Origin: an uncultured Clostridia bacterium
GTDB lineage: Bacteria; Bacillota; Clostridia; Oscillospirales; Ruminococcaceae
NCBI GenBank assembly: GCA_947389015.1
Contig: CANDVA010000002.1
Location: 1-64,000 of the forward strand
Direction of reading: 5' to 3'
Length of the DNA: 64,000 nt
Shown here piece by piece: positions 1 through 64,000 of the stretch (its first letter is position 1; the number at the start of each line of letters is the position of its first letter). Below the pieces are notes generated by a model. It saw only the letters and a program-made list of their open reading frames with translations, was not told the origin of the DNA and made no database searches. Made by a program: the position numbers and the translations under genes.

Positions 1-228
1 CTTTTTTGTTCCGCCGCTTTGCGGCGGTGCGGCGCTCCGCGCCTATGTTGCGCACGCAGTGCGCAACTGCCGTGCTTCGCACGGCGTTTTGGGCTGCTGC
101 CCAAACCTGCGCAGAGGCTCTGCCTCTGCACTTCGCAAGCCTTTTTGAAAAAAGGCTTGGCGAAAAACTTTTATTCCGCGCTTCGCGCGGAGGGAGCTCG
201 GACTTACTGCGTTAAATTCTGATTTACA
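1..228. repeat. Hairpin-mosaic repeat element, right part (cut by window start)
   Basis: About eight small perfect or near-perfect inverted repeats follow each other: stems at 11-27, 31-43, 47-67, 69-85, 88-105, 111-129, 132-163 and 176-190, mostly with three-base loops. The element ends in a 25-base sequence (204-228) that matches the right terminal repeat of the element at 15088-15386 at 21 of 25 positions by eye. It lies just past the end of the operon at 241-3884, so it could also stop transcription. Short ORFs across it are by-products of the palindromes. Confidence 0.75.
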
Positions 229-240
229 GCTATCAAAAAA

Positions 241-828
241 TCATTCCCCGCCGCCGTTATCTTCAAAAAGCACATCATACAGCCTTTCAGCGCTCTCCAC
301 AAAGCAACAGCCGTCCTGCGCGTAAATGACGACCACCGCCGTGCCCTTGACTAGCCTCCGCCCGTTCGCCGAGACCGCCCTCATCAGATAGCTCTTCGAA
401 CCGTGCTTAACCGTGATAACGCCGAAATTATCCTTGTCGATATACTCGACGACCTTTCCGTCAAGCCCCTCGAGCTCCCCGTCCTTAGGCTCGCCGCTCT
501 TGTGGACCTTATCATACATAGGCGCGAACATCGTACTGATTATAAAATTCACGGTTATGCCCGCCATAGCGCCGAGCGGCAGCGATATCCAGCCCTCCAT
601 GCCCGCCGCGTCCATAAGCAAGCCCGCGACAGCCGCGGCAAATATCACGATTATCAGCCTCAGCATGTTCTTCGGGAACACCGTCTGCCAGAGGTTTTTA
701 TCGTTCTTGTCCGCGAACAGCTCACCAGCGTCGGGAAAAAACACCTTCCCGTAAAACAGCCACGCGATAAGCTGTGCCGTGAGATACGCTCCCGACAGCA
801 CTATTATCAAGATATAAAAGCCCTGCAT
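241..828 (-). CDS. NfeD-like membrane protein with C-terminal OB-like domain
   Basis: This 195-residue protein has an N-terminal membrane segment (about residues 3-25), a hydrophobic hairpin at about 55-100 and a soluble C-terminal part (about 120-190). The soluble part begins with a G-x-D/E-G-K-V-type strand typical of the NfeD OB-fold domain. NfeD-like proteins are thought to assist membrane-bound proteases or scaffolds, and no enzymatic activity is expected. It starts on the base after the stop codon of the CorC-type gene upstream, so the two are translationally coupled and probably act in membrane homeostasis together. The family call rests on topology and the weak domain signature. Confidence 0.6.
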   Translation of the reverse strand: MQGFYILIIVLSGAYLTAQLIAWLFYGKVFFPDAGELFADKNDKNLWQTVFPKNMLRLIIVIFAAAVAGLLMDAAGMEGWISLPLGAMAGITVNFIISTMFAPMYDKVHKSGEPKDGELEGLDGKVVEYIDKDNFGVITVKHGSKSYLMRAVSANGRRLVKGTAVVVIYAQDGCCFVESAERLYDVLFEDNGGGE

Positions 829-2097
829 TTATCCGTCCTCGTCAAGCTTTTCCTTAAGCTCGAGCTTAACCTTGTTCACGCGAAGCTCCTCCGCATCGAG
901 CACCGTCACCGTGAGCTCCTCCGTCTCGGAAACATCTCCGCTCTTGGGAATGCTGCCGAACAGCTCAAGCACCCACCCCGCAACGGTATGCGCCTCGCTG
1001 TCGATATCCACCTCGATATCGCGTCCCGAGAGATACCTCCGCAGACTGTTCAGCGAAACGTCTCCGTACACCGAGAACACCCTGTCGGAGAGCGCGGTCA
1101 CGGGGCTTTTCACCTCGTCGCTCTCGTCCCATATCTCGCCGACAAGCTCCTCGAGCAAGTCCTCCATTGTGACTATACCGAGCGTTCCGCCGTGCTGATC
1201 GAGCACCACGCTCATATGGCACTTTTTCTTCTGCATAGTCCGCAAAACCTCGGAAATCTTGACCATGCTCGGCAGATACACCGTTTCTTGTATCAGCTCG
1301 CGTATCATAAGCTCCGCGCCTTTTTCCTCGTAAGCCTTGATAAAATCCTTTTCGTTGATTATACCTATGATATTATCGAGAGTTTTCTCGACCACGGGCA
1401 TACGCGAATATTCCTCGCGCAGAAATTTTTCGCGCACCTCCTCGGCGCTGTCGGTCACGTCGACGGCGACTATGCGCACTCTCGGCGTGATTATCTCGTC
1501 GACCGTTATCTCGTCGAACATCAGCGCGCTCCGCACGAGATTGCTCTCCTGCTGCTCGAGAACGCCCTCGTCCTCGATCTCGTCGATGATCGCCATAAGC
1601 TCCTCTTCGGTAACGCTCACCGACTGCTTGGTATTGAACAGCTTAGCCACGCCTTTTTTCAGAAGGATAAAGAACGCCGAAAACGGCGTGAAGATAAACG
1701 TCAGAAACGCTATCACCGCCGAAACGCCGATACAAACGCCCTCCGCATGATCCTTAGCGATCGCCTTCGGCATTACCTCGCCGAATATCAGCACCACCAC
1801 CGTAGTCGCGACCGTCGAGACGAGCGAGCCGTACTGCTCGCCGACTATCGCTATCGCCATAATGGTCGCAATAGACGACATGGCGATATTCACGATATTG
1901 TTGCCGATAAGAATGGTGGTCAGCGCCTTGTCGTATTTTTTCAGTATCCCGAGCGCCCGCGCCGCGCTCCGCGAGCCGTTCTCCGCCATACTTTTGAGGC
2001 GGATCCTGTTAACGCTCGATATCGCCGTCTCCGAAGCCGAAAAAAACGCCGACATCGCGAGCAATATAATAATTAACGCGATATTCATACCATTCAT
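829..2097 (-). CDS. HlyC/CorC family transporter (CNNM-CBS protein)
   Basis: This 422-residue protein has the standard order for the family. A DUF21/CNNM membrane domain (about 1-190) contains the SASETAISS signature near residue 20. Two CBS domains (about 200-325, with TPRVRIVAVDV and GTLGIVTMEDLLEELVGEI) and a CorC/HlyC C-terminal domain (about 340-420) follow. Members are linked to magnesium or cobalt efflux; 'hemolysin' is a legacy name. The start ATG overlaps the stop of the HAD gene by four bases (ATGA), showing an operon. The full length and all domains are present. Confidence 0.9.
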   Translation of the reverse strand: MNGMNIALIIILLAMSAFFSASETAISSVNRIRLKSMAENGSRSAARALGILKKYDKALTTILIGNNIVNIAMSSIATIMAIAIVGEQYGSLVSTVATTVVVLIFGEVMPKAIAKDHAEGVCIGVSAVIAFLTFIFTPFSAFFILLKKGVAKLFNTKQSVSVTEEELMAIIDEIEDEGVLEQQESNLVRSALMFDEITVDEIITPRVRIVAVDVTDSAEEVREKFLREEYSRMPVVEKTLDNIIGIINEKDFIKAYEEKGAELMIRELIQETVYLPSMVKISEVLRTMQKKKCHMSVVLDQHGGTLGIVTMEDLLEELVGEIWDESDEVKSPVTALSDRVFSVYGDVSLNSLRRYLSGRDIEVDIDSEAHTVAGWVLELFGSIPKSGDVSETEELTVTVLDAEELRVNKVKLELKEKLDEDG

Positions 2098-2900
2098 ACG
2101 CCAATACCCTCACCCAGCGCGAACCGCCTTATACACTTTGTAACTCCGCCGTGATTATTGTCGGGCGCTATATGCGCGCACATCTTTTTTACGTCCTCGT
2201 GACCGTTCTCCATACAGAAGCTCTCCTCCGCGAGCCGCAGCATCTCCACGTCGTTGAAGTAGTCGCCGAAAACCATGGTCTCCGCTCTTGACACACCCAG
2301 CTTTTCCTGTAATGCCTTCAGCGCGCTGCCCTTGCTTACTCCCGCCGCCATTACGTCCATCCACACCTCGCCCGAGACCTGTACGTTCAGCCGCGTGCCG
2401 AATATCCCGTCGAGCTTGGGCTTTCCGTGGGTCATCGCGCCCGTCTCGTCGCATACGGCGACCTTGTATATCGTCTCGTTGACGGCGAACAAGTCCTCTA
2501 CCGCGCTGTGCTTTTTGTAGAACCGTCCGACCTCGCTGTAAAACCTGTCGCCCGAATTTATATGATACACTCCGCTCTCGGCGCACACCACAACGCGCAG
2601 ATCGCCGATATCCCCGCAAGCCTCCAGCAGCTCGCGGTACGTCTCCCCGTCAAGAGGCGTGACGTTCACGGGCTTTCCGTTCAGCACCGTACACGCGCCG
2701 TTATCGCAGATATACGCCACCCTATCCCGATACGGCTCGGGAAACAGATGATCGAGAGCGCTGTATGTACGCCCGCTCGCAACGGTGAATATAATATCCC
2801 GATCGATAAGCCTGCCGAGCACCTCAAAGAAATCGGGCGGCAGGCGTTTATCATCATCAAGTAAAGTGCCGTCCATATCGCTTGCAATCAGTTTTATCAC
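2094..2900 (-). CDS. Cof-type HAD-IIB family phosphatase
   Basis: This is a 268-residue HAD hydrolase of the Cof/YidA type. Motif I is DMDGTLLDDD (Asp8 nucleophile, Asp10 acid), motif II is TVASGRT, and the C-terminal motif IV is FGDYFNDVEML. A large IIB cap lies between them. Such enzymes dephosphorylate sugar phosphates, nucleotides or cofactors; the substrate here is unknown. The start is GTG at 2900, preceded by AGGAGG eleven bases away. It sits second in a minus operon behind the TIM-barrel gene and overlaps the CorC gene by four bases. Confidence 0.88.
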   Translation of the reverse strand: MIKLIASDMDGTLLDDDKRLPPDFFEVLGRLIDRDIIFTVASGRTYSALDHLFPEPYRDRVAYICDNGACTVLNGKPVNVTPLDGETYRELLEACGDIGDLRVVVCAESGVYHINSGDRFYSEVGRFYKKHSAVEDLFAVNETIYKVAVCDETGAMTHGKPKLDGIFGTRLNVQVSGEVWMDVMAAGVSKGSALKALQEKLGVSRAETMVFGDYFNDVEMLRLAEESFCMENGHEDVKKMCAHIAPDNNHGGVTKCIRRFALGEGIGV

Positions 2901-2918
2901 AGTATTATTGACCTCCTG

Positions 2919-3884
2919 TCAGTTCAACAGCCCTCTCCGCTTTCGGCCGAACAGCTCCGAATTGTAAAAATCCGTATCGTAATGCCGGATCGCGTTGTTA
3001 AGATCCTCAAAGACGTCACCGGGAATTTCCTCGTCGCGAGCCATTTTCTCAAGCGCCGTGACAAACGTTTTATGAAGATATTCCGTATCCCTAAGGCTCA
3101 TTCTCATGCGGACGCGCTCGCCCGTGTCGGCGTTTTGCAGAAAATGGATATCATGATCGAGAATATCCATATAACGCATTATACCGTCGCCGTTCCTGTT
3201 GCGGAACAAATAGCGGTGATACACAGTCGCCGAGCACAGCGGACTTATTCTCAGCTCCGCGGGCAGCGTATCGTATACAGACATCAGCGTGAAAAAATAC
3301 TCCTCGAGCGAGCAATACCGCTCGGTCAAACCCATTGTGAGCGTAACGCTGTCCGCTCCCGCCGCCGTAAACTTCATAGCGCTGTCGAGCGCCGTCCTGT
3401 TGTCGTTCATCGGACAGAAATCCAGCGGTACGGGGAACTCATTCTTGAGTCCGTTCACATACATCCGCGCCTCCTCGGCGGTCATAAGCGGATGACTTCC
3501 GCGTATGCGCACAGCCGTGACCCGCCCGTCCATTGTCTGCTCCGCGTACTGCAATACCCTCCGCGAATATCTCTCGATAACGGGAAGCTCCAGCATTATC
3601 GGCACGGAGGTCTTTATCCTCCTTCGGACGTCCGCGAACGTCACAAGGATATAATCAAAATCGAACAGTTCCGCCAGTCTCAGAAACATGGGGTCGACCA
3701 GTCTGAAAATGCAGCCTATTCCTTTCGGCAGCTCCCGCAGCTTCATCAGCGTGCGGAAATCCAGCTCGACATATCTCACCCCCGCGTTCGCGAGCGACTG
3801 TATATACTTATAAATATACTCGGGCGACGCGTCGTCAAACATAGTATACGCGCACAAGCTGTTATCGGTCAAAACTGTTTTCAT
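2919..3884 (-). CDS. Degenerate HMGL/isopropylmalate-synthase-like TIM barrel protein
   Basis: This 321-residue protein resembles the HMGL-like superfamily (homocitrate or isopropylmalate synthases). The N-terminal strand followed by a helix, the AGADSVTLT segment and the following LEEYFFTL helix all fit that fold. The family's catalytic sites do not survive. The D-T-T-L-R-D-G loop reads D7-N-S-L-C-A-Y13, and the metal-binding H-C-H-N-D motif reads C157-P-M-N-D161. It is therefore probably not an acyltransferase of the usual kind. It is the first gene of a four-gene minus operon with its own sigma-A promoter (3942-3970). The start ATG follows AAGGAA. The family call is an eye alignment and is uncertain. 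Confidence 0.5.
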   Translation of the reverse strand: MKTVLTDNSLCAYTMFDDASPEYIYKYIQSLANAGVRYVELDFRTLMKLRELPKGIGCIFRLVDPMFLRLAELFDFDYILVTFADVRRRIKTSVPIMLELPVIERYSRRVLQYAEQTMDGRVTAVRIRGSHPLMTAEEARMYVNGLKNEFPVPLDFCPMNDNRTALDSAMKFTAAGADSVTLTMGLTERYCSLEEYFFTLMSVYDTLPAELRISPLCSATVYHRYLFRNRNGDGIMRYMDILDHDIHFLQNADTGERVRMRMSLRDTEYLHKTFVTALEKMARDEEIPGDVFEDLNNAIRHYDTDFYNSELFGRKRRGLLN

Positions 3885-3941
3885 GGCGTTCCTTTCGGAC
3901 TTAATTACATAACAAAGCTTAATGAAATTTATACATAGGAT

Positions 3942-3970
3942 ATTATATCATATTATTTCTGATTTTTCAA
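3942..3970 (-). promoter_or_regulatory. Sigma-A promoter of the 241-3884 operon
   Basis: On the minus strand, TTGAAA (3965-3970) and TATAAT (3942-3947) are separated by exactly 17 bases, about 55 bases before the first start codon. Confidence 0.8.
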
Positions 3971-3994
3971 CAGGTAATAATAAAAATTATTCCC

Positions 3995-4028
3995 AAAAAA
4001 CGCCGTCCATATCGGGACGGCGTTTTTT
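3995..4028 (-). terminator. Intrinsic terminator after the NlpC/P60-like gene
   Basis: An eight-base GC-rich stem CGCCGTCC/GGACGGCG with a six-base loop is flanked by A6 and T6, giving a U-tract in either direction. It overlaps the stop codon of the minus gene at 4027 and also insulates the promoter at 3942-3970. Confidence 0.85.
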
Positions 4029-4662
4029 ATGTCAAGCTTACTCCTCCGAAGAAGTTGGTACGGTAGTAATCGGTGGTGATGTCGACCTCTTTGACGAAAG
4101 TTCCGGGCATAAGGCAGGCAATCATTTTGCCGTCGCCGACGTAGATGCCGCCGAAGTTCGCCTCGTCGCTGCCCTCGTTGCTGAAGAACACCAGATCGCC
4201 CTCTTTGATGCTGTCGTAATCAAGACGCGAACCCATACGCGACTGCGCCTCGGTCTGTCTCGGGCAAGTGATGTAACCGTTTTCACGAAGAACGTAGTAA
4301 ATAAATCCGGAATTGTCAAACCCATCGGGGTCGCTGCCGTTCTCAAGAAACGGCACTCCGATAAGCGAATTCGCCGCCGCGACTATCCCCTGCGCCTCGT
4401 TTCCGATACTTGTATCCGAGCTGTTATCCGAAGAACTGTCGGACGGGTCGGAGATGACCGTGCTGTCCGTGGACGACGCGCTGTCCTCCGAGGTATCCGA
4501 CGGCTCCGAGGTCTGCGGTATCATTACCGAGTGGCTGTAATCGTCCGAGCTGACGTCGGGCGGCTCGTCACCGCTGTTAAGAACGCTTGCTAAGATCACT
4601 GCGACTATAACTCCAAGCGCGACGACCGTCACGCCCGCGATTATCAATATGTTATTCTTCAT
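4027..4662 (-). CDS. Membrane-anchored NlpC/P60-like protein lacking the catalytic triad
   Basis: This 211-residue protein has one N-terminal membrane helix (about 5-27), a Ser/Asp-rich extracellular linker (about 30-95) and an NlpC/P60-like domain (about 100-211). Conserved scaffold motifs are present, such as EGDLVFF and GGIYVGDGKMI. The catalytic Cys of the D-C-S-G-F motif is Asn117 (DNSGF), the His of H-V-G-I-Y is Phe170, and the third polar residue is Ala182. It is thus probably an inactive wall-binding or regulatory relative of the cell-wall endopeptidases. The ATG at 4662 follows GGAGG by ten bases. It is a monocistronic gene with promoter 4719-4747 and terminator 3995-4028. Confidence 0.8.
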   Translation of the reverse strand: MKNNILIIAGVTVVALGVIVAVILASVLNSGDEPPDVSSDDYSHSVMIPQTSEPSDTSEDSASSTDSTVISDPSDSSSDNSSDTSIGNEAQGIVAAANSLIGVPFLENGSDPDGFDNSGFIYYVLRENGYITCPRQTEAQSRMGSRLDYDSIKEGDLVFFSNEGSDEANFGGIYVGDGKMIACLMPGTFVKEVDITTDYYRTNFFGGVSLT

Positions 4663-4718
4663 CAAATATTATCCTCCGGCGGTATTGAAAAACCTGTATT
4701 TAAACTGCCAATACTATA

Positions 4719-4747
4719 ATTATACATTATCTATGAAGAAAATGCAA
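4719..4747 (-). promoter_or_regulatory. Sigma-A promoter of the NlpC/P60-like gene
   Basis: On the minus strand, TTGCAT (4742-4747) and a perfect TATAAT (4719-4724) are 17 bases apart. Confidence 0.75.
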
Positions 4748-4863
4748 CGGTATATCAACTGCATAAAACGAGCGTTTACGCGGTTTCCCGACGTATCCGG
4801 ACGTTTTTTCCGCCGCATTTTATCAATACTCCGCGAATTTTTTCGGAAATGTGTACTAAACTC

Positions 4864-6261
4864 TTACAACGGCACCGCCATAAGCTTATCGTCGATTATC
4901 GTTACCTTTGCCCTCGGCGTCGTCTCGGTAACGTCCAGCGTCAAAAAATTGACACAGAACTTGACCCCGGGGTAGATGACCCCCGTCACCTTGGCGCTCA
5001 GCGTGTCCTTGTTCTTGATGTCCTCTTCGAGCTGATCTATGAGAGCCTGCAATTCATTCTTGCGCATAGCGTGGAACAGCTTGTTCTGCGTTTCAGTGCG
5101 GTACGCTCTTTGCTGTACCTCGGTCATTTCGCCGCCCTGCGCAAGCTTGCGCTGTTTGAGAAATGTAAGATTTTTGATCGCCGCGTCAAATATGCGTATC
5201 GACTCCTTGAGATCCGCTTCCGCCTCGCGCTTTCTCGTGTACAGCACCGAGCCGTCGCCGATATACACCTCTGTCGCGGTGTACTTCTCCGAGCCGATAA
5301 TGCCCGCGTTCACGTCGTGCATAGACGTTACCCTTCCGCCCGAGATAACTCCGTGGTTTCCCTTTGCGGTTAGCGCGCCATAGCAGAACACGTTGCAGAA
5401 CGCGAACTGCTTGGACACTATATCGCCCTTCACGAATATCTCCGCGTTCTCGCAGAAGCCCACGTCGGCGTTACCGTCGCAGTTCAGCTTTGAGTTGATA
5501 CAGCCGCCGACGATAGTCACGTTGCCGCCCGCGGTTATCTCGCCGCCGAACACCGAGCCGTCGATCTTCACGTTCTTTCCCGCGTTGACCGAGAAGCCCT
5601 CCATAACGTTGCCCTTAATATGAACGTCGCCGAAAAAGCTGATATTTCCGACCGATATATCCAGGTCGGTCTTTATCGTCACCGCATTCTCGACCTGAAA
5701 GCATCCGTTGCCGAAAACGATATGACCGTCGCACGCCGCCACTACCTTCAATCCGTCAGTCGTAACGAGCGTATTCTTGCCGAGCGAGACCTTTGCGGGA
5801 TCTCCCGGCTCTGCGGGGATTACCTTGCCGAATATATCCACGCCCGGCACGCCCTCCTCGGGCTGCACGATATCGGCTATAATCTCACTCTTATGGATAG
5901 GCACGATCGCGTTCAGCTCGCGGTAGTCCGCGATACCGAACTCGTTCTGGTGCGGCTTGAGCTTATGATCCTTGTCGAACCTGAAGCTGATATACCCGTT
6001 CTTGCCCTTTTTCGGCGACGTAGCCACGGCAACGCACACCTGCAGGTCATACAAGCGCTCCTTTATGACGCGCTTTATATTGCTCTCGTCGATATTCGTC
6101 GTTATACCGAGCCGCGCTATCTCGCCGCAGACCTGATCGTAATTTACCTCCGCTCCGCCGTTCTGTGGAGCATGGAGTATCATATTCGCGACCCTGCCGT
6201 CGCTTTCACAGCTTATCTCAACCCATCCGTCAAGCTTTACAAACTGATCCTTATCCGCCAT
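4864..6261 (-). CDS. FapA (DUF342) family polymer-forming protein
   Basis: This 465-residue protein matches the flagellar-assembly-protein-A/DUF342 family. An N-terminal alpha/beta domain contains the segment EEGVPGVDIFGKVIPAEPGD (about 135-155). A long right-handed beta-helix follows (about 190-330), with repeated G-N-x-x-h-x-G-x-V rungs. A C-terminal coiled coil (about 345-420) comes before a final strand region. Family members are cytoplasmic and are linked to polar protein localisation and kinase control in some bacteria. There are no flagellar genes nearby, so the role here is open. The start ATG follows GGGGTGGA. No clear terminator was seen after the gene. Confidence 0.85.
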   Translation of the reverse strand: MADKDQFVKLDGWVEISCESDGRVANMILHAPQNGGAEVNYDQVCGEIARLGITTNIDESNIKRVIKERLYDLQVCVAVATSPKKGKNGYISFRFDKDHKLKPHQNEFGIADYRELNAIVPIHKSEIIADIVQPEEGVPGVDIFGKVIPAEPGDPAKVSLGKNTLVTTDGLKVVAACDGHIVFGNGCFQVENAVTIKTDLDISVGNISFFGDVHIKGNVMEGFSVNAGKNVKIDGSVFGGEITAGGNVTIVGGCINSKLNCDGNADVGFCENAEIFVKGDIVSKQFAFCNVFCYGALTAKGNHGVISGGRVTSMHDVNAGIIGSEKYTATEVYIGDGSVLYTRKREAEADLKESIRIFDAAIKNLTFLKQRKLAQGGEMTEVQQRAYRTETQNKLFHAMRKNELQALIDQLEEDIKNKDTLSAKVTGVIYPGVKFCVNFLTLDVTETTPRAKVTIIDDKLMAVPL

Positions 6262-6477
6262 AGTTCCACCCCTTATTTTCTAAGCAATTTTCGCTGTTTT
6301 TAGGAGACCGTTTTTTACCTTGATTTCACAGACGTTCTCCCTCGCCTTTTCAATGCTGTTTTATCCCGTTTTAAAGCGATTTTCGCGCTATTTTCGCAGA
6401 CATTTTCCGCCTGTGCTTTTCAGGTGATTTTCGTCATTTATTTCGGCGAATTTTCCGCCCTTATTTCACAGTAAATT
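6262..6477. other. Non-coding spacer with recurring short words
   Basis: This 216-base gap between two minus genes has no convincing ORF. It repeats ATTTTCGC at 6287, 6379 and 6390 and ATTTTCCGCC at 6402 and 6450, besides related variants. It probably holds the leader of the FapA gene; no clear sigma-A promoter was found. Confidence 0.4.
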
Positions 6478-7152
6478 TCAGCCCGGATTTCCAACCTCGG
6501 AATCGACCTCATTTATCAGCCCGATAACGTCCTCCAAAGAGCCCGCGCACGCATAAGCGAGATCCGACAGTTCCCCGTCGGGCGGCGTAAGATCGGGCAC
6601 CATTACCGTGACGCACCCCGCCGACGCCGCGGAACGCACCCCGTTCGGCGAATCCTCGAGAGCCATACATTCCCGCGGCTCGAGTCCGAGCTGACTTGCA
6701 GCATACAAATAAATATCGGGCTTGGGCTTGCCCTCCCCGACCATTGTCGCGCACACTATCTTATCAAAGCACCCGAAAATTCCCACTCGCGTAAGATAAT
6801 CCCTTGTGCGCTCGAGATCGGTCGCCGTAGCTATCGCGGCGGGTATTCCGTTCCCGTTCAGAAACGCCAGCAGCTCCTTTGCACCGCGTTTCAGCTTGAG
6901 AGGGTTTTGCGAAAGATATTCGTTCATAAGCTCCATTCTGCGCGAACGTATCTTCACGTAATCGAACTCCTCGCCGAATAGTCCCCGCAAATACGGTATC
7001 GCGAATTTTCTGTGCAGCGACCGTATCGCGAGCGCGTGCTCTCTCTCCATCGGGAACCCCGCCTCGTTCGCCGCCCGCACCCAGAACCGCACCAGCAGTT
7101 TTTCGGTATCGAGCAGAAGCCCGTCCATATCAAAGATAACAGCCTTGACCAT
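6478..7152 (-). CDS. HAD-IA family phosphatase (beta-phosphoglucomutase-like)
   Basis: This 224-residue protein has HAD motif I DMDGLLLD, motif II IATATD, motif III lysine in GEGKPKPDIYLYAA, and motif IV ALEDSPNGVRSAASAG. A small helical C1 cap lies between motifs I and II, as in beta-phosphoglucomutases and sugar-phosphate phosphatases. The ED-SxxG motif IV fits the phosphoglucomutase-like subgroup, but the substrate cannot be read from sequence. It has its own consensus promoter at 7188-7216 and a GAGGG ribosome site. Confidence 0.88.
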   Translation of the reverse strand: MVKAVIFDMDGLLLDTEKLLVRFWVRAANEAGFPMEREHALAIRSLHRKFAIPYLRGLFGEEFDYVKIRSRRMELMNEYLSQNPLKLKRGAKELLAFLNGNGIPAAIATATDLERTRDYLTRVGIFGCFDKIVCATMVGEGKPKPDIYLYAASQLGLEPRECMALEDSPNGVRSAASAGCVTVMVPDLTPPDGELSDLAYACAGSLEDVIGLINEVDSEVGNPG

Positions 7153-7187
7153 ACACTACCCTCAACAACAAACTACTATTCTATTTT

Positions 7188-7216
7188 ATTATATCACACT
7201 TGCATAAAAATGTCAA
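7188..7216 (-). promoter_or_regulatory. Consensus sigma-A promoter of the HAD gene
   Basis: On the minus strand, perfect TTGACA (7211-7216) and perfect TATAAT (7188-7193) are 17 bases apart, about 36 bases before the start codon. Confidence 0.85.
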
Positions 7217-7286
7217 TAATTTTTGGCTATATTTTATACACAATTTCACTTGCGAAAAAAATATATAAAAAAATTTGCAAAAATAC

Positions 7287-7315
7287 TTGAAATTTCCGTA
7301 TTATTGTGTTATAAT
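7287..7315 (+). promoter_or_regulatory. Sigma-A promoter of secG-rnr
   Basis: TTGAAA (7287-7292) and TATAAT (7310-7315) are 17 bases apart, about 54 bases before the secG start. The promoter diverges from the HAD promoter at 7188-7216. Confidence 0.85.
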
Positions 7316-7368
7316 TGTCAGGTATGGTATTATAAACATTTATTATATATTTGGAGGAAGTTCTTAAA

Positions 7369-7806
7369 ATGGGAATATTTGAAATTATCAGCGCGATCAT
7401 TCTGATCGTCGCATGTGTATTTATAGTCGTCGTGGTTCTTATGAAGGATACCAAAACGCAGATGTCGCAGACTATCTCGGGCTCGACCTCGGACAGCTAC
7501 TTCCAGAAAAACGCGGGACGCACCAAGGAGGCTATGCTCAATAAGGCGACTATCGCGGCGGCTATCGTGTTCTTCGCGCTCGCTCTCGGAGTAAATATCA
7601 TCAACGTTTATTGGGGCGCGGGAAAGGATAACGGCACCTCGTCAACACCGACCAGCTCCGTTTCCTCGGACAGCTCGACGGGCAGCGACAGCTCGGACAG
7701 CAATACAAGCTCCGAAAGCTCGACAGACAGCAATTCCGGCGACAGCAGCTCGTCAAGCGGCTCCGACAGTTCGGATAACAGCAGTGCGACAACGGATAAC
7801 GAATGA
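7369..7806 (+). CDS. secG: Preprotein translocase subunit SecG with long Ser/Asp-rich tail
   Basis: SecG is the small auxiliary subunit of the SecYEG channel. Residues 1-72 give the normal family fold: a first membrane helix (about 4-24), the conserved QTISGSTSDSYFQKN loop, and a second helix (about 50-70). About 70 further residues follow, nearly all Ser, Asp, Thr, Gly and Asn, whereas SecG usually ends soon after the second helix. Known SecG topology would place this tail outside the membrane. The start is ATG 7369, behind GGAGG at 7353-7357. It is followed by a terminator and by rnr, the common Firmicute order. Confidence 0.9.
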   Translation: MGIFEIISAIILIVACVFIVVVVLMKDTKTQMSQTISGSTSDSYFQKNAGRTKEAMLNKATIAAAIVFFALALGVNIINVYWGAGKDNGTSSTPTSSVSSDSSTGSDSSDSNTSSESSTDSNSGDSSSSSGSDSSDNSSATTDNE

Positions 7807-7824
7807 TAATAATAACAAACGACG

Positions 7825-7850
7825 GGGCAGTCCTTTAAGGCTGCCCTTTT
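7825..7850 (+). terminator. Terminator or attenuator between secG and rnr
   Basis: The stem GGGCAG/CTGCCC, extended by CCTT/AAGG across a one-base bulge, is followed by four T residues. The short T-run suggests partial read-through into rnr. Confidence 0.6.
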
Positions 7851-7902
7851 GAATAATTACGGATAAAATACGAAACATATTATATAAAGAGAGGAATTGC
7901 TT

Positions 7903-10020
7903 ATGAACAGGCTTAAAACCAACATACTCACCGCCCTGTACAAGTCGGAGGACGGGCTGACCGAAAAGGAGCTGATAAAGCTCCTCGACCTGCCGAAAAA
8001 GCTTGCCAAGAAGCTCTCGGACGACCTTGCGGGCATGAAGAAATTCGGCGACGTCACAAATAAAAAGGGCACATGGCGGCTGAAGAACGCCGACGACTAC
8101 TTCACCGCCGTTATCACGCGCGTTACACCGCGGTCGGGATTTATGACCGAGCAGGGAGAAATGCCCGTGGAGTACTTCGTTCGCGGGCGCGATATGTGCG
8201 GCGCTATCCCCGGAGACGTGGTATTGGCGAAGAGGATACTCGCAGCGGTCGAGGACAGAGATCCCGAGGCCTCCGTGCTCGCGGTGCTCGAGGAAAGCGA
8301 TATGCTGCTCACGGGCGTTATCGTCGCGGAGGGCAACCGCCTTATGGTGCTCCCCGACAAGCTCTGCGACGAGCCGCTGTATATCGCCAAATCGGGACAG
8401 AACCCGCTTCACGTCGGCGATAAGGTGGCGTTCTCGATAAAAAAGCGCGGCGAACGGCACTTCGACCATACCGTAGCGATAGCGGACAGCTTCGGCTCGG
8501 CTGATAACGCGAAAGCGGGCGCGGAGGCGTATATGCTCGTGAATAATCTGCATATCGAGTTCCCCGACGAGGTGCTTCATGAGGCGGCAAAGCTCGATAT
8601 CGACGAGCCCGACGCGGACGAGGTCGCAAGGCGGCTCGATCTGCGCGGCGAACCTATCTTCACGATAGATGGCGCTGACACCAAGGATATCGACGACGCG
8701 GTATCCATTGCGCGTATTGAGGGCGGCTACAAGCTCGGAGTGCATATCGCGGACGTTTCGCATTACGTCAAGAAAGGTTCGGCGCTCGACGGGGAAGCGT
8801 TCACGCGCGGAACGTCGATATACTACGCGGACAGGGTCGTTCCCATGCTCCCGAAGGAGCTTTCCAACGGCATCTGCTCGCTCAATCCGAATGTGGACAG
8901 ACTCGCGTTCTCCTGCCTTATGAACGTTTCTGCGGACGGAAAGCTGCTGAATTACCGCTTTGAGAAAACCGTTATCCGCAGCCGCGTCAAGGGCGTTTAC
9001 GCCGAAGTCAACCGTATTCTCGACGATACCGCCGACGACGGGATAAAGGCGAAATACGACCGCGTTATCGACCGCATACCGATAATGCGCGAGCTTGCGG
9101 AGATACTCGAAAAGAACCGCGTAAACCGCGGCGCTCCCGAGATAGATACCGTCGAGGCTAAAATAGTCACCGACGAGAACGGAATTTGCGTGGACGTAAA
9201 GCCGCGTGAGCGCGGGGTCGCCGAGCGCATCATCGAGGAGTTTATGCTTATGGCAAACAACGCGGCGGCGTCTCTCGCAATGAAAGAGAAGTTCCCGTTC
9301 GTGTACCGTATTCACGAAGCGCCCGCAATCGAAAAGCTGCTCGCGCTGGGCGATACACTGACGGCGCTCGGCGTGAACCCCGAGGGCATTTCCGAGCGCT
9401 CCACAGCCGCGGACCTAGCAAGGGTCATCAGCGACAGTAAGGACAGCGATAAGTATATCGTCATAAACCGCATAGTTCTGCGCACTATGATGAAAGCGAA
9501 GTACTCCGACGAGCCTCTCGGTCACTACGGTCTTGTGATGCCCGAATACGCGCATTTCACCTCTCCGATACGCCGATACGCCGACCTCGCGATACACCGC
9601 ATACTCACCGATTACGTCTACGCGCTGTCGACGGAAAAGCTCACGAAAAAATACAAGAAATTCGCTGCCGAAGCGGCAATGCAGGCGAGCAATACCGAGC
9701 TTTCCGCGGTGCGGTGCGAGCGCGAGTGCGAGAACCTGTATATGGCGGAGTATATGAAGAACCATATCGGCGAGGAGTACGAAGGCTTTATCTCGGGCGT
9801 TTCACCGAGCGGTATCTTCGTGGCGCTTGACAACACCGTCGAGGGAATGATCTCCGTGACGCGTATGCCGCTCGGCGAGTACGAGGTGCAGCACAGCGTT
9901 ATCCTCACGGGCGCGGCGAACGGCAAGGTGTTCACCGTCGGCGACAAGATCAAGGTCAAGTGTGTTTCCGTCAACGTAAACGGCGGCTTTATCGACTTTG
10001 ACTTCGCGGATAACGCATAA
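7903..10020 (+). CDS. rnr: Ribonuclease R
   Basis: RNase R is a processive 3'-5' exoribonuclease acting on structured RNA and in trans-translation. This 705-residue protein has an N-terminal winged-helix-like region (about 1-65), cold-shock OB domains (about 70-220), and the RNB catalytic domain (about 240-570). The RNB domain contains TIDGADTKDIDDAVSI with its metal-binding Asp cluster, and HFTSPIRRYADL. A C-terminal S1 domain is at about 615-700. The ATG at 7903 follows GAGGAA. smpB, often the next gene in this order, is absent here; a bidirectional terminator follows. Confidence 0.95.
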   Translation: MNRLKTNILTALYKSEDGLTEKELIKLLDLPKKLAKKLSDDLAGMKKFGDVTNKKGTWRLKNADDYFTAVITRVTPRSGFMTEQGEMPVEYFVRGRDMCGAIPGDVVLAKRILAAVEDRDPEASVLAVLEESDMLLTGVIVAEGNRLMVLPDKLCDEPLYIAKSGQNPLHVGDKVAFSIKKRGERHFDHTVAIADSFGSADNAKAGAEAYMLVNNLHIEFPDEVLHEAAKLDIDEPDADEVARRLDLRGEPIFTIDGADTKDIDDAVSIARIEGGYKLGVHIADVSHYVKKGSALDGEAFTRGTSIYYADRVVPMLPKELSNGICSLNPNVDRLAFSCLMNVSADGKLLNYRFEKTVIRSRVKGVYAEVNRILDDTADDGIKAKYDRVIDRIPIMRELAEILEKNRVNRGAPEIDTVEAKIVTDENGICVDVKPRERGVAERIIEEFMLMANNAAASLAMKEKFPFVYRIHEAPAIEKLLALGDTLTALGVNPEGISERSTAADLARVISDSKDSDKYIVINRIVLRTMMKAKYSDEPLGHYGLVMPEYAHFTSPIRRYADLAIHRILTDYVYALSTEKLTKKYKKFAAEAAMQASNTELSAVRCERECENLYMAEYMKNHIGEEYEGFISGVSPSGIFVALDNTVEGMISVTRMPLGEYEVQHSVILTGAANGKVFTVGDKIKVKCVSVNVNGGFIDFDFADNA

Positions 10021-10027
10021 AAAATAT

Positions 10028-10055
10028 CGCCGTATCGGTTTCGATACGGCGTTTT
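10028..10055. terminator. Bidirectional terminator between rnr and the HD-GYP gene
   Basis: A ten-base perfect stem CGCCGTATCG/CGATACGGCG with a four-base loop is followed by TTTT on the plus strand. On the minus strand it is followed by the T-rich ATATTTTTT. It separates two convergent genes. Confidence 0.8.
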
Positions 10056-10057
10056 CA

Positions 10058-11122
10058 TTATGTCGTTAATTCGTTATCCGCATCCTCGCGGCGCTTTTTC
10101 ACGATATCGTTTACGATACTGTTGAACGCTTCGAGCACCTTGGGATTGAACATTCCGCACTGCCCCTCGTTTATCATTTGTATCGCGGTGTCGGCGTCAA
10201 ACGCCGCCTTATACACTCTCGGCGAGGTCAAAGCGTCGAACACGTCCGCGACGGCAACGACCTGCGCCCATATCGATACCTCGTCGCCCTTGAGGCCGTC
10301 GGGATAACCGCGCCCGTCCCAGCGCTCATGGTGATGACGGCAGATATCGTAGCTGTAACGGTACACCTCGTGATCCATAATATCCTCGGGCATCTCCGCA
10401 AGGATATCGCAGCCCTTGACGGTATGTATCTTCATTATCTCGAACTCCTCGGGAGTGAGCCGTCCGGGCTTTTTCAGTATGCTGTCGGGTATCGCGACCT
10501 TTCCTACGTCGTGAAGTATCGACGCGGTGCCTATCTTCACTATGGTGGACTTATCCAGATGATACTCGGGGAACATCTCGCTCACCTTGGTCATCAGCTT
10601 TATAGTGACGCTCTTTATGCGCTTTACGTGCTCGCCCGACTCGCAGTCGCGGAACTCGATAAGCGTAGCCAGCGTCTCAACCATTTGGTCGTTGATCTTG
10701 GACATTTTTTCAACGCTCTCGTTGACCATATCAACAAGCTCGTTCCTGTGACGGTAAAGCTCAATAATGTTGCCGATACGCGCCTTGATAAAGCACATAC
10801 GGAACGGCTTGGAGATTATATCCACCGCGCCGAGATTGTACGCGCCCGTAAGCATCTGCATATTGTCCGCGGCGGTGATGATGAACACGGGAATATTGTA
10901 AATTTTTCCCGTCCTGTTAAGCTCCGACAGCACGCCCATTCCGTCCATGACGGGCATTATCAGGTCGAGCATAACGGCGATTATACTGTTGTCCTCATTT
11001 ATGATGTCGAGAGCCTGCTGCCCGTTTTCCGCCTCAATGATGTTGTACTCGTCCTTAAAAAGCTCCGCAAGCAAAACGCGGTTGATCTCCTGATCGTCAA
11101 CGACCAAAATTGAATTCTTCAC
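10058..11122 (-). CDS. Response regulator with HD-GYP phosphodiesterase domain
   Basis: This 354-residue protein is RpfG-like. A receiver domain (about 3-120) has the DD pair, phospho-acceptor Asp in VMLDLIMP and the conserved Lys in SKPF. A short coiled linker (about 125-160) and an intact HD-GYP domain (about 155-345) follow, with ILHDVGK, HHERWDGRGYPDG and VADVFDALTS. The family cleaves cyclic di-GMP. The start is GTG at 11122, behind GAGGGG. The gene follows the Hpt gene by 17 bases and is the last gene of a unit that begins with the FtsK-like gene, so Hpt-to-receiver phosphotransfer within the operon is likely. No histidine kinase lies nearby. Confidence 0.92.
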   Translation of the reverse strand: MKNSILVVDDQEINRVLLAELFKDEYNIIEAENGQQALDIINEDNSIIAVMLDLIMPVMDGMGVLSELNRTGKIYNIPVFIITAADNMQMLTGAYNLGAVDIISKPFRMCFIKARIGNIIELYRHRNELVDMVNESVEKMSKINDQMVETLATLIEFRDCESGEHVKRIKSVTIKLMTKVSEMFPEYHLDKSTIVKIGTASILHDVGKVAIPDSILKKPGRLTPEEFEIMKIHTVKGCDILAEMPEDIMDHEVYRYSYDICRHHHERWDGRGYPDGLKGDEVSIWAQVVAVADVFDALTSPRVYKAAFDADTAIQMINEGQCGMFNPKVLEAFNSIVNDIVKKRREDADNELTT

Positions 11123-11139
11123 AAGAAATCACCCCTCAC

Positions 11140-11490
11140 TCACATATACTTTTTAATACAGTCGATAAGGTCACGCTGGATCTCAAGCGTCTTTTCCAAC
11201 AGCTCCTTAGCCTTTTCGGGCTTATCATCGCGGAAAAGGTTCACCATTTCGGTGTAATTGTTGTACAGCGGCGTAAGTGAAAGATTGCCTACCACGCCCT
11301 TTAAGGTATGCGCGTTCGACAGCGCCGTATCGAGGTCGCCCGACTCCACATAGGGCATAACGGGCGCGTCCTCTACCACCTTCGGCAGCTTTTTGAGCAT
11401 ACGCTCATACAGCGCCGAGTTATTCATAAATCTTACAAGAGCGTCATCGGTGTCCACACCGAGCGACTTCAGATCTTCTATCAGTCCCAT
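11140..11490 (-). CDS. Stand-alone Hpt phosphotransfer protein
   Basis: This 116-residue helical protein is built of one histidine phosphotransfer domain. The motif AHTLKGVVGNL carries the phosphorylated His, with the Lys-Gly typical of the family. Hpt proteins relay phosphate between a hybrid kinase and a receiver. Here the receiver is probably the HD-GYP response regulator encoded next. The start is ATG 11490, because GGAGG lies eight bases upstream; a TTG at 11505 would fall on the ribosome site. The FtsK-like gene ends 21 bases upstream. Confidence 0.88.
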   Translation of the reverse strand: MGLIEDLKSLGVDTDDALVRFMNNSALYERMLKKLPKVVEDAPVMPYVESGDLDTALSNAHTLKGVVGNLSLTPLYNNYTEMVNLFRDDKPEKAKELLEKTLEIQRDLIDCIKKYM

Positions 11491-11511
11491 ATTACCGACC
11501 TCCAAAAATAA

Positions 11512-14500
11512 TCAAACCGAATACGTGAGCAATGTAAGCTCGTCATAATCATCGGACAGCCTGAACGCGTTCTCGGGGAGCTCGCAGTTCGAGTCGCGGA
11601 GTACCTTCTCCGCCTCGGCGAACGGGCACGGGAACACGATCTTATGTCTGAACAGCGAAATAAAGCCCGTCGCGAGCTGAGCCGCGCTTCCCGACACGAA
11701 CATAAAGTGCGCTCCGAGCCGCGAGCCCTTTACCAGTACGCGCTTCATATCACCGAGACAGTCCTCGGCATGCATTGCCGCGAGCAAATGATCTCCGCCC
11801 AGCACTATCTCGAACGACGATATGCGCTTGCCCGCCGCAATATCAGCCGCCATCGCCCTAATGCGCGATACAGCCTCGTCGCCCGTAAGCACGTTCACGC
11901 CCTCGAGAACGCCCGCGCTCATCAGCTCCGCATACACGGGGTCGCCGCGCCATGTGAGCACCTCCACGGGCTTGTTCTGCGCTGCCAGCGAATGCAGCGC
12001 CGCCTTCACCGTAAGCGCAGCGCTTGTCTTTTCGCGCTCCGGAGCGACCGCCAGCAGGTTCTCGCCGAACTCCTCGTACAGACGTATCGGGTATTCCGCT
12101 CTGAAACGGCACGGCTCGCCGAGGAACAGCAGGGTCTCGTCCGCGCCCTTAGCCGCGATCATTTCGCCCTGTGCCGCCGCGTGGTCGCGGTGAACCGCGC
12201 GGAGCTTTCTGTTGGCAAGTATCGGGTGCTTGTTGACATATTCGTCATAGCCTGTCCTGTACTCGGTAACCGCGATAAATCTGTTTTCCATAACCGCCTG
12301 AGCGACAAGCATACGCACCATTACCAGACCGTCCTCATTACCCTCGGACGCGGTGAACGCGCAGCCGTCGGGAACCTTCTTGAGGGACTCGATCTCGTTC
12401 TCATACAGCTTGATATGACCGAACATCTCACGGACGCCGCTGTCACAGCCCGCAACAGCCGCCGCGCAGTGTACTGTAACGTTCTCAAAGCACGCGGGAC
12501 GCTTTCCGTTCTCAAGGAACGCCTCCGAGGTCAGCACGAAGTGAATTCCGCAGTCGGCACATCTTCTGAAAATGCCCGCGAGCTTTACGGTAAAGCTTCT
12601 TCCGAAATATCTCGGAGCGCCGCCCAGAATTTCAAGCAGCCCCGAAAATTCATTGATAACGACGAACACTCTCGGCATATACACATTTTCGGGTACGGCG
12701 GAATAGTTTTCCCAACCGTTCTTGTTGAACGCAACAGTGCGTTTTTCAAGCTCGGCGGATATAACGTCAATAAAGTCGAACGCCGTTTCGCCGTCGAAGT
12801 CGGAAACTGCGTATCTGATGTGAGCCGCGGGCTTCTCCGAGTACTTCATCAGTCCGCCGTCGCCGCAGTCGTACAGCCACAGCTCCGCATCGTCGGGATG
12901 AGCACGCTCGATTATCTGCGTGATTATCCTGTCGGCGAGCATTTGTCTGTCGCCGCCGCTCTTGCCGCAGATAAAGGTTATCCCGCCGCCGACGTCCATA
13001 TTCACGGGACTGCTGTCGACGCTCACGCCGATCTTTACCTCGGGCAGCTTGCGGCTGCCCTTGCGCGGTCTGCCGTCAGCAGGCTGAGATACGGGTCTCG
13101 GCGCGGGCTTTGGCGCTTCGGCAGCAGGCTTCGGCTGAGCAACAGGCTTTTCGGGCTCAGTTTTCACGGGCTCGGTGATATGCTCGGGCACGTGCGCAGG
13201 CTCAACGCGCTGCTCTACGGGCTTAGACTCGGGAGCCGCCTGCACCGTCCGAACAGGTTCGGGAACGGGGCTGACGTGCTCGTGAACTTCGGGCGTTTCG
13301 GGCTCGGATATCACGGAAGAAAGCTCCGATACCACCGAAACGCTGACCTCCTTCTCCTCGGGAGTGGGCCGCGGAAGATTGAACAGAATATGCGCTGGAA
13401 CAGGCTCGCCGTTTTCCATAAGACGAACCTCGTCGGGTATCTCCTCGTCGGGACGCGTTTCATATCCATGCTGAACCGCGGGTCTTACGGGCTCGGCATA
13501 TGTGCCCACCGCAACTGGCGTCGGGTGAACCGCCTCCGGCTCGGGGGTATGCTCCGCGTGAGCCGCCTGCTGACGGCGCTGATCAACGTAAACGCGGCGG
13601 ATATCCTCGGGAATATCTGAGGGCGCGGAGTACCAGAACAGGCTTTCGCGCGCGTCCTCGATCCAGAAGCCGCCGTTTCTGCTGCGGATAGAGGTCGCGA
13701 GCGTGCGAACCTCCTTCTCGACGGGAGTTTCGTCCGACGAAGCGCCGTGAGTGAGCACGACAAGCACGCCGTTCTGCCGCGCGCTTCTGCACACGGAAAC
13801 AGCCTTGTCGAGCATATCGTCCATATAATTCTCGGGGAAGCCGTTCAGCACGAGCACGCGCGACACCTTGTCCGGAGTAGGCGAGGACTGCGCAGCCGAC
13901 ACAAACTCGCCGAGCTTAGCCTCCGCGTCGGATATTGACTGCGGAACGGTGATAAACGGATTTACGCCCTTGCCGAGCGCCGCTATATGACCGAGACCGT
14001 CCGCGGTGAATGTAGACGGGTCGCAGAACATCATATCGGTGATATCCTGCCCGATATACTTTATAAGATTGATCAGCAGACGCTGAATGCCGCCCATAAG
14101 ATACGTCTGATTGCGCTCGTCATAGTCGAGGAACAGCACGCCGCCCTTATCGGTCGGCACCTGATAAGGTGCGCCGATAGTACGCGCCGCCGCGTTATAC
14201 TCGCCGTTAGAGGACGCGGAAAGCTCAATTTCCACCTCCATAGGTACCGACAGCTTCACACGGCGCTGACCGATACTTATAAAATCCTTTGACGGCAGCT
14301 CAACCGTCCCGGGACTGTTGAACGCGGACTTATCGAATACCAGCAGCTTGAGGTACTCCTTGAAATCGTCCGACTGTATGTAAGCCTTGACCTTCTCGTC
14401 GTGCTGTTCCTTGCGGTCATTGAGCGCGGCAACGTCGCTGTCGTACTGACGCTTTGCCTGCACCTTGCTGCCATCGATAAGGTGCTTGGTCTGTTCGATC

Positions 14501-14865
14501 TTCTGCTCGTAAAACTTTATCTGACCCGTGACCTTTGTATACAGGGTCTCGGCGTTGGGGTCGTTATGAGAATCGAGCTTTATGGTCTGACGTATGCTCT
14601 CGAGCTGACCCGCCGAGGTCTCGAAAGGAGCGGGTGCTTCCTCGAGACCGTCGGGCTGAGCGTGCTCCTTAGCATAATCGAGAAGATAATCGAGCTTATG
14701 CATTTTCTCGTGTATCTCGCCTATTTTTTTGTTCAGATCCTCGTCGGAGGAGCTGCAATAATCGTTGTATTCCTTGAAAGCGGCGTCCATCTCCGAGGAT
14801 ATCTGCTTTTCCTCCTGAGCGAGCGCCATAAACTTGCCAAGCATTTCGTTTACTAAATCTGCCAT
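11512..14865 (-). CDS. FtsK/EccC-like protein with degenerate Walker A and B motifs
   Basis: This 1117-residue protein has an N-terminal coiled coil (about 1-170), an alpha/beta region (about 190-455), a Pro/Glu/Val-rich linker (about 460-615), an FtsK/SpoIIIE-like fold (about 620-870) and a second ATPase-like fold (about 880-1117). The first fold keeps family landmarks such as ELWLYDCGDGG, ELEKR and MPRVFVVI. Its Walker A is G634-K-S-G-G-D-R640-Q641 and its Walker B is VVIN738-E, so Lys, Ser/Thr and Asp are replaced. It probably does not hydrolyse ATP there and may be a scaffold. ATG 14865 follows AAGGAG. It is the first gene of the unit with Hpt and HD-GYP genes; promoter 14935-14963. Confidence 0.75.
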   Translation of the reverse strand: MADLVNEMLGKFMALAQEEKQISSEMDAAFKEYNDYCSSSDEDLNKKIGEIHEKMHKLDYLLDYAKEHAQPDGLEEAPAPFETSAGQLESIRQTIKLDSHNDPNAETLYTKVTGQIKFYEQKIEQTKHLIDGSKVQAKRQYDSDVAALNDRKEQHDEKVKAYIQSDDFKEYLKLLVFDKSAFNSPGTVELPSKDFISIGQRRVKLSVPMEVEIELSASSNGEYNAAARTIGAPYQVPTDKGGVLFLDYDERNQTYLMGGIQRLLINLIKYIGQDITDMMFCDPSTFTADGLGHIAALGKGVNPFITVPQSISDAEAKLGEFVSAAQSSPTPDKVSRVLVLNGFPENYMDDMLDKAVSVCRSARQNGVLVVLTHGASSDETPVEKEVRTLATSIRSRNGGFWIEDARESLFWYSAPSDIPEDIRRVYVDQRRQQAAHAEHTPEPEAVHPTPVAVGTYAEPVRPAVQHGYETRPDEEIPDEVRLMENGEPVPAHILFNLPRPTPEEKEVSVSVVSELSSVISEPETPEVHEHVSPVPEPVRTVQAAPESKPVEQRVEPAHVPEHITEPVKTEPEKPVAQPKPAAEAPKPAPRPVSQPADGRPRKGSRKLPEVKIGVSVDSSPVNMDVGGGITFICGKSGGDRQMLADRIITQIIERAHPDDAELWLYDCGDGGLMKYSEKPAAHIRYAVSDFDGETAFDFIDVISAELEKRTVAFNKNGWENYSAVPENVYMPRVFVVINEFSGLLEILGGAPRYFGRSFTVKLAGIFRRCADCGIHFVLTSEAFLENGKRPACFENVTVHCAAAVAGCDSGVREMFGHIKLYENEIESLKKVPDGCAFTASEGNEDGLVMVRMLVAQAVMENRFIAVTEYRTGYDEYVNKHPILANRKLRAVHRDHAAAQGEMIAAKGADETLLFLGEPCRFRAEYPIRLYEEFGENLLAVAPEREKTSAALTVKAALHSLAAQNKPVEVLTWRGDPVYAELMSAGVLEGVNVLTGDEAVSRIRAMAADIAAGKRISSFEIVLGGDHLLAAMHAEDCLGDMKRVLVKGSRLGAHFMFVSGSAAQLATGFISLFRHKIVFPCPFAEAEKVLRDSNCELPENAFRLSDDYDELTLLTYSV

Positions 14866-14934
14866 ATTTTTTCTCCTTCTGGGCTTCGATGATACAAGCG
14901 CGTGTATCACGGTCAAAACCATGCCTATGTAATA

Positions 14935-14963
14935 ATTATACCTAAAAAAAACGCGCGTGTCAA
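14935..14963 (-). promoter_or_regulatory. Consensus sigma-A promoter of the FtsK-like/Hpt/HD-GYP unit
   Basis: On the minus strand, perfect TTGACA (14958-14963) and perfect TATAAT (14935-14940) are 17 bases apart. Between the promoter and the start codon is a seven-base hairpin TGATACA/TGTATCA (14890-14909), which could be an operator or leader structure. Bases 14964-15087 show nothing further. Confidence 0.85.
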
Positions 14964-15087
14964 TAGATTTTATTAACTTTGTACAATATTTTGTGAAATG
15001 TTTTCGTTTACGGAGTAAATATTGACGGAAATGGCGTGGAATGGGTATTACGGGATTTTTTGGTAAAGCAAATTAGGTTATTAGTTT

Positions 15088-15386
15088 TGTATATCAGAAT
15101 TTAGCGCAGTAACACTATGACCCAAAAATCGGGATTCCAAAGGGACTGGTCCCTTTGGCGGGATGCAAGGGCAGAGCCCTTGCCGGGTTCGGGCGGAGCC
15201 CGAAATGCCGCGTAGCGGCAAAAATAAAGAGCGCTAAAAGGGCTTGGGGAAAAACAAGAGTTTTTCCCCAAATCGGTGATTTTGCCAACAGGCAAAATCA
15301 CCGATAAATCACTTTTTTCTGCCGTTGGCAGAAAAAAGTGATCCGCGCTCTATGCAACACCTTACTGATATAAATTCCGATTTACA
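15088..15386. mobile_element. MITE-like hairpin-mosaic element with terminal inverted repeats
   Basis: Imperfect 25-base terminal inverted repeats lie at 15088-15112 and 15362-15386, with 20 of 25 positions paired by eye. Between them are stacked hairpins: 15137-15158, 15166-15182, 15189-15205, 15206-15220, 15244-15271, 15272-15305 (15-base perfect stem) and 15308-15342 (16-base stem). The last three are enclosed by AGAGCGC (15228-15234) and GCGCTCT (15345-15351). There is no transposase, so it would be non-autonomous. The right end matches the element at 1-228. It fills the gap between the FtsK-like promoter and the VanY-like gene. Confidence 0.7.
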
Positions 15387-15392
15387 CCGACT

Positions 15393-15422
15393 AAAAAACC
15401 GCCGCACCAAACTGTGCGGCGG
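15393..15422 (-). terminator. Intrinsic terminator after the VanY-like gene
   Basis: On the minus strand the nine-base stem CCGCCGCAC/GTGCGGCGG with a six-base loop is followed by six T residues. It begins ten bases after the stop codon at 15432. Confidence 0.9.
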
Positions 15423-15431
15423 TCAATATTA

Positions 15432-16463
15432 TTACATCGGTTCCACGCCGAGGAACTCCTCGAGAGTAAGACCGCTGTCGTAAACCAGCTTAGCCGTGCT
15501 CTTGCCGAGCCAGCGGATATGCCACGGCTCGTAATCGTAGCCCGTTTTGTGCTCGCAGCCCTTTGGAAAACGGATAACGAAACCGTACTTGCAGCAGTTA
15601 TCGGTCAGCCATCTGCCCTCCTCGGTATTGACGTAATCCTCGCTGAGCTCGCCGATATCCATTGCCAGTCCCGTCTGATGCTCGCTGTGACCGGGCTGCG
15701 CCGAGTACATGATCACTTTGTCGTAATCGTCTATCTCGCAGTAGTAGTCGAAAAGCTCCGTCTGAAGCTCGTAGCTGCGGTAACCCGAAACCAGCGGCAG
15801 AGAATACCCGGTGTCCTCGCGCATTTGCAGCAGCGCATTGTACGCGTCGTCTATGACCAGTCCAAGCTCCGCGCCGTAATCCTCGGGAACGGAATACTTT
15901 TTATTGACGATCAGCACTCCCCCGACGTAGGTCACGCCGTCCTTTTCGACGGGAGCGGGCGCTTTTATCTTCGCCAGGCACGTACCCTCGCAGTTGATAT
16001 CCTCAAAGGAATTCAGCACCGTAAGCAGACCCGCGCCGTATATCTCACCCTTCTCGCGGATACCGAGAAAACCGCCGAGCTCGAGACTTCCGTCCAGTAT
16101 CAGCTTTCCGTTCAGCAGGAGATTTCCGCCGCTCTGTATCTTTATCGAGCCGCCCCTCTCGCAGTTGACCGTGCCGTCGACCGTAAACTCCGCGCCGTCC
16201 CGTATGTACAGCGTCTCGCCGCTCTTTACCGTAAGCGTTTCCGCTGCCGCGATAGTCATATCCTCGGAGACTATCTTGTCGCTGCGGACGGGAGCGTTAG
16301 CCTGAACGTCCGAGGAACTGCTGCTCGGCTCGCTTACCGTGTTTATCACTATCAACGACGAAACGCCGCTCGTAGGACGCGAATTCGTCGGCTGCGCGTC
16401 ACAGCCGCATACGGTAACCGTTAAAGCCGACAGCAAAGCGCATATTTTCAAATATCTTTTCAT
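15432..16463 (-). CDS. VanY-like D-Ala-D-Ala carboxypeptidase lipoprotein with beta-helix stalk
   Basis: This 343-residue protein has a lipoprotein signal with lipobox VCGC (Cys21), a low-complexity linker to about residue 55, and a stalk (about 60-165) of short repeated strands such as GGSIKIQSGGNLLLNGKL, which looks like a small beta-helix. An M15B peptidase domain (about 195-335) follows, with SGYRSYE, the zinc motif HQTGLAMD and the catalytic motif EPWH. It would trim D-Ala from peptidoglycan stem peptides at the outer membrane face. No vancomycin-resistance genes lie nearby, so a wall-maintenance role is more likely. It is flanked by its own promoter and terminator. Confidence 0.88.
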   Translation of the reverse strand: MKRYLKICALLSALTVTVCGCDAQPTNSRPTSGVSSLIVINTVSEPSSSSSDVQANAPVRSDKIVSEDMTIAAAETLTVKSGETLYIRDGAEFTVDGTVNCERGGSIKIQSGGNLLLNGKLILDGSLELGGFLGIREKGEIYGAGLLTVLNSFEDINCEGTCLAKIKAPAPVEKDGVTYVGGVLIVNKKYSVPEDYGAELGLVIDDAYNALLQMREDTGYSLPLVSGYRSYELQTELFDYYCEIDDYDKVIMYSAQPGHSEHQTGLAMDIGELSEDYVNTEEGRWLTDNCCKYGFVIRFPKGCEHKTGYDYEPWHIRWLGKSTAKLVYDSGLTLEEFLGVEPM

Positions 16464-16497
16464 TGCGTTTCCCCCTTTTTATTCCCCTGTTTTCTAC

Positions 16498-16526
16498 ATT
16501 ATAACACCATTATCCGAAAAAAGCAA
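16498..16526 (-). promoter_or_regulatory. Sigma-A promoter of the VanY-like gene
   Basis: On the minus strand, TTGCTT (16521-16526) and perfect TATAAT (16498-16503) are 17 bases apart. Confidence 0.75.
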
Positions 16527-16563
16527 TAGCGATATCTGACGAAAACCTTACGATTTTGTGAAA

Positions 16564-17991
16564 TCAGCCACAGACCTCAATAATCGCATGCGCGAACAAT
16601 ACCGCGTCCTTAAGCAGTTCCTCAACGGTGATGAACTCATTCGCGCCGTGCATATGATAATCCGTATCTCCACTGCCGTCACTCGGTTGCCCGGCATCCG
16701 TGTCAGGCTTTGGTGACGGCTCCACAACATCCGTGTTGTGCCGCTCCGCGCCGAACGCAACGCCGCCCTCGATATTATGTACGTAAGTGCCGCCGCCTAT
16801 GGCGATACAAGCGCCCTTTTCACCCTCAACGCGCTCGTATACCGACAGCAGCTGCTTTACGAACTCGCTGTCCTCGGGAACGACGTGCGGCTCGTTGCCC
16901 AAAACTATCTCATACTTCAATTTATGGCTTTCCAACGCGGAGCATACCTTATCCTTGACCGTCTGAAGATCGACACAGGTCGGGAAACGTATGTCCACCG
17001 TGCCCTCGCACTCGCCCGACGGCATAATAGCCAGAGTGCTCAAAACACAGGTGAGCGCGCCGCTTTCGTCGGAGCACTTTAAGCCGAGGGAAGCACCGTC
17101 CGTTTCACCGAACGGGAACAGCTTTTCGATACCCCGAAGTCCCGGCTCGTCTGTCACGCGGTTCATAAGCGAAAGCAGCGCCGTCACCGCGTTCACGCCC
17201 TTTTCGGGGGTTGAAGCGTGAGCCGCCCTGCCGTCGCAGGATATAAAAACGTTGTCGCCGCGTTCGGTCACGGTGAATTTCGCCTCAGACTCCTCGGGAA
17301 TAGCCGCCTTGACTTTATCGGCAGTAACGCGGCGCATTATCGCCTTTGCCTTGTCGGCGACAGCGTTCGGAGTAACTCCGCCGCGGAACTCCATATAGTT
17401 GCCGCCCGTGTTCCCGCTGAACCGCACGCCCAACATTCCCTTTTCGATGTTGATAACGGGAAAGCTGCCGTCGGGCGTGAACACCTTGGGAGGGAACTTC
17501 GCGTGCTCCTTGTACAGCTCCAAATCCTTCGAGCCGTTCTCCTCGTCCGTGCCGAGTATCAGCCGAACGCCCTTTTTAAGCGGTATGCCGAGCGATTTCA
17601 CCGCGTTCATAGCCCACAGCGCCGCCAGCGCGGGACCCTTGTCGTCGACAGCGCCGCGCCCAAACAGCACGCCGTTCTTCTCTGTAAGCGTGAACGGATC
17701 GGTATTCCAGCTGTCCTCAAGCGCGGGAACGACGTCCAGATGCGCCAGAATACCCAGCTCGGGATCTTGACCGTAATCCGCGCACAGCACGGCGTCGCCT
17801 ATCACCGACGTCGCAAACCCCATTTTTTGGCAGTACTCCTCCGCTTTCAGCAGCGCCCTCTTAGCCTCGGCTCCGAACGGCGCGCCGCGCTCGGGCTCGT
17901 CCTTTACGCTCGGTATAGCGACAAGCTCCGCCAGATCCTTAACGATCTCGTCCTTGTGCGAATAAATAAACTCCCGTATTTTCTCGTCCAT
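16564..17991 (-). CDS. M20 family dipeptidase (PepV/Sapep-like)
   Basis: This 475-residue zinc peptidase has the M20 metal and catalytic sites: HLDVVP (about residue 84), RGAVDDKGP (about 117), GTDEENGSKD (about 151) and the C-terminal HGANEF. The lid domain lies between about 185 and 380. PepV-like enzymes release amino acids from dipeptides and some Xaa-His substrates in the cytoplasm. The length is normal for the family. The ATG follows AGGAGG by five bases. It lies 71 bases after murC in the same direction, with only a hairpin between, so the two may be cotranscribed. Confidence 0.9.
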   Translation of the reverse strand: MDEKIREFIYSHKDEIVKDLAELVAIPSVKDEPERGAPFGAEAKRALLKAEEYCQKMGFATSVIGDAVLCADYGQDPELGILAHLDVVPALEDSWNTDPFTLTEKNGVLFGRGAVDDKGPALAALWAMNAVKSLGIPLKKGVRLILGTDEENGSKDLELYKEHAKFPPKVFTPDGSFPVINIEKGMLGVRFSGNTGGNYMEFRGGVTPNAVADKAKAIMRRVTADKVKAAIPEESEAKFTVTERGDNVFISCDGRAAHASTPEKGVNAVTALLSLMNRVTDEPGLRGIEKLFPFGETDGASLGLKCSDESGALTCVLSTLAIMPSGECEGTVDIRFPTCVDLQTVKDKVCSALESHKLKYEIVLGNEPHVVPEDSEFVKQLLSVYERVEGEKGACIAIGGGTYVHNIEGGVAFGAERHNTDVVEPSPKPDTDAGQPSDGSGDTDYHMHGANEFITVEELLKDAVLFAHAIIEVCG

Positions 17992-18013
17992 ATTTCCTCC
18001 TGATTTAATAGCC

Positions 18014-18054
18014 GCGCAATTTCGGCGAGCCGTGCTCCGCTCGCTTCAATCCGC
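18014..18054. other. Hairpin between murC and the dipeptidase gene
   Basis: A perfect six-base stem GCGAGC/GCTCGC (18025-18030 and 18039-18044) has outer arms that pair imperfectly. There is no T-run, so it is not a clear terminator. It resembles single modules of the hairpin-mosaic elements and may be a small repeat remnant or processing site. Confidence 0.4.
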
Positions 18055-18062
18055 TATGCTGT

Positions 18063-19442
18063 TTATTTTTTCATCATCTCGATCATCATATCGGCGACCT
18101 TGTACACGTCGCCGCAGCTCGTAGTAATTACCAGATCGCCCTCTTGAACATTATCCACGACGTACCGCGCGACCTCCTCGAACGTCGGAAACCACACGCA
18201 GCCGTCTATCTTAGCAGCTAAGTCCTTGGAATAAATGTTATACGTGTTCTTCTCGCGGCTGCCCATTATCTCGGTGAGCACTACCTTATCCGCGACAGAC
18301 AGCGCCTCGGCAAACTCGTCGAGCAGCGTCGCCGTTCTCGAATAGGTAAACGGCTGATGAACGCACCACACGCGTTTAAACGACATCTCCTTTGCGGTTT
18401 TGAGCGTCGCGGCGATCTCCGCGGGGTGATGTCCGTAGTCGTCCACGAACACGACCCCTTTGACCTCCGCCAGCTTCTCAAACCGCCGCATAGCGCCCGT
18501 GAAACTCTCCATACCGCGCTGCAAAGCGTCGAGCGGAATCCCCGCGGAATACGCCGCCGCGCAAGCCGCGACCGCGTTATACACATTATGAAGCCCCGGG
18601 ACGTTGACCTCGATACGGCACAGCTCCTCTCCCTTTTTCACAAGCGTAAACTCGCGCCTGAAGTCGGATATCTGCCGTATATCCGCGGCATAGAAATCGT
18701 TGGTCTCGCTTGCTCCGTAGGTCACAAGCGCCGCGGCGGTATTGCACCTTCTGACGACCTCCATGGTGTTCTCATCGTCGCCGTTCGCGATTATCAGATC
18801 GGTCGTAATGCCGCAGAACTTCGCGAACGAAGCCTTGAGATTATCCATGGTCTTGAAATAATCCATATGATCCTCGTCGATATTGAGGATAACGGAGATA
18901 TTCGGGAACAGATGCAGAAACGTGTCCTTGAACTCGCACGCCTCGCACACCATATACTCCGACTTCCCCGCTCGTCCGCTGCCGCCGATAGCGCGGAGTT
19001 TTCCGCCTATGACCGCCGACGGGTCGACGTCCGCCGCAAGCAGTATCGACGTAAGCATTGACGAGGTCGTGGTCTTGCCGTGCGTTCCCGAAACACAGAA
19101 CGCTTTCGAGAACTGCTCCGTCACCAGTCCCAGCAGCTCCGCCCTTTCCGCGAGCCGAACGCCGTTTTCCGCAGCCCTGCGCGCCGCGATAAGCTCGGGA
19201 TTATCCTCCATTATCGCCGCCGAGAACACAATCAGATCAGCGCCCTCGATATTCTCCGCTCGCTGACCGAGCGTCACGGGAATGCCCATTCCCCGCACAG
19301 CCTCGAGCGTCGCGGTCTCGTTATTGTCCGAGCCTGTAAGGTAATACCCCTTTGTATGCAGTATCTGCGCCAACGGATACATACCGCTGCCGCCGATACC
19401 TATAAAGTGTATATGCTTTTTGCCCGTAAGGAAATTTTCCAC
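18063..19442 (-). CDS. murC: UDP-N-acetylmuramate--L-alanine ligase
   Basis: MurC adds L-alanine to UDP-MurNAc using ATP, in the cytoplasmic stage of peptidoglycan synthesis. This 459-residue protein has the N-terminal Rossmann motif GIGGSGMYPLA, the ATP loop GTHGKTTTSSML (about 115-127), the ILNIDEDHMDYF segment, and the C-terminal ligase domain with DDYGHHPAEI. The start is GTG at 19442, eight bases after AGGAGG. It is divergent from spoVG. No convincing sigma-A promoter was found in the 179-base gap; a TTGACA exists on the minus strand without a matching -10. Confidence 0.96.
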   Translation of the reverse strand: MENFLTGKKHIHFIGIGGSGMYPLAQILHTKGYYLTGSDNNETATLEAVRGMGIPVTLGQRAENIEGADLIVFSAAIMEDNPELIAARRAAENGVRLAERAELLGLVTEQFSKAFCVSGTHGKTTTSSMLTSILLAADVDPSAVIGGKLRAIGGSGRAGKSEYMVCEACEFKDTFLHLFPNISVILNIDEDHMDYFKTMDNLKASFAKFCGITTDLIIANGDDENTMEVVRRCNTAAALVTYGASETNDFYAADIRQISDFRREFTLVKKGEELCRIEVNVPGLHNVYNAVAACAAAYSAGIPLDALQRGMESFTGAMRRFEKLAEVKGVVFVDDYGHHPAEIAATLKTAKEMSFKRVWCVHQPFTYSRTATLLDEFAEALSVADKVVLTEIMGSREKNTYNIYSKDLAAKIDGCVWFPTFEEVARYVVDNVQEGDLVITTSCGDVYKVADMMIEMMKK

Positions 19443-19561
19443 AGCAAATTCCTCCTAAAAATGATATCCAAAAAATATATGCCGCGCCCGGAAAATTTAT
19501 GAATAATCCGCCGCGTAATTTCCAAAAATAGTATTGTCAAAATTCTTTTAAAGGATACGGA

Positions 19562-19594
19562 GGTCAAACGCAGCCGAATCCGGCTGTTTTGACC
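19562..19594 (+). promoter_or_regulatory. Hairpin in the spoVG leader
   Basis: An inverted repeat of 33 bases has an inner stem CAGCCG/CGGCTG around AATC and outer arms GGTCAAA/TTTGACC. It lies 27 bases before the spoVG start, close to its GGAGG site. There is no T-run after it, so it is more likely an mRNA leader structure or operator than a terminator. Confidence 0.5.
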
Positions 19595-19621
19595 GAGGTC
19601 TCCTTGAAAACGGAGGAAAAA

Positions 19622-19879
19622 ATGGAAATCAGCGACATCAAAATCAGAAAGACAATGCACGAGGGCAGGCTCCGCGCGGTGGTCTCGATAACCATCGACA
19701 ACGCCATCGCCATACACGACATCAAGCTCGTTCAGGGCGACGAGCGTATGTTCGTGGCAATGCCCAGCCGCCGCGAGGACAGCGGTGTCTTCCGCGACAT
19801 CATTCACCCTATCTCCTCGAATATCCGCGAGGAGATCGAGAATAAAATTCTCACCGCCTACAATGACTATATCCAGTAG
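19622..19879 (+). CDS. spoVG: Septation regulator SpoVG
   Basis: SpoVG is a small nucleic-acid-binding regulator that affects septation, sporulation and capsule or virulence genes in Firmicutes. This 85-residue protein begins MEISDIKIRK and contains VSITIDNAIAIHDIKL and MPSRREDSGVFRDIIHPI, all family hallmarks. The ATG at 19622 follows GGAGG; the upstream in-frame extension is not conserved in the family and covers the leader hairpin. The gene converges on the Nudix gene with three bases between stops and no visible terminator. Confidence 0.95.
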   Translation: MEISDIKIRKTMHEGRLRAVVSITIDNAIAIHDIKLVQGDERMFVAMPSRREDSGVFRDIIHPISSNIREEIENKILTAYNDYIQ

Positions 19880-19882
19880 CTT

Positions 19883-20419
19883 TCACTTAGCCAATAACAG
19901 CTTGGTTTTCAGAATGGCTATCTGCGTTTTTGCGTCTTCGATCTCATTATTCATTATCATTTCCGCCGCTTTTTCAAGCGGTATTTTTTCTACGTCGAGG
20001 AACTCGTCCGCGTCGAGCTTTTGCGTACCGTAGTTCAGTCCGCGCGCTAAGTACATATGTATCACCTCCGTGTCATAAGCGGGGGTGGGGATAAGGCAGC
20101 CCAGATAGTCGAACTTGTCGCAGGTGCAGCCCGTCTCCTCTTTAAGCTCGCGAAGTCCGCACGCGCGGTGATCCTCGCCGAACTCCAGCTTGCCCGCGGG
20201 TATCTCCGGCAGCACCTTTTGATGCGGATAGCGGAACTGCCGAACGAACAGCACGTTATCCTCTTCGTCGAGCGCCACGACGCACACTCCGCCCGGGTGC
20301 TTTATCACCTCGCGCGTTACCGTATCGCCGTTCTCGACCTCCGCCTTGTCCACAAAAAGCTTGACTATTTTTCCGTCAAACTTCTGCTCGCTCTCAATGG
20401 TTTTCTCATTCAAGTGCAT
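19883..20419 (-). CDS. Nudix hydrolase, ADP-ribose pyrophosphatase type
   Basis: This 178-residue protein has a complete Nudix box: G, five residues, E, seven residues, then RELKEETGC (about residues 92-114). EIPAGKLE before the box is typical of ADP-ribose pyrophosphatases (NudF/YqkG), which cleave ADP-ribose to AMP and ribose 5-phosphate. The start is ATG 20419 (MHLNEK), with AGGAGA upstream; the longer reading starting at 20518 runs through a hairpin region and lacks a ribosome site. It lies downstream of the YfhO gene on the same strand. Confidence 0.9.
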   Translation of the reverse strand: MHLNEKTIESEQKFDGKIVKLFVDKAEVENGDTVTREVIKHPGGVCVVALDEEDNVLFVRQFRYPHQKVLPEIPAGKLEFGEDHRACGLRELKEETGCTCDKFDYLGCLIPTPAYDTEVIHMYLARGLNYGTQKLDADEFLDVEKIPLEKAAEMIMNNEIEDAKTQIAILKTKLLLAK

Positions 20420-20457
20420 AACTTTAGTCTCCTGATCTAAATTTGAAAAATCGTAAT

Positions 20458-20487
20458 CCCGCCGCAGGCGGGTCGATTTACCGACCC
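20458..20487 (-). other. Two mutually exclusive hairpins upstream of the Nudix gene
   Basis: CCCGCC/GGCGGG (20458-20472) and GGGTCG/CGACCC (20470-20487) share GGG, so only one stem can form fully. No T-run follows. The rest of 20420-20600 shows no gene, only an imperfect GGCGCTGTAAA-type direct repeat. Confidence 0.35.
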
Positions 20488-20600
20488 TTCGGACACTTTT
20501 CGGATTTTCCATAAACACCGTAAGGCTTATTATTTTTACAGCGCGCCTTTACAGCGCCGCCCGTCATGCCGCTTCTGATTATAACGCGATTAACAATGCG

Positions 20601-23225
20601 TTATTTGTCGTCATTTTTCTCGCTGTCAAGCTCCTCCATAACACGATCCGCCTCGCCGTCCTTGGATATCTCGCCCGGACGGATACTGTTAAAATCACAG
20701 CGCTCCGTATTCATAAAGCGCTCCTCCTTTTCGGGGAAGCTTATCTCCACATCGCCCGCCTTTTCGCCGCGCTCGGGACAGTCGTATATCTGCCGCGTAA
20801 GCGTACCGATATAAGACTTGTGCGCCTTTACGCCGTCGACCTGATCCTGATCGTAGAGGTGAACATACGATAATCCCTTCTCACGCCTGAATATCGCAAA
20901 GAACACGTAATACGCCGCCAGAAGCAGAATTCCGACGATCGTCGCGATAACGCCGTACTTAAGTCCCGGGGTCTCATACTCGAACGATATCTCGCAGATA
21001 CCCTCGGGAACGCGGATCCCGCACAAGCCGCCGTTGATCTTGTCGACCTCGACGGGACTGCCGTTCACGGTCGCAGACCAACCCTTGCACCACGGCACGC
21101 TGAACACCACCAGCTTTTCGCCGTCGTAATCGCTCATTGCCGTAAAACCATTTTTATTTATACTGAACTGCTTTACGCCGCTGTCAATGCGCTTCTGCGC
21201 GTCGATCTTGAACCGATCGAGCGAAATATCCCACGCGGTATCGTTGTCGTGGGTGAGTATATCCGAATACTTCTCCGCCTGCTCATCCGTAAGAATAGCG
21301 CAGCGCACCATAAGGTTGTCCACCTTTCTGTTTCCCTTTGCCTCGGATCTGAGAAAATAGCTGTCGTAAGCAAATCCCATAGGCAGAGCGTAGTCGGTCT
21401 TGTATACGTCGTAAAAGCCCTGAGTATCCATATACTCGTAGATAGCCATATCGTCCAGAACCGTTTCGCGTCTTGAATCGGTCATATCCTGAGGTATCAT
21501 TATATATTTCACGCGGGCAAACGCTCTGAAGCCGTAACGATCCGTTTCGGGAGCGGAATTTACCGAACGCGCGCCGTTGTCCTTATGGGGTCTTATCAGA
21601 TCGTACAGGTCGAACGTCGAACCGGGAACTATACTTGTAAAGCTCTTGAGCGAGCTCATATTCCAGAACATATTAACGTTGTTTGTCTCGTCTACGCCCT
21701 CTATACGGTAGAACTCGGGGTCGTCGATATTGAACTCCGCGTCCACCATTTGGTTGAACCGCCCGACCTTCGGACCGATGATCCTGCCGTAGCTCAAAAA
21801 GTAATATCCCAGTATCATCGAGCAGAATATCGTCAGCGAGGTAACTCTATACAGGAACACGTCCGCGGAGACCTTTTTGCGCATACGGATAACCAGCCAC
21901 ACCATCACAAGGAACGCCGTCGCGATAAACAGCGCGACCCAGACCGCGGGGCTCATATCCGTCATCAATCTCAGCACGAGAATGGTCTCATCCTCTCCCT
22001 CGGAATTGGTGATACTCTTGCTGAACGGCGCGAGTACCGCCAGCGTGCCCATTACCGCCGCGCATACCGCGCACGCTCTCATACCGAGCTTGAGATCAAG
22101 CTCCTCGTGCTCGAGAGTATACACCGTCGCAAGGCAGCATATCAGCTCGGGCATATAAAACCAGCGCGTGTAGAAATTGTTGTTGAACATAGTGAACGAC
22201 GCGTTAAGTCCCGGCACCATAGCGAACAGCAGACATATCGGGAGAAGCACTCTCGCCCAATGTCCCTTAGCGCCCTTTACGAACGCGAACACGCCCGCCA
22301 TTCCGAACAGCGGCAGGTACAGCGCCACGCTTGACCACTTTGCGTTCGCATTGGAGAACATCGCGTTTCTCGCCGCGACCTCGGGCGGGAAGAACATACT
22401 TTCCAAAATAAGACCGTAACGCTGTTCGCTGCCGTAAAACAGGAAGTCCCAGTCGGTGAGCATATTCGTCGTACGCGGCACGTCCAGCACCTGATATATC
22501 GACGGGATAAACAGCACTCCCGCTATCATCACGCCGACGATACTTTCAAACGCAAGACACAAAAAGCCCTTGAGATTCAGAACAAACCGCTTATCCATAC
22601 CGTATCGTACTAAAAAGTATATCACAAGGAACACGCACTCGCCGATAAAGAAGAAATAGTTGGCGAGACAGTTTATCGCAACGGTAAGCGCGAACACCGC
22701 GTGACGCTTGTTTATAACAGCCTCTTCGAGACCGATAAGCAGCAGCGGGAACCATATGATAGCGTCCTGAAACTGAAAGAAGATATTGTAGAGGTTAAAG
22801 CTCGAAAACGCGTACAGTATGCCGCCGATAAGCGCGGTCTGCGGCTTCGTGACGAAACGCCGTATATACATATACGCAAACAGTGAAAACAGCGCGATCT
22901 TCACGCACAGCAGCGGAGCCATAAGGTACTCCGATATCGACGCGGGGAACAGGCACATAAACCAGAAGAACGGACTGCCGAGCGTGTAATACGTATAGCT
23001 GCCGACGAAGTTCGCGCCCAGATCGGTCTGCCAGTCCCAGGCTGTCAAGCCCTCATGAACCTTCTGCACGCACAGCTTGAAGAACGGTATCTGCTGCGCG
23101 TTGTAGTCGCCGTAGAAAATGAAGTATCCGCCGTCGATTATAACAAGGGGCAGAAACATTACCGCCGCCATTGCCAGCGCAACCAAAAAGGCTTTTTGAT
23201 AGTACTTTTTCTCCTGCTTAAACAT
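20601..23225 (-). CDS. YfhO family multi-pass membrane protein
   Basis: This 874-residue protein has about a dozen membrane helices in residues 10-500, then a large extracytoplasmic domain (about 510-770), one more helix (about 775-795) and a charged cytoplasmic tail. The early segment with GDYNAQQIPFF and the TDLGANFVGSYTYYTLGSPF region matches YfhO proteins. These are GT-C-like and are proposed to transfer sugars, for example to teichoic acids. The acidic tail, rich in Asp, Glu and Arg (about 800-874), is unusually long. The ATG follows GGAGGA. Confidence 0.85.
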   Translation of the reverse strand: MFKQEKKYYQKAFLVALAMAAVMFLPLVIIDGGYFIFYGDYNAQQIPFFKLCVQKVHEGLTAWDWQTDLGANFVGSYTYYTLGSPFFWFMCLFPASISEYLMAPLLCVKIALFSLFAYMYIRRFVTKPQTALIGGILYAFSSFNLYNIFFQFQDAIIWFPLLLIGLEEAVINKRHAVFALTVAINCLANYFFFIGECVFLVIYFLVRYGMDKRFVLNLKGFLCLAFESIVGVMIAGVLFIPSIYQVLDVPRTTNMLTDWDFLFYGSEQRYGLILESMFFPPEVAARNAMFSNANAKWSSVALYLPLFGMAGVFAFVKGAKGHWARVLLPICLLFAMVPGLNASFTMFNNNFYTRWFYMPELICCLATVYTLEHEELDLKLGMRACAVCAAVMGTLAVLAPFSKSITNSEGEDETILVLRLMTDMSPAVWVALFIATAFLVMVWLVIRMRKKVSADVFLYRVTSLTIFCSMILGYYFLSYGRIIGPKVGRFNQMVDAEFNIDDPEFYRIEGVDETNNVNMFWNMSSLKSFTSIVPGSTFDLYDLIRPHKDNGARSVNSAPETDRYGFRAFARVKYIMIPQDMTDSRRETVLDDMAIYEYMDTQGFYDVYKTDYALPMGFAYDSYFLRSEAKGNRKVDNLMVRCAILTDEQAEKYSDILTHDNDTAWDISLDRFKIDAQKRIDSGVKQFSINKNGFTAMSDYDGEKLVVFSVPWCKGWSATVNGSPVEVDKINGGLCGIRVPEGICEISFEYETPGLKYGVIATIVGILLLAAYYVFFAIFRREKGLSYVHLYDQDQVDGVKAHKSYIGTLTRQIYDCPERGEKAGDVEISFPEKEERFMNTERCDFNSIRPGEISKDGEADRVMEELDSEKNDDK

Positions 23226-23282
23226 AATATTTTGTTCCTCCGATATTTATGAACTACATTTGATTTGTTTATTATGAATTAT

Positions 23283-25037
23283 TTACATCTTTTCGGGCGC
23301 CTCAATTTTTAACAGCGTCAGAACATTATTTATAACGGTCTTTACCGCCCCGCACAAGGCAAGGCGCGACAGCTTTACGTCCGTCTCCGCGTCCTTTATC
23401 GGACAGCTGTCGTAGAACTTGTGGAATATCTGCGCGAGCTCGTAAACATATTTTGTCAATTTAAACGGGCTGTATTCCTCCGCGGCTTCATTTATCAGCT
23501 CGGGGAGCGCCGCAATTTTACGGATGAGCGCAAGCTCGGCTTCCTCGGTGAACTTCACCGCGCCGCCCTCGTACCTAGCGCCGTCGTCCGCCATTTTCTC
23601 GAGCACGCGGCAGATCCTCGCGTGGGCATACTGCACATAGAACACGGGGTTCTTGGAGCTTTCCTCGACCGCTAAGTCAAGGTCGAAATCAAGATGCGTG
23701 TTCGTATCGCGGAGATTAAAGAAAAATCTCGCGTTGTCTATCGGTACCTCGTCGAGCAGCGTCGAGAGCGTAATCGCCTTGCCCGAGCGCTTTGAGAGCT
23801 TTACAACCTCGCCGTCGCGGACAAGATTGACCATCTGACACATAACCACGTCGAGACGCTTCTCGTCGAGACGCATTGCCTGTAAGCATATTCTCATACG
23901 CTTTACATAACCGTGATGATCCGCGCCGAGAACGTCGATAGCCTTATCATAGCCGCGCGTCACAAGCTTATTGTAGTGGTACGCGATATCGGGCACGATA
24001 TACGTCGGAAAGCCGTTTGAGCGAACAAGCACGAAATCCTGCTCGCCGCCGAAATCGGTCGCCCTCAGCCACAGCGCGCCGTCCTGCTCGTAGGTGTGAC
24101 CGCCCGCCTTGAGGTGCTCTATGACCTCCTTTACCGCGCCGCTGTTATGCAGACTGCTCTCCTTGAACCAGTTGTCGTACTTGATACGGTACTTGAGCAG
24201 ATCGGTCTCGAGACGCGCCTCGTTTATCGGCAGAGCGTAATCGACCAATGCCTTCTGTCTGTCCTCCTCGGAGCAATCCGCGAATTTATCGCCGTTTTTG
24301 TCATAAAAATTCTTGGCGTGTTCGATTATATCCATTCCGAGGTATACGTCCTCGGGCATGGGAAACGTCTCCGTATCGCCGTAGATCGCGGCGGTGAACT
24401 TCTCCATATCATTTCCGCACTCTCCCGCGATCCTTTGACCGTCCGCGCCGCATATCTGCGTATAGCGCAGCGAGAGCGACTTCCCGAACTTGTTTATCTG
24501 ATTGCCCGCATCGTTGATGTAGAACTCGCGGTCGGCGGTATAGCCCGCCTCCTGTAACAGAGAAGCCAGGCAGTCGCCGATAGCGCCACCGCGCGCGTTG
24601 CCGATATGCATGGGACCCGTGGGATTCGCCGAGACGAACTCGACCAGCACGCGCTTTCCCGCGCCGAGATCGGTCTTTCCGTAATCGCCGCCAAGCTTCA
24701 GCGTATTCGTGACCACGCCCGAGAACCAGCTCCCGCCGAGGTGGAAATTCAGAAATCCCGGACCCGCGACCTCTATTTTATCAAAACCCGTGCCGTCGAG
24801 CATAGCCTCGTCGGCTATCATCTGCGCGAGCGCTCTCGGATTGGTTTTCAGCGCCTTTGCCGAAACGAGCGCCGCGTTCGCCGAGAAGTCGCCGTGAGCG
24901 CTGTCCTGCGGCACCGTCACCTGAAACGCGGGCAGCGGCTCCGCGGGTATCTTTTCCGCGCCGACAAGCCTGCCCATAGCGTCCATTATTATCTCCTTTA
25001 CGCCGTTTTTGGCGTCCTTAACTGCGTTGTAGTACAT
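23283..25037 (-). CDS. argS: Arginyl-tRNA synthetase
   Basis: This class I synthetase charges tRNA-Arg. The 584-residue protein has an N-terminal Add-1 domain (about 5-95), the HIGH motif in NPTGPMHIGNARG (about 130-145), the KMSKS counterpart KLSKRSGKAIT (about 380), and a C-terminal DALR anticodon-binding domain (about 460-584). The length is normal. It follows the DUF1934 gene by 23 bases, which matches the ywiB-argS pairing of other Firmicutes. Confidence 0.97.
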   Translation of the reverse strand: MYYNAVKDAKNGVKEIIMDAMGRLVGAEKIPAEPLPAFQVTVPQDSAHGDFSANAALVSAKALKTNPRALAQMIADEAMLDGTGFDKIEVAGPGFLNFHLGGSWFSGVVTNTLKLGGDYGKTDLGAGKRVLVEFVSANPTGPMHIGNARGGAIGDCLASLLQEAGYTADREFYINDAGNQINKFGKSLSLRYTQICGADGQRIAGECGNDMEKFTAAIYGDTETFPMPEDVYLGMDIIEHAKNFYDKNGDKFADCSEEDRQKALVDYALPINEARLETDLLKYRIKYDNWFKESSLHNSGAVKEVIEHLKAGGHTYEQDGALWLRATDFGGEQDFVLVRSNGFPTYIVPDIAYHYNKLVTRGYDKAIDVLGADHHGYVKRMRICLQAMRLDEKRLDVVMCQMVNLVRDGEVVKLSKRSGKAITLSTLLDEVPIDNARFFFNLRDTNTHLDFDLDLAVEESSKNPVFYVQYAHARICRVLEKMADDGARYEGGAVKFTEEAELALIRKIAALPELINEAAEEYSPFKLTKYVYELAQIFHKFYDSCPIKDAETDVKLSRLALCGAVKTVINNVLTLLKIEAPEKM

Positions 25038-25060
25038 AATTTTGTCATCTCCCGAATTGT

Positions 25061-25474
25061 TTACATCTTGACCCGTATACTGATCTCGTTCTCCGTCATC
25101 AACCCCGAATTCACGTCTATCGAATATCTCAGATGAATATTGCCGCCGTTCTCGTTAAGGCTGTTATGCAGCTCGTGAGTAGTGATTCCCACCATACACT
25201 CGCCGTACTCCGTGCCGTAATGACAGAAATGCCGAACGCCGTCCTCGAAGACCAGGCCCGAAAACGTTGTTCCCGTCCTCGTCATCGTCATCATCTTCTC
25301 GTCTATCTTCAACTGCGCGTGACTTCCCTCGTAGCCCGTCGCCTCGCTCTCGTCGTAATCGATAAAATACGACCCGTTATGATATCTGAACTCGCCGCGC
25401 GTGAACAGCTCCGACTCGTCCGTTATCCCGTCCGAGGTCTGTTTTATGTTCAGAAAAATCGAACAATTATCCAT
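25061..25474 (-). CDS. DUF1934 (YwiB-like) beta-barrel protein
   Basis: This 137-residue cytoplasmic protein fits the DUF1934 family. It is a small calycin-like barrel with the segments YFIDYDESEATGYEGSHAQLKI and GGNIHLRYSIDVNSGL. The biochemical function is unknown. The neighbourhood, immediately before argS and after ddl, is the usual Firmicute context. The start ATG has a GGGAGA site about 14 bases upstream, somewhat far, but no nearer start fits better. Confidence 0.82.
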   Translation of the reverse strand: MDNCSIFLNIKQTSDGITDESELFTRGEFRYHNGSYFIDYDESEATGYEGSHAQLKIDEKMMTMTRTGTTFSGLVFEDGVRHFCHYGTEYGECMVGITTHELHNSLNENGGNIHLRYSIDVNSGLMTENEISIRVKM

Positions 25475-25500
25475 AATGTTATTAAAATCTCCCTAAATTT

Positions 25501-26562
25501 TTAATTATTCTCCGCCGCCAGCTGAATAAGTCTATCCAGCAGCGCGGGGTACGGTACGCCCATATTCTCCATGAGCTTGGGGTACATACTTATCGGCGTA
25601 AAGCCGGGCATGGTGTTGATCTCGTTAAGTATTATATCTTTCTCCGTGACGAAGAAATCAACTCTTGCCAGTCCTCCGCAGCCGCAGGCTCTGTACGCCC
25701 TCTTCGCGATATCGCGCAGACGGTGCATTTCCTCGTCCGTTATCTTCGCGGGGATATCAAGCACCGACGTGCCGAGCTTGTACTTCGCGTCGTAGTCGTA
25801 GAACTTCTCCGCGGGCGTTATCTGCCCCGGTACGGACGCTATCAGGTCGATACCGTTTCCGAGTACCGCGCACTCGACCTCCTTGCCTATGACCTCGCGC
25901 TCCACAAGCACCTTGTGACCGTGCGCGAACGCCACCTTCAATCCCTCCTTGAGCGCATCGCGGTTCTCCGCTCTCGAAACGCCCACCGACGAGCCTGCGC
26001 TCGACGGCTTTACATAAACGGGATAACCGAGTGCTTTCTCGATATCCTCGCACGCTTTGTCCATATCGCCGAGGGATTCGCGGCAGATAAGCCTGTAATC
26101 AGCGGTCTTTATCCCCGCCGCCTCGAGCACCGTATGCGTTATCGACTTATCCATGCACACCGCCGAGCTTGTCATATCGCAGCCCACGCACGGCAGTCCC
26201 GCGAGCTGGCACATTCCCTGAACCGTGCCGTCCTCGCCGTTCGCGCCGTGAAGCACGGGGAACACCACGTCCACCTTGCGCAGATACACGTCGCTGTCGC
26301 CGATAACGATTATCCCCTTATGCACCGCGTCGGGGCTCAGCACCGCCGTACAGCAGTCGGGATTGTTCTCCCACTCCCCAGTCTTAATGTACTCATACTC
26401 GCCCGGATAATACATCCAATGACCTTTTTTTGTTATCCCGACGCACAAAACGTCGTATTTCTCGGCGGGAATGTTCGTCAGCACCGAATATGCCGAGAGT
26501 AGCGATATCTCGTGCTCGCTCGACGCACCGCCGAACAGCACGGCAACCTTCTGCTTTGCCAT
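25501..26562 (-). CDS. ddl: D-alanine--D-alanine ligase
   Basis: Ddl joins two D-Ala with ATP to make the peptidoglycan terminal dipeptide. This 353-residue ATP-grasp protein has the N-terminal VLFGGASSEHEISL, the VFPVLHGANGEDGTVQG segment, the YVKPSSAGSSVGVSR loop and the metal-binding ILNEINTMPGFTPISMYPKL. The region that sets D-Ala versus D-Lac preference has the ordinary vancomycin-sensitive look, although this was not modelled. The promoter is at 26682-26710. With murC nearby it belongs to the wall-precursor set. Confidence 0.96.
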   Translation of the reverse strand: MAKQKVAVLFGGASSEHEISLLSAYSVLTNIPAEKYDVLCVGITKKGHWMYYPGEYEYIKTGEWENNPDCCTAVLSPDAVHKGIIVIGDSDVYLRKVDVVFPVLHGANGEDGTVQGMCQLAGLPCVGCDMTSSAVCMDKSITHTVLEAAGIKTADYRLICRESLGDMDKACEDIEKALGYPVYVKPSSAGSSVGVSRAENRDALKEGLKVAFAHGHKVLVEREVIGKEVECAVLGNGIDLIASVPGQITPAEKFYDYDAKYKLGTSVLDIPAKITDEEMHRLRDIAKRAYRACGCGGLARVDFFVTEKDIILNEINTMPGFTPISMYPKLMENMGVPYPALLDRLIQLAAENN

Positions 26563-26681
26563 TTCAATATACCCTCGCGAACCGCTTATCTGTTGCTCGC
26601 GTCCTTTCTTTATGCCATTTTATGAAAATTTATTACGCAAAATGCTCATAAAATAATATTCCGCACAATAACTCAAATTAC

Positions 26682-26710
26682 ATTATACCACAATCTTCCT
26701 CGAATTTCAA
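26682..26710 (-). promoter_or_regulatory. Sigma-A promoter of the ddl-ywiB-argS unit
   Basis: On the minus strand, TTGAAA (26705-26710) and TATAAT (26682-26687) are 17 bases apart. It leaves a leader of about 110 bases before ddl in which no riboswitch was recognised. Confidence 0.8.
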
Positions 26711-26833
26711 GGGGGTATTTTGCCGATACAGTACTCTCTTTAATATAATACCGCGCAATTGCTCAAACGGTCGCGGTAAATTCACAATTATATCATAAAA
26801 AAGAAGTAATTTGTGAAAAATGCCGAAAACCAA

Positions 26834-26862
26834 TTGACATTTACTTTGAAATATGTTATAAT
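26834..26862 (+). promoter_or_regulatory. Perfect consensus sigma-A promoter of galE
   Basis: TTGACA (26834-26839) and TATAAT (26857-26862) with a 17-base spacer match the sigma-A consensus at every position. A weaker upstream pair, TTGCCG (26720-26725) and TATAAT (26744-26749), may be a second promoter. The 345-base gap 26563-26907 otherwise holds only AT-rich sequence. Confidence 0.9.
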
Positions 26863-26907
26863 AATTATATAATTTCTTAAAATCGGATCATTTGGGAGGA
26901 TTTAATA

Positions 26908-27918
26908 ATGGCTATTTTAGTTACCGGCGGAGCCGGATTTATCGGCTCCCATACGTGCGTTGAGCTGCTGAACGAGGGCGAAGAGATCGTCGTTATGGAT
27001 AATTTCTACAACTCCAACTCCAAGGCGCTGGACGGAATTAAAAAGATCACCGGCAAGGATTTTAAGTTCTACGAGGCGGATATGCTGGATATGCCCGCCG
27101 TAGACAGAATTTTTGACGAAAACAATATTGAGCAGGTAATCCATTTCGCGGGCTACAAGTGCGTTCCCGAGAGCGTTAAGAAGCCGCTGGTATATTACTC
27201 GAACAACCTGCGCGGAACGTTTAACATTCTCGAGACGATGAAGAAATACGGCTGCACGAAGTTCGTGTTCAGCTCCTCGGCGACCGTTTACGGTATTCCC
27301 GAAAGTGTTCCCGTGTACGAGGACTTCCCGCTGTCGGCGATAAATCCCTACGGCTCCACCAAGCTGATAATCGAGAACCTCTGCCGCGAAATGTATCAGG
27401 CGGACAACTCGTGGACTATGATACTTCTGCGCTACTTCAATCCCGTGGGCGCTCACAAGAGCGGGCTTATCGGCGAGGATCCCAACGGCATTCCCAACAA
27501 CCTTATGCCGATAGTGCTCGATAAGGCGGTCGGCAAGCGCGATACCTTGCAGGTCGCGGGCGACGATTATCCCACGCCCGACGGCTCATGCATACGCGAC
27601 TATATTCACGTCGTCGATCTTGCCAAGGGTCACGTCGCGGCGGTCAGAAAGGCTCGCGAGCTGGAGAACGGCTGCCCCGCGTACAATCTTGGCACGGGCA
27701 AGGGCTACTCGGTATTCGAGGTGCTGAATACGTTCCAGAAAGTCAACAATATCGATCTCGGCTACACCGTGGGTCCGAGACGTCCCGGTGACGCGGCTTC
27801 CTGCTTCTCCGACCCGTCGCTCGCCGAAAAGGAGCTTGGCTGGAAGGCGGAGCTGGGTATCGAGGATATGTGCCGCGACGCTTGGCATTTTGTTCAGGTG
27901 CGCGGTAAGGAGCAATAA
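26908..27918 (+). CDS. galE: UDP-glucose 4-epimerase
   Basis: GalE interconverts UDP-glucose and UDP-galactose with bound NAD. This 336-residue short-chain dehydrogenase-type protein has the NAD motif GGAGFIGSH (about 7-15), the SSSATVYG catalytic Ser/Thr segment, the YGSTK Tyr-Lys pair (about 150), RYFNPVGAH, and DYIHVVDLAKGH. The ATG follows GGGAGGA. The strong promoter suggests high constitutive expression. Local variation (FAGYKCVPESV for the usual FAGLKAVGESV) is mild and should not abolish activity. Confidence 0.95.
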   Translation: MAILVTGGAGFIGSHTCVELLNEGEEIVVMDNFYNSNSKALDGIKKITGKDFKFYEADMLDMPAVDRIFDENNIEQVIHFAGYKCVPESVKKPLVYYSNNLRGTFNILETMKKYGCTKFVFSSSATVYGIPESVPVYEDFPLSAINPYGSTKLIIENLCREMYQADNSWTMILLRYFNPVGAHKSGLIGEDPNGIPNNLMPIVLDKAVGKRDTLQVAGDDYPTPDGSCIRDYIHVVDLAKGHVAAVRKARELENGCPAYNLGTGKGYSVFEVLNTFQKVNNIDLGYTVGPRRPGDAASCFSDPSLAEKELGWKAELGIEDMCRDAWHFVQVRGKEQ

Positions 27919-27938
27919 TTTACAACGTAAAAGCAAAA

Positions 27939-27980
27939 CGTGTTCACACTTCGTGAAAATCGGGCGACGGTGTGAGCACG
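27939..27980 (+). terminator. Possible terminator after galE
   Basis: CGTGTTCACAC (27939-27949) pairs with GTGTGAGCACG (27970-27980) over eleven bases with one G-U pair. The loop is long (20 bases) and only TTT follows, so termination may be weak. Confidence 0.4.
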
Positions 27981-28030
27981 CTTTAATACTAATATTTAAA
28001 ATCGGAGTATAGACAAGATCGGAGGCTGCC

Positions 28031-28855
28031 ATGCAGATTTGCGATAAATGCGGAAATCAATGCTTTGATAACGAGCGTTACTGCTCCGCGTGCGGCGAAC
28101 AGATACAAAACCGCAAGCCGCTTAAATGCGACTACTGCGGCAGCGTCGCCGTTGACCTCAAAAGCAACACCTGCCCCTCCTGCGGAGCAAAGCTGGCGTT
28201 CGACCTGATAACGTTCACGGATAAGATGAGCACCTGCGGCAGCTGCGGCGAAAAGACCGCTCCCGAGGCGGCGTTCTGCGGAATGTGCGGCGCGCGCACG
28301 GCGTTCGGGGAACAGCAACACGCCGAACTGAAGGATAAACAGCGGCGGAGACGCGTGACCGCGATAACGCTTTCGGTCATGGGTATCGTCTTTATCGGGG
28401 TCGCGATAATTTTCGCGGTGATACTTCACGACGAGCGCGTCACGCGCGAAAGCGAGGAGGCAAGGCGGTCGTCCTACGCGGAGCGCTCTGAATCGGAGTC
28501 GCGGCAGGAGGCGGAATGGGCGGAGCTTGCCAAGACCGCCGAATACACCAAATACACGGCGCAGGAGCTTGCGGACAACGCGGGATATGTCAAGGTCGGG
28601 GATTACGTCGAGGTGACGGGAAAGATTATCACGCGCAATCAAAGCGTAATGTCAAACGATATGGAGATACTCGCTACCGAAGAAAACGAGGGCAGAGGGA
28701 AAGTGCATTTCGTCGCGTACGACAGCGTGATGGGAGACGAATTTGCCGACAGCCACTCATTCGGCGAAACCGTTACCCTGCGCGGACGGGTATCAAACGT
28801 ATATGCGGGCATCAACGTCGTATGGTTTACTTGGTACGAGGAAGTAACGGAATAA
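28031..28855 (+). CDS. Zinc-ribbon membrane protein with C-terminal OB-like domain
   Basis: This 274-residue protein begins with three zinc-ribbon units (CDKC/CSAC, CDYC/CPSC and CGSC/CGMC, about residues 4-95). A basic stretch and one membrane helix (about 113-137) follow, then a charged Glu/Arg coiled segment (about 140-175). The C-terminal domain (about 178-274) resembles the tRNA_anti-like OB fold, with DYVEVTGKI and ETVTLRGRVSNVY. The ribbons would be cytoplasmic and the OB-like part outside. The function is unknown. ATG follows GGAGG closely. It ends at a strong bidirectional terminator. Confidence 0.75.
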   Translation: MQICDKCGNQCFDNERYCSACGEQIQNRKPLKCDYCGSVAVDLKSNTCPSCGAKLAFDLITFTDKMSTCGSCGEKTAPEAAFCGMCGARTAFGEQQHAELKDKQRRRRVTAITLSVMGIVFIGVAIIFAVILHDERVTRESEEARRSSYAERSESESRQEAEWAELAKTAEYTKYTAQELADNAGYVKVGDYVEVTGKIITRNQSVMSNDMEILATEENEGRGKVHFVAYDSVMGDEFADSHSFGETVTLRGRVSNVYAGINVVWFTWYEEVTE

Positions 28856-28860
28856 ATAAA

Positions 28861-28892
28861 AAGCGCTGTCCGATAAATCACGGACAGCGCTT
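28861..28892. terminator. Bidirectional terminator between convergent genes
   Basis: A twelve-base perfect stem AAGCGCTGTCCG/CGGACAGCGCTT with an eight-base loop is followed by ATTTTTAT on the plus strand and by TTTTTATT on the minus strand. It separates the zinc-ribbon gene from the GH5 gene. Confidence 0.9.
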
Positions 28893-28896
28893 ATTT

Positions 28897-30084
28897 TTAT
28901 CCCGCTGCGTTCATAATAGCGTCAACTACGTCGTTATTGAACCACATAAGATCGCGTCTGTTGAGCAAACCGAAATTCTCGCCGTTGCCTACTAAGGCGC
29001 CGTTATCCCACCAGACACACGGCACACCCGCTTCCTTAGCGGCGGTAAGATAATCGGTAACGCACTGCACTCTGCCCTCGGTGTTATTCTTGTTGACAGA
29101 GCCGAATTCGCCGATAATAACGGGAATATCGTTATCAAGGAATATAGATTTGATATTTCTGAACAAATTCGGTATTTCGCCGTTGTTCGGATCGTAAACG
29201 TCCGTACCCTTGGTATCAAGCGCGAACGAATACGGCAGATACGCGTGAACGGAAACTATGATATTGCCCGCGTTCTCCGGTATCTTCAGCGCTTTCAGAT
29301 TTTCGGGCATTGACGAAGCGGCGTAGGGAGTGAGCATAAGCGCTCTTTCGGCGTTGTTGCCGCCGCTCGCCCTTACGGTCTTTACGAACGTTTCGGCATA
29401 TTGATTTACGATATCTCTTGAAGCGGCGTCGCCGACCCATTCCGCACCCTCTCCGCGCAGACGCGGCTCGTTCACTCCCTCGAAAATCAGGCGCTCGCCG
29501 TAGCCCTTAAAGCGCTCGGATATCTGCTCCCAAAGCTTTCCGAGCTGTTTCAGATTCTCCTCGGCAAACTCTTCTTTCGGCATATACCACTCTTCGTGAT
29601 GAGTGTTCAGGATAACGTACATTCCGTTGTCGTAACCGTAATCGACTACCTCCTGGACTCTGTCCATCCACGCCTCGTCAACGGCGTAATTCTCGTCCAT
29701 ATGCGTACCCCACGAAACGGGTACGCGCAATACGTTAAAGCCCGCTTTTTTTACCATATCTATCATAGGCTTGGTAGTAAGCAGATTGCCCCACGAGGTC
29801 TCCGCGCCGACACCCTCGCCGCCCGTGGAGTCCAGCGTATTGCCGAGATTCCAGCCGACCTTCATCTGCGCCACAAGCTCCTTTGCGGAGGTGATGTTCA
29901 TAGGATCGTTACGCTGTTCGTTTTCGGGAACGCTTTCGGAATTTCCCTCCGAGGACTGCACCTCAGAGTTATCGGAAACACTCTGCGAACCGCTTCCGTC
30001 CGACGACGAATTGTTGTTACAGCCGCATAACGTAACGGCAAGCACCGCTGACATAACCAAGCTCATAATCCTCTTAAATTTCAT
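28897..30084 (-). CDS. GH5 family endoglucanase lipoprotein
   Basis: This 395-residue secreted glycoside hydrolase has a lipoprotein signal with lipobox LCGC (Cys22) and a Ser/Glu/Asn-rich linker (about 23-62). A GH5 catalytic barrel (about 65-395) begins with MKVGWNLGNTLDS, as in subfamily GH5_4-like cellulases. The acid/base Glu is in FEGVNEPR and the nucleophile in VIIGEFGSV. It likely cuts beta-1,4-glucans, xyloglucan or mannan at the cell surface. There is no dockerin or carbohydrate-binding module. It lies 21 bases after the transketolase genes, and its ATG follows AAGGAGA. Confidence 0.9.
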   Translation of the reverse strand: MKFKRIMSLVMSAVLAVTLCGCNNNSSSDGSGSQSVSDNSEVQSSEGNSESVPENEQRNDPMNITSAKELVAQMKVGWNLGNTLDSTGGEGVGAETSWGNLLTTKPMIDMVKKAGFNVLRVPVSWGTHMDENYAVDEAWMDRVQEVVDYGYDNGMYVILNTHHEEWYMPKEEFAEENLKQLGKLWEQISERFKGYGERLIFEGVNEPRLRGEGAEWVGDAASRDIVNQYAETFVKTVRASGGNNAERALMLTPYAASSMPENLKALKIPENAGNIIVSVHAYLPYSFALDTKGTDVYDPNNGEIPNLFRNIKSIFLDNDIPVIIGEFGSVNKNNTEGRVQCVTDYLTAAKEAGVPCVWWDNGALVGNGENFGLLNRRDLMWFNNDVVDAIMNAAG

Positions 30085-30105
30085 AGTATTCTCCTTTTTC
30101 CGATG

Positions 30106-31041
30106 TTATTTACCCAGCGCCGCCTTTGTAACGGCGACGATATTCTCCGCGCAGAGACCGTACTTCTTCAGCAGCTCTTTAGCCGCGCCGCTCTCGCCGA
30201 ATTTATCGTTCATGCCGATCTTGATAACGGGAACGGGACACTCCTCGAGAATCACGTCTCCGACCGCCGAGCCCAAGCCGCCGATAACGCTGTGTTCCTC
30301 GACCGTGACGATCTTCCCCGTTTCCTTTGCCGCCTTTATGATAATGTCGCGGTCGATCGGCTTTATCGTATGGATATTGATGATACGCGCGTCTATGCCC
30401 TGCTCCGCGAGCGCCCTGCCCGCCTCGACAGCCTCGGCGACCATAAGCCCCGACGCGATTATCGTGACGTCCTTTCCGTCCTTCATCGTTACGCCCTTGC
30501 CGACCTCGAATTTGTAGGTTGCTTCGTCGTTGAATACGGGCACCGCGAGACGACCGAAACGCAGATACGTCGGACCCTCGTACTCCGCCATTGCGAGAAC
30601 CGCCGCCTTTGCCTCAACGTAATCGGACGGGTTGATTATAGTCATTCCGGGGATAGTCCGCATAAGCGCTATATCCTCGTTGCACTGATGAGTAGCGCCG
30701 TCCTCGCCGACGGAAATTCCCGCGTGGGTAGCTCCTATTTTAACGTTGAGGTGCGGATAGCCTATCGAATTCCTTACGATCTCAAACGCTCTGCCCGCCG
30801 CGAACATCGCGAACGAGCTTGCGAAAACGAGCTTTCCCGTAGTCGCGATACCCGCGGCTACGCCCATCATATTCGCCTCGGCAATGCCGCAGTTGAAGTG
30901 CTTTTCGGGATACGCCTTCCTGAATATACCCGTTTTTGTCGCGGCAGCCAGATCCGCCTCCAATACTATCAAGTCATCGCGCTTTTCGGCGAGCGCTACA
31001 AGTCCGTCGCCGTATGCGTCGCGTGTTGCTTTATTTTCCAT
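30106..31041 (-). CDS. Transketolase, C-terminal subunit
   Basis: This 311-residue protein carries the pyrimidine-binding and C-terminal domains of transketolase (about 1-185 and 190-311), starting with the family segment LEADLAAATKTG. It also contains GCNIGIAEANMMG-like sequence (FNCGIAEANMMGVAAG) and an HSVIGGLGSAV stretch. With the gene encoded just before it, it forms a two-subunit transketolase of the pentose phosphate pathway. ATG 31041 follows AAAGGAG; the longer TTG start would overlap the upstream gene. Split transketolases are common in Clostridia and are not broken genes. Confidence 0.93.
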   Translation of the reverse strand: MENKATRDAYGDGLVALAEKRDDLIVLEADLAAATKTGIFRKAYPEKHFNCGIAEANMMGVAAGIATTGKLVFASSFAMFAAGRAFEIVRNSIGYPHLNVKIGATHAGISVGEDGATHQCNEDIALMRTIPGMTIINPSDYVEAKAAVLAMAEYEGPTYLRFGRLAVPVFNDEATYKFEVGKGVTMKDGKDVTIIASGLMVAEAVEAGRALAEQGIDARIINIHTIKPIDRDIIIKAAKETGKIVTVEEHSVIGGLGSAVGDVILEECPVPVIKIGMNDKFGESGAAKELLKKYGLCAENIVAVTKAALGK

Positions 31042-31057
31042 ATCTCTTACGCTCCTT

Positions 31058-31900
31058 TCATGCTTCAAGCTCGGCGAGGTGATCTCTGAGCTGCTTCATA
31101 GCGCGCTCGTATTCCTCGTCGTTGGGCGCTTTTCCGTGCCATCCGATAGAGTTTTCCATATAGTCAACGCCCTTGCCCTTTGTGGAGCGCATAATGATAA
31201 CGGTGGGCTTCAGCATTACCGTTTCGGCTTCGTTGAAAGCCTTTTCCATTTCGTTGAAATCGTGAGCGTTTATGGTGATGACGTGCCAGCCGAACGCCGT
31301 GAACTTCTCGTCGATAGGGTACGGCGACATTACGTCGCCGATCTTGCCGTCAATCTGCAAGCCGTTGTTGTCGACAATAGCGACAAGATTGTCGAGCTTA
31401 TAGTGAGCCGCGAACATCGCCGCCTCCCATACCTCGCCCTCCTCAAGCTCGCCGTCGCCGAGAATAGCGTACACCTTGTAGGCATCGCAGGATATCTTCC
31501 CCGAAAGCGCCATTCCGCAAGCAGCGGAAATGCCCTGACCGAGCGAGCCCGTGCTCATATCGACGCCTGGTATCTTCCCTCTTACGGGGTGCCCCTGCAA
31601 GCGCGCGCCGAGGTGACGGAGCGTTTTCAGCTCCTCAACGGGGAAAAAGCCGCGCTGCGCCAGCGCCGAATACAGTCCAGGCGCGGAATGTCCCTTTGAC
31701 AGCACAAGGCGGTCGCGGGTCGGCATATCGGGCTCCGCGGGGTCTACGTGCAGGCGGTGCATATAAAGATACGCCAGCACGTCCGCTATCGACAGCGAAC
31801 CGCCCGGGTGTCCCGCCTTCGCGGAATGCGTGCCCTCGATTACGCCCATTCTGATCTTTGTTGCAGTTATTTCAAGCTGCCTTATCAGTTTGTTATCCAT
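31058..31900 (-). CDS. Transketolase, N-terminal subunit
   Basis: This 280-residue subunit holds the thiamine diphosphate PP-binding domain. The cofactor motif runs from GDGELEEG to NN (about 155-185), and the substrate-side His residues lie in LSKGHSAPGLYSAL and AGHPGGSLS. The partner subunit follows 16 bases downstream. The ATG follows AGGAGG. The pair supplies ribose and erythrose phosphates. It lies behind the two paralogues of unknown function in one direction, probably in a longer transcript. Confidence 0.94.
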   Translation of the reverse strand: MDNKLIRQLEITATKIRMGVIEGTHSAKAGHPGGSLSIADVLAYLYMHRLHVDPAEPDMPTRDRLVLSKGHSAPGLYSALAQRGFFPVEELKTLRHLGARLQGHPVRGKIPGVDMSTGSLGQGISAACGMALSGKISCDAYKVYAILGDGELEEGEVWEAAMFAAHYKLDNLVAIVDNNGLQIDGKIGDVMSPYPIDEKFTAFGWHVITINAHDFNEMEKAFNEAETVMLKPTVIIMRSTKGKGVDYMENSIGWHGKAPNDEEYERAMKQLRDHLAELEA

Positions 31901-31916
31901 TTAATGATCCTCCTGT

Positions 31917-32624
31917 TTATCTGCAAATATAGCCAAGCGATTTCGGATAATTGCTTCCCGAAAAGCCCGGGTCTATGCCCCATGCCGCGGCGATCTCGAG
32001 GACATGATCCTCGTTGGGGAACTCGACCTTGTCCCAATCGTCGGCGCTGCTTTTTATCAGGTTTGTAAATCCAAGACGTTCCTCCTCGGGAGTAAGCCCG
32101 CCCTTATTCAGCAGCACCTCGCCGTCGCAGCCGCACCAGCCGTAACCGCGGACAAGCTCGCCGTCAACGTACTTCACCCACGCGTGATACTCCGAAACGC
32201 GGTGAGTGGAGAAATATTGCAGCTCGGGGAACTTTTTCGCGCTCTCGTCGAGCAGCTCGGGCGCGAGCGTGAGCAGATCCATTCCGTAATTCACTACCAG
32301 AACATACCCGTCCAGCACCGGCGAAATAAACCGATAACCGTTATACGCCATTTCAATTCCCTTGTCCCAGTTCGACGGCTCGAAGTTCTTCAAGCCGAGC
32401 TTTTGAATAACGTCCGTCGGGGAATCCGATTTAACGCACAGCCAATTGCACTTATATCCAAACGGCACGGGAAGATCGGGCTCGGTGCCCGTCGCCGCGT
32501 GCGCCAGCGGCTTTACCGTCGGCTCGGCGGACCTTGCGGACTTGGGCGCCGACGACTCCGCCTTTGGCTGCTTATTCTTGTTGAGGTACTTGCTTTCGCT
32601 GAAAAGATCGTCTAAAAATCCCAT
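31917..32624 (-). CDS. Conserved hypothetical protein (tandem paralogue A)
   Basis: This 235-residue soluble protein is closely related to the next gene. After a variable, Ala/Ser/Lys-rich N-terminal linker (about 18-50), the conserved part begins at about 53 with PFGYKCNWLCVKS. It includes FISPVLDGYVLVVNYGMD, the strand motif YFSTHRVSEYHAWVKYVDGE and a C-terminal IAAAWGIDP. No catalytic motif is evident and I do not recognise a named family. The ATG follows GGAGGG. Confidence 0.75.
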   Translation of the reverse strand: MGFLDDLFSESKYLNKNKQPKAESSAPKSARSAEPTVKPLAHAATGTEPDLPVPFGYKCNWLCVKSDSPTDVIQKLGLKNFEPSNWDKGIEMAYNGYRFISPVLDGYVLVVNYGMDLLTLAPELLDESAKKFPELQYFSTHRVSEYHAWVKYVDGELVRGYGWCGCDGEVLLNKGGLTPEEERLGFTNLIKSSADDWDKVEFPNEDHVLEIAAAWGIDPGFSGSNYPKSLGYICR

Positions 32625-32643
32625 GGTGTTTCCCTCCGTAAAT

Positions 32644-33354
32644 TTATTTTATATCGCAAAGAAATCCCGTCGATTCGGGATATGTCTTCCGTGAAAAGCT
32701 TGTGTCTATTCCCCAAGCCGCGGCAATGTCAAGAACGTTCTGTTCGTCGGGAAAGTCGCAGCTATCCCAATCCGCATCGTTATCGGGCAACAGATTTGTA
32801 AGCCCAAGCTCCGTTTCCTCGGGAGTGACTTCTCCTTTATTCAACAACACCTCGCCGATATCGCCGCACCAGCCGTATCCGCGCATCATCTCGCCGCCGA
32901 CGTACTTCACCCACGCGTGATACTCCGCGACGCGGTGAGTGCTGAAAAACTGAAGCTCCGAGAACTTCTTCGCCAACTCGTCAAGGCTTTCGGGGTCGGT
33001 ATCGAGAACATCCATACCCCAATTGACGACGAGAACATAACCGTCCAGCACGGGTGAGACAAACACGCCGTGTTCGCCGCAAATTCCGTAGTTCCAGTTG
33101 CTGACGCGCGGGTTTTTCAGTCCCATTTTCTCTATGACCTCTTCGGGCGAGCTCGCCCTGATACACAGCCACGAATTCTTGTAACCGAACGGCGCGGGCT
33201 TGTCGGGAACAGTCTGCACAGTAGGTTTGTTTGCCCGTGGCGGAGCGATATTCACGCTGTGCGCCGTATTAGCCGTACCCGCGCTGTTCGACTGGGCGTT
33301 AAGCCCCATTCCGTCCGCAACCGCCTTGCCGAGCGACTTTATAAAGTCAAACAT
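32644..33354 (-). CDS. Conserved hypothetical protein (tandem paralogue B)
   Basis: This 236-residue protein is the tandem duplicate of the gene at 31917-32624. It shares PFGYKNSWLCIRA, FVSPVLDGYVLVVNWGMD, FFSTHRVAEYHAWVKYVGGE and IAAAWGID. The N-terminal 45 residues differ, which suggests a variable targeting or spacer segment on a conserved core. The start is ATG 33354 with GAGG five bases upstream. It sits seven bases after the HAD gene's stop, in the same operon direction. The function is unknown. Confidence 0.75.
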   Translation of the reverse strand: MFDFIKSLGKAVADGMGLNAQSNSAGTANTAHSVNIAPPRANKPTVQTVPDKPAPFGYKNSWLCIRASSPEEVIEKMGLKNPRVSNWNYGICGEHGVFVSPVLDGYVLVVNWGMDVLDTDPESLDELAKKFSELQFFSTHRVAEYHAWVKYVGGEMMRGYGWCGDIGEVLLNKGEVTPEETELGLTNLLPDNDADWDSCDFPDEQNVLDIAAAWGIDTSFSRKTYPESTGFLCDIK

Positions 33355-33361
33355 AGTTACC

Positions 33362-34171
33362 TCATAATTTCTCAATATAATCTATGACCTCGGCTATCGC
33401 GCCGCTGTTGTTGTCGCAGACGACAATATCCGCCGCCGCCTTCACGCTCTCCTGAGCACTCGCGACCGCAACGCCCAAGTCCGCCTTTTGTATCATCGCC
33501 GTGTCGTTCATATAGTCGCCCGACGCTACCGAGAACCTATCCTCCGCGCGAAGCAGACGTATCAGCTCCGCAAAGCCGCGCGACTTGTCTACGCCGCTCG
33601 GCAGGCACTCGAAATAATACGGCGCGGAACGCACCCACTGAGCGTCCTCAAATCCACCCGCCCGTACCGTCCTTTCCACCTCGTCAAGCTCGTCAGGGGG
33701 CGCGGCAATAACGAATTTCAGCCAGCCGCCCTCGGGTATCTCGCCGAGAGGTCTGCGGTCGGGGGTAACGCTCTCCATTTCAAGGTGCTCGCGCTCCGTT
33801 TCGTTCAAAAACGGCACGAATACCGTGTGCTTATGCAGCACCTCAAACCCGAGCTTTCCCGGGAACATATCGTTTATCCTGCGGATATACTCGCGCGCCT
33901 GAGTGCCGATCTCGCACTGCCACAGGAACCTGTCCTGCTTGAAGTCGAACACGCCCGCGCCGTTGAACAGCACCGACGGTATATCCAAGTGCAGCTCGTC
34001 CTCGACTATGCGCCTGGCCATAGCCCAGCCGCGCCCCGTCGCCGTCGTGAACAGCCCGCCGCCCGCGCGGAAACGCTCTATCGCCGCCATATCGCGGTCG
34101 AGTATGCGCTTGTCGTCCGTCAGCAGCGTGCCGTCGAGGTCGGTCATATAAATTACCTTGCCGAAATCCAT
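33362..34171 (-). CDS. Cof-type HAD-IIB family phosphatase
   Basis: This 269-residue phosphatase has motif I MTDLDGTLLTDD, motif II TTATGRG and motif IV ASGDYMNDTAMI, with a IIB cap between. It is a second Cof-type member in this window, distinct from 2094-2900. Likely substrates are sugar phosphates or related metabolites. It lies ten bases after rluD and before paralogue B. The ATG follows GAGGA. Confidence 0.88.
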   Translation of the reverse strand: MDFGKVIYMTDLDGTLLTDDKRILDRDMAAIERFRAGGGLFTTATGRGWAMARRIVEDELHLDIPSVLFNGAGVFDFKQDRFLWQCEIGTQAREYIRRINDMFPGKLGFEVLHKHTVFVPFLNETEREHLEMESVTPDRRPLGEIPEGGWLKFVIAAPPDELDEVERTVRAGGFEDAQWVRSAPYYFECLPSGVDKSRGFAELIRLLRAEDRFSVASGDYMNDTAMIQKADLGVAVASAQESVKAAADIVVCDNNSGAIAEVIDYIEKL

Positions 34172-34180
34172 ATCAGTCCT

Positions 34181-35083
34181 CTATTCTATACTTTTCAGAA
34201 ATTTCACAAAGTATTCGGGAAGCTCCGAATCAAACTCCATATACTCGCCCGTCCTCGGGTGAACGAACCCTATCTTTTTCGCGTGAAGGCACTGTCCGCC
34301 AAGCCATTTCGGCTTGCCGTTTCCATAGACCTCGTCGCCCGCGACGGGGTGTCCGATGTAGCTCATATGCACGCGTATCTGGTGCGTTCTTCCCGTTTCG
34401 AGTTGAACCGCGATGTGAGTATATCCCGCGTAATTGCGTATCACGCTGTAATGAGTTACCGCCTCGCGCGAGTTATCGGAAGTCACGCACATTCGCTTGC
34501 GGTCGGTCTTATGACGACCGATAGGCGCGTTGACCGTGCCGCTCTCCTTTATCGAGCCCGTCACGACCGCGCTGTACTCTCTCGTAAACGTGTGCGCCTT
34601 TATCTGCTCGGACAACCCGAGATGAGCGAAGTCGTTCTTCGCGACCATAAGCAGCCCGCTCGTGTCCTTGTCGATACGGTGAACTATCCCGGGGCGTATC
34701 TCGCCGTTTATTCCCGACAGACTATCGCCGCACCGATACATCAGCGCATTGACGAGCGTTCCCGAATAATGCCCCGCCGCAGGGTGGACTACCATACCCT
34801 TGGGCTTATTCACGACCAATAAGTCCTCGTCATCGTAGACTATCTCGAGCGGGATATCCTCGGGGAGGATATCGGCGCTTTCGGGCTCGGGCAGCTCCAC
34901 CGCGACAAGCGCCCCCTCGGTCGGCACGTCTTTTTTTCCGCACGGCTTACCGTCCACGGTGACACGCCCTTGCTCTATCAACTTGACCGCCGCGCTCCGC
35001 GACAGCTCTGTACTGTCGGATATCAGCTTGTCCAATCGGCAGCCGCCCGCCGCCGTGAAATCAATTCTTTTCCTCGTCTCCAT
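34181..35083 (-). CDS. RluA/RluD family pseudouridine synthase
   Basis: This 300-residue enzyme isomerises uridines in 23S rRNA. It has an N-terminal S4 RNA-binding domain (about 13-75) and a catalytic domain with GIVHRIDKDTSGLLMVAKND, which holds the catalytic Asp, and QIRVHMSYIGHPVAGDEVYG. The start ATG 35083 was chosen because RluD homologues begin close to it; an ATG at 35113 lacks a ribosome site. It overlaps the end of lspA by 23 bases, the usual lspA-rluD arrangement. Confidence 0.92.
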   Translation of the reverse strand: METRKRIDFTAAGGCRLDKLISDSTELSRSAAVKLIEQGRVTVDGKPCGKKDVPTEGALVAVELPEPESADILPEDIPLEIVYDDEDLLVVNKPKGMVVHPAAGHYSGTLVNALMYRCGDSLSGINGEIRPGIVHRIDKDTSGLLMVAKNDFAHLGLSEQIKAHTFTREYSAVVTGSIKESGTVNAPIGRHKTDRKRMCVTSDNSREAVTHYSVIRNYAGYTHIAVQLETGRTHQIRVHMSYIGHPVAGDEVYGNGKPKWLGGQCLHAKKIGFVHPRTGEYMEFDSELPEYFVKFLKSIE

Positions 35084-35609
35084 TTTCTCCGTCGCTTTCA
35101 CCGTCCGCGCCATCGGCTATCCGCGCCTTTTTCTTTTTATGAGCCTTGATCTCGTCGGTAAGCACAACGATAAACAGCAGCACCGCACCGCATACCGCGC
35201 AAATGTCCGCGACGTTGAATATCGGGAAATTTATCAGTCGAAAGTCAATAAAATCCACGACAAGACCATCGTTAAATATCCTGTCGATCAGATTTCCAAT
35301 GCCGCCGCTCAGAATAAGTCCCACGGACGCGACGTAAACGGGACGCTTTACCTTCTTGAAGATCATAGCGTACAGCAAAACCACAATGACCGCTGATGTC
35401 ATGATTATAAGGAACAGCTTATGTCCCTGCAGCTTACTGAACGCCGCGCCGCTGTTCAGACAATAATAGACGTTCAGCACCTCGGTATCGCCAATTTTGA
35501 TGATATGAATAGTATCCTGCAGCTCCATGTTCGCGGAGACGATATATTTCGTCAGTCTGTCCACTCCGACCAACAGAGCCGCTATCAGCAGCCAGATATA
35601 TTGCAGCAA
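35061..35609 (-). CDS. lspA: Lipoprotein signal peptidase (SPase II)
   Basis: LspA cleaves prolipoprotein signal peptides in the membrane. This 182-residue protein has four membrane helices, the conserved LNSGAAFS segment, and both catalytic Asp motifs: IGNLIDRI followed by VVDFIDF, and FNVADICAV. About 25 residues beyond the last helix are highly charged (Lys then Glu/Asp-rich) and longer than usual. It acts on lipoproteins such as those encoded at 15432 and 28897. It lies between ileS and rluD. Confidence 0.95.
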   Translation of the reverse strand: MLQYIWLLIAALLVGVDRLTKYIVSANMELQDTIHIIKIGDTEVLNVYYCLNSGAAFSKLQGHKLFLIIMTSAVIVVLLYAMIFKKVKRPVYVASVGLILSGGIGNLIDRIFNDGLVVDFIDFRLINFPIFNVADICAVCGAVLLFIVVLTDEIKAHKKKKARIADGADGESDGENGDEEKN

Positions 35610-35705
35610 TTAAAATTCCTCTTTTCGTAGGTCAAATCAGATTATTCCTATTTTATAACGCAGAATTCGGGAAGGGGAAATACCCCCTCCCCGATCGGTT
35701 ATCGC

Positions 35706-38516
35706 TTATTCAAAATGCGTCTTGATTACGTCCGCGCAGCGTCTGCAAAGGTTCGGGTATTTGCTGTCGCTGCCGACGGTATCGTCGAACTTCCAGCAGC
35801 GCTCGCACGCGCAGCCCGCCTTCTTCGTTACCGTTACCGAGCACACTGCGCCCTTGTATTCGCCCTCGCCGCTCGCATTCACCTTAACGCCCGATACGAT
35901 ACAAGCGTCGGCAAGCTCGCTCTCGAGAGCCTTTACAGCCTCGTCCGCGGTGAATATCTCCACCATAGCCTCCAGCGACTTTCCGATAACCTTGTCGGCG
36001 CGCTTGAGCTCAAGAGCCGCCAGAACGTCGTCGCGGACAGCGTGTATCTTCGCCCACTTCTCCTCGTCGGCGGTCACGCCCGTTCTTTCGGGCATCTGAT
36101 TGAAGATAACGGAACGCGTATCGTCGTCCTTTTTATGCGGCATAAACTGCCAGATCTCGTCGGCAGTGTAGCACAAAATAGGCGCTATCATGCGAACCAG
36201 AGCATCAAGAATAACGTACATAGCGGTCTGGACGGACTTTCTCGCGGGAGAGTCCGCAGCCTCGCAGTACAGCGTATCCTTAACAATATCAAGATAAAAA
36301 TTCGACATATCCACAACGCAGAAGCTTATCAGCGCGTGATACGCGAGATAATAGTCGAACGCCTCATAGGAAGCCTTTACCTTGTCGATCACCTCGTCAA
36401 GCCGCGCGAGCGCCCACTTATCAAGCTCGCGGAGCTTATCGAACGGAGCCGCTTCGGTGTTCGGGTCGAAGCCCTTGGTGTCGTTAAGGTTGCCGAGGAT
36501 ATAGCGCGCGGTGTTGCGTATCTTGCGGTAGCTCTCGGAGAGCTGCTTGAGCATATCCTTGGAAACGCGTATATCCGCGTGATAGTCGAGCGAAGCTACC
36601 CACAGACGCAGAACGTCCGCGCCGAAGTCCTTGATGACCTCCTCGGGGAATATCTGATTGCCCTTGGACTTGTGCATCTGCTGACCGTTTCCGTCGACTA
36701 CCCAGCCGTGAGTGCAGACCGCCTTGTACGGCGCCTGACCCGTCGTCGCGACGGAGGTGAGCAGACTCGACTGGAACCAGCCGCGGTATTGATCGCATCC
36801 CTCCAGATACATATCCGCGGGCCACGAAAGCTCGGGGCGCTCTTTCAGAACGGCCGCGTGTGTGCAGCCCGAGTCGAACCATACGTCGAAAATATCCATT
36901 TCCTTGCGGAATTTATTGCACCCGCACTCGCACTTCACGTCCGCGGGAATAAACTCGCTTGCGTCCTTTGCGTACCAAGCGTCGGAGCTTTCCGCCCTGA
37001 ACAGGTCGGAGATAGCCTTTATAGTCGTGTCGTTGATTACCGTCTTTCCGCAGTCCTCACAATAGAGCATGGGAATGGGAACTCCCCATCTTCTCTGACG
37101 GGAAATGCACCAGTCGGAGCGCATATTCACCATATTCTTGATACGCTCCTCGCCCCACTCGGGTATCCACTTCACGCCCTCGATAGCCTTAATGGTCTCA
37201 GGCTTGAACATATCAACATTGCAGAACCACTGATCGGTAGCGCGGTAGATTATAGGCTCATGACAGCGCCAGCAGTGCGGATACGGATGGACGATCTTCT
37301 GCATCGCGAGCAGTGTGTTGTCGTTCTCCAGACGCTGAGCGATAGCCTTGTTGGCGTCTGCGGTCTTTAAGCCCTTGAATTCGCCCGCCTCCTCGGTGAG
37401 TACACCCTTTGCGTCAACGGGAACGATAATACTGAACATTCCCTTGTACTCGGGCTTCATGCATACCTCGAAGTCCTCCACGCCGAAGCCCGGTGCGGTA
37501 TGAACGCAGCCCGTGCCGCTGTCGAGCGTTACGTGATTGCCCACGATAACGGGTGAACGTCTCGGCAAAAACGGGTGATCGGTCTCAATAAGCTCCAGCT
37601 CGCTGCCCTTAAAGCTGCCGACCGTGCTGTACTTCTTTATCCCGACGGCGCTCATAACGGTATCGACAAGCTCTCTCGCCATAAGCAGATACTCGCCGTT
37701 GGACTTGGATTCCTCGTCCTCGACCTTAACGAACGTGTACTCGTAATTCGGACCTAAACAGATAGCGAGGTTGCCGGGGAGCGTCCATGTTGTGGTCGTC
37801 CAGATAACGACATACGCCTTTTTGAGGTCAATTCCCAGACTGCCGAGCTTGCCCTTATCGTCGACCAGCGGGAACTTAACGTAAATGGAATAGCACGGGT
37901 CGTCCTGATACTCGATCTCCGCCTCGGCAAGCGCGGTATTGCAGTCCGCGCACCAGTATACGGGCTTCAGTCCCTTGTAGATGTAGCCTTTCTTGTACAT
38001 CTCGCCGAATACCTCGACCTGCTTAGCCTCAAACGCGGGCTTTATGGTGAGATACGGGTCGTCGAAATCGCCCCACACGCCCAATCTCTTGAACTGAGCT
38101 TTCTGGTCGTCAAGACAGGACAGCGCGAACTGACGGCAGCTCTTGCGCAACTCCACGGGATCGACCGCGCCGCTGTCAACGCCGAGCTGCTTTATCGCCT
38201 TAAGCTCGATAGGCAGACCATGGCAGTCCCAGCCGGGTACATAATTCGCGTTGTAACCGGTCATCGACTTGTATTTTACAATAATATCCTTAAGCACCTT
38301 GTTTAGCGCGGTACCGAGATGAATGTTTCCGTTCGCGTAAGGAGGACCGTCGTGCAGCGTATACGAGGGCTTGCCCTTGTTTTTCTCGGCAAGCGCGTAG
38401 TACATACGCTCGCGCTCCCACCTTTCCAGCATTTCCGGCTCTCTCTTGGGCAAATTGCCGCGCATCGGAAAATCGGTCTGCGGCAGATTTACCGTACTGT
38501 TAAGATCCACTGACAT
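35706..38516 (-). CDS. ileS: Isoleucyl-tRNA synthetase
   Basis: This class Ia synthetase of 936 residues charges tRNA-Ile and edits misactivated valine. The HIGH motif is in PYANGNIHLGTALNK (about 60-74), the editing domain at about 200-400 includes a TAPGFGVEDFEV-type segment, and KMSKS appears as MHKSKGNQI (about 600). The C-terminal zinc finger is CERC/CRRC at about 905-928. It follows divIVA, as in many Firmicutes. The 82-base gap upstream is too short for a T-box leader. Confidence 0.97.
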   Translation of the reverse strand: MSVDLNSTVNLPQTDFPMRGNLPKREPEMLERWERERMYYALAEKNKGKPSYTLHDGPPYANGNIHLGTALNKVLKDIIVKYKSMTGYNANYVPGWDCHGLPIELKAIKQLGVDSGAVDPVELRKSCRQFALSCLDDQKAQFKRLGVWGDFDDPYLTIKPAFEAKQVEVFGEMYKKGYIYKGLKPVYWCADCNTALAEAEIEYQDDPCYSIYVKFPLVDDKGKLGSLGIDLKKAYVVIWTTTTWTLPGNLAICLGPNYEYTFVKVEDEESKSNGEYLLMARELVDTVMSAVGIKKYSTVGSFKGSELELIETDHPFLPRRSPVIVGNHVTLDSGTGCVHTAPGFGVEDFEVCMKPEYKGMFSIIVPVDAKGVLTEEAGEFKGLKTADANKAIAQRLENDNTLLAMQKIVHPYPHCWRCHEPIIYRATDQWFCNVDMFKPETIKAIEGVKWIPEWGEERIKNMVNMRSDWCISRQRRWGVPIPMLYCEDCGKTVINDTTIKAISDLFRAESSDAWYAKDASEFIPADVKCECGCNKFRKEMDIFDVWFDSGCTHAAVLKERPELSWPADMYLEGCDQYRGWFQSSLLTSVATTGQAPYKAVCTHGWVVDGNGQQMHKSKGNQIFPEEVIKDFGADVLRLWVASLDYHADIRVSKDMLKQLSESYRKIRNTARYILGNLNDTKGFDPNTEAAPFDKLRELDKWALARLDEVIDKVKASYEAFDYYLAYHALISFCVVDMSNFYLDIVKDTLYCEAADSPARKSVQTAMYVILDALVRMIAPILCYTADEIWQFMPHKKDDDTRSVIFNQMPERTGVTADEEKWAKIHAVRDDVLAALELKRADKVIGKSLEAMVEIFTADEAVKALESELADACIVSGVKVNASGEGEYKGAVCSVTVTKKAGCACERCWKFDDTVGSDSKYPNLCRRCADVIKTHFE

Positions 38517-38598
38517 AATGTTTCTCCTAAATTTTGTTTATATTCAAGCTGTCGACAAGCTGTTCTCCAACATATGGGGCTTCTCGACAGACTGATAT

Positions 38599-39477
38599 TT
38601 ATTTATTGTTTTTGCCGAACTGAAGTTTGTCGTGACGGGAGGTACCCTCCTCGGACTTCTTGAAGAACGGCAGATCGTGCTCTGCGGTCTTATCCGCCAC
38701 GCTGTTCTCTTCCTTTACGGGCTCGTCCTTTTTATCCTTGGGCTTGTCCGCAGGCTTGGGAGCGGGCTTGGGCGCAGGCTTGACCTTCTGCTGAGCAGCC
38801 TTTGCGGCGTTAGCCTGTGCAGCCTGAGCCGCCTGCTTTTTACGCTCCGCCTCGCGCTTCTCCACTTCCTCGGCTGTTCTCCTTATATAGTCGTTCTCGC
38901 ATTTCTCGGGCAGCGCCTCGATAAACGCGATATGCTCCTTATAACCCGCGAGTATCTTAGCCCTGTATTCGAGAACTTCCTTGCGAGTCTGCTGGAGAAT
39001 ATTCTCCTGAATTTCCTGCTGTCTGTCCATCGCCGCCTTGATCTCGGCAGCCTTGTTGTTAGCGTCGCTGACGATCTTCGCCGCGGTAGCGTCCGCTTCC
39101 GCGCGCGTTTTCTTGGAGTATTCGTCCGCGTCGTTGACCAGTCTCTCGGACTTCGTCTTTGCGTCGGCAAGCTGCTTGGTAACAGTCTCGTTGGTCTCCT
39201 TAGTGAGCTTTTCCGCCGAAGCCTTGGACTCGGCAACGATCGCGTTACCCTGCTTCTGCGCTACGAGCAGCGCGTCTCTGAGGGCGTCCTCGTCGTCGCG
39301 GTACTCGCGTATCTTATCGGCCAATACCTCAAGCTTTCTCTCAAGCTCGCCCTTTTCCTTCTGGAGCTGCGCAAACTCGTCGGAGACCTCTTTAAGGTAT
39401 TCATCTACGTCATCAGGCTTATATCCGTTAAAAGCCGCCTTCTCAAATTTTTTTGTTACAATTTCCTTTGCGTTCAT
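38599..39477 (-). CDS. divIVA: DivIVA-domain cell-division protein
   Basis: DivIVA-type proteins sense negative membrane curvature and recruit division or wall-growth factors to septa and poles. This 292-residue protein starts with the membrane-binding motif FEKAAFNGYKPDDVDEYL (about 11-28). A long coiled coil (about 30-210) follows, then a Lys/Pro/Ala-rich tail (about 215-292). The tail is longer than in B. subtilis DivIVA. It stands in the canonical sepF-ylmH-divIVA-ileS order. GGAGG lies 13 bases before the ATG. Confidence 0.93.
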   Translation of the reverse strand: MNAKEIVTKKFEKAAFNGYKPDDVDEYLKEVSDEFAQLQKEKGELERKLEVLADKIREYRDDEDALRDALLVAQKQGNAIVAESKASAEKLTKETNETVTKQLADAKTKSERLVNDADEYSKKTRAEADATAAKIVSDANNKAAEIKAAMDRQQEIQENILQQTRKEVLEYRAKILAGYKEHIAFIEALPEKCENDYIRRTAEEVEKREAERKKQAAQAAQANAAKAAQQKVKPAPKPAPKPADKPKDKKDEPVKEENSVADKTAEHDLPFFKKSEEGTSRHDKLQFGKNNK

Positions 39478-39503
39478 CTGATCTCTCTTCCCTCCGAAAT
39501 TCC

Positions 39504-39588
39504 GCAGGATATCCTGCTCTTACCATTAACGAAAAAGCATAAACTGCTTTTATAGGAATAGCGGCGTATCGGCACGCCATTCCTATAA
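39504..39588. other. Palindrome and long hairpin between ylmH and divIVA
   Basis: A perfect 14-base palindrome GCAGGATATCCTGC (39504-39517) lies about 27 bases before the divIVA start. Further upstream, TATAGGAAT (39552-39560) pairs with ATTCCTATA (39580-39588), with an inner stem GGCGT/ACGCC (39564-39579). No T-run follows on either strand, so a regulatory leader or operator is likelier than a terminator. Confidence 0.5.
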
Positions 39589-39620
39589 ATACAGTGTTCA
39601 AAACCGTCAAGCAACCGGTC

Positions 39621-40421
39621 CTATGCATATTTTTCTATAACAACGCGCAGCCTACCCTTTTTGGTCTGCCCAACGATCTCCGCCAGACGAAACCTTCCGT
39701 AACCGCGAATTGAAATTACGGTTTTTTCCTTTACCGTGCCGCTTATATTAAGACACACCGAAAAATCCGCACTTACCTGCCCCGATTTTATGAGCGACGC
39801 GGATTTCTCTCTTGAAATATTTGTACAAGCGCCCACGATACAATCAAGCCGCAGCGATGATACCGCCGCATCTATCCTCTCAAACTTCGCACTCGGAAGC
39901 TCTCGGACAATGCCTCTTTCAACTTTTACGCCGACCCTCCCGATCTTTGTGATATCGGCGATCAGCTCCTCCGCCGTATCGAGACAAAACACGATCGCAT
40001 ACTCCTCGGCGGCTAAGATATCCCCCACGGCGCTGCGCTGTAAGCCCGCCGAAAGAACCGCCCCGAGAAAATCGCGGTGTGAAAGCTTATCTCTCCCGCG
40101 AAACGAAAACGTGACGGCGCGCACGGGGAAAAGCTCGTCCGCGGGCGTCTCCTCGGCGTAAGTGCCTTTGAGAAAGCCGCAGACAGTCCTTGCCGCGCCG
40201 TCATATCCCCCGTAAAATATCGGGACCGCACCCGTTTGCGCCGCGCCGTAACCTGCCACTACCGCCTCCCGCTCATTCAGAAAGCGGGAGAAACGCGGAA
40301 TTCCGGTTCTTTGGCTGAGTTCAGCCAGATCGGAAATATGCGCAAACAGAAAACGTTCCTCATCGTTTGAAAGCTCGAAATTCACTTTATGCCGTATTAC
40401 TCGTCGATATTGTTGATCCAT
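39621..40421 (-). CDS. YlmH family S4-domain RNA-binding protein
   Basis: This 266-residue protein has the YlmH layout: an N-terminal alpha/beta region, a central domain with FSFRGRDKLSHRDFLGAVLS, and a C-terminal S4 domain (about 185-250) with REKSASLIKSGQV. In B. subtilis YlmH belongs to the cell-division ylm cluster and has been linked to rescue of stalled ribosomes. ATG 40421 overlaps sepF by 25 bases, and a GTG at 40385 is an alternative start; neither has a clear ribosome site. ylmG is missing between sepF and ylmH. Confidence 0.88.
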   Translation of the reverse strand: MDQQYRRVIRHKVNFELSNDEERFLFAHISDLAELSQRTGIPRFSRFLNEREAVVAGYGAAQTGAVPIFYGGYDGAARTVCGFLKGTYAEETPADELFPVRAVTFSFRGRDKLSHRDFLGAVLSAGLQRSAVGDILAAEEYAIVFCLDTAEELIADITKIGRVGVKVERGIVRELPSAKFERIDAAVSSLRLDCIVGACTNISREKSASLIKSGQVSADFSVCLNISGTVKEKTVISIRGYGRFRLAEIVGQTKKGRLRVVIEKYA

Positions 40422-40846
40422 TCAACATTCTTGGGCGCTACCGCGTAGGTGCAGGTATCTACCTTCTTGATCCTGCCCTCGAAAGCGGCGGCAACTCCGG
40501 TCATAAAATCAACGATACGAGTGCCGATCTCCTGATCGATACCGTTAAGGTTCAGGAAGATGATAGTGCCCTCGCGCAGCTTATCTACCGCGCCGTTCAT
40601 TACCTCGTCATATCCCGACGGCTTCATGATGAACAGTCTCGGACTGCCCGAACCGCTGTGCATATTGATGATCTTAGAGCTGTTTGAATTACTGCCGTAA
40701 GAGCTCGAAAAATCGGAATAACCCGAAGAATAGCCTGCCTCCTCGTTCGTTACAGCATTGGAAGAGGTATCGTATCCATCGTCGTAATCCACAAATCCCT
40801 CGTTCTCGTCCCCCGTGCCGAAAATGCTCTTTAAAAAGTTCGCCAT
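40397..40846 (-). CDS. sepF: Cell division protein SepF
   Basis: SepF anchors and bundles FtsZ filaments at the septum. This 149-residue protein has the N-terminal amphipathic membrane-binding helix (MANFLKSIFG), a Ser/Tyr/Gly/Asp-rich linker (about 15-62) and the SepF core (about 65-149). The core includes REGTIIFLNLNGIDQEIGTR and IVDFMTGVAAAFEG. The GGGAGG ribosome site is clear. The neighbours yggS, ylmH and divIVA confirm the assignment. Confidence 0.95.
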   Translation of the reverse strand: MANFLKSIFGTGDENEGFVDYDDGYDTSSNAVTNEEAGYSSGYSDFSSSYGSNSNSSKIINMHSGSGSPRLFIMKPSGYDEVMNGAVDKLREGTIIFLNLNGIDQEIGTRIVDFMTGVAAAFEGRIKKVDTCTYAVAPKNVEWINNIDE

Positions 40847-40863
40847 TGTTAATTTCCTCCCAA

Positions 40864-41565
40864 TTATAAATATTTCCTGTATCCGAACAGACCTGAGCCT
40901 ATACGGACAATTGTGGCCCCATATTTTACAGCCGCCTCATAGTCTCCCGACATTCCCATCGAAAGTGTGTCAAACACCGCATTCTCTCTGTTATGCGCGT
41001 TATCGACCTTCAAGCGCTCGAACAGCTCCTGCATTCTCGCAAAAACGCTCTCCGAACAGCCCGCGGGCGGTATCGTCATCAGACCTCTCAGCCTGATATT
41101 CGGCAGACCGGCTATCTCCGCGCAGAATTCGCCCGCGCTTTCGGCCGTTATGCCGCCCTTTGTCTGCTCCTCACCTATATTTATTTCGGTGAGTATATCC
41201 ATAATTATCCCGTGCTGAGCCGCGCGGCGGTCGATCTCCTCCGCTAACCGCAGACTATCCACGGAATGAATCATTGATACCTTATCAATAATGTACTTCA
41301 CCTTGTTGGTCTGAAGTCCTCCTATGAAGTGAACCTCAGCGGGCTTGTAGCTTTCCCGCTTTTCAAGGTACTCCTGCACCCTGTTCTCGCCCAGCAGTGA
41401 AATCCCCAGACCTATCGCGTAATTTATCCGTTCGGGACTGACTGTCTTGGTAACAGCCATAATACGGACGTCGCGACCCGATCTCGCTATATTCTCACAG
41501 ATACCGAGGTAATTCACGCGAATATCCTCAAAGGTAGTCTGCGTATTATCGGATAACTTTTCCAT
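40864..41565 (-). CDS. YggS family PLP-binding protein
   Basis: This 233-residue single-domain alanine-racemase-fold protein binds pyridoxal phosphate and helps PLP homeostasis; it has no proven enzymatic reaction. The PLP lysine is in IMAVTKTVSPE (about residue 38), and the C-terminal SMGMSGDYEAAVKYGATIVRIGSGLFG binds the phosphate. It corresponds to ylmE in the division cluster. It overlaps the preceding HlyD-like gene by 20 bases, and no ribosome site is seen, so translation is probably coupled. Confidence 0.92.
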   Translation of the reverse strand: MEKLSDNTQTTFEDIRVNYLGICENIARSGRDVRIMAVTKTVSPERINYAIGLGISLLGENRVQEYLEKRESYKPAEVHFIGGLQTNKVKYIIDKVSMIHSVDSLRLAEEIDRRAAQHGIIMDILTEINIGEEQTKGGITAESAGEFCAEIAGLPNIRLRGLMTIPPAGCSESVFARMQELFERLKVDNAHNRENAVFDTLSMGMSGDYEAAVKYGATIVRIGSGLFGYRKYL

Positions 41566-42760
41566 CGTACAAATCTTTACCCTCGGTAACTATTTCATCA
41601 TACAGCTTAAGGTAATCATCGTCGGTCTCCTGCGAGCAGATGACATACCCCTCGCCCCAGTAGACAACGTTCACCTTCTTGAACACCAGACTGTCTCCGC
41701 GCACGATGAACACTCCGCGCTCGTCATTTTCGTTGTAGCGCAGCGCCTTTCTTGATACGCGAAGTCCTCCGTAGCTGTTGACAAGCAGCTTGAAGCGCGC
41801 GGTTCTTCCCGACGCGACGGCAGAATTCAGCTTATCGCATTCGAAAATATACAGCGCTTTGTTATCGCCGCAGTTTTTCGCCGAAATGATATCCGCGTCA
41901 ATAAGGTATGTACCCGAGCCGACGCGCAGCGTGACCTCGCTGCCCTCGTAAAGTCCGAACATCTTCTCGGTATCTATGATCGCCGCGACGCGCCAGTGAT
42001 AATCGCCGATAAGCTTTCCGATAGCGTTTGAGCTCCGCGTTTTTACGGGAGACGCTACCACCTCGTTTATCTTATCCTCGGTGATATCCTCCGCGCTCGC
42101 GTAACCGAGCTCGCCCTCGTAGCCGTCGACTTCGCTGACGAAATAACCCGCGCCGCCCGCGATGACCTCGCGGACGCCGCCCGAAATAAGCGTGTTCAGC
42201 CTGTTGATCTCGTCGTTCAGCTGCTTTTTCTTAGTACCGTAGCCGTCGGCTGCCTTAAGCGTGATCTCGCGCTTGCACATAGCCTCCAGCAGATAACTCT
42301 GCTTGTCGCCCGCAGCGGCAAGATCGCCGTCTATTATACTCGATATGATATCCGAGTGGCTCTCGTTTATCTGTATGGAAATAGCCTCAAGCTGAGAATT
42401 ATCGGTGCCGACAAGTCTTTCGGCGCTCTCGAGCACCGCGATCTGTCTTTGGAGCAGACCGATCTCTCTCAGATAAGCCGCGTCGTTATCGCTTTTGTAT
42501 CGCCTTGCCACAACGGAGCTCTTGCCAACCTTTGAGCCGTTTACCTGCTCGTAGCTCAGTATGCCCGTACCGCCGTCGTAGATAAGCGTTTCATCGCGCA
42601 GATATACGCCGTCGAACGGAACCTCCTCCTCAACGCCGTAGAAAAACGCCGTTTCGGTGGTAATATTCTCGCCGCCCGCAAAGAAGATCTGCCCCACGGC
42701 GACCAGTATGACAAACACGGACAATGTCACGATAATGACGGTCGTCCAGCCCGAGTTCAT
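41546..42760 (-). CDS. HlyD-like periplasmic adaptor protein
   Basis: This 404-residue protein has one N-terminal membrane helix (about 7-28), a biotinyl-lipoyl-like segment split by a coiled-coil region (about 95-195, with heptad-rich stretches), and beta-rich C-terminal domains. It resembles HlyD/MFP adaptor proteins found between hfq and the ylm genes in Clostridia. No transporter or ATPase gene is adjacent, so its partner is unknown. The start ATG lies directly after the hfq stop, behind GAGGAA, and the end overlaps yggS. Confidence 0.65.
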   Translation of the reverse strand: MNSGWTTVIIVTLSVFVILVAVGQIFFAGGENITTETAFFYGVEEEVPFDGVYLRDETLIYDGGTGILSYEQVNGSKVGKSSVVARRYKSDNDAAYLREIGLLQRQIAVLESAERLVGTDNSQLEAISIQINESHSDIISSIIDGDLAAAGDKQSYLLEAMCKREITLKAADGYGTKKKQLNDEINRLNTLISGGVREVIAGGAGYFVSEVDGYEGELGYASAEDITEDKINEVVASPVKTRSSNAIGKLIGDYHWRVAAIIDTEKMFGLYEGSEVTLRVGSGTYLIDADIISAKNCGDNKALYIFECDKLNSAVASGRTARFKLLVNSYGGLRVSRKALRYNENDERGVFIVRGDSLVFKKVNVVYWGEGYVICSQETDDDYLKLYDEIVTEGKDLYDGKVIR

Positions 42761-43006
42761 TTATTCCTCCTCGGACTTCTCGTAAGCGTCGAGTATGGAC
42801 ACGGGCTTAAACGGCGTGATCGTGGAGATCGCGTGTTTATAGATCATATTCTGTTTGCCGTCCGTATCCAGTATGACGATGTAATTATCAAACCCCTTTA
42901 CGATACCCTTGAACTGAAATCCGTTGGTAATGTAGATCGTTACGGGTATCTTGTCCTTCCTCGCCTGATTGAGGAAAACGTCCTGTAAATTGATGTCTTT
43001 AGCCAT
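42761..43006 (-). CDS. hfq: RNA chaperone Hfq
   Basis: Hfq is a hexameric Sm-like protein that binds U-rich and A-rich RNA and assists small-RNA regulation. This 81-residue protein has Sm1 ([20 protein letters not shown] and [15 protein letters not shown]) and Sm2 with the key MIYKHAIST. The start is ATG 43006, behind AAGGTGATC; an in-frame start at 43015 would lie on that site. It follows miaA, the classic miaA-hfq pair, but after an AT-rich 216-base gap holding a probable own promoter. Confidence 0.95.
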
Positions 43007-43079
43007 TTTGATCACCTTTTCTCTCTGTATTAAAAAGCAAAGAATCCGTCCGGAATTTCCAGCTTTTTCCTAATGCCCC

Positions 43080-43099
43080 AACTATATAGTTCTAGTATA
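43080..43099 (-). promoter_or_regulatory. Probable hfq promoter with palindrome at the start site
   Basis: On the minus strand TATACT (43094-43099) is preceded by TG-N, an extended -10, with a poor -35 (TAGCTT) 17 bases away and long A/T tracts upstream. A perfect 12-base palindrome AACTATATAGTT (43080-43091) would cover the transcription start, like an operator. Confidence 0.5.
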
Positions 43100-43181
43100 A
43101 CATACTTTTTTAAAAAAAGCTACTGTTTTAAGTATTTTTTTTAAAAAAATCAAAAAAAATTTAAGAAAAAGTCCATTTATA

Positions 43182-43212
43182 TTCCATAATATGCTATTAT
43201 TTCCATAATATG
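43182..43212. repeat. Pair of 12-base direct repeats between miaA and hfq
   Basis: TTCCATAATATG occurs at 43182-43193 and again at 43201-43212, about two helical turns apart, in the AT-rich gap just after the miaA stop. It may be a binding site or chance in AT-rich DNA. Confidence 0.5.
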
Positions 43213-43222
43213 TAAGTTATTA

Positions 43223-44155
43223 TCAATAATTTTCACCATCAATGATCTTTACTGCTTTATCTACTATACTCAATAGATCGTCATTTTTACCAACAATTAT
43301 ATGTTGAATTCGTTCATCACGACGAAACCACGTCATCTGACGCTTTGCGTACTGACGGGTTCGGAGCTTCAGTTCCTCCACGCAATCCTCCAGAGACCGT
43401 TCTCCGAGGAAGTACGGGTACAGCTCCTTACAGCCTATCGCCTGCGCCGCGGTCGGACGGTCGGGCTGCTCGAAGCACTGCCGCGCCTCCTCGACCAATC
43501 CGTTCTCCAGCATTATGTCAACGCGCCTGTTTATGCGCTCGCGAAGCTTTTCGCGATCCTCGAAGTCGATAGTCAGCATTATGAATTCATACGGCGACGG
43601 GTTTCGGCGCGACTCCGCTTTAGCCTGCGAGATCGTGTGCCCCGTGGTCTTATAGACCTCCAGCGCGCGGATAATGCGCCCGACGTTGTTCTCGTGAAGC
43701 GTCGCGGCGGTCTCGGGATCGATCTCGCGGAGCCTTTCCAGCAGCGCCGCGTTGCCGTTTTCCTCGGCGAATTTCCGCATCTCCCCGCGGAAAGCGAGAT
43801 CACGCTCGCTGTCGTCGAACGTGAGATTATCGACAAACGAGCTGATATACAGACCCGTGCCGCCGCAAATTATCGGGGTCTTCCCGCGCCCGAAAATATC
43901 GCGGACGCACTCGCCGCACAGCCCGACATAATCCGCGACGGAAAAGCTCTCCGTCGGCTCGAGGAAGCCGAGCAGGTGATGAGGTATCCCCTGCTGCTCC
44001 TCGGGGGTCGCCTTTGCGCTCGCTACGTCCATATCGGTGTATATCTGCATACTGTCCGCGGAGATAACCTCCCCGTCGTATCGCTTGGCAAGCTCCACGG
44101 CAAGCGCGGTCTTGCCCGAGGCGGTAGGTCCGCAAACCACGACAACTTTGTTCAT
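43223..44155 (-). CDS. miaA: tRNA dimethylallyltransferase
   Basis: MiaA adds a dimethylallyl group to A37 of tRNAs that read UNN codons; MiaB, encoded at 54218, then adds the methylthio group. This 310-residue protein has the P-loop CGPTASGKTAL (about 8-18), ISADSMQIYTDMDVASAK (about 34-51) and ICGGTGLYISS (about 97). The length is typical. It is followed by hfq, the conserved partner. Confidence 0.96.
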   Translation of the reverse strand: MNKVVVVCGPTASGKTALAVELAKRYDGEVISADSMQIYTDMDVASAKATPEEQQGIPHHLLGFLEPTESFSVADYVGLCGECVRDIFGRGKTPIICGGTGLYISSFVDNLTFDDSERDLAFRGEMRKFAEENGNAALLERLREIDPETAATLHENNVGRIIRALEVYKTTGHTISQAKAESRRNPSPYEFIMLTIDFEDREKLRERINRRVDIMLENGLVEEARQCFEQPDRPTAAQAIGCKELYPYFLGERSLEDCVEELKLRTRQYAKRQMTWFRRDERIQHIIVGKNDDLLSIVDKAVKIIDGENY

Positions 44156-44170
44156 ATCGCCAAATTTCCT

Positions 44171-44812
44171 TTATGAAAGCTCCGTAATTTTGTTTAAAAC
44201 ACCCGCGCACATCGGTGATTTCTCTCCCGTTTCGGGATTTCTCTGGGCGCGGATATTGTACAGATAGCCCGTTTCGCCGTATCTGCCGAGGTCGTTATTA
44301 TTATAACGGCGGTCGTCCATGCATATCCCGGTGACCTTTAAGCAGACGACCGCGTGAGTTCCCTCCTCGGTGAGGTCGCGCTCCCACTCAAGCTCGCAGT
44401 CCATATTCAGGAAACACTCCTTTATCCGCGGCGCGTTTACCCTCGGGGATGGCTCGACGGTCAGCCCCGAAGCGGTTATCTCGTCCGTGTCGAAGCCGTT
44501 GTTCTTTATCGTGTCCATACACTTATCGAGAATATCCGCGGACGGGAAGTTCACCACGCAGCAGCCCGTTTCCTTTAGCGAACGGTACATATGCCCCGAC
44601 TTGTGAACGCTCGAAAATATGCAGTGATATCCGCCCTCCGCGCCCGTGAAGGTGCACCACGACATCATTGTCGCGTTTGTTTTGCCGTTGGATTTATAGC
44701 CCGTGACCGCCACGAGCGGCGACGGCACCGCCGCCGTATACTCGAGCCACGAAAAGCCGAAAAACTCCTGTCCCCCGAACGCTTCGGGAAACTTATCGAA
44801 TTCCTTTTTCAT
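44171..44812 (-). CDS. Flavin reductase-like FMN-binding protein
   Basis: This 213-residue protein has the FMN-binding split-barrel of the flavin reductase-like family, with KTNATMMSWCTFTG and the CCVVNFPSADILD segment. Such proteins reduce flavins with NAD(P)H or act as small electron carriers. It begins the set of small redox and stress-type genes up to 48248. The ATG follows AAAGGAG. It ends 15 bases before miaA and may be cotranscribed with it. Confidence 0.88.
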   Translation of the reverse strand: MKKEFDKFPEAFGGQEFFGFSWLEYTAAVPSPLVAVTGYKSNGKTNATMMSWCTFTGAEGGYHCIFSSVHKSGHMYRSLKETGCCVVNFPSADILDKCMDTIKNNGFDTDEITASGLTVEPSPRVNAPRIKECFLNMDCELEWERDLTEEGTHAVVCLKVTGICMDDRRYNNNDLGRYGETGYLYNIRAQRNPETGEKSPMCAGVLNKITELS

Positions 44813-44825
44813 ATTAAAATCTCCT

Positions 44826-45449
44826 TTACCGCTTTACAATGCGTATCGGGTGGCGTATGACCGTCTTGCGCTTTTCGGGATCACATTTGTTCGGGTCGCT
44901 GATGTATATTTCGTGGTGTAGCCTCTCCTCGGTGATATCGTTTACATAACCGTTTTCGGCGAGAAACCCGTCCATTGCGGCGACGGTTCGCGGCTCGTCG
45001 TCGTAGCTGCCAACGTGCATACACTGAACGCACAGCCCCTCGTCGACCGCAAGCATTTCGACGGCTGAGCAGTCGAGCTTCTTTTTCCGCGACGCCTCCG
45101 TCCTTGCCCACTCGAATACCTCCTGGGTAACGAAATCGGGCAACCGCAGCACGGATATCCACCGAAAGCGCTCCTTGTTTTCGTATTCGGCGCTGTACCA
45201 GAAGCCCTCAAGCGGCGGTACAACGAAGTCAAAATACCCGTCGATAACGTGATCGCCGCGCTTGCTCATCTTAATGGTATACAATATCCCGTACAGCACC
45301 GAAACGGCGTTCTTGTACGCGCCGCCCTCCTCGTTTGGGTCGCCCTCGCCGCGCACAGCCGCGTAGGTTATCGGCGGCACGGTGATTATTTCGGAGACGG
45401 TTTTTGGCTGATAAAGCGTTTTGAATTCCTTTTTGAAATCGTATGGCAT
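44826..45449 (-). CDS. GyrI-like small-molecule-binding domain protein
   Basis: This 207-residue protein consists of a GyrI-like (SHS2/SRPBCC-type effector-binding) domain. It starts with the PPITYAAVRGEGDPN strand typical of stand-alone members and includes MHVGSYDDEPRTVAAMDGFL (about 145). It lacks a DNA-binding domain. Stand-alone GyrI-like proteins can bind or hydrolyse hydrophobic compounds. The ligand here is unknown. The ATG follows AGGAGGG. The next gene begins 13 bases downstream. Confidence 0.85.
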   Translation of the reverse strand: MPYDFKKEFKTLYQPKTVSEIITVPPITYAAVRGEGDPNEEGGAYKNAVSVLYGILYTIKMSKRGDHVIDGYFDFVVPPLEGFWYSAEYENKERFRWISVLRLPDFVTQEVFEWARTEASRKKKLDCSAVEMLAVDEGLCVQCMHVGSYDDEPRTVAAMDGFLAENGYVNDITEERLHHEIYISDPNKCDPEKRKTVIRHPIRIVKR

Positions 45450-45473
45450 AATTAAGCCCTCCTTAAACGTGCT

Positions 45474-46343
45474 CTAGTGATTGACAACCTCTTTAAAAAA
45501 TACTTCTCCCATAATCAGAAGAAAACCGCCGATAAAGAGCGAAACGGCGTTCGCGGCAAATGCGTATCCCACCGCTCTGCCCTCGCGTGTTCTTCGCTCC
45601 GTGAAGCGAGGAAGAAATACCGCGTACACCGACGCCTCCACCGTAAAAATTACGATCTCGGCAAAAATGTACGCGGCTGCCGCGCCCAATCCTCCGAGAT
45701 TTACATCTCCGACGGCTATCATAATATTCAAGAAAATCTGCGTACAAACGTTCATTATTATGATAAGTTTATACTCCTTTTTGCCGCGGTATCCGAACAG
45801 CCGCGCCACACCCAGCTCCAGCAGGACGGTTATCACGATCCGCACCAGCAGACCGCCGATCTCGACGTAAACGCCGCCAACTCCGCCGTTTTTTTCGACG
45901 GTCATTTCTCCGCCGTTCACGCTGACCGTAAAGTACGAGTTGAATGCGTATCTCTCAAGCTTTTCACTGATTATATAGCTCCCGTCATCGGGGAAATACA
46001 GCAATATCTTGAACTTATCGGGCGGCATATATCCCCACGTCCGACTGCCGCTGTGATTGAGCTTATAATACGTTTCATCGACCGGAGACTCATAAAGAAA
46101 ATATTCATCCTTCAGCGAAATTTCATAAAGCGCCCGCCATTCGGAATTTTGCTTGGAAATGTACTCGTCCGAAAATCTCGAATTAAAAGCCTCAAGAAGC
46201 GTGAGATAATATTCCCTGCCGTCCTCCATGCCTTTAACGTTTATCGTCAGTGAAGCCTTCGGTCCGCAATCCGCGAACGCCGTTACGCCCGCGGCGCAAA
46301 AAACGCAGACCATAACCGAAATGATAACTAAAAGCTTTTTCAT
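45474..46343 (-). CDS. Exported membrane protein of unknown function
   Basis: This 289-residue protein has a cleavable-looking signal peptide (about 1-25, ending AFADC), an extracytoplasmic beta-rich domain (about 25-155) and four membrane helices (about 165-285). The extracytoplasmic part resembles carbohydrate- or peptide-binding folds in look only. The assigned start is ATG 46343, eight bases from GGAGG; an upstream extension would run into the promoter. It has its own consensus promoter (46390-46418). I do not recognise the family. Confidence 0.7.
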   Translation of the reverse strand: MKKLLVIISVMVCVFCAAGVTAFADCGPKASLTINVKGMEDGREYYLTLLEAFNSRFSDEYISKQNSEWRALYEISLKDEYFLYESPVDETYYKLNHSGSRTWGYMPPDKFKILLYFPDDGSYIISEKLERYAFNSYFTVSVNGGEMTVEKNGGVGGVYVEIGGLLVRIVITVLLELGVARLFGYRGKKEYKLIIIMNVCTQIFLNIMIAVGDVNLGGLGAAAAYIFAEIVIFTVEASVYAVFLPRFTERRTREGRAVGYAFAANAVSLFIGGFLLIMGEVFFKEVVNH

Positions 46344-46389
46344 GATGTCCTCCGATTCATACAAAAACGAAAGCGAAATTTATAATTAG

Positions 46390-46418
46390 ATTATAATATA
46401 TTTTACAAATTTTGTCAA
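46390..46418 (-). promoter_or_regulatory. Consensus sigma-A promoter of the 45474-46343 gene
   Basis: On the minus strand, perfect TTGACA (46413-46418) and perfect TATAAT (46390-46395) are 17 bases apart. The -35 box overlaps the stop codon of the tfoX-like gene at 46415. Confidence 0.85.
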
Positions 46419-46759
46419 GAACGGGGGTTATTTTTCGGCGTTTTCGGTTTCTTCGGCTTTGGCTCGGGGAGCGCGTTGTAAGTCGCCGTGACAAGCTCCG
46501 TTAAGAACTCGCGGTCGTCCACGTCCTCCACGAGAAAATAATTCTTCGTACCCTCGTATGGCGGCTTTTCGGGGAGCTTGGGATAGAGCGCCTTTACCTC
46601 GTCGGCGATCTTCACGAAAAATTGATCGTCGCACACCAGCGCGAAAATCTTTCCATTGCAGTACAGCCCGTACTCGCCGAACATCTTCTTATAGGTTATC
46701 TCGCCCGCGCCGCGGCACTGCTCCGCGACGTATTCAACAAATTCTATCTTAGATGACAT
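46415..46759 (-). CDS. TfoX/Sxy N-terminal domain protein
   Basis: This 114-residue protein carries only the TfoX N-terminal domain, with ITYKKMFGEYGLYCNGKIFAL, and ends in a basic Lys/Pro tail. In Proteobacteria full-length TfoX/Sxy activates competence genes, but short Firmicute versions are of unknown role. The ATG follows GGAGG. It is downstream of the VOC gene by 15 bases and closes the accessory operon. Confidence 0.85.
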   Translation of the reverse strand: MSSKIEFVEYVAEQCRGAGEITYKKMFGEYGLYCNGKIFALVCDDQFFVKIADEVKALYPKLPEKPPYEGTKNYFLVEDVDDREFLTELVTATYNALPEPKPKKPKTPKNNPRS

Positions 46760-46774
46760 ATGTCCTCCTTGCCG

Positions 46775-47233
46775 TCAATTCGGAAATCCGCGGACGTATT
46801 CCAACGGCACGTCCATTCTTACCGCTACCTGATCGTCGGTCAAACCCGCGTCCCGAAACCTCTTTACGACCGTTTCCATAGCCTCTCCGACCTCGATAAT
46901 ATGACCGTCGGGGTCATAAAATCTTACCACCCGCTGCCCCCAGCCGTGCTCTTTGACATCATGAACGTATTCTATATTGAAGCTCCTCAAACGCTCCGTA
47001 AAAGTGTCGAAATCCGTTTCCTCAAAATACAGCTCGACCGCGTTGCTGCGCAGCTTAACATCTTTGCCGCCGATAAACTCTTTCCACGTGTCCAGAGTCT
47101 GAAGCGATATCCCGCCCGTAAGCGTAATGTTAGCGCCAAAATCCGAGATAACGTCCAAGCCGAGAACGCCGTGATAAAAGCGCTTGCTCGCCGCCATATC
47201 CCCGACCGCCAGAAGCGTGCTTACGTATTTCAC
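46775..47233 (-). CDS. VOC family (glyoxalase/bleomycin-resistance fold) protein
   Basis: This 152-residue protein has the vicinal oxygen chelate fold: VGDMAASKRFYHGVLGLDVI in the first half and FYDPDGHIIEVGEAME in the second. These proteins bind metals and catalyse isomerisation or antibiotic binding; the substrate is unknown. The start is GTG 47233, which overlaps the stop of the DUF3795 gene (GTGA). The in-frame extension to 47386 is a shadow of that gene. About 30 extra C-terminal residues form a small helical domain with DQVAVRMDVPLEYVRG. Confidence 0.85.
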   Translation of the reverse strand: MKYVSTLLAVGDMAASKRFYHGVLGLDVISDFGANITLTGGISLQTLDTWKEFIGGKDVKLRSNAVELYFEETDFDTFTERLRSFNIEYVHDVKEHGWGQRVVRFYDPDGHIIEVGEAMETVVKRFRDAGLTDDQVAVRMDVPLEYVRGFPN

Positions 47234-47487
47234 AGGCTCGCCCACTTTTTGCACTGCTCGAGGCGCTTGCCCTCGTCTCCCTGCTCCTTGTCGTAAGCCA
47301 TATCGTTCGCCAGCTTGCACGGGAACTCCGCGCATTGTCCGCAATGCTCGTGACCCTTGCTCTCGCAGCTTGCCTTTACGGGACATTCGCCCCAGAACGG
47401 GTTATCAATGTTCGTACAGCCCTTGCAGCCCATGCTCTCCCTATACTCGCATTCACCGCACAAAATTCCGCATCTCGATTGTACCAT
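47230..47487 (-). CDS. DUF3795 cysteine-rich protein (copy A)
   Basis: This 85-residue protein has ten Cys in the family pattern CGILCGEC, CKGC, CPVKASC and CGQCAEFPCK. The spacing suggests a zinc or iron-sulphur site. The function of DUF3795 is unknown. It is a close paralogue of the gene at 47509. It precedes and overlaps the VOC gene by four bases. The ATG follows AAGGAG. Confidence 0.82.
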   Translation of the reverse strand: MVQSRCGILCGECEYRESMGCKGCTNIDNPFWGECPVKASCESKGHEHCGQCAEFPCKLANDMAYDKEQGDEGKRLEQCKKWASL

Positions 47488-47508
47488 AACACATTCTCCT
47501 TTGCACCG

Positions 47509-47790
47509 TCATTTTTTCGGGTAATCGATACCCGCCCAATTCGCGCATACGCGCAGCCGTCTGTCGTCTCCGTCGCCGTATTGAGTGTCGAACGCCATCT
47601 TTTTCAGCGCCTCGCACGGGAACCCCTTACACTCTCCGCAGTGAACGTTCTCCTTGCCCTCGCAGCAGTTTTTGACGGAACATTCGCCGTGAAACGGATT
47701 TTCAACGTTGACGCAGCCCTTGCAGCCCATTGACTGTGCGAACTCGCAGCTCTCGCATAATATTCCGCACCTTGACTGTATCTCGCTCAT
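47509..47790 (-). CDS. DUF3795 cysteine-rich protein (copy B)
   Basis: This 93-residue paralogue of the neighbour keeps the same Cys layout: CGILCESC, CKGC, CSVKNCC and CGECKGFPCE. It differs mainly in the C-terminal tail. Its start overlaps the stop of the gene at 47787 by four bases (ATGA). The tandem duplication suggests dose or specificity diversification. It is probably a metal-binding protein. Confidence 0.82.
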   Translation of the reverse strand: MSEIQSRCGILCESCEFAQSMGCKGCVNVENPFHGECSVKNCCEGKENVHCGECKGFPCEALKKMAFDTQYGDGDDRRLRVCANWAGIDYPKK

Positions 47791-48248
47791 GCGCTCAGCT
47801 CCAATTCCAAAAATTTCCGAATATAAGGATTATTCTCCTCCGACAGCGGTATCAGAAACGCGTTGTTGCGGCATTTCCTGTAAACCTCGCCGTCCATTGT
47901 GAACTCGTAGCCGCCCGTACAGTGCGGATCGTCGCCCGTGCCGTTGAGCTTACGGCAGTCGGTGGACTTTTTCGTCTTGCTCTTCACTTTCTCGGGAAGG
48001 GTACCGAGGAAATCTCCGTACTCCCCCGAATGTGCCGCGTAAATTCTCGCCTGTGTTCCGCTTTTGCGCATAACGAAATTAAGCAGCGTTTTCTTGCTGT
48101 CGCCGCGCAGATAGGACACGACAAAGCCGCTTTTCGCAGTTTTGATCTTACACTCGCAGCCGTTTTCCGAAAGGAACTCGTTAAGCTCCGAAACAAAGCC
48201 GCGATTGCTTTCCTCAACCGTTTCAAGAAATTCTCCGAAATTACTCAT
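47787..48248 (-). CDS. Conserved hypothetical protein
   Basis: This 153-residue soluble protein is the first gene of a tightly overlapping run (this gene, DUF3795 B, DUF3795 A, VOC, TfoX). It begins with a helical segment (about 1-30), a basic beta region (about 35-75), and a cysteine-bearing segment (DCRKLNGTGDDPHCTGGYEF, about 108-127). YRKCRNNAF follows. The spaced Cys and His could bind a metal. I do not recognise a named family. The ATG follows AAGGAGA. Confidence 0.7.
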   Translation of the reverse strand: MSNFGEFLETVEESNRGFVSELNEFLSENGCECKIKTAKSGFVVSYLRGDSKKTLLNFVMRKSGTQARIYAAHSGEYGDFLGTLPEKVKSKTKKSTDCRKLNGTGDDPHCTGGYEFTMDGEVYRKCRNNAFLIPLSEENNPYIRKFLELELSA

Positions 48249-48335
48249 CGATAAGTCTCCTTTATACTGAAATTAGCCGTAGGGCTAGTATTAGTATACC
48301 TCGGATATTGAAAAATTTCTTGTAAAAAAACGACA

Positions 48336-49130
48336 TTATCCGCGACTTTTCGCGTAATCAATCGCCTGCTTCGGATTCATAAGATGGCGGCGGCGGAAGT
48401 CGTTGAGCAAGTGCGGCTGATCGACATAGCCGTACTTCTCCACCGCGTCGAGAATATTGAGATCGGGACGCGCAATCATCTCCTGCCACAAGAGCTGATA
48501 CCTCACCAGCGACGAGAACGCTTTCGGGGATATCCCCATAGCGGCGGCGAACAGACGCTCGAGCGTCCGCGCCGAAAGCGTTGTATGAGCGCATAATTCG
48601 GATATTTCAAGCGAGCCGTGACTGTCAATTATGAAGTCTACCGCGTTTAATAAATTATTGTCCGCGCGTATGCCGTCAAGGCGCTTTATAAGTGCGTTTT
48701 CGACGGCTTCGGCGCGTTCCTCGAACGTTTTGGCGCTTGCTATATAGGGCGCCAACTCCGCGCCTAGGTCTCCGAAAAACTCCTCCGTCGGGAACGCTAG
48801 GTTCTTGCTGCCCGTAAAGTCTCGCTCGGTGAACAAATGCGCCGTCCACGCGTAGAAGCGCATCCCGAAAAGCTCCGCTCCGCCGTTCACCGAATAGAAC
48901 GAGTTCTCGTCGATCGTGCAGAAAAATCCGCTGTTCTCCGTGCCGTCTATCTTGAAAATGACGTCCATACAGGTATCGGGAATGACCAACAGATCGCGCT
49001 CGGTCTGCCGCTCCGCCCAGAAACAGCGTATATACGGCGATAGCGCCGCGCACGGCGCTGCCTCGCGATAACCATCCCGACCGAACGGGGTGCATAATAT
49101 CGGCTTATACTTTTTTGTAAGTGAATGCAT
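48336..49130 (-). CDS. AraC family transcriptional regulator
   Basis: This 264-residue protein has an N-terminal beta-rich sensor domain of the kind joined to AraC helix-turn-helix regulators (about 15-160), with YIRCFWAERQTER near its start and a VIPDTCMDVIFK strand. The C-terminal two-HTH AraC domain (about 165-260) has LEISELCAHTTLSARTLERL and GYVDQPHLLNDFRRRHLMNP. Its start codon shares one base with the mutL stop (TAATG), so its translation is coupled to mutL. Its targets may include the divergent-function operon just downstream at 46415-48248. Confidence 0.88.
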   Translation of the reverse strand: MHSLTKKYKPILCTPFGRDGYREAAPCAALSPYIRCFWAERQTERDLLVIPDTCMDVIFKIDGTENSGFFCTIDENSFYSVNGGAELFGMRFYAWTAHLFTERDFTGSKNLAFPTEEFFGDLGAELAPYIASAKTFEERAEAVENALIKRLDGIRADNNLLNAVDFIIDSHGSLEISELCAHTTLSARTLERLFAAAMGISPKAFSSLVRYQLLWQEMIARPDLNILDAVEKYGYVDQPHLLNDFRRRHLMNPKQAIDYAKSRG

Positions 49131-51082
49131 TATACTATTCTCCCGAAATACTTTTCGATCTGCCGCTTGGATATCTGCGTCATTACCGGGCGTCCGTGCG
49201 GACAGTAGCGGATATTGTTATTCTTTAAAACTATATTCGCAAGATATGCAAGCTCCGACACGTCCTGATCCTCGTTCGCGCGGATGCTCGCCTTGCACGC
49301 CATTGTGTGCAGAACGTCGTCGAACAGAGCGCCCTCGGCGTTGTCGTTGCCCTGCACAAGTATGTCCGCTATGCTTTGAAGCAGCTCCGCGGGATCGGCG
49401 CTTTCAAGCGACTGCGGCATTCCCTCGACAAGGACTTTTCCGTCCTCCCCGAGCTTCAGCAGAATTCCCGTGTTCTCCAGACGCTGCCTGAAGCTGCTGA
49501 CCGCCTCGTATTCCTCGGGCGACAGAGTGACCGCACACGGCTCTATCAGAAGCTGTCCGTGGATATTCACGCCCTTTTTGAAGCGCTCGAAGTTAATACG
49601 CTCGTGGGCGGCGTGCTTGTCGATAAGTATCAGGCTCTCGCCGCTCTCGCAAAGGATATATGTCTTGAATAATTCGCCGATAACGCGGATGTTTTCAACG
49701 GGAATATTCTCATCAACGGGAGCTTGCGGCGCGGCTTGGAACGGCTGCGCCTGCCGCACGGGCTGTTCGCGCTTCTCAAACGATTTGCTCGACAGAAACG
49801 CGAACCCCGGCAGCTCCTCCTGAACCTTTTCCTCGGGGATATTCGGCTTCAATTCGCTCCGCATAAGCGGCGGCAGCGCCTCGGGCAGAACCTCCTGCTC
49901 GGCGGGCTCGGCGCTCTCGGGCTTTGGAAACTCGAACGGCACCACTCTGCGGTAGAAGCTCTCGGGGTCGGACATTTTTTCGGGAATGGCGGAAACATTG
50001 CCCGACGGTACCGGAACGGTGGAAACAGGCTCGTCAACGCTGTCGTGAGCGCCGGTCTCCGAAACGTTCGGGAGCTGTATCTCGCGGCTTCGGTCGTAGC
50101 CGAGCAGACCGTTTTTAACCGCGAAATAGATCGCGTCAAACACCGATTTTTCGTTCGAGAACCGCACCTCGGTCTTTGCGGGGGAGATATTCGCGTCAAG
50201 CAGCGCGGGGTCGAGATTGATACACAGCACGCACGACGGAAACTTCCCGACCATTATGCCGTTGCGGAACGCCTCCTCGAGCGCCGCGCAGCAGAGCGGA
50301 CTTTTCACGCTCCGCCCGTTGACGAAAAAGTGCTGCATGGTGCGGTTCGCCCTTGTGAACAGCGGCGAGCTGACATAGCCCGTGACGCCGATATCGCGGT
50401 AGATGTTGTCGACGGGTATCATTCCCGCCGCGAACTGCTTGCCGAACACCGCGTAAATGGCGCTGTAATACTCCCCGTCGCCCGACGTGAGCATGGTCTG
50501 CTTTCCGTCGCGGATAAAACGGAACGAGATATTAGGGTGAGATAAGGCTAACTTTTCGATAACGTTCGCGCAGTAATTTCCCTCGGTGACGTCCTTTTTA
50601 AGAAATTTCAGACGCGCGGGGGTATTGTAAAACAGATCGCGTATTATTATCGTAGTGCCGTCCGCGCAGCCTATTCTATCGTACTCCGACGGGGTAACGC
50701 CCTCGATCTTGTACGACGTGCCGAGCTTGTCCACGGGGCGCTTGCTTATCGCCTCGATACGCGACACCGCCGCCACCGAAGCAAGCGCCTCGCCGCGGAA
50801 ACCGAGCGTGTTTATATTCTCGAGATCCTCCTGCGTGTACACCTTGCTCGTCGCGTGACGCAGAAAAGCAAGCGGCATATCCTCATACGATATCCCGCAC
50901 CCGTCGTCCGTCACGCGCATATACGCTATGCCGCCGCGCTTTATTTCCACGGAAATATTCCGCGCGCCCGCGTCTATCGCGTTCTCCGCGAGCTCCTTTA
51001 TAACCGACGACGGGCGCTCTATCACCTCGCCCGCCGCGATCAACTCATATACGCTCTTGTCAAGCTGATTTATTTTTGGCAT
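49130..51082 (-). CDS. mutL: DNA mismatch repair protein MutL
   Basis: MutL links MutS mismatch recognition to strand removal. This 650-residue protein has the GHKL ATPase domain (about 1-330) with ELAENAIDAGA, DDGCGI and GFRGEALASV. A Pro/Glu-rich linker (about 340-450) leads to the dimerisation/endonuclease domain with DKHAAHERINFE (the DQHA-type metal motif, with Gln to Lys), ACKASIRA and YCPHGRP. The endonuclease-type motifs suggest a nicking MutL. mutS ends 19 bases upstream. Confidence 0.96.
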   Translation of the reverse strand: MPKINQLDKSVYELIAAGEVIERPSSVIKELAENAIDAGARNISVEIKRGGIAYMRVTDDGCGISYEDMPLAFLRHATSKVYTQEDLENINTLGFRGEALASVAAVSRIEAISKRPVDKLGTSYKIEGVTPSEYDRIGCADGTTIIIRDLFYNTPARLKFLKKDVTEGNYCANVIEKLALSHPNISFRFIRDGKQTMLTSGDGEYYSAIYAVFGKQFAAGMIPVDNIYRDIGVTGYVSSPLFTRANRTMQHFFVNGRSVKSPLCCAALEEAFRNGIMVGKFPSCVLCINLDPALLDANISPAKTEVRFSNEKSVFDAIYFAVKNGLLGYDRSREIQLPNVSETGAHDSVDEPVSTVPVPSGNVSAIPEKMSDPESFYRRVVPFEFPKPESAEPAEQEVLPEALPPLMRSELKPNIPEEKVQEELPGFAFLSSKSFEKREQPVRQAQPFQAAPQAPVDENIPVENIRVIGELFKTYILCESGESLILIDKHAAHERINFERFKKGVNIHGQLLIEPCAVTLSPEEYEAVSSFRQRLENTGILLKLGEDGKVLVEGMPQSLESADPAELLQSIADILVQGNDNAEGALFDDVLHTMACKASIRANEDQDVSELAYLANIVLKNNNIRYCPHGRPVMTQISKRQIEKYFGRIV

Positions 51083-51101
51083 TTTAGGATAATTACCCTT
51101 T

Positions 51102-53705
51102 CTAATCCAGAGACTCCTTTAATTCCTTGACGAACATCAGCGCGTCCATTGGGCTTAAAGAATTGATGTCCGCCGCGCGGAGCCTTGCTATGGCGTTCTG
51201 CTCGCTTACGGCGGTGAAGCTGAACTGCTCGTCGCGGCTCCGCTCGATAGCCTCCGCAAGCCGCACCTTGCCGCTCACCTCAAGGTCTTTCAGCTCCTCT
51301 TTGGCGCGCTCTATCACCTTATTTGGCAGTCCCGCGAGCTTCGCGACCTCGATCCCGTAGCTGTCGTCCGTGCCGCCGGGAACTATCTTGTGCAGGAACT
51401 TGATATCGTCGCCGCGCTTTGATACCGCAACGCTGAAATTCTTCACGCCCCTGCAGTCCTTCTCCATGGTGATAAGCTCGTGATAATGCGTCGCGAAAAG
51501 CGTCTTACAGCCTATCTTCTGCGAGATATGCTCCGCGACGGACTTAGCTATGGATATCCCGTCGAACGTCGAGGTGCCGCGCCCTATCTCGTCAAGGATA
51601 ACGAGACTGCTCTTTGTCGCGTTCTGCAATATCTCCGCGACCTCGTTCATCTCCACCATAAACGTCGACTGCCCCGCAGTGAGATCGTCCGACGCTCCGA
51701 CACGCGTGAATATCCTGTCTACAACGCCGATCTTCGCGTACCGCGCGGGAACAAAGCACCCTATCTGCGCCATAAGCACGATTATCGCGGTCTGCCGCAT
51801 AAACGTGGATTTACCCGACATATTCGGACCCGTGATGATAAGCAGCCGATTGTCGGATCTGTCGAGATAAACGTCGTTGGGCGTGAACGGATGATCGAGA
51901 AGTATCTGCTCGATAACGGGGTGCCTCCCGTCCTTAATGTCGACAACGCTGTCCATGGTTATCTCGGGCTTGACGTAGTTGTTCTCGAGAGACACCTGCG
52001 CGAACGAGCACAGCGTATCTACCTCCGAAACAGCGGCGGCGGTCCGCTGTATAAGCTCGAGCTTTGTCGCGATAAAGCCGCGTATCTCGTTGAACACCGC
52101 CTGCTCGAGACCGAGTATCCTGTCGTTCGCGCCGAGTATCTCGCCCTCGATCTTTTTCAGCTCATCGGTTATGTAGCGTTCGCCGTTCGTGAGCGTCTGC
52201 TTGCGGTGATAATGCGGCGGCACCTGCCCCACGAAGCTCTTCGATACCTCGATATAGTAGCCGAAAACGCGGTTATATCCGACCTTCAGTGTGCGTATAC
52301 CCGTCGCCTCGCGCTCGCGCTGCTCCATATCGCGAAGTATGCTCTCGCCGCCGCCCGTGATGTCGCGCAGGCGGTCGATCTCCTCGTTGAACCCGCCCTT
52401 GATAACGCCGCCGTCCTTTAAGCTTGCGGGCGGCTCGTCGACGATAGCGTTCTCGACGAGCTGAGCTATCTCCGCAAGCTCGTCAATGCCGCCGTTCAGC
52501 TCGACAAGCAGCTTCGATCTCAGACCCGAAAGCTCCTTTTTCAGCAGCGGAAGCCGCATACAGGTCTGCCCGAGCGCGTAGATATCGCGCGGCGAAGCGG
52601 ACTTGTACATAACGCGCGACATAAGCCGCTCGAGGTCGAATACCCCTTTAAGCGCCGCGCGGACGTCGCCGAGCGCCGCAGAGCTCTGCATAAGCTCCTC
52701 CACCGCGTTCAGCCGTGAAAGGATCGCCGTATGCGAGATAAGCGGGCGCTCTATCCACGCGCGAAGTCTCCGCCTGCCCATAGCGGTGACGGTCTTGTCC
52801 AGCACCCACAGCAGCGAGCCGCGCTTTTCCTTCGTGCGCATCGTTTCGGTTATCTCGAGATTGCGCTGCGCGGAAAGACCAAGATCCATATATTCGTTTC
52901 CGCTGTGCACAGTGAGCTCGATAAAGCGCTTTACGGTAGCCTTATGCGCCTCGCCAACATAGCGGAACAGCGCGCACAGCGCCCTCTGCGCCATATGCAT
53001 GGACGATATCCCGAGCTGTCCGACGTCGCTTTTGTTCTCAAACTGCGCCGTGATGACCGACAAGTCCGAGTTGTCGAACGTGCTCTCGTCGGGCATTTCG
53101 CAAACGCAGCTCCTCAGCCTGTCCGTAACGAACGAATGGACTTCCTTCAGATCGAGAAATCCCTTGTTTATCAACAGCTCGACGGGATTGAACCGCGAAA
53201 GCTCGGCGATCATCTCCTGCTCGAGATTTTTTCCGCCTTTTTCAAAGACGTGTATCTCGCCCGTTGAAATATCCGCGAATGCCATACCGACTGCCCCGTC
53301 CTCCGCGTATATCGAAGTGATATAGTTGTTGCTGTCGTCGGTAAGCATTGAAGCCTCGGTAACTGTACCCGCCGTCACAAGACGGATAACTCCGCGCTCC
53401 ACAAGACCCTTTGAGGCGTGCGGGTCGGTAAGCTGCTCGCAGATAGCGACCTTAAAACCCCTGTCGATAAGCCGCTTTATATACTGCTCCGCGCTGTGAA
53501 ACGGCACTCCGCACATCGGCGAGCCCGCGCGCGCGGTGAGCGTAAGCTCTAGCTCTCTCGAGACTGTCGTCGCGTCCTCGAAGAACATCTCGTAGAAGTC
53601 CCCCAGACGGAAAAATAAGATATAGTCGCCGTATTTCGACTTTATGTCAAGATACTGCTTCAGCATAGGAGAGACCTTTTCGCTCCGCTGCTCGTTGTCC
53701 GCCAC
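51102..53705 (-). CDS. mutS: DNA mismatch repair protein MutS
   Basis: MutS recognises base mismatches. This 867-residue protein has the N-terminal mismatch-binding domain with YILFFRLGDFYEMFFEDA (Phe-x-Glu reading head), the connector and core lever domains, and the ABC ATPase with Walker A GPNMSGKST (about 615) and LVILDEIGRGTSTFDG. The start is GTG 53705, eight bases after GAGG; the in-frame GTG at 53714 is part of that site. It is followed by mutL. Confidence 0.97.
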   Translation of the reverse strand: MADNEQRSEKVSPMLKQYLDIKSKYGDYILFFRLGDFYEMFFEDATTVSRELELTLTARAGSPMCGVPFHSAEQYIKRLIDRGFKVAICEQLTDPHASKGLVERGVIRLVTAGTVTEASMLTDDSNNYITSIYAEDGAVGMAFADISTGEIHVFEKGGKNLEQEMIAELSRFNPVELLINKGFLDLKEVHSFVTDRLRSCVCEMPDESTFDNSDLSVITAQFENKSDVGQLGISSMHMAQRALCALFRYVGEAHKATVKRFIELTVHSGNEYMDLGLSAQRNLEITETMRTKEKRGSLLWVLDKTVTAMGRRRLRAWIERPLISHTAILSRLNAVEELMQSSAALGDVRAALKGVFDLERLMSRVMYKSASPRDIYALGQTCMRLPLLKKELSGLRSKLLVELNGGIDELAEIAQLVENAIVDEPPASLKDGGVIKGGFNEEIDRLRDITGGGESILRDMEQREREATGIRTLKVGYNRVFGYYIEVSKSFVGQVPPHYHRKQTLTNGERYITDELKKIEGEILGANDRILGLEQAVFNEIRGFIATKLELIQRTAAAVSEVDTLCSFAQVSLENNYVKPEITMDSVVDIKDGRHPVIEQILLDHPFTPNDVYLDRSDNRLLIITGPNMSGKSTFMRQTAIIVLMAQIGCFVPARYAKIGVVDRIFTRVGASDDLTAGQSTFMVEMNEVAEILQNATKSSLVILDEIGRGTSTFDGISIAKSVAEHISQKIGCKTLFATHYHELITMEKDCRGVKNFSVAVSKRGDDIKFLHKIVPGGTDDSYGIEVAKLAGLPNKVIERAKEELKDLEVSGKVRLAEAIERSRDEQFSFTAVSEQNAIARLRAADINSLSPMDALMFVKELKESLD

Positions 53706-53746
53706 AAAAATCACCTCAAATCAAAAAAACTTCAACAGCCCGCCTG

Positions 53747-54166
53747 TCAGCCGCAGCCTCCGCAGGTCGAGCAGCTGCCCGAGCACTCCGCCGCGGGCGG
53801 CTCGGACGGGCAGGTCTCGGGGTCGGCGCCCTCCACGGAATAAGTGAGTATAGTGTTTATCTCGCTCATCAGCTTGTCCATTCCCTGCTTAGCCATGGTG
53901 AACGCCGCCATATTCTCGTTGGACATTACCGCGTCATATGCCGAGTGCATTTTCGCGGTAAGCTCCTTTACCTTTTCATTGTTGATCTCGCCCTCGGGCT
54001 TGTCCGATTCCATCGCCAGATTCTGTCTGATGAGATTGAACTCGCCGATAAGATTTTGCAGCTCCTCGTCCGCGTCGTTCGCGTTTTTCGTGTTGATATA
54101 CTCGATATATCTTTCGTCAGCCTGAACTACCTTTCCAAGCTCTCTTGCCGCTTCGATAACAGTCAT
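53747..54166 (-). CDS. YlbF/YmcA family protein with cysteine-rich tail
   Basis: This 139-residue helical protein matches the YlbF/YmcA (RicF/RicA) family, whose B. subtilis members form an iron-sulphur complex that steers RNase Y. Residues 1-115 are the alpha-helical core. The tail carries five Cys in ECSGSCSTCGGCG plus a preceding Cys at TCPSEPP. It sits between miaB and mutS, where B. subtilis has ymcA. The cysteine tail fits binding of an iron-sulphur cluster. Confidence 0.85.
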   Translation of the reverse strand: MTVIEAARELGKVVQADERYIEYINTKNANDADEELQNLIGEFNLIRQNLAMESDKPEGEINNEKVKELTAKMHSAYDAVMSNENMAAFTMAKQGMDKLMSEINTILTYSVEGADPETCPSEPPAAECSGSCSTCGGCG

Positions 54167-54217
54167 AATAAATTCTCCTTACAAATTTTTCCGTGTTTCC
54201 TCCGCCGAGAAAACATT

Positions 54218-55615
54218 CTATACTATCTTTCCCACGAGCGCCCATTGATACGCCCGTTCTATCTTAACGTTGACAAATTCGCCGATAAGCTCCCTGCCGC
54301 CGTCAAAATCCACAATTACGTCCTGCGGTGTCCTGCCCGTGAGCAGATTCGGGTCTGTTCTCCCCTCGCCCTCGCACAATACGCGGAGCGTCTGCCCGAC
54401 GTACTTTTCGTACATACCGCGCCCTATCTCGCCCTGAACCTCAAGCAGCTCCCCGAACCACCTGCCCTTTTCCTCCGCGGATACGGGATCGGACATTTCG
54501 GCTGCCTTCGTTCCCTTTCGCGGGCTGTAAATAAACGTATACAGCGAGTCGAACCTCACCTCGCGTATCAGAGAAAGCGTTTCCTCGAAGTCCTCCCGCG
54601 TCTCCCCGGGAAAGCCCACGATAATATCCGAGGTGAGCGCCGCGTCGGGAATACGCTCACGGATATATTCCACTATTTTCAGATAGTCCTCCCGCGTGTA
54701 ATGCCTGTTCATCAACCCGAGAACGCGGCTGCTCCCCGACTGCACGGGAAGATGAAAATGCCTTGTAACCTTTCCGTACTCGGCTATCGTGTCGATAAGC
54801 TCTTTGGTCGCGTCCTTGGGGTGGCTGGACATATAGCAGATACGGAACTCGCCGTCTATCGCGTTCACCGCTCTCAGCAGCTCGGGAAAGCTCGTCCCGA
54901 GTTCCTTGCCGTAGGAGTTGACGTTCTGACCGAGCAGCAGCAGCTCCTTAGCGCCTCCACTGACCGCCGTCCTTGCCTCGGCGAGGATATCCTCCGTTTT
55001 CCGCGAACGCTCCCGTCCGCGGACATACGGTACGATGCAGTACGTACAGAAGTTATTGCAGCCGTACATTATCGGAATACTCGCTTTCAACGCGCTCTCA
55101 CGGCGAAGCGGCAGCCCCTCGGCGATAACCCCGTCGCCCTCGGGGACGTAAAATTCGCGCTTTCGCTCGGTAAGCTGCCTGTAAACAAGCTCGGGCAGCG
55201 TGTGCAGCGCGTTAGTCCCGAACACCAGATCGACGTGCGGAAAGCTCCGCTTTATTCTCCCGACGATATGCTCCTGCTGGACCATACAGCCGCACACCCC
55301 GATAATAACGTCGGGATTGCGCCGCTTCTCGTGTTTCAGCGCTCCGAGATTTCCGAAGACCCTGTCCTCGGCGTTCTCACGCACCGCGCACGTATTGAAT
55401 ATGATAATATCCGCGCCCTCGGGAGTATCGGAAAATCCGTAGCCCATACAGCCGAGCATACCCTTTATCTTCTCGCCGTCGCTGACGTTCTGCTGACACC
55501 CGAACATGTGTACGTGAGCCGTCGGCGGCGTTTCGCGCCGCGCGTTTATCTCCGCGCATTTAATCATATATCCGCGCTGTTTTGCCATTTCCTCGGCAGT
55601 AATATTTACAGTCAT
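54218..55615 (-). CDS. miaB: tRNA-2-methylthio-N6-dimethylallyladenosine synthase
   Basis: MiaB is a radical-SAM methylthiotransferase that modifies i6A37 of tRNA. This 465-residue protein has the UPF0004 N-terminal domain with three Cys (MFGCQQN, FNTCAVRE and GVCGCM), the radical-SAM motif CNNFCTYC (about 185-192), VGFPGETREDF, and a C-terminal TRAM domain (about 400-460). The ATG follows GAGGA. It completes the MiaA product from 43223. Confidence 0.96.
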   Translation of the reverse strand: MTVNITAEEMAKQRGYMIKCAEINARRETPPTAHVHMFGCQQNVSDGEKIKGMLGCMGYGFSDTPEGADIIIFNTCAVRENAEDRVFGNLGALKHEKRRNPDVIIGVCGCMVQQEHIVGRIKRSFPHVDLVFGTNALHTLPELVYRQLTERKREFYVPEGDGVIAEGLPLRRESALKASIPIMYGCNNFCTYCIVPYVRGRERSRKTEDILAEARTAVSGGAKELLLLGQNVNSYGKELGTSFPELLRAVNAIDGEFRICYMSSHPKDATKELIDTIAEYGKVTRHFHLPVQSGSSRVLGLMNRHYTREDYLKIVEYIRERIPDAALTSDIIVGFPGETREDFEETLSLIREVRFDSLYTFIYSPRKGTKAAEMSDPVSAEEKGRWFGELLEVQGEIGRGMYEKYVGQTLRVLCEGEGRTDPNLLTGRTPQDVIVDFDGGRELIGEFVNVKIERAYQWALVGKIV

Positions 55616-55624
55616 ATATCCTCT

Positions 55625-55990
55625 TTATTTTATTATTTTTTGACCCAAAAATACGGCGGCTATCCCAAACGCAAGGCTAATCAGCATATACGCCGCGGCT
55701 GCGGTTTTTCCGCCGCTTTCGATAAGTCCCTCCGTTTCGAGAGCGAACGTTGAAAACGTCGTAAACCCTCCGCAGATACCCGCCTTTAAAAACAGCGTGA
55801 GCCGAGGATTATCGGGGAAATACTTTGCCGCAAGCGCGGTCACTATACCGATAACAAAGCAGCCGACAACGTTTATCGCTAACGTTTTTATCGGGAACCC
55901 CGACTTCAGCTCAGCGGGTATCAGCCCGATAAGCCAGCGCAGCACAGCGCCGATAAATCCGCCCGCGCCGACAGCAATACAATCAAGCAT
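55625..55990 (-). CDS. crcB: Fluoride channel Fluc (CrcB)
   Basis: This 121-residue protein has four membrane helices. It has the Fluc hallmarks GGFIGAVLRW, INVVGCFVIG and GGFTTFSTFALE, whose Phe residues line the fluoride path. It exports fluoride as a dual-topology dimer. The start is ATG 55990, with AGGTG upstream. It is an ordinary gene inside an operon, between comF and miaB; there is no fluoride riboswitch before it. Confidence 0.94.
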   Translation of the reverse strand: MLDCIAVGAGGFIGAVLRWLIGLIPAELKSGFPIKTLAINVVGCFVIGIVTALAAKYFPDNPRLTLFLKAGICGGFTTFSTFALETEGLIESGGKTAAAAYMLISLAFGIAAVFLGQKIIK

Positions 55991-55995
55991 TTTGT

Positions 55996-56694
55996 TCACC
56001 TTTTCCGTATTTTATACCGATTTCTTTGACCGTGCGTAAACTCGACGGTCTTCGCGAACACCGCCGCCGAAACGTCTTCCGCTCCCACGCCCCGCAGCAG
56101 CTCGCCGACGGCGGAAAGCGTACTTCCCGTAGTGGTCACCTCGTCGATAAGAATTATCCGTTTTCCCTTTACATCAACGCGCTTGTCGGCGTAAAAGCTG
56201 CGCAGAGCATTTTTGCGCCGCGCCTCCGCGTTGAGCGACTTCTGCTCACGCTTGCCCGAAACGGCTTTCAGCGCGTTCACCGCCGGTATGCCGACGCGCA
56301 TTGCGAGCCGCTCCGCTATCAGCTCCGAAGACGAGAACCCGCGCTTGAGCACGCCCATTCTGCCGTTCGGAACGGGCACGAGCATATCCGCCCCGACGCC
56401 GTACAGTCTGTCGCTCATCATTATCGCAAACGCGTCCGCGGGATAAACGAGACCTCCGTATTTCAGCATAAGCACCGCGTCACGCGCTCTCCCCGTATAG
56501 AAGCAGCACACATAAAGCGCCGATATATTGTCGGGCGGCGTAACTAACCCGTGAACGAACGGCAGATACCGATAGCACTCGCCGCACCAGTAGTCTTCAT
56601 TATCGAGCAACTCTCCGCAGAACGGACAGCGGTTCGGCGCGACCAGCGAAACGATCCGCCGAAACCGCTCGTAGCTTTTAAGCGACTTAAACAA
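55996..56694 (-). CDS. ComF family phosphoribosyltransferase-like protein
   Basis: This 232-residue protein has the N-terminal double zinc-ribbon CPFC/CGEC (about 22-40) and a phosphoribosyltransferase fold with the PRPP-binding loop IILIDEVTTTGSTL (about 175-188). ComF-type proteins act in DNA uptake in competent species, often with ComFA, which is absent here. Its start overlaps the end of recD2 by eight bases. The role in this strain is inferred only from the family. Confidence 0.9.
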   Translation of the reverse strand: MFKSLKSYERFRRIVSLVAPNRCPFCGELLDNEDYWCGECYRYLPFVHGLVTPPDNISALYVCCFYTGRARDAVLMLKYGGLVYPADAFAIMMSDRLYGVGADMLVPVPNGRMGVLKRGFSSSELIAERLAMRVGIPAVNALKAVSGKREQKSLNAEARRKNALRSFYADKRVDVKGKRIILIDEVTTTGSTLSAVGELLRGVGAEDVSAAVFAKTVEFTHGQRNRYKIRKR

Positions 56695-58897
56695 AATGAT
56701 CCTCCAGCATTGGTCTGAGGCACGAAAACCGCTCTGTCCTGCGGTCGTTGTACACCATGGAGCTTACCTTGACCTCCGTGCCGATGACGATAAGCGTTTT
56801 CTTCGCGCGCGTCACCGCCGTGTACAGCAGATTTCTGTACGACAGCCTGTCCATACGGTTTGGCAGCGGCAGTATCACCGCAGGGTACTCGCTGCCTTGG
56901 CTTTTGTGAACGGTAATGGCGTAGGCATGCTCGATCTTTTTCAGCATATCGCCGTCATAAAAAGCTTTCCTGCCCTCGAAATCTATCTCGCACTTCTGAT
57001 TTACCCTGTCGGTGTCGATTATCTTCCCGATGTCGCCGTTGAATATCCCGTGCGATTTTTCCGCACCGCGCCGCCATTCGACGTCGTAGTCGTTTTTTGT
57101 CTGCATTATCTTGTCGCCGTCGCGGAAAAGCGTGCCAATAAAATTCATCTCGCGCTTTGACTTGGACGGCGGATTGAGCGCCAGTTGCAGTTCCTTGTTG
57201 ACCGCGCCCGTCCCGACCGTTCCCATTCGCGACAGACACAGCACCTGAATATCGTCCAGCGGATCGTAGCCGTAAGCCTTCGGAAGCCGCGTTTTGCACA
57301 GCTCGATAACGAGCCGCAGCGTGTTCTCCTCGCTGTCAGAGCGCATAAAAAAGAAGTCGTTGGCGCGGTCGTTCAGCTCGGGGACTTCGCCGTGGATAAT
57401 GCTGTGCGCGTTCGTGACGATAAGGCTCTTTGCAGCCTGTCGGAATATCTCGGTAAGCTCGACCATGGGAACTTGTCCGCTGTCGATAAGATCGCGCAGG
57501 ATATTCCCCGCGCCCACCGACGGCAGCTGATTGCTGTCGCCGACCATGATAAGCCGTGTGCCGCCCCTGACAGCCTTTAACAGCGACGCGAACAGCATAG
57601 TGTCCACCATCGACATCTCGTCGATTATGACCGCGTCGCATTGCAGCGGGTTCTCCTCGTTGCGCTTGAACGTATTCCCGCCCGAGAAGTCCACCTCGAG
57701 CAGCCTGTGGATAGTCTGCGCCTGCGCTCCCGTAAGGTCCGCCATTCGCTTTGCGGCTCTGCCCGTGGGCGCGGCGAGCTTTATCCTCATTCTGCGCTTC
57801 TTGAACAGCGCGATAACGCCGTTGAGCGTGGTGGTCTTGCCCGTGCCGGGACCGCCTGTGAGAATAAACACACGGTTGTTCATACAGGCGTTTATCGCCT
57901 CAAGCTGCTTGTTTTCATACTCGATACCCTGCTCGGCGGCAATGCCCGCTATCTCGGTCGTGCAGTCTGTATTATCGTCGGCGGAGTGCTTTACCATCTC
58001 CGCTATGCGCTCGGCTATGTAGGTCTCGGCTCTGAAATACTCCGCAAGGTAGATATACCGCGTATCGTAGATGTTTGAGTCCACGATATCTCCCTGCTTT
58101 TCGGCGAATTGCAGCGCCGCGGCATACAGCTTATCGCTTACGATAAGCTGCTGAGTCACGACGCTGCACAGATCGCTCTCACGCATACAGCAGTTGCCCT
58201 CGTCGGTGTTCATTCTGAGAGCCCATAGAATACCGGCGAGTACTCTCTCCTCGCTGTCGGGCGGAAAATCTATGTCCTGCGCTATGCGCTCCGCGTCGGC
58301 GAAGCGCAGCTCAATGCCGTTCATACAAAGGCAGTACGGATTATCCTTTACCGCGCGTATCAGATCGGTGCCGTATGCCTTCCAAGCCGCCGAAATAACG
58401 TACTGCGGTATCGAATATTTTGAAAAAAACGTCATTACCTTGCGCAGTCCTGTAATATTGTGAAACTCCTGCCCGATAATTTTCGCGCGCTCGGGAGTAA
58501 TGGTCTTGATAACGGAGAGCTGCCCCGGGTCGTTTTCGAGAATATCCATAGTCCTCTCGCCGAAAGCGTCGACGATACGCTTTGCCGCGGACGGACCCAG
58601 ACCGCGGATAACTCCCGAGCCGAGATACTTCCGTATAGCGTCGACGTCCTGCGGCAGCGAGCGCTCGAAAATATCCACCTTGAACTGTCTGCCGTACTTC
58701 ACGTTCGAGACATACTCGCCGTACAGCGTGAGCCGCTCGCCCTCGCGCACGTCGCCCATATTGCCGACCGCGGTGATCAGCGAGTTTTCGACGTTCATAT
58801 CCAGCACGATATATCCCGTCTCCTCGTTGAAATACACCACGTCCTCAACGTCGCCCGTTACGCATATTAGATTGTCCCGATCATTTTCGAGTGTCAT
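56687..58897 (-). CDS. recD2: ATP-dependent helicase RecD2
   Basis: RecD2 is a 5'-3' SF1B helicase working in DNA repair without RecBC. This 736-residue protein has an N-terminal OB-like domain (about 10-85), a helix-hairpin-helix repeat region with GLGPSAAKRIVDAFG (about 100), Walker A GGPGTGKTTT (about 350), Walker B VIIDEMSM, and the C-terminal YAITVHKSQGSEYPAVI motif. The start is ATG 58897, behind GGTGAAAG. The longer in-frame extension overlaps the small gene at 58902 and is unlikely to be used. Confidence 0.95.
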   Translation of the reverse strand: MTLENDRDNLICVTGDVEDVVYFNEETGYIVLDMNVENSLITAVGNMGDVREGERLTLYGEYVSNVKYGRQFKVDIFERSLPQDVDAIRKYLGSGVIRGLGPSAAKRIVDAFGERTMDILENDPGQLSVIKTITPERAKIIGQEFHNITGLRKVMTFFSKYSIPQYVISAAWKAYGTDLIRAVKDNPYCLCMNGIELRFADAERIAQDIDFPPDSEERVLAGILWALRMNTDEGNCCMRESDLCSVVTQQLIVSDKLYAAALQFAEKQGDIVDSNIYDTRYIYLAEYFRAETYIAERIAEMVKHSADDNTDCTTEIAGIAAEQGIEYENKQLEAINACMNNRVFILTGGPGTGKTTTLNGVIALFKKRRMRIKLAAPTGRAAKRMADLTGAQAQTIHRLLEVDFSGGNTFKRNEENPLQCDAVIIDEMSMVDTMLFASLLKAVRGGTRLIMVGDSNQLPSVGAGNILRDLIDSGQVPMVELTEIFRQAAKSLIVTNAHSIIHGEVPELNDRANDFFFMRSDSEENTLRLVIELCKTRLPKAYGYDPLDDIQVLCLSRMGTVGTGAVNKELQLALNPPSKSKREMNFIGTLFRDGDKIMQTKNDYDVEWRRGAEKSHGIFNGDIGKIIDTDRVNQKCEIDFEGRKAFYDGDMLKKIEHAYAITVHKSQGSEYPAVILPLPNRMDRLSYRNLLYTAVTRAKKTLIVIGTEVKVSSMVYNDRRTERFSCLRPMLEDHFV

Positions 58898-58901
58898 TCT
58901 T

Positions 58902-59147
58902 TCACCGACCCGTACCGACGGCGTTGCTTCCCGAAAGCTCCGTTCCATCGGCGATAATATATATTTTTCCGATAAACGGAGATTTTTTGGCGTTTTCGAT
59001 AAATTCTTCTATATTTTCATCATTTTTTACGTAAACGTCGAACTCGCGGGACGCGCCGTCCAGCAGCGCCTTTGCCAGCAGGTGCAGCAGCGCCGCAAGC
59101 CCGAAAATGGAAATGAACATAAGTCCGAACACGTATAAAAACTGCAT
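58902..59147 (-). CDS. Small membrane protein of unknown function
   Basis: This 81-residue protein has one N-terminal membrane helix (about 3-25) followed by a mixed soluble segment with DENIEEFIENAKKSPFIGKIYIIAD. The tail is Gly/Ser-rich. It lies between prmA and recD2 on the same strand, four bases before recD2. I recognise no family. The gene is supported by position, spacing and a plausible signal-anchor sequence. Confidence 0.6.
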   Translation of the reverse strand: MQFLYVFGLMFISIFGLAALLHLLAKALLDGASREFDVYVKNDENIEEFIENAKKSPFIGKIYIIADGTELSGSNAVGTGR

Positions 59148-59203
59148 ACAAATGCCCCCTCTCTGAGCATTATATGCGCTTTGACCGCGATGTGTCCGCA
59201 GCT

Positions 59204-60166
59204 TTACCGTTCAAGAAGAACGCAGTTCCAGCCTTCTTCGTTTTTCGCGGAGACGACCTTCCAGCCGTTCTCGGAAAGCGCCGCCTTTACCTCGTCGGCA
59301 CGCTCGTCGATTATCCCCGAGACTATCAATTTTCCGCCGCCTCCGAGAAATCCCTCAAACAGCGGGCTCATCGCGATTATAACGTCCGCGACGATATTCG
59401 CGCAGATAATGCCGAATCCGCCGCCTATCCTTTCGCGGAGCGCCTTGTCCTCGATAATGTTTCCGCAGTACGCGGTAAAGTTCGTGAACCCGTTCTTTTC
59501 GATGTTCTCCGAGGCGGTCTTTACGGCGTTCTCAAAGATATCGCAAACAGTCGCGTCCTTTGCGCCGAGCAGCAGCGCCGCTATCGACAGTATTCCGCTG
59601 CCGCACCCGAGATCTAGCACACGTTCTCCGCCGCTTACGACCTCCTCCAGCGTTTCCATAACCATTTTGGTTGTATGATGCTGACCGGTACCGAACGTCG
59701 ACGCCGGATCTATTTCGAGTATCCTGTCGCCGTTCTTGGGCTCAACGTCCTCCCACGACGGCTTTATGATAAGGCTCTTTCCTACCCTGAACGGCTTGTA
59801 GTACTTCTTCCAGTTGTTCGCCCAGTCCTCCTCCTTGACGTTGGCAAGCGCCAAGCGGATATTCCCGTAGTAGCCGTCGGTGTTGTTCGCCTTGTAGCCG
59901 TCGACCAGTCCGCGTATCGCGGCGAGTGTCTCCGCGCCTTGCGCGTTCTCGTGAACGTACAGCGTGATGTGAGGTTCGACGGTTTTTAATCCCATAAGTT
60001 CGTCGTCGACGTAATCCCAGTTAGCGTTCTTGTCCGCGAGGAAGTCCTCGAAGTCCGCGCTGTCCTGAATAATAAAGCCCGTTATCCCGTATTCCGTAAG
60101 CGCGCCCGTTATCCCGTCGATCGCCTGCGACGAGGTGTATATGTCGATCTGAATAAAACTGTCCAT
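59204..60166 (-). CDS. prmA: Ribosomal protein L11 methyltransferase
   Basis: PrmA trimethylates ribosomal protein L11. This 320-residue protein has an N-terminal L11-binding domain (about 1-110) and a SAM-binding Rossmann domain with FGTGQHHTT and VLDLGCGSGILSIAA (about 180-195). IICANIVADVI follows, near the active site. The start is ATG 60166, behind GGGAGGACAAA. It is the first gene of the long minus run that extends to mutL. Confidence 0.94.
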   Translation of the reverse strand: MDSFIQIDIYTSSQAIDGITGALTEYGITGFIIQDSADFEDFLADKNANWDYVDDELMGLKTVEPHITLYVHENAQGAETLAAIRGLVDGYKANNTDGYYGNIRLALANVKEEDWANNWKKYYKPFRVGKSLIIKPSWEDVEPKNGDRILEIDPASTFGTGQHHTTKMVMETLEEVVSGGERVLDLGCGSGILSIAALLLGAKDATVCDIFENAVKTASENIEKNGFTNFTAYCGNIIEDKALRERIGGGFGIICANIVADVIIAMSPLFEGFLGGGGKLIVSGIIDERADEVKAALSENGWKVVSAKNEEGWNCVLLER

Positions 60167-60208
60167 TTTGTCCTCCCGAAACATTCTCCGCATTAAACAA
60201 TCATATTT

Positions 60209-60237
60209 ATTATACTACATATTGTAGAAAAAATCAA
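60209..60237 (-). promoter_or_regulatory. Sigma-A promoter of the prmA run
   Basis: On the minus strand, TTGATT (60232-60237) and TATAAT (60209-60214) are 17 bases apart. The spacer contains the palindrome CTACATATTGTAG. It points away from the XRE promoter. Confidence 0.75.
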
Positions 60238-60344
60238 GGGATAAAATATATTTTGCGCAACTTTTCGCGAATATTTTCATCTGCACGACATACGAAGAAA
60301 AATATATGTGCATATTCAACAAAATCAGAACGACCCGATTTCAT

Positions 60345-60361
60345 TGTCGAAAAATGTCGAA
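60345..60361 (+). promoter_or_regulatory. Tandem Spo0A boxes
   Basis: TGTCGAA at 60345-60351 and TGTCGAA at 60355-60361 are both perfect matches to the Spo0A box consensus TGNCGAA. They are in the same orientation with exactly three bases between, which is the spacing seen for Spo0A dimers. They lie 24 bases before the XRE -35 box, and about 110 bases upstream of the divergent prmA promoter. Direct reading of the sequence supports the motif; binding is inferred. Confidence 0.7.
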
Positions 60362-60384
60362 TAAATTTTCTGCTTTTCCATCAA

Positions 60385-60414
60385 TTGAAAAAATCCCGCA
60401 TATTATGTTAAAAT
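60385..60414 (+). promoter_or_regulatory. Sigma-A-type promoter of the XRE gene
   Basis: TTGAAA (60385-60390) and TAAAAT (60409-60414) have an 18-base spacer. A leader of about 108 bases follows, with a small CGAG/CTCG hairpin near 60429-60442 and a strong AAGGAGG site. Between 60238 and 60344 nothing else stands out. Confidence 0.65.
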
Positions 60415-60528
60415 GATTATGCGCAAACGAGGTATATCTCGGCGCGGATTTTTTCGTTGACCCCAAGCATTCCCATTTAATTCACCATCCCTTGGAGCAT
60501 ATGAAAAATAAAAAAGGAGGACAAAACA

Positions 60529-60831
60529 ATGACAAAGAAGTATGACGATGACGCTCTGAAAAGGGAATTCGGCACAATTATCCGAAACAGACGGCTGAAA
60601 AAGCAGATCACTCAGGAACGTCTGTCGGAGCTGACGGGAATAACGGTGGTCTACCTGCGCGACCTCGAAAACGGAAACTACACCGCGACATGGATAATAT
60701 GGCTGAAGCTGTGTACCGTTCTCGAGCTTGACATACCCGTATTTCAGAAGAAGTATATCGTTCCGCAGATCAACAAAATCGAGAAAAACGAAAAGGACGA
60801 AAAAACGTACAAAACCGAACGTTTAAACTGA
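60529..60831 (+). CDS. Small XRE-family helix-turn-helix regulator
   Basis: This 100-residue protein is a single HTH domain of the XRE/Cro type (about 11-66), with RNRRLKKQITQERLSELTGI and VVYLRDLENGNY. A Lys/Glu-rich tail (about 78-100) follows. A promoter with tandem Spo0A boxes precedes it, so it may be part of a stress or sporulation switch, similar in size to SinR-like regulators but without a clear SinR dimerisation helix pair. It is alone between divergent promoters and a terminator. Confidence 0.85.
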   Translation: MTKKYDDDALKREFGTIIRNRRLKKQITQERLSELTGITVVYLRDLENGNYTATWIIWLKLCTVLELDIPVFQKKYIVPQINKIEKNEKDEKTYKTERLN

Positions 60832-60833
60832 AA

Positions 60834-60862
60834 AAAATCCCCTGCCGAAACAGGGGATTTTA
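60834..60862. terminator. Bidirectional terminator between the XRE gene and ilvC
   Basis: The stem AAAATCCCCTG/CAGGGGATTTT, of eleven bases with a six-base loop, begins three bases after the XRE stop. The A/T arms give U-tracts in both directions. Confidence 0.85.
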
Positions 60863-60880
60863 TTATGCATATTTACCGAA

Positions 60881-61870
60881 TTACTTATTCCAGTCGTACA
60901 GCTTGCGGATTTCCGCGCCCACCTGCTCGAGCTGATGTTCAGCCTCGATACGGCGGCAAGCGTTAAAGTGCAGTCTTCCCGTCTTGTTCTCGTTGATCCA
61001 CTTGGAAGCGAACGTTCCGTCCTGTATCTCGGTGAGTATCTTCTTCATTTCCTTCTTGGTCTCTTCGGTGATCAGGCGCTTGCCAGTCTCGTAGTCGCCG
61101 AACTCCGCGGTGTCTGAAATGGAGTATCTCATCATCGAGAAGCCGCCCTTGTAGATAAGGTCAACGATCAGCTTCATCTCGTGAATACACTCGAAGTACG
61201 CGTTCTGAGGATCGTAGCCCGCCTCAACGAGAGTCTCAAAGCCCGCCTTCATAAGAGCGGTAACTCCGCCGCAGAGAACAGCCTGCTCGCCGAACAGGTC
61301 GGTCTCGGTCTCCATCTTGAAAGTGGTCTCGAGAACGCCCGCGCGCGCGCCACCGATACCCGCTGCGTAAGCCAGACCCGTATCGAGCGCTCTGCCCGTA
61401 GCGTCCTGATGTACCGCGACCAGACAAGGAACGCCCTTGCCCTCAACATACTCGGAGCGAACGGTGTGGCCGGGACCCTTGGGCGCGATCATGATAACGT
61501 CCACGTCCGCGGGAGGAACGATCAGACCGAAATGAATATTGAAGCCGTGCGCGAACATCAGCGTCTTGCCCGCGGTGAGGTTCGGGAGAATGCTCTCCAG
61601 ATACAGAGCCTGCTGCTTCTCATCGTTGATAAGTATCATAATAATGTCCGCCTTCTTGGCAGCGTCCGCAGCCACGGCTACCTCAAGACCCGCTTCCTCC
61701 GCTTTCTTCCAGCTCTTGGAGCCCTCATACAAGCCAACCACTACCTTAACTCCGCTGTCCTTGAGGTTCAGCGCGTGAGCGTGACCCTGAGAACCGTAGC
61801 CGATGATAGCAACGGTCTTGCCGTCAAGCGCGGACAGATTACAGTCCTCGGAATGATACATCTTTGCCAT
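60881..61870 (-). CDS. ilvC: Ketol-acid reductoisomerase
   Basis: IlvC converts acetolactate to dihydroxyisovalerate in valine and leucine synthesis. This 329-residue class I enzyme has the nucleotide motif [13 protein letters not shown] (about 24-36), the metal and substrate residues in [22 protein letters not shown], and the C-terminal knotted domain. The loop after the second strand reads GLYEGSKSW (46-54) and lacks the Arg commonly found at position 48 for NADPH binding. The ATG follows AAGGAG. A CGCCG/CGGCG hairpin lies between ilvN and ilvC. Confidence 0.97.
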
Positions 61871-61923
61871 AATAATTATCTCCTTAATTTAATTTTATTT
61901 CGACGCCGTTTCCGGCGAGGTGA

Positions 61924-62421
61924 TCAATTTTTAACGGTGACCGCCTGCTCACCCTTCTGAATGGCGATAGTTCCCGTGCGGACGATCTCCTTTATCCCGT
62001 AAGGACGCAGAAGCTCCTCAAAATTATTGATATTCTGCGTATTGTCCGACATCTCGATAGTCACGGAATTCGCCGAGATATCCGATATCTTCCCGCGGAA
62101 AAGCTCGCATATGCTCAGCACCTCGGGACGCTGCTTCGCGGTACAGCTTATCTTTATCAGCACAAGCTCTCTGCTTACCATATTTTCCGGTGACAATGTC
62201 TTTACCTTGATTACGTCTATCAGCTTGTTGAGCTGCTTTTCAATCTGCTCGAGCGTGTAATCGCTGCCGTCGGCGACGATAGTTATTCTCGACACGTTCT
62301 CGTCGTCGGTCACGCCCACCGCAAGGCTGTCGATATTGAACCCGCGCCGCGCGAACAGTCCCGCGACACGAGCCAGTACGCCCGCGTGATTTTCTACCAA
62401 AACGGAAATCGTATGTTTCAT
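61924..62421 (-). CDS. ilvN: Acetolactate synthase small subunit
   Basis: IlvN is the regulatory subunit of acetolactate synthase and carries valine feedback control. This 165-residue protein starts with an ACT domain, ISVLVENHAGVLARVAGLFARRGFNI split as ENHAGVLARVAGLF and RRGFNIDSL, and ends with the C-terminal regulatory domain (about 85-165). The length is standard. It follows ilvB by 14 bases and precedes ilvC. Confidence 0.96.
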   Translation of the reverse strand: MKHTISVLVENHAGVLARVAGLFARRGFNIDSLAVGVTDDENVSRITIVADGSDYTLEQIEKQLNKLIDVIKVKTLSPENMVSRELVLIKISCTAKQRPEVLSICELFRGKISDISANSVTIEMSDNTQNINNFEELLRPYGIKEIVRTGTIAIQKGEQAVTVKN

Positions 62422-62435
62422 AGCCGTCCCTCCCG

Positions 62436-64000
62436 TTACAGTATAGTCTTTTCAAGCTCGGGAACAGCCACCTCAAGCAGAAACGGCTTGTCCGAGGAGA
62501 TCAGCCTCTTGATGCCCTCGACCGCGCTCTCCTCGCTGTCCGCCAGCATATTCTCCATACCGTAAGCCTCGGCGACCCTGCAAAAGTCGGGACTGCCGTC
62601 AAGAGACACGCCCACGAGCCTGTTCTCGTAGCTGCGCTCCTGAACCTCGCGAACCATTCCCAGAAACCGATTGCGCATTACGATAACCTTTACGTTTATT
62701 CCGTGCTGGATCGCCGTAGCGAGCTCCGGAAGCTGCATCTGAAAAGAGCCGTCGCCGCATACCGCGATGACCTCCGCAGTCTTGTCCGCGCACTTCGCGC
62801 CGATAGCCGCGGGCAGCGAATAGCCCATGGTCCCCATACCGCCCGAGGTGAGAAACCTCCCCTGCCTGAGCGAGATATTAGCCGCCGTCCATATCTGATT
62901 TTGTCCAACGTCCGCAACAATGACCGTCCGCTCGGGAAGATACTTATCAAGCGTCCGAATGAACCATTTCGGGTTGACATACCCACTTTCGGCGGGCAGC
63001 GGCTCGGAATCCGAACGATAACCGTCAAGGTATTCGCGCCATTCCTTATGGGAAAGCGGCTGCTCGAACGCGTCCACCTGCTCCAGAAGCTGCTCCAGAA
63101 CCAGCGTGATATCGCCTACGATAGGGATATTCGCCTCTATGTTCTTGCCGATCTCGGCGGGGTCGATATCAATATGCACGACCGTGAAGTCATGACGCTG
63201 TTCCATTGCCGCGATAGCGCGGTCGCCGACTCTCGCGCCGAGCAGGAAAAGCGTGTCGCAGCTGTTGACGGCGGTATTCGCGGCTTTCTTTCCGTGCATA
63301 CCGAGCATACCGTAATACAGCGGACTGTCTGACGGCATAGCGCCCAGACCCATCATCGTCGAAACGACGGGGATATCCGCTTTTTCGGCAAGACGGCGCA
63401 TAAGCTCCGCGCCATTGCCCGTGAAAAGACCTCCGCCCGCGCAGATAAGGGGCTTTCTCGCTTCCTTCATCGCGGTTATCGCGCGCTTTATCTGATAGCC
63501 GTTGCCGCGCGTGCTCGGACGATACGAGCGTATGTCGACCGTTTCGGGGTACTCGAAATCTATCTCCGCCTGCTGAACGTCAAACGGCACGTCGATAAGC
63601 ACGGGACCGCGTCTGCCCGTCCCCGCGATATAGAACGCCCTTTTGAACACCTCGGCGGTGTCCTCGGGTCTTTTCAGCAGATAACTGTGCTTGACGAACG
63701 GCTCCGCGGAGCCCGTGATATCCGCCTCCTGAAACACGTCACGACCGATCTGCTCGGAGTTCACCTGACCCGTGATAATGACCATGGGAACGCTGTCCAT
63801 ATACGCCGTGGCGATCGCGGTGATAAGGTTCAGCGCGCCGGGACCGCTCGTCGCGACGCACACCGCGGGCTTTCCCGTGATACGTGCGTAGCCCGAAGCC
63901 GCGTGTCCCGCGTTGACCTCGTGCCGCACCAGAATATGACGAATACCCGTCTTATATAATTCATCGTAAAAAGGACAGATCGCCGCGCCGGGGTAACCGA
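62436..64000 (-). CDS. ilvB: Acetolactate synthase large subunit (start beyond window)
   Basis: IlvB is the catalytic, thiamine-diphosphate-dependent subunit that condenses two pyruvates. About 521 residues are visible, and the reading frame stays open to the window edge, where GYPGAAICPFYDELY is read. Only about the first 40 residues are missing. Visible features are the FAD-linked central domain and the TPP motif GDGSFQMQLPELATA (about 120 residues before the end). The leader and any attenuator lie outside this window. Confidence 0.96.
   Translation of the reverse strand, partial: GYPGAAICPFYDELYKTGIRHILVRHEVNAGHAASGYARITGKPAVCVATSGPGALNLITAIATAYMDSVPMVIITGQVNSEQIGRDVFQEADITGSAEPFVKHSYLLKRPEDTAEVFKRAFYIAGTGRRGPVLIDVPFDVQQAEIDFEYPETVDIRSYRPSTRGNGYQIKRAITAMKEARKPLICAGGGLFTGNGAELMRRLAEKADIPVVSTMMGLGAMPSDSPLYYGMLGMHGKKAANTAVNSCDTLFLLGARVGDRAIAAMEQRHDFTVVHIDIDPAEIGKNIEANIPIVGDITLVLEQLLEQVDAFEQPLSHKEWREYLDGYRSDSEPLPAESGYVNPKWFIRTLDKYLPERTVIVADVGQNQIWTAANISLRQGRFLTSGGMGTMGYSLPAAIGAKCADKTAEVIAVCGDGSFQMQLPELATAIQHGINVKVIVMRNRFLGMVREVQERSYENRLVGVSLDGSPDFCRVAEAYGMENMLADSEESAVEGIKRLISSDKPFLLEVAVPELEKTIL

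Follow-up and report, generated by a model that had tools for sequence, protein, structure and literature searches.

In the RpfC-RpfG system of Xanthomonas, the receiver of the HD-GYP phosphodiesterase obtains its phosphate from an Hpt domain, and in the PA1396 case of Pseudomonas an orphan, free HPt connects the hybrid kinase to the regulator (both according to the accessible part of PMC4504480). A REC-EAL system is the subject of PMC11841396, as its accessible part indicates. For the motors of type VII secretion systems (T7SS), the accessible part of PMC11154593 describes a helix in place of the P-loop in the EccC5 DUF, and degenerate DUF, D2 and D3 motifs in the true EccC/EssC proteins of several species. 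The accessible part of a survey of T7SS variants mentions no unanchored TsxC (PMC11217815). In the text available from the literature searched, which was mainly open-access, no description of a gene set like the present one was found, and the titles and abstract openings described no link between a T7SS-type protein and c-di-GMP.

The operon analysed here lies in the window, by which is meant the whole stretch of DNA under analysis (64,000 nucleotides). Its first gene encodes an odd new variant of the T7SS-motor type; the relay encoded by its other two genes is of a known kind.

Operon layout and promoter

The three genes stand in a row on the minus strand (Table 1). The preliminary description had proposed that a single consensus promoter serves three genes separated by 17-21 bases; the promoter matched at 12/12 positions and, with the starts chosen, the gaps were 21 and 17 bases. 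For gene 1 the chosen start was the ATG after AGAAGGAG, a longer frame from 14922 being also present in the list of open reading frames; for gene 2 it was the ATG after GGAGG, where the same list gives TTG at 11505 instead.

Table 1. Features of the operon and of the gene 1 product, in window coordinates
Feature	Position	Strand	Basis
Sigma-70 type promoter TTGACA-17-TATAAT	14935..14963 (14963..14935)	-	12/12 match; similar sites upstream of gene 1 in relatives
Gene 1, soluble EccC/EssC-like pseudo-ATPase (apparent), 1117 aa	11512..14865	-	ORF, profiles, fold model
Gene 1, long helices, residues 1-183, stalk-like, best conserved part	14317..14865	-	Structure models, conservation
Gene 1, D1, residues 195-435, degenerate FtsK/EccC-type domain	13561..14283	-	Model, fold comparison
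Gene 1, proline-rich linker, residues 438-600, mostly pLDDT <50, variable length	13066..13554	-	Model, alignment
Gene 1, D2, residues 609-860, FtsK motor fold, P-loop lost	12286..13041	-	Fold, alignment
Gene 1, D3, residues 864-1113, third ATPase-like domain, no P-loop	11527..12276	-	Model, alignment
Gene 2, free-standing Hpt protein, 116 aa, expected phosphoacceptor His61	11140..11490	-	Pfam, alignment
Gene 3, REC-HD-GYP response regulator, 354 aa, GTG start	10058..11122	-	Pfam, NCBIfam, alignment
Stem-loop, 10 pairs, T-rich tails	10028..10051	.	Downstream of operon; between operon and convergent RNase R gene

The operon promoter is genuine, though not unique within the window, where seven sites of the TTGACA-17-TATAAT type with at most one mismatch were found, four of them perfect, against 0.07 expected from shuffled sequence. 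It is strong and probably constitutive. Among 24 loci tested, from the 33 genomes with gene 1, the best site in the 220 bases upstream of gene 1 matched at 12/12 positions in 20, at 11/12 in three and at 9/12 in one. Upstream of the Hpt gene, the best internal site in the window reached 8/12 and was equalled by 54/100 shuffles, so that none stood above chance; for the window, this supports the proposal of a single promoter. A 10/12 promoter-like site, of a grade that few shuffles attain, preceded the Hpt gene in 5 of the 15 trio loci tested. Co-expression of the three genes is well supported.

An Rfam scan of positions 6000-20000 gave no match. An intergenic, palindrome-rich element was seen at 15130-15290; further copies of a 15-base core of it lie elsewhere in this genome, on the contigs of L109 and L137, and close to the gene 2-gene 3 pair of G029 (L035, which shares its record with L032). 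This element is probably a dispersed repeat.

The gene 1 product and its relatives

Among solved structures, EccC/EssC proteins were the best matches to gene 1 by both sequence and fold, and the protein has the three consecutive FtsK-type domains, the first one degenerate, by which that family is recognised. D1 fitted FtsK/EccC domains generally and not the EccC DUF alone. In the whole-protein model (pTM 0.39) the relative placement of the domains is not readable. Nothing in Pfam passed its cut-off (best E = 0.044) and there was no FHA match, while the NCBIfam EssC model (TIGR03928) gave a partial match of 34 bits against an equivalog cut-off of 778.4. A hydropathy scan identified no N-terminal transmembrane helices (top 19-residue value 1.44, compared with 1.89 in the EssC-like protein of G008). 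Because the membrane anchor, the P-loop and the equivalog score were all tested and found absent, gene 1 cannot be classed as EccC/EssC; it is similar to that family but would not work as the known members do. An identity as an ordinary FtsK/SpoIIIE protein was rejected: the genome has a separate, strong FtsK_SpoIIIE match of 221.6 bits, and no Pfam model matched gene 1 above its cut-off. PADLOC anti-phage profiles matched gene 1 in 0 families at E 0.001.

The P-loop motif of D2 (GxxxxGK[ST]) was found in 0/21 aligned orthologues, the gene 1 profile (A1) covering 21 of 33 genomes. The lysine position held Arg in 17/21 and Lys in 4/21, the latter four without the preceding Gly, and the Walker B Asp was replaced by Asn or Ser in 20/21. 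The P-loop of D3 was likewise absent from the aligned orthologues. Gene 1 is apparently a pseudo-ATPase that has lost nucleotide binding, and the earlier identification of an FtsK-like pseudo-ATPase of EccC-like build is borne out by domain order, fold and loss of the P-loop in 21/21. Since motif decay is described for true EccC/EssC proteins in the accessible part of PMC11154593, the full loss in gene 1 continues a known trend.

Conservation was uneven along the protein. Between trio rows (those from genomes in which the three genes are adjacent) and other rows, identity was 66% in the helical part, 51% in D1, 35% in D2 and 44% in D3 (nine trio and ten other rows, two deep rows left out). The helical part and D1 are thus the best conserved regions, and they probably carry the function of gene 1. 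No trio-specific conservation, which might have signalled contact with Hpt, was observed; every domain was less conserved among trio rows than among the others.

Distant relatives in G421, G481 and G760 were reached through a weak N-terminal match in G421 (19 bits). A profile of these three aligned with the gene 1 profile over 834 columns (probability 100, E = 5.8e-41); they cover gene 1 residues 114-1090 and have no transmembrane stretch, and the D2 P-loop (GKST) and Walker B motif (DEF) are intact in 3/3. Five small proteins encoded beside them were scanned. WXG100 was the best Pfam match for three, two of G481 and one of G760 (E = 5e-3, 2.8e-4 and 1.5e-5, all below the curated cut-off), and was not the best match for the two of G421; the WXG100 link of the intact relatives thus rests on two clusters of three. 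The motor gene of G481 has VWA, PP2C and kinase genes as neighbours and two WXG100-like genes directly after it; that of G760 is accompanied by ThiF, JAB and M48 peptidase genes, with a WXG100-like gene a few genes off; that of G421 has beside it a gene for a protein of 1446 aa and genes for small helical proteins, one of the latter directly after it. By PADLOC, all three relatives matched Mad8 and SspH around the P-loop domain, and that of G760 also matched HerA. These clusters of P-loop-intact, soluble EccC-like ATPases (L129 5211-14767 in G481, L130 5536-16689 in G760, L126 3793-13980 in G421) recall T7SSc or conflict systems, but their motor is unanchored. A phylum search with the three-row profile returned 0/398 at E 1e-40, which is uninformative as to absence.

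A search of the gene 1 genome itself, 96% complete, with PF06013 (WXG100) gave no match at E 0.001, although divergent members could escape, given that the WXG100-like proteins of the relatives score below the cut-off. That neither a transmembrane stretch nor a WXG100 gene was found argues against a machine of the membrane or secretion type, and the suggestion that the operon serves a membrane or secretion-type complex was not sustained. Gene 1 most likely encodes a nucleotide-independent cytosolic scaffold. Contig 4 of the same genome carries a 1096 aa HerA/FtsK-like ATPase beside two dynamin-like genes, named by eye (L125 6092-13420), possibly another unusual system.

The relay genes and the distribution of the trio

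The Hpt protein passed its Pfam cut-off narrowly (25.3 bits against 24.6), and His61, Lys64 and Gly65 were invariant in 11/11 aligned rows, the row of G023 being a fragment. Gene 3 matched HD_5 at 106.6 bits and Response_reg at 76.3 bits. Its receiver residues Asp9, Asp10, Asp53, Thr83 and Lys105 were kept in 12/12 regulators, as were the HD, His233, HH, GYP and Asp293 positions of the HD-GYP effector. We take these residues to be the working positions of their families. Of the features of a relay of the RpfC/RpfG kind, the following were found: the phosphoacceptor His of Hpt, the acidic pocket, Asp, Thr and Lys of the receiver, and the HD and GYP motifs. Both a lone Hpt and an HD-GYP response regulator, as first described, are confirmed, the former as a free-standing protein with an invariant His61 and the latter with a phosphorylatable receiver and the full HD-GYP motif. 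We infer that the predicted relay performs phosphotransfer and c-di-GMP hydrolysis. The genome had 14 GGDEF matches, 13 of them over the cut-off, and 12 HisKA matches; four of the latter were scanned and all were hybrid kinases with receiver domains, giving four candidate kinases in the genome and none in the operon. A second Hpt system on contig 27 (L109 6501-11069) consists of overlapping genes for a REC-HD-GYP protein, an Hpt and a hybrid kinase, which indicates that Hpt-to-REC-HD-GYP relays are not foreign to the genus. Its Hpt scored 37 bits with the trio Hpt profile, and weak matches of this grade occurred in most other genus genomes.

Gene 1, or a piece of it, was found in 33/43 genomes of the genus; the N-terminal profile gave a single match in each of 32, and G011 was recognised by the C-terminal part. 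Across the order, 4/394 genomes matched the N-terminal profile, comprising three of the genus and the weak distant relative in G421; conservation is not Clostridia-wide and appears to be confined to one genus-level group. A first search had matched 30/61 genomes, from which G008 and G037 were excluded as orthologues, being by eye an EssC-like protein and a SpoIIIE/FtsK-type translocase. The former, in a genus member without gene 1, has 1534 aa and a P-loop intact by eye (L058 6916-11520). A close Hpt orthologue, defined as at least 120 bits (a threshold set after seeing the gap down to the next best, at 76 bits), was present in 26/43 genus genomes.

The trio was adjacent in 16/43 genus genomes, essentially one clade (G000, G009, G014, G018, G020, G023, G024, G025, G027, G029, G034, G036, G062, G063, G064, G066), and gene order and direction were invariant in all 16 loci. 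In G023 the Hpt gene is interrupted (L041 8125-8474) and in G027 gene 1 is split in two frames (L042 11546-15614), each through real decay or assembly error. Both gene 1 and the pair are present in G032, where each abuts the end of a contig. The pair lay away from gene 1 in seven genomes (G001, G006, G013, G022, G030, G033, G065), with a second REC-HD-GYP-like stretch following in 6/7 loci; in G001 the regulator beside the unlinked Hpt has 717 aa and two tandem REC-HD-GYP units (L099 7432-9585). In G035 the Hpt gene was alone in the stretch examined, and G003, 69% complete, had Hpt without gene 1. Conversely, gene 1 occurred without a close Hpt in 8/33 genomes (G002, G005, G007, G010, G011, G016, G019, G031), six of them at least 96% complete; in G016, G019 and G031 a less closely related Hpt (74-76 bits) was encoded close to genes with REC domains. 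At eight inspected loci in which gene 1 stands alone, its neighbours were housekeeping-like by eye. The conserved co-occurrence envisaged in the preliminary description thus held in part: adjacency of the trio was observed within one clade, but gene 1 without a close Hpt and the pair located elsewhere were both recurrent. An obligate partnership of gene 1 and the pair is refuted.

Origin of the linkage and comparison with known systems

In a tree of 31 N-terminal regions of gene 1 (31/33 genomes with the gene, G011 and G019 being without the region), the trio rows required a single change (98/94 support). A MurC tree of 38/43 genomes, omitting G005 and G025 (gene in pieces) and G008, G030 and G061 (no clear orthologue), placed the trio genomes within a fork of 17 rows that included G032 and G011 (89/91 support), while 7/8 genomes without gene 1 formed one clade. 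In G011 a convergent, unrelated gene follows gene 1, and the search of this genome, which is 86% complete, gave no match to Hpt. The linkage therefore arose, or was lost elsewhere, about once; 16/18 clade members keep it, G011 has broken it and G032 is cut by contig ends. Gene 1 diverged to about 50% identity while the linkage was kept.

The reading we favour, and consider rather probable, is that genes 2 and 3 form the end of an RpfG-type relay, which in one clade has come to follow the gene of a resident scaffold that works independently of nucleotides. One or more hybrid histidine kinases of the cell would pass phosphate to His61 of the free Hpt, and Hpt would pass it to Asp53 of the receiver, the phosphorylation of which would alter the activity of the attached, c-di-GMP-hydrolysing HD-GYP domain. 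Gene 1 would be a cytosolic descendant of an EccC/EssC-type motor, kept as a scaffold after nucleotide binding was lost, and its own, older function would reside mainly in the helical stalk and D1. In the one clade, the pair would have come to sit behind the scaffold gene and would now be produced in step with it. The function of gene 1 is probably older than its link to the relay; contact between scaffold and relay is possible, and gene 1 may be coupled to c-di-GMP. Points that sit less well with this reading are the upstream genes that likewise stay beside gene 1, the low pTM of the whole-protein model, the genomes in which gene 1 lacks a close Hpt (8/33) or the pair lies apart (7), the broken link of G011, the disrupted genes of G023 and G027, the 10/12 site before Hpt in 5/15 trio loci, and the want of an operon kinase.

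A plausible competitor, to which we give a minor share of belief, is that two unrelated units were merely fused under one strong promoter and do not act together. In its favour, gene 1 can be found with no pair close by and the pair with no gene 1 close by, G011 broke the link, and the window has many promoters of such grade. The order of the flanking genes is conserved as well: a VanY-like gene and genes for a dipeptidase and MurC, named by eye, stay adjacent upstream of gene 1, so that adjacency alone proves little. Mere fusion accords poorly with the single origin on the gene 1 tree and the long retention that followed, and a Hpt gene lying apart from gene 1 mostly has its own strong promoter-like site (10-12/12 in 7/8 loci).

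It is doubtful that the relay is physically organised by the scaffold, with Hpt, the regulator or both docking on the EccC-like protein so that phosphotransfer is gated or the phosphodiesterase placed; this corresponds to the coupling suggested in the preliminary description, minus its membrane component. Such docking would suit the tight, co-directional linkage in 16/18 clade members despite the divergence of gene 1, as well as the co-occurrence of gene 1 and close Hpt among 43 genomes (25 genomes with both, 8 with gene 1 alone, 1 with Hpt alone and 9 lacking the two; Fisher's exact test, p = 0.0003). However, the genomes without gene 1 amount to one clade of seven plus G003 on the MurC tree, and this p value therefore does not come from independent events. 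Gene 1 persists in two or more groups that have no close Hpt, G011 lost the link, and the trio-specific conservation that docking might leave was lacking. A further version would have the EccC-like protein, after loss of ATP use and of its WXG100 clients, hold Hpt at the place where EccC holds the WXG100 hairpin and so control the c-di-GMP phosphorelay; this we regard as improbable, the analogy being that small helical or WXG100-like genes follow the motor in G481 and G421 as the Hpt gene follows gene 1. That gene 1 powers a functional type VII-like secretion system as its ATPase, with small helical substrates still to be discovered, is hardly credible, for although the EccC/EssC domain order and the WXG100-like genes clustered with two of the three distant relatives would fit, the protein has no transmembrane stretch, D2 and D3 are without a P-loop, and the PF06013 search of its own genome was empty, divergent WXG100 proteins that could escape it notwithstanding.

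The operon provides an EccC/EssC-type protein without anchor, P-loops or evident secretion system, conserved behind near-perfect promoters, in which non-ATP roles of ATPase-like domains can be addressed in isolation. If gene 1 does touch the relay, this would be the first bridge from T7SS-type proteins to c-di-GMP that we know of.

Compared with known systems, gene 1 shares with EccC/EssC (TsxC) the stalk-like helices, a degenerate FtsK-type domain and two further FtsK-type domains; its model also has a helix where the P-loop would be, as in the EccC5 DUF described in the accessible part of PMC11154593. It differs from EccC/EssC in having no transmembrane stretch, FHA match or P-loop in D2 and D3, in its long disordered D1-D2 linker, in the lack of a WXG100 match in its genome and in its EssC score, far below the cut-off. 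Like the soluble EccC-like ATPases of G421, G481 and G760 it is unanchored, and it can be aligned with them over most of its length, but they have an intact D2 P-loop and Walker B motif. The contig-27 system has REC-HD-GYP and Hpt as the trio does, but possesses its own kinase and is without an EccC-like gene. Unlike RpfC-RpfG, the trio has a free-standing Hpt, an operon without a kinase, and an EccC-like gene in first position.
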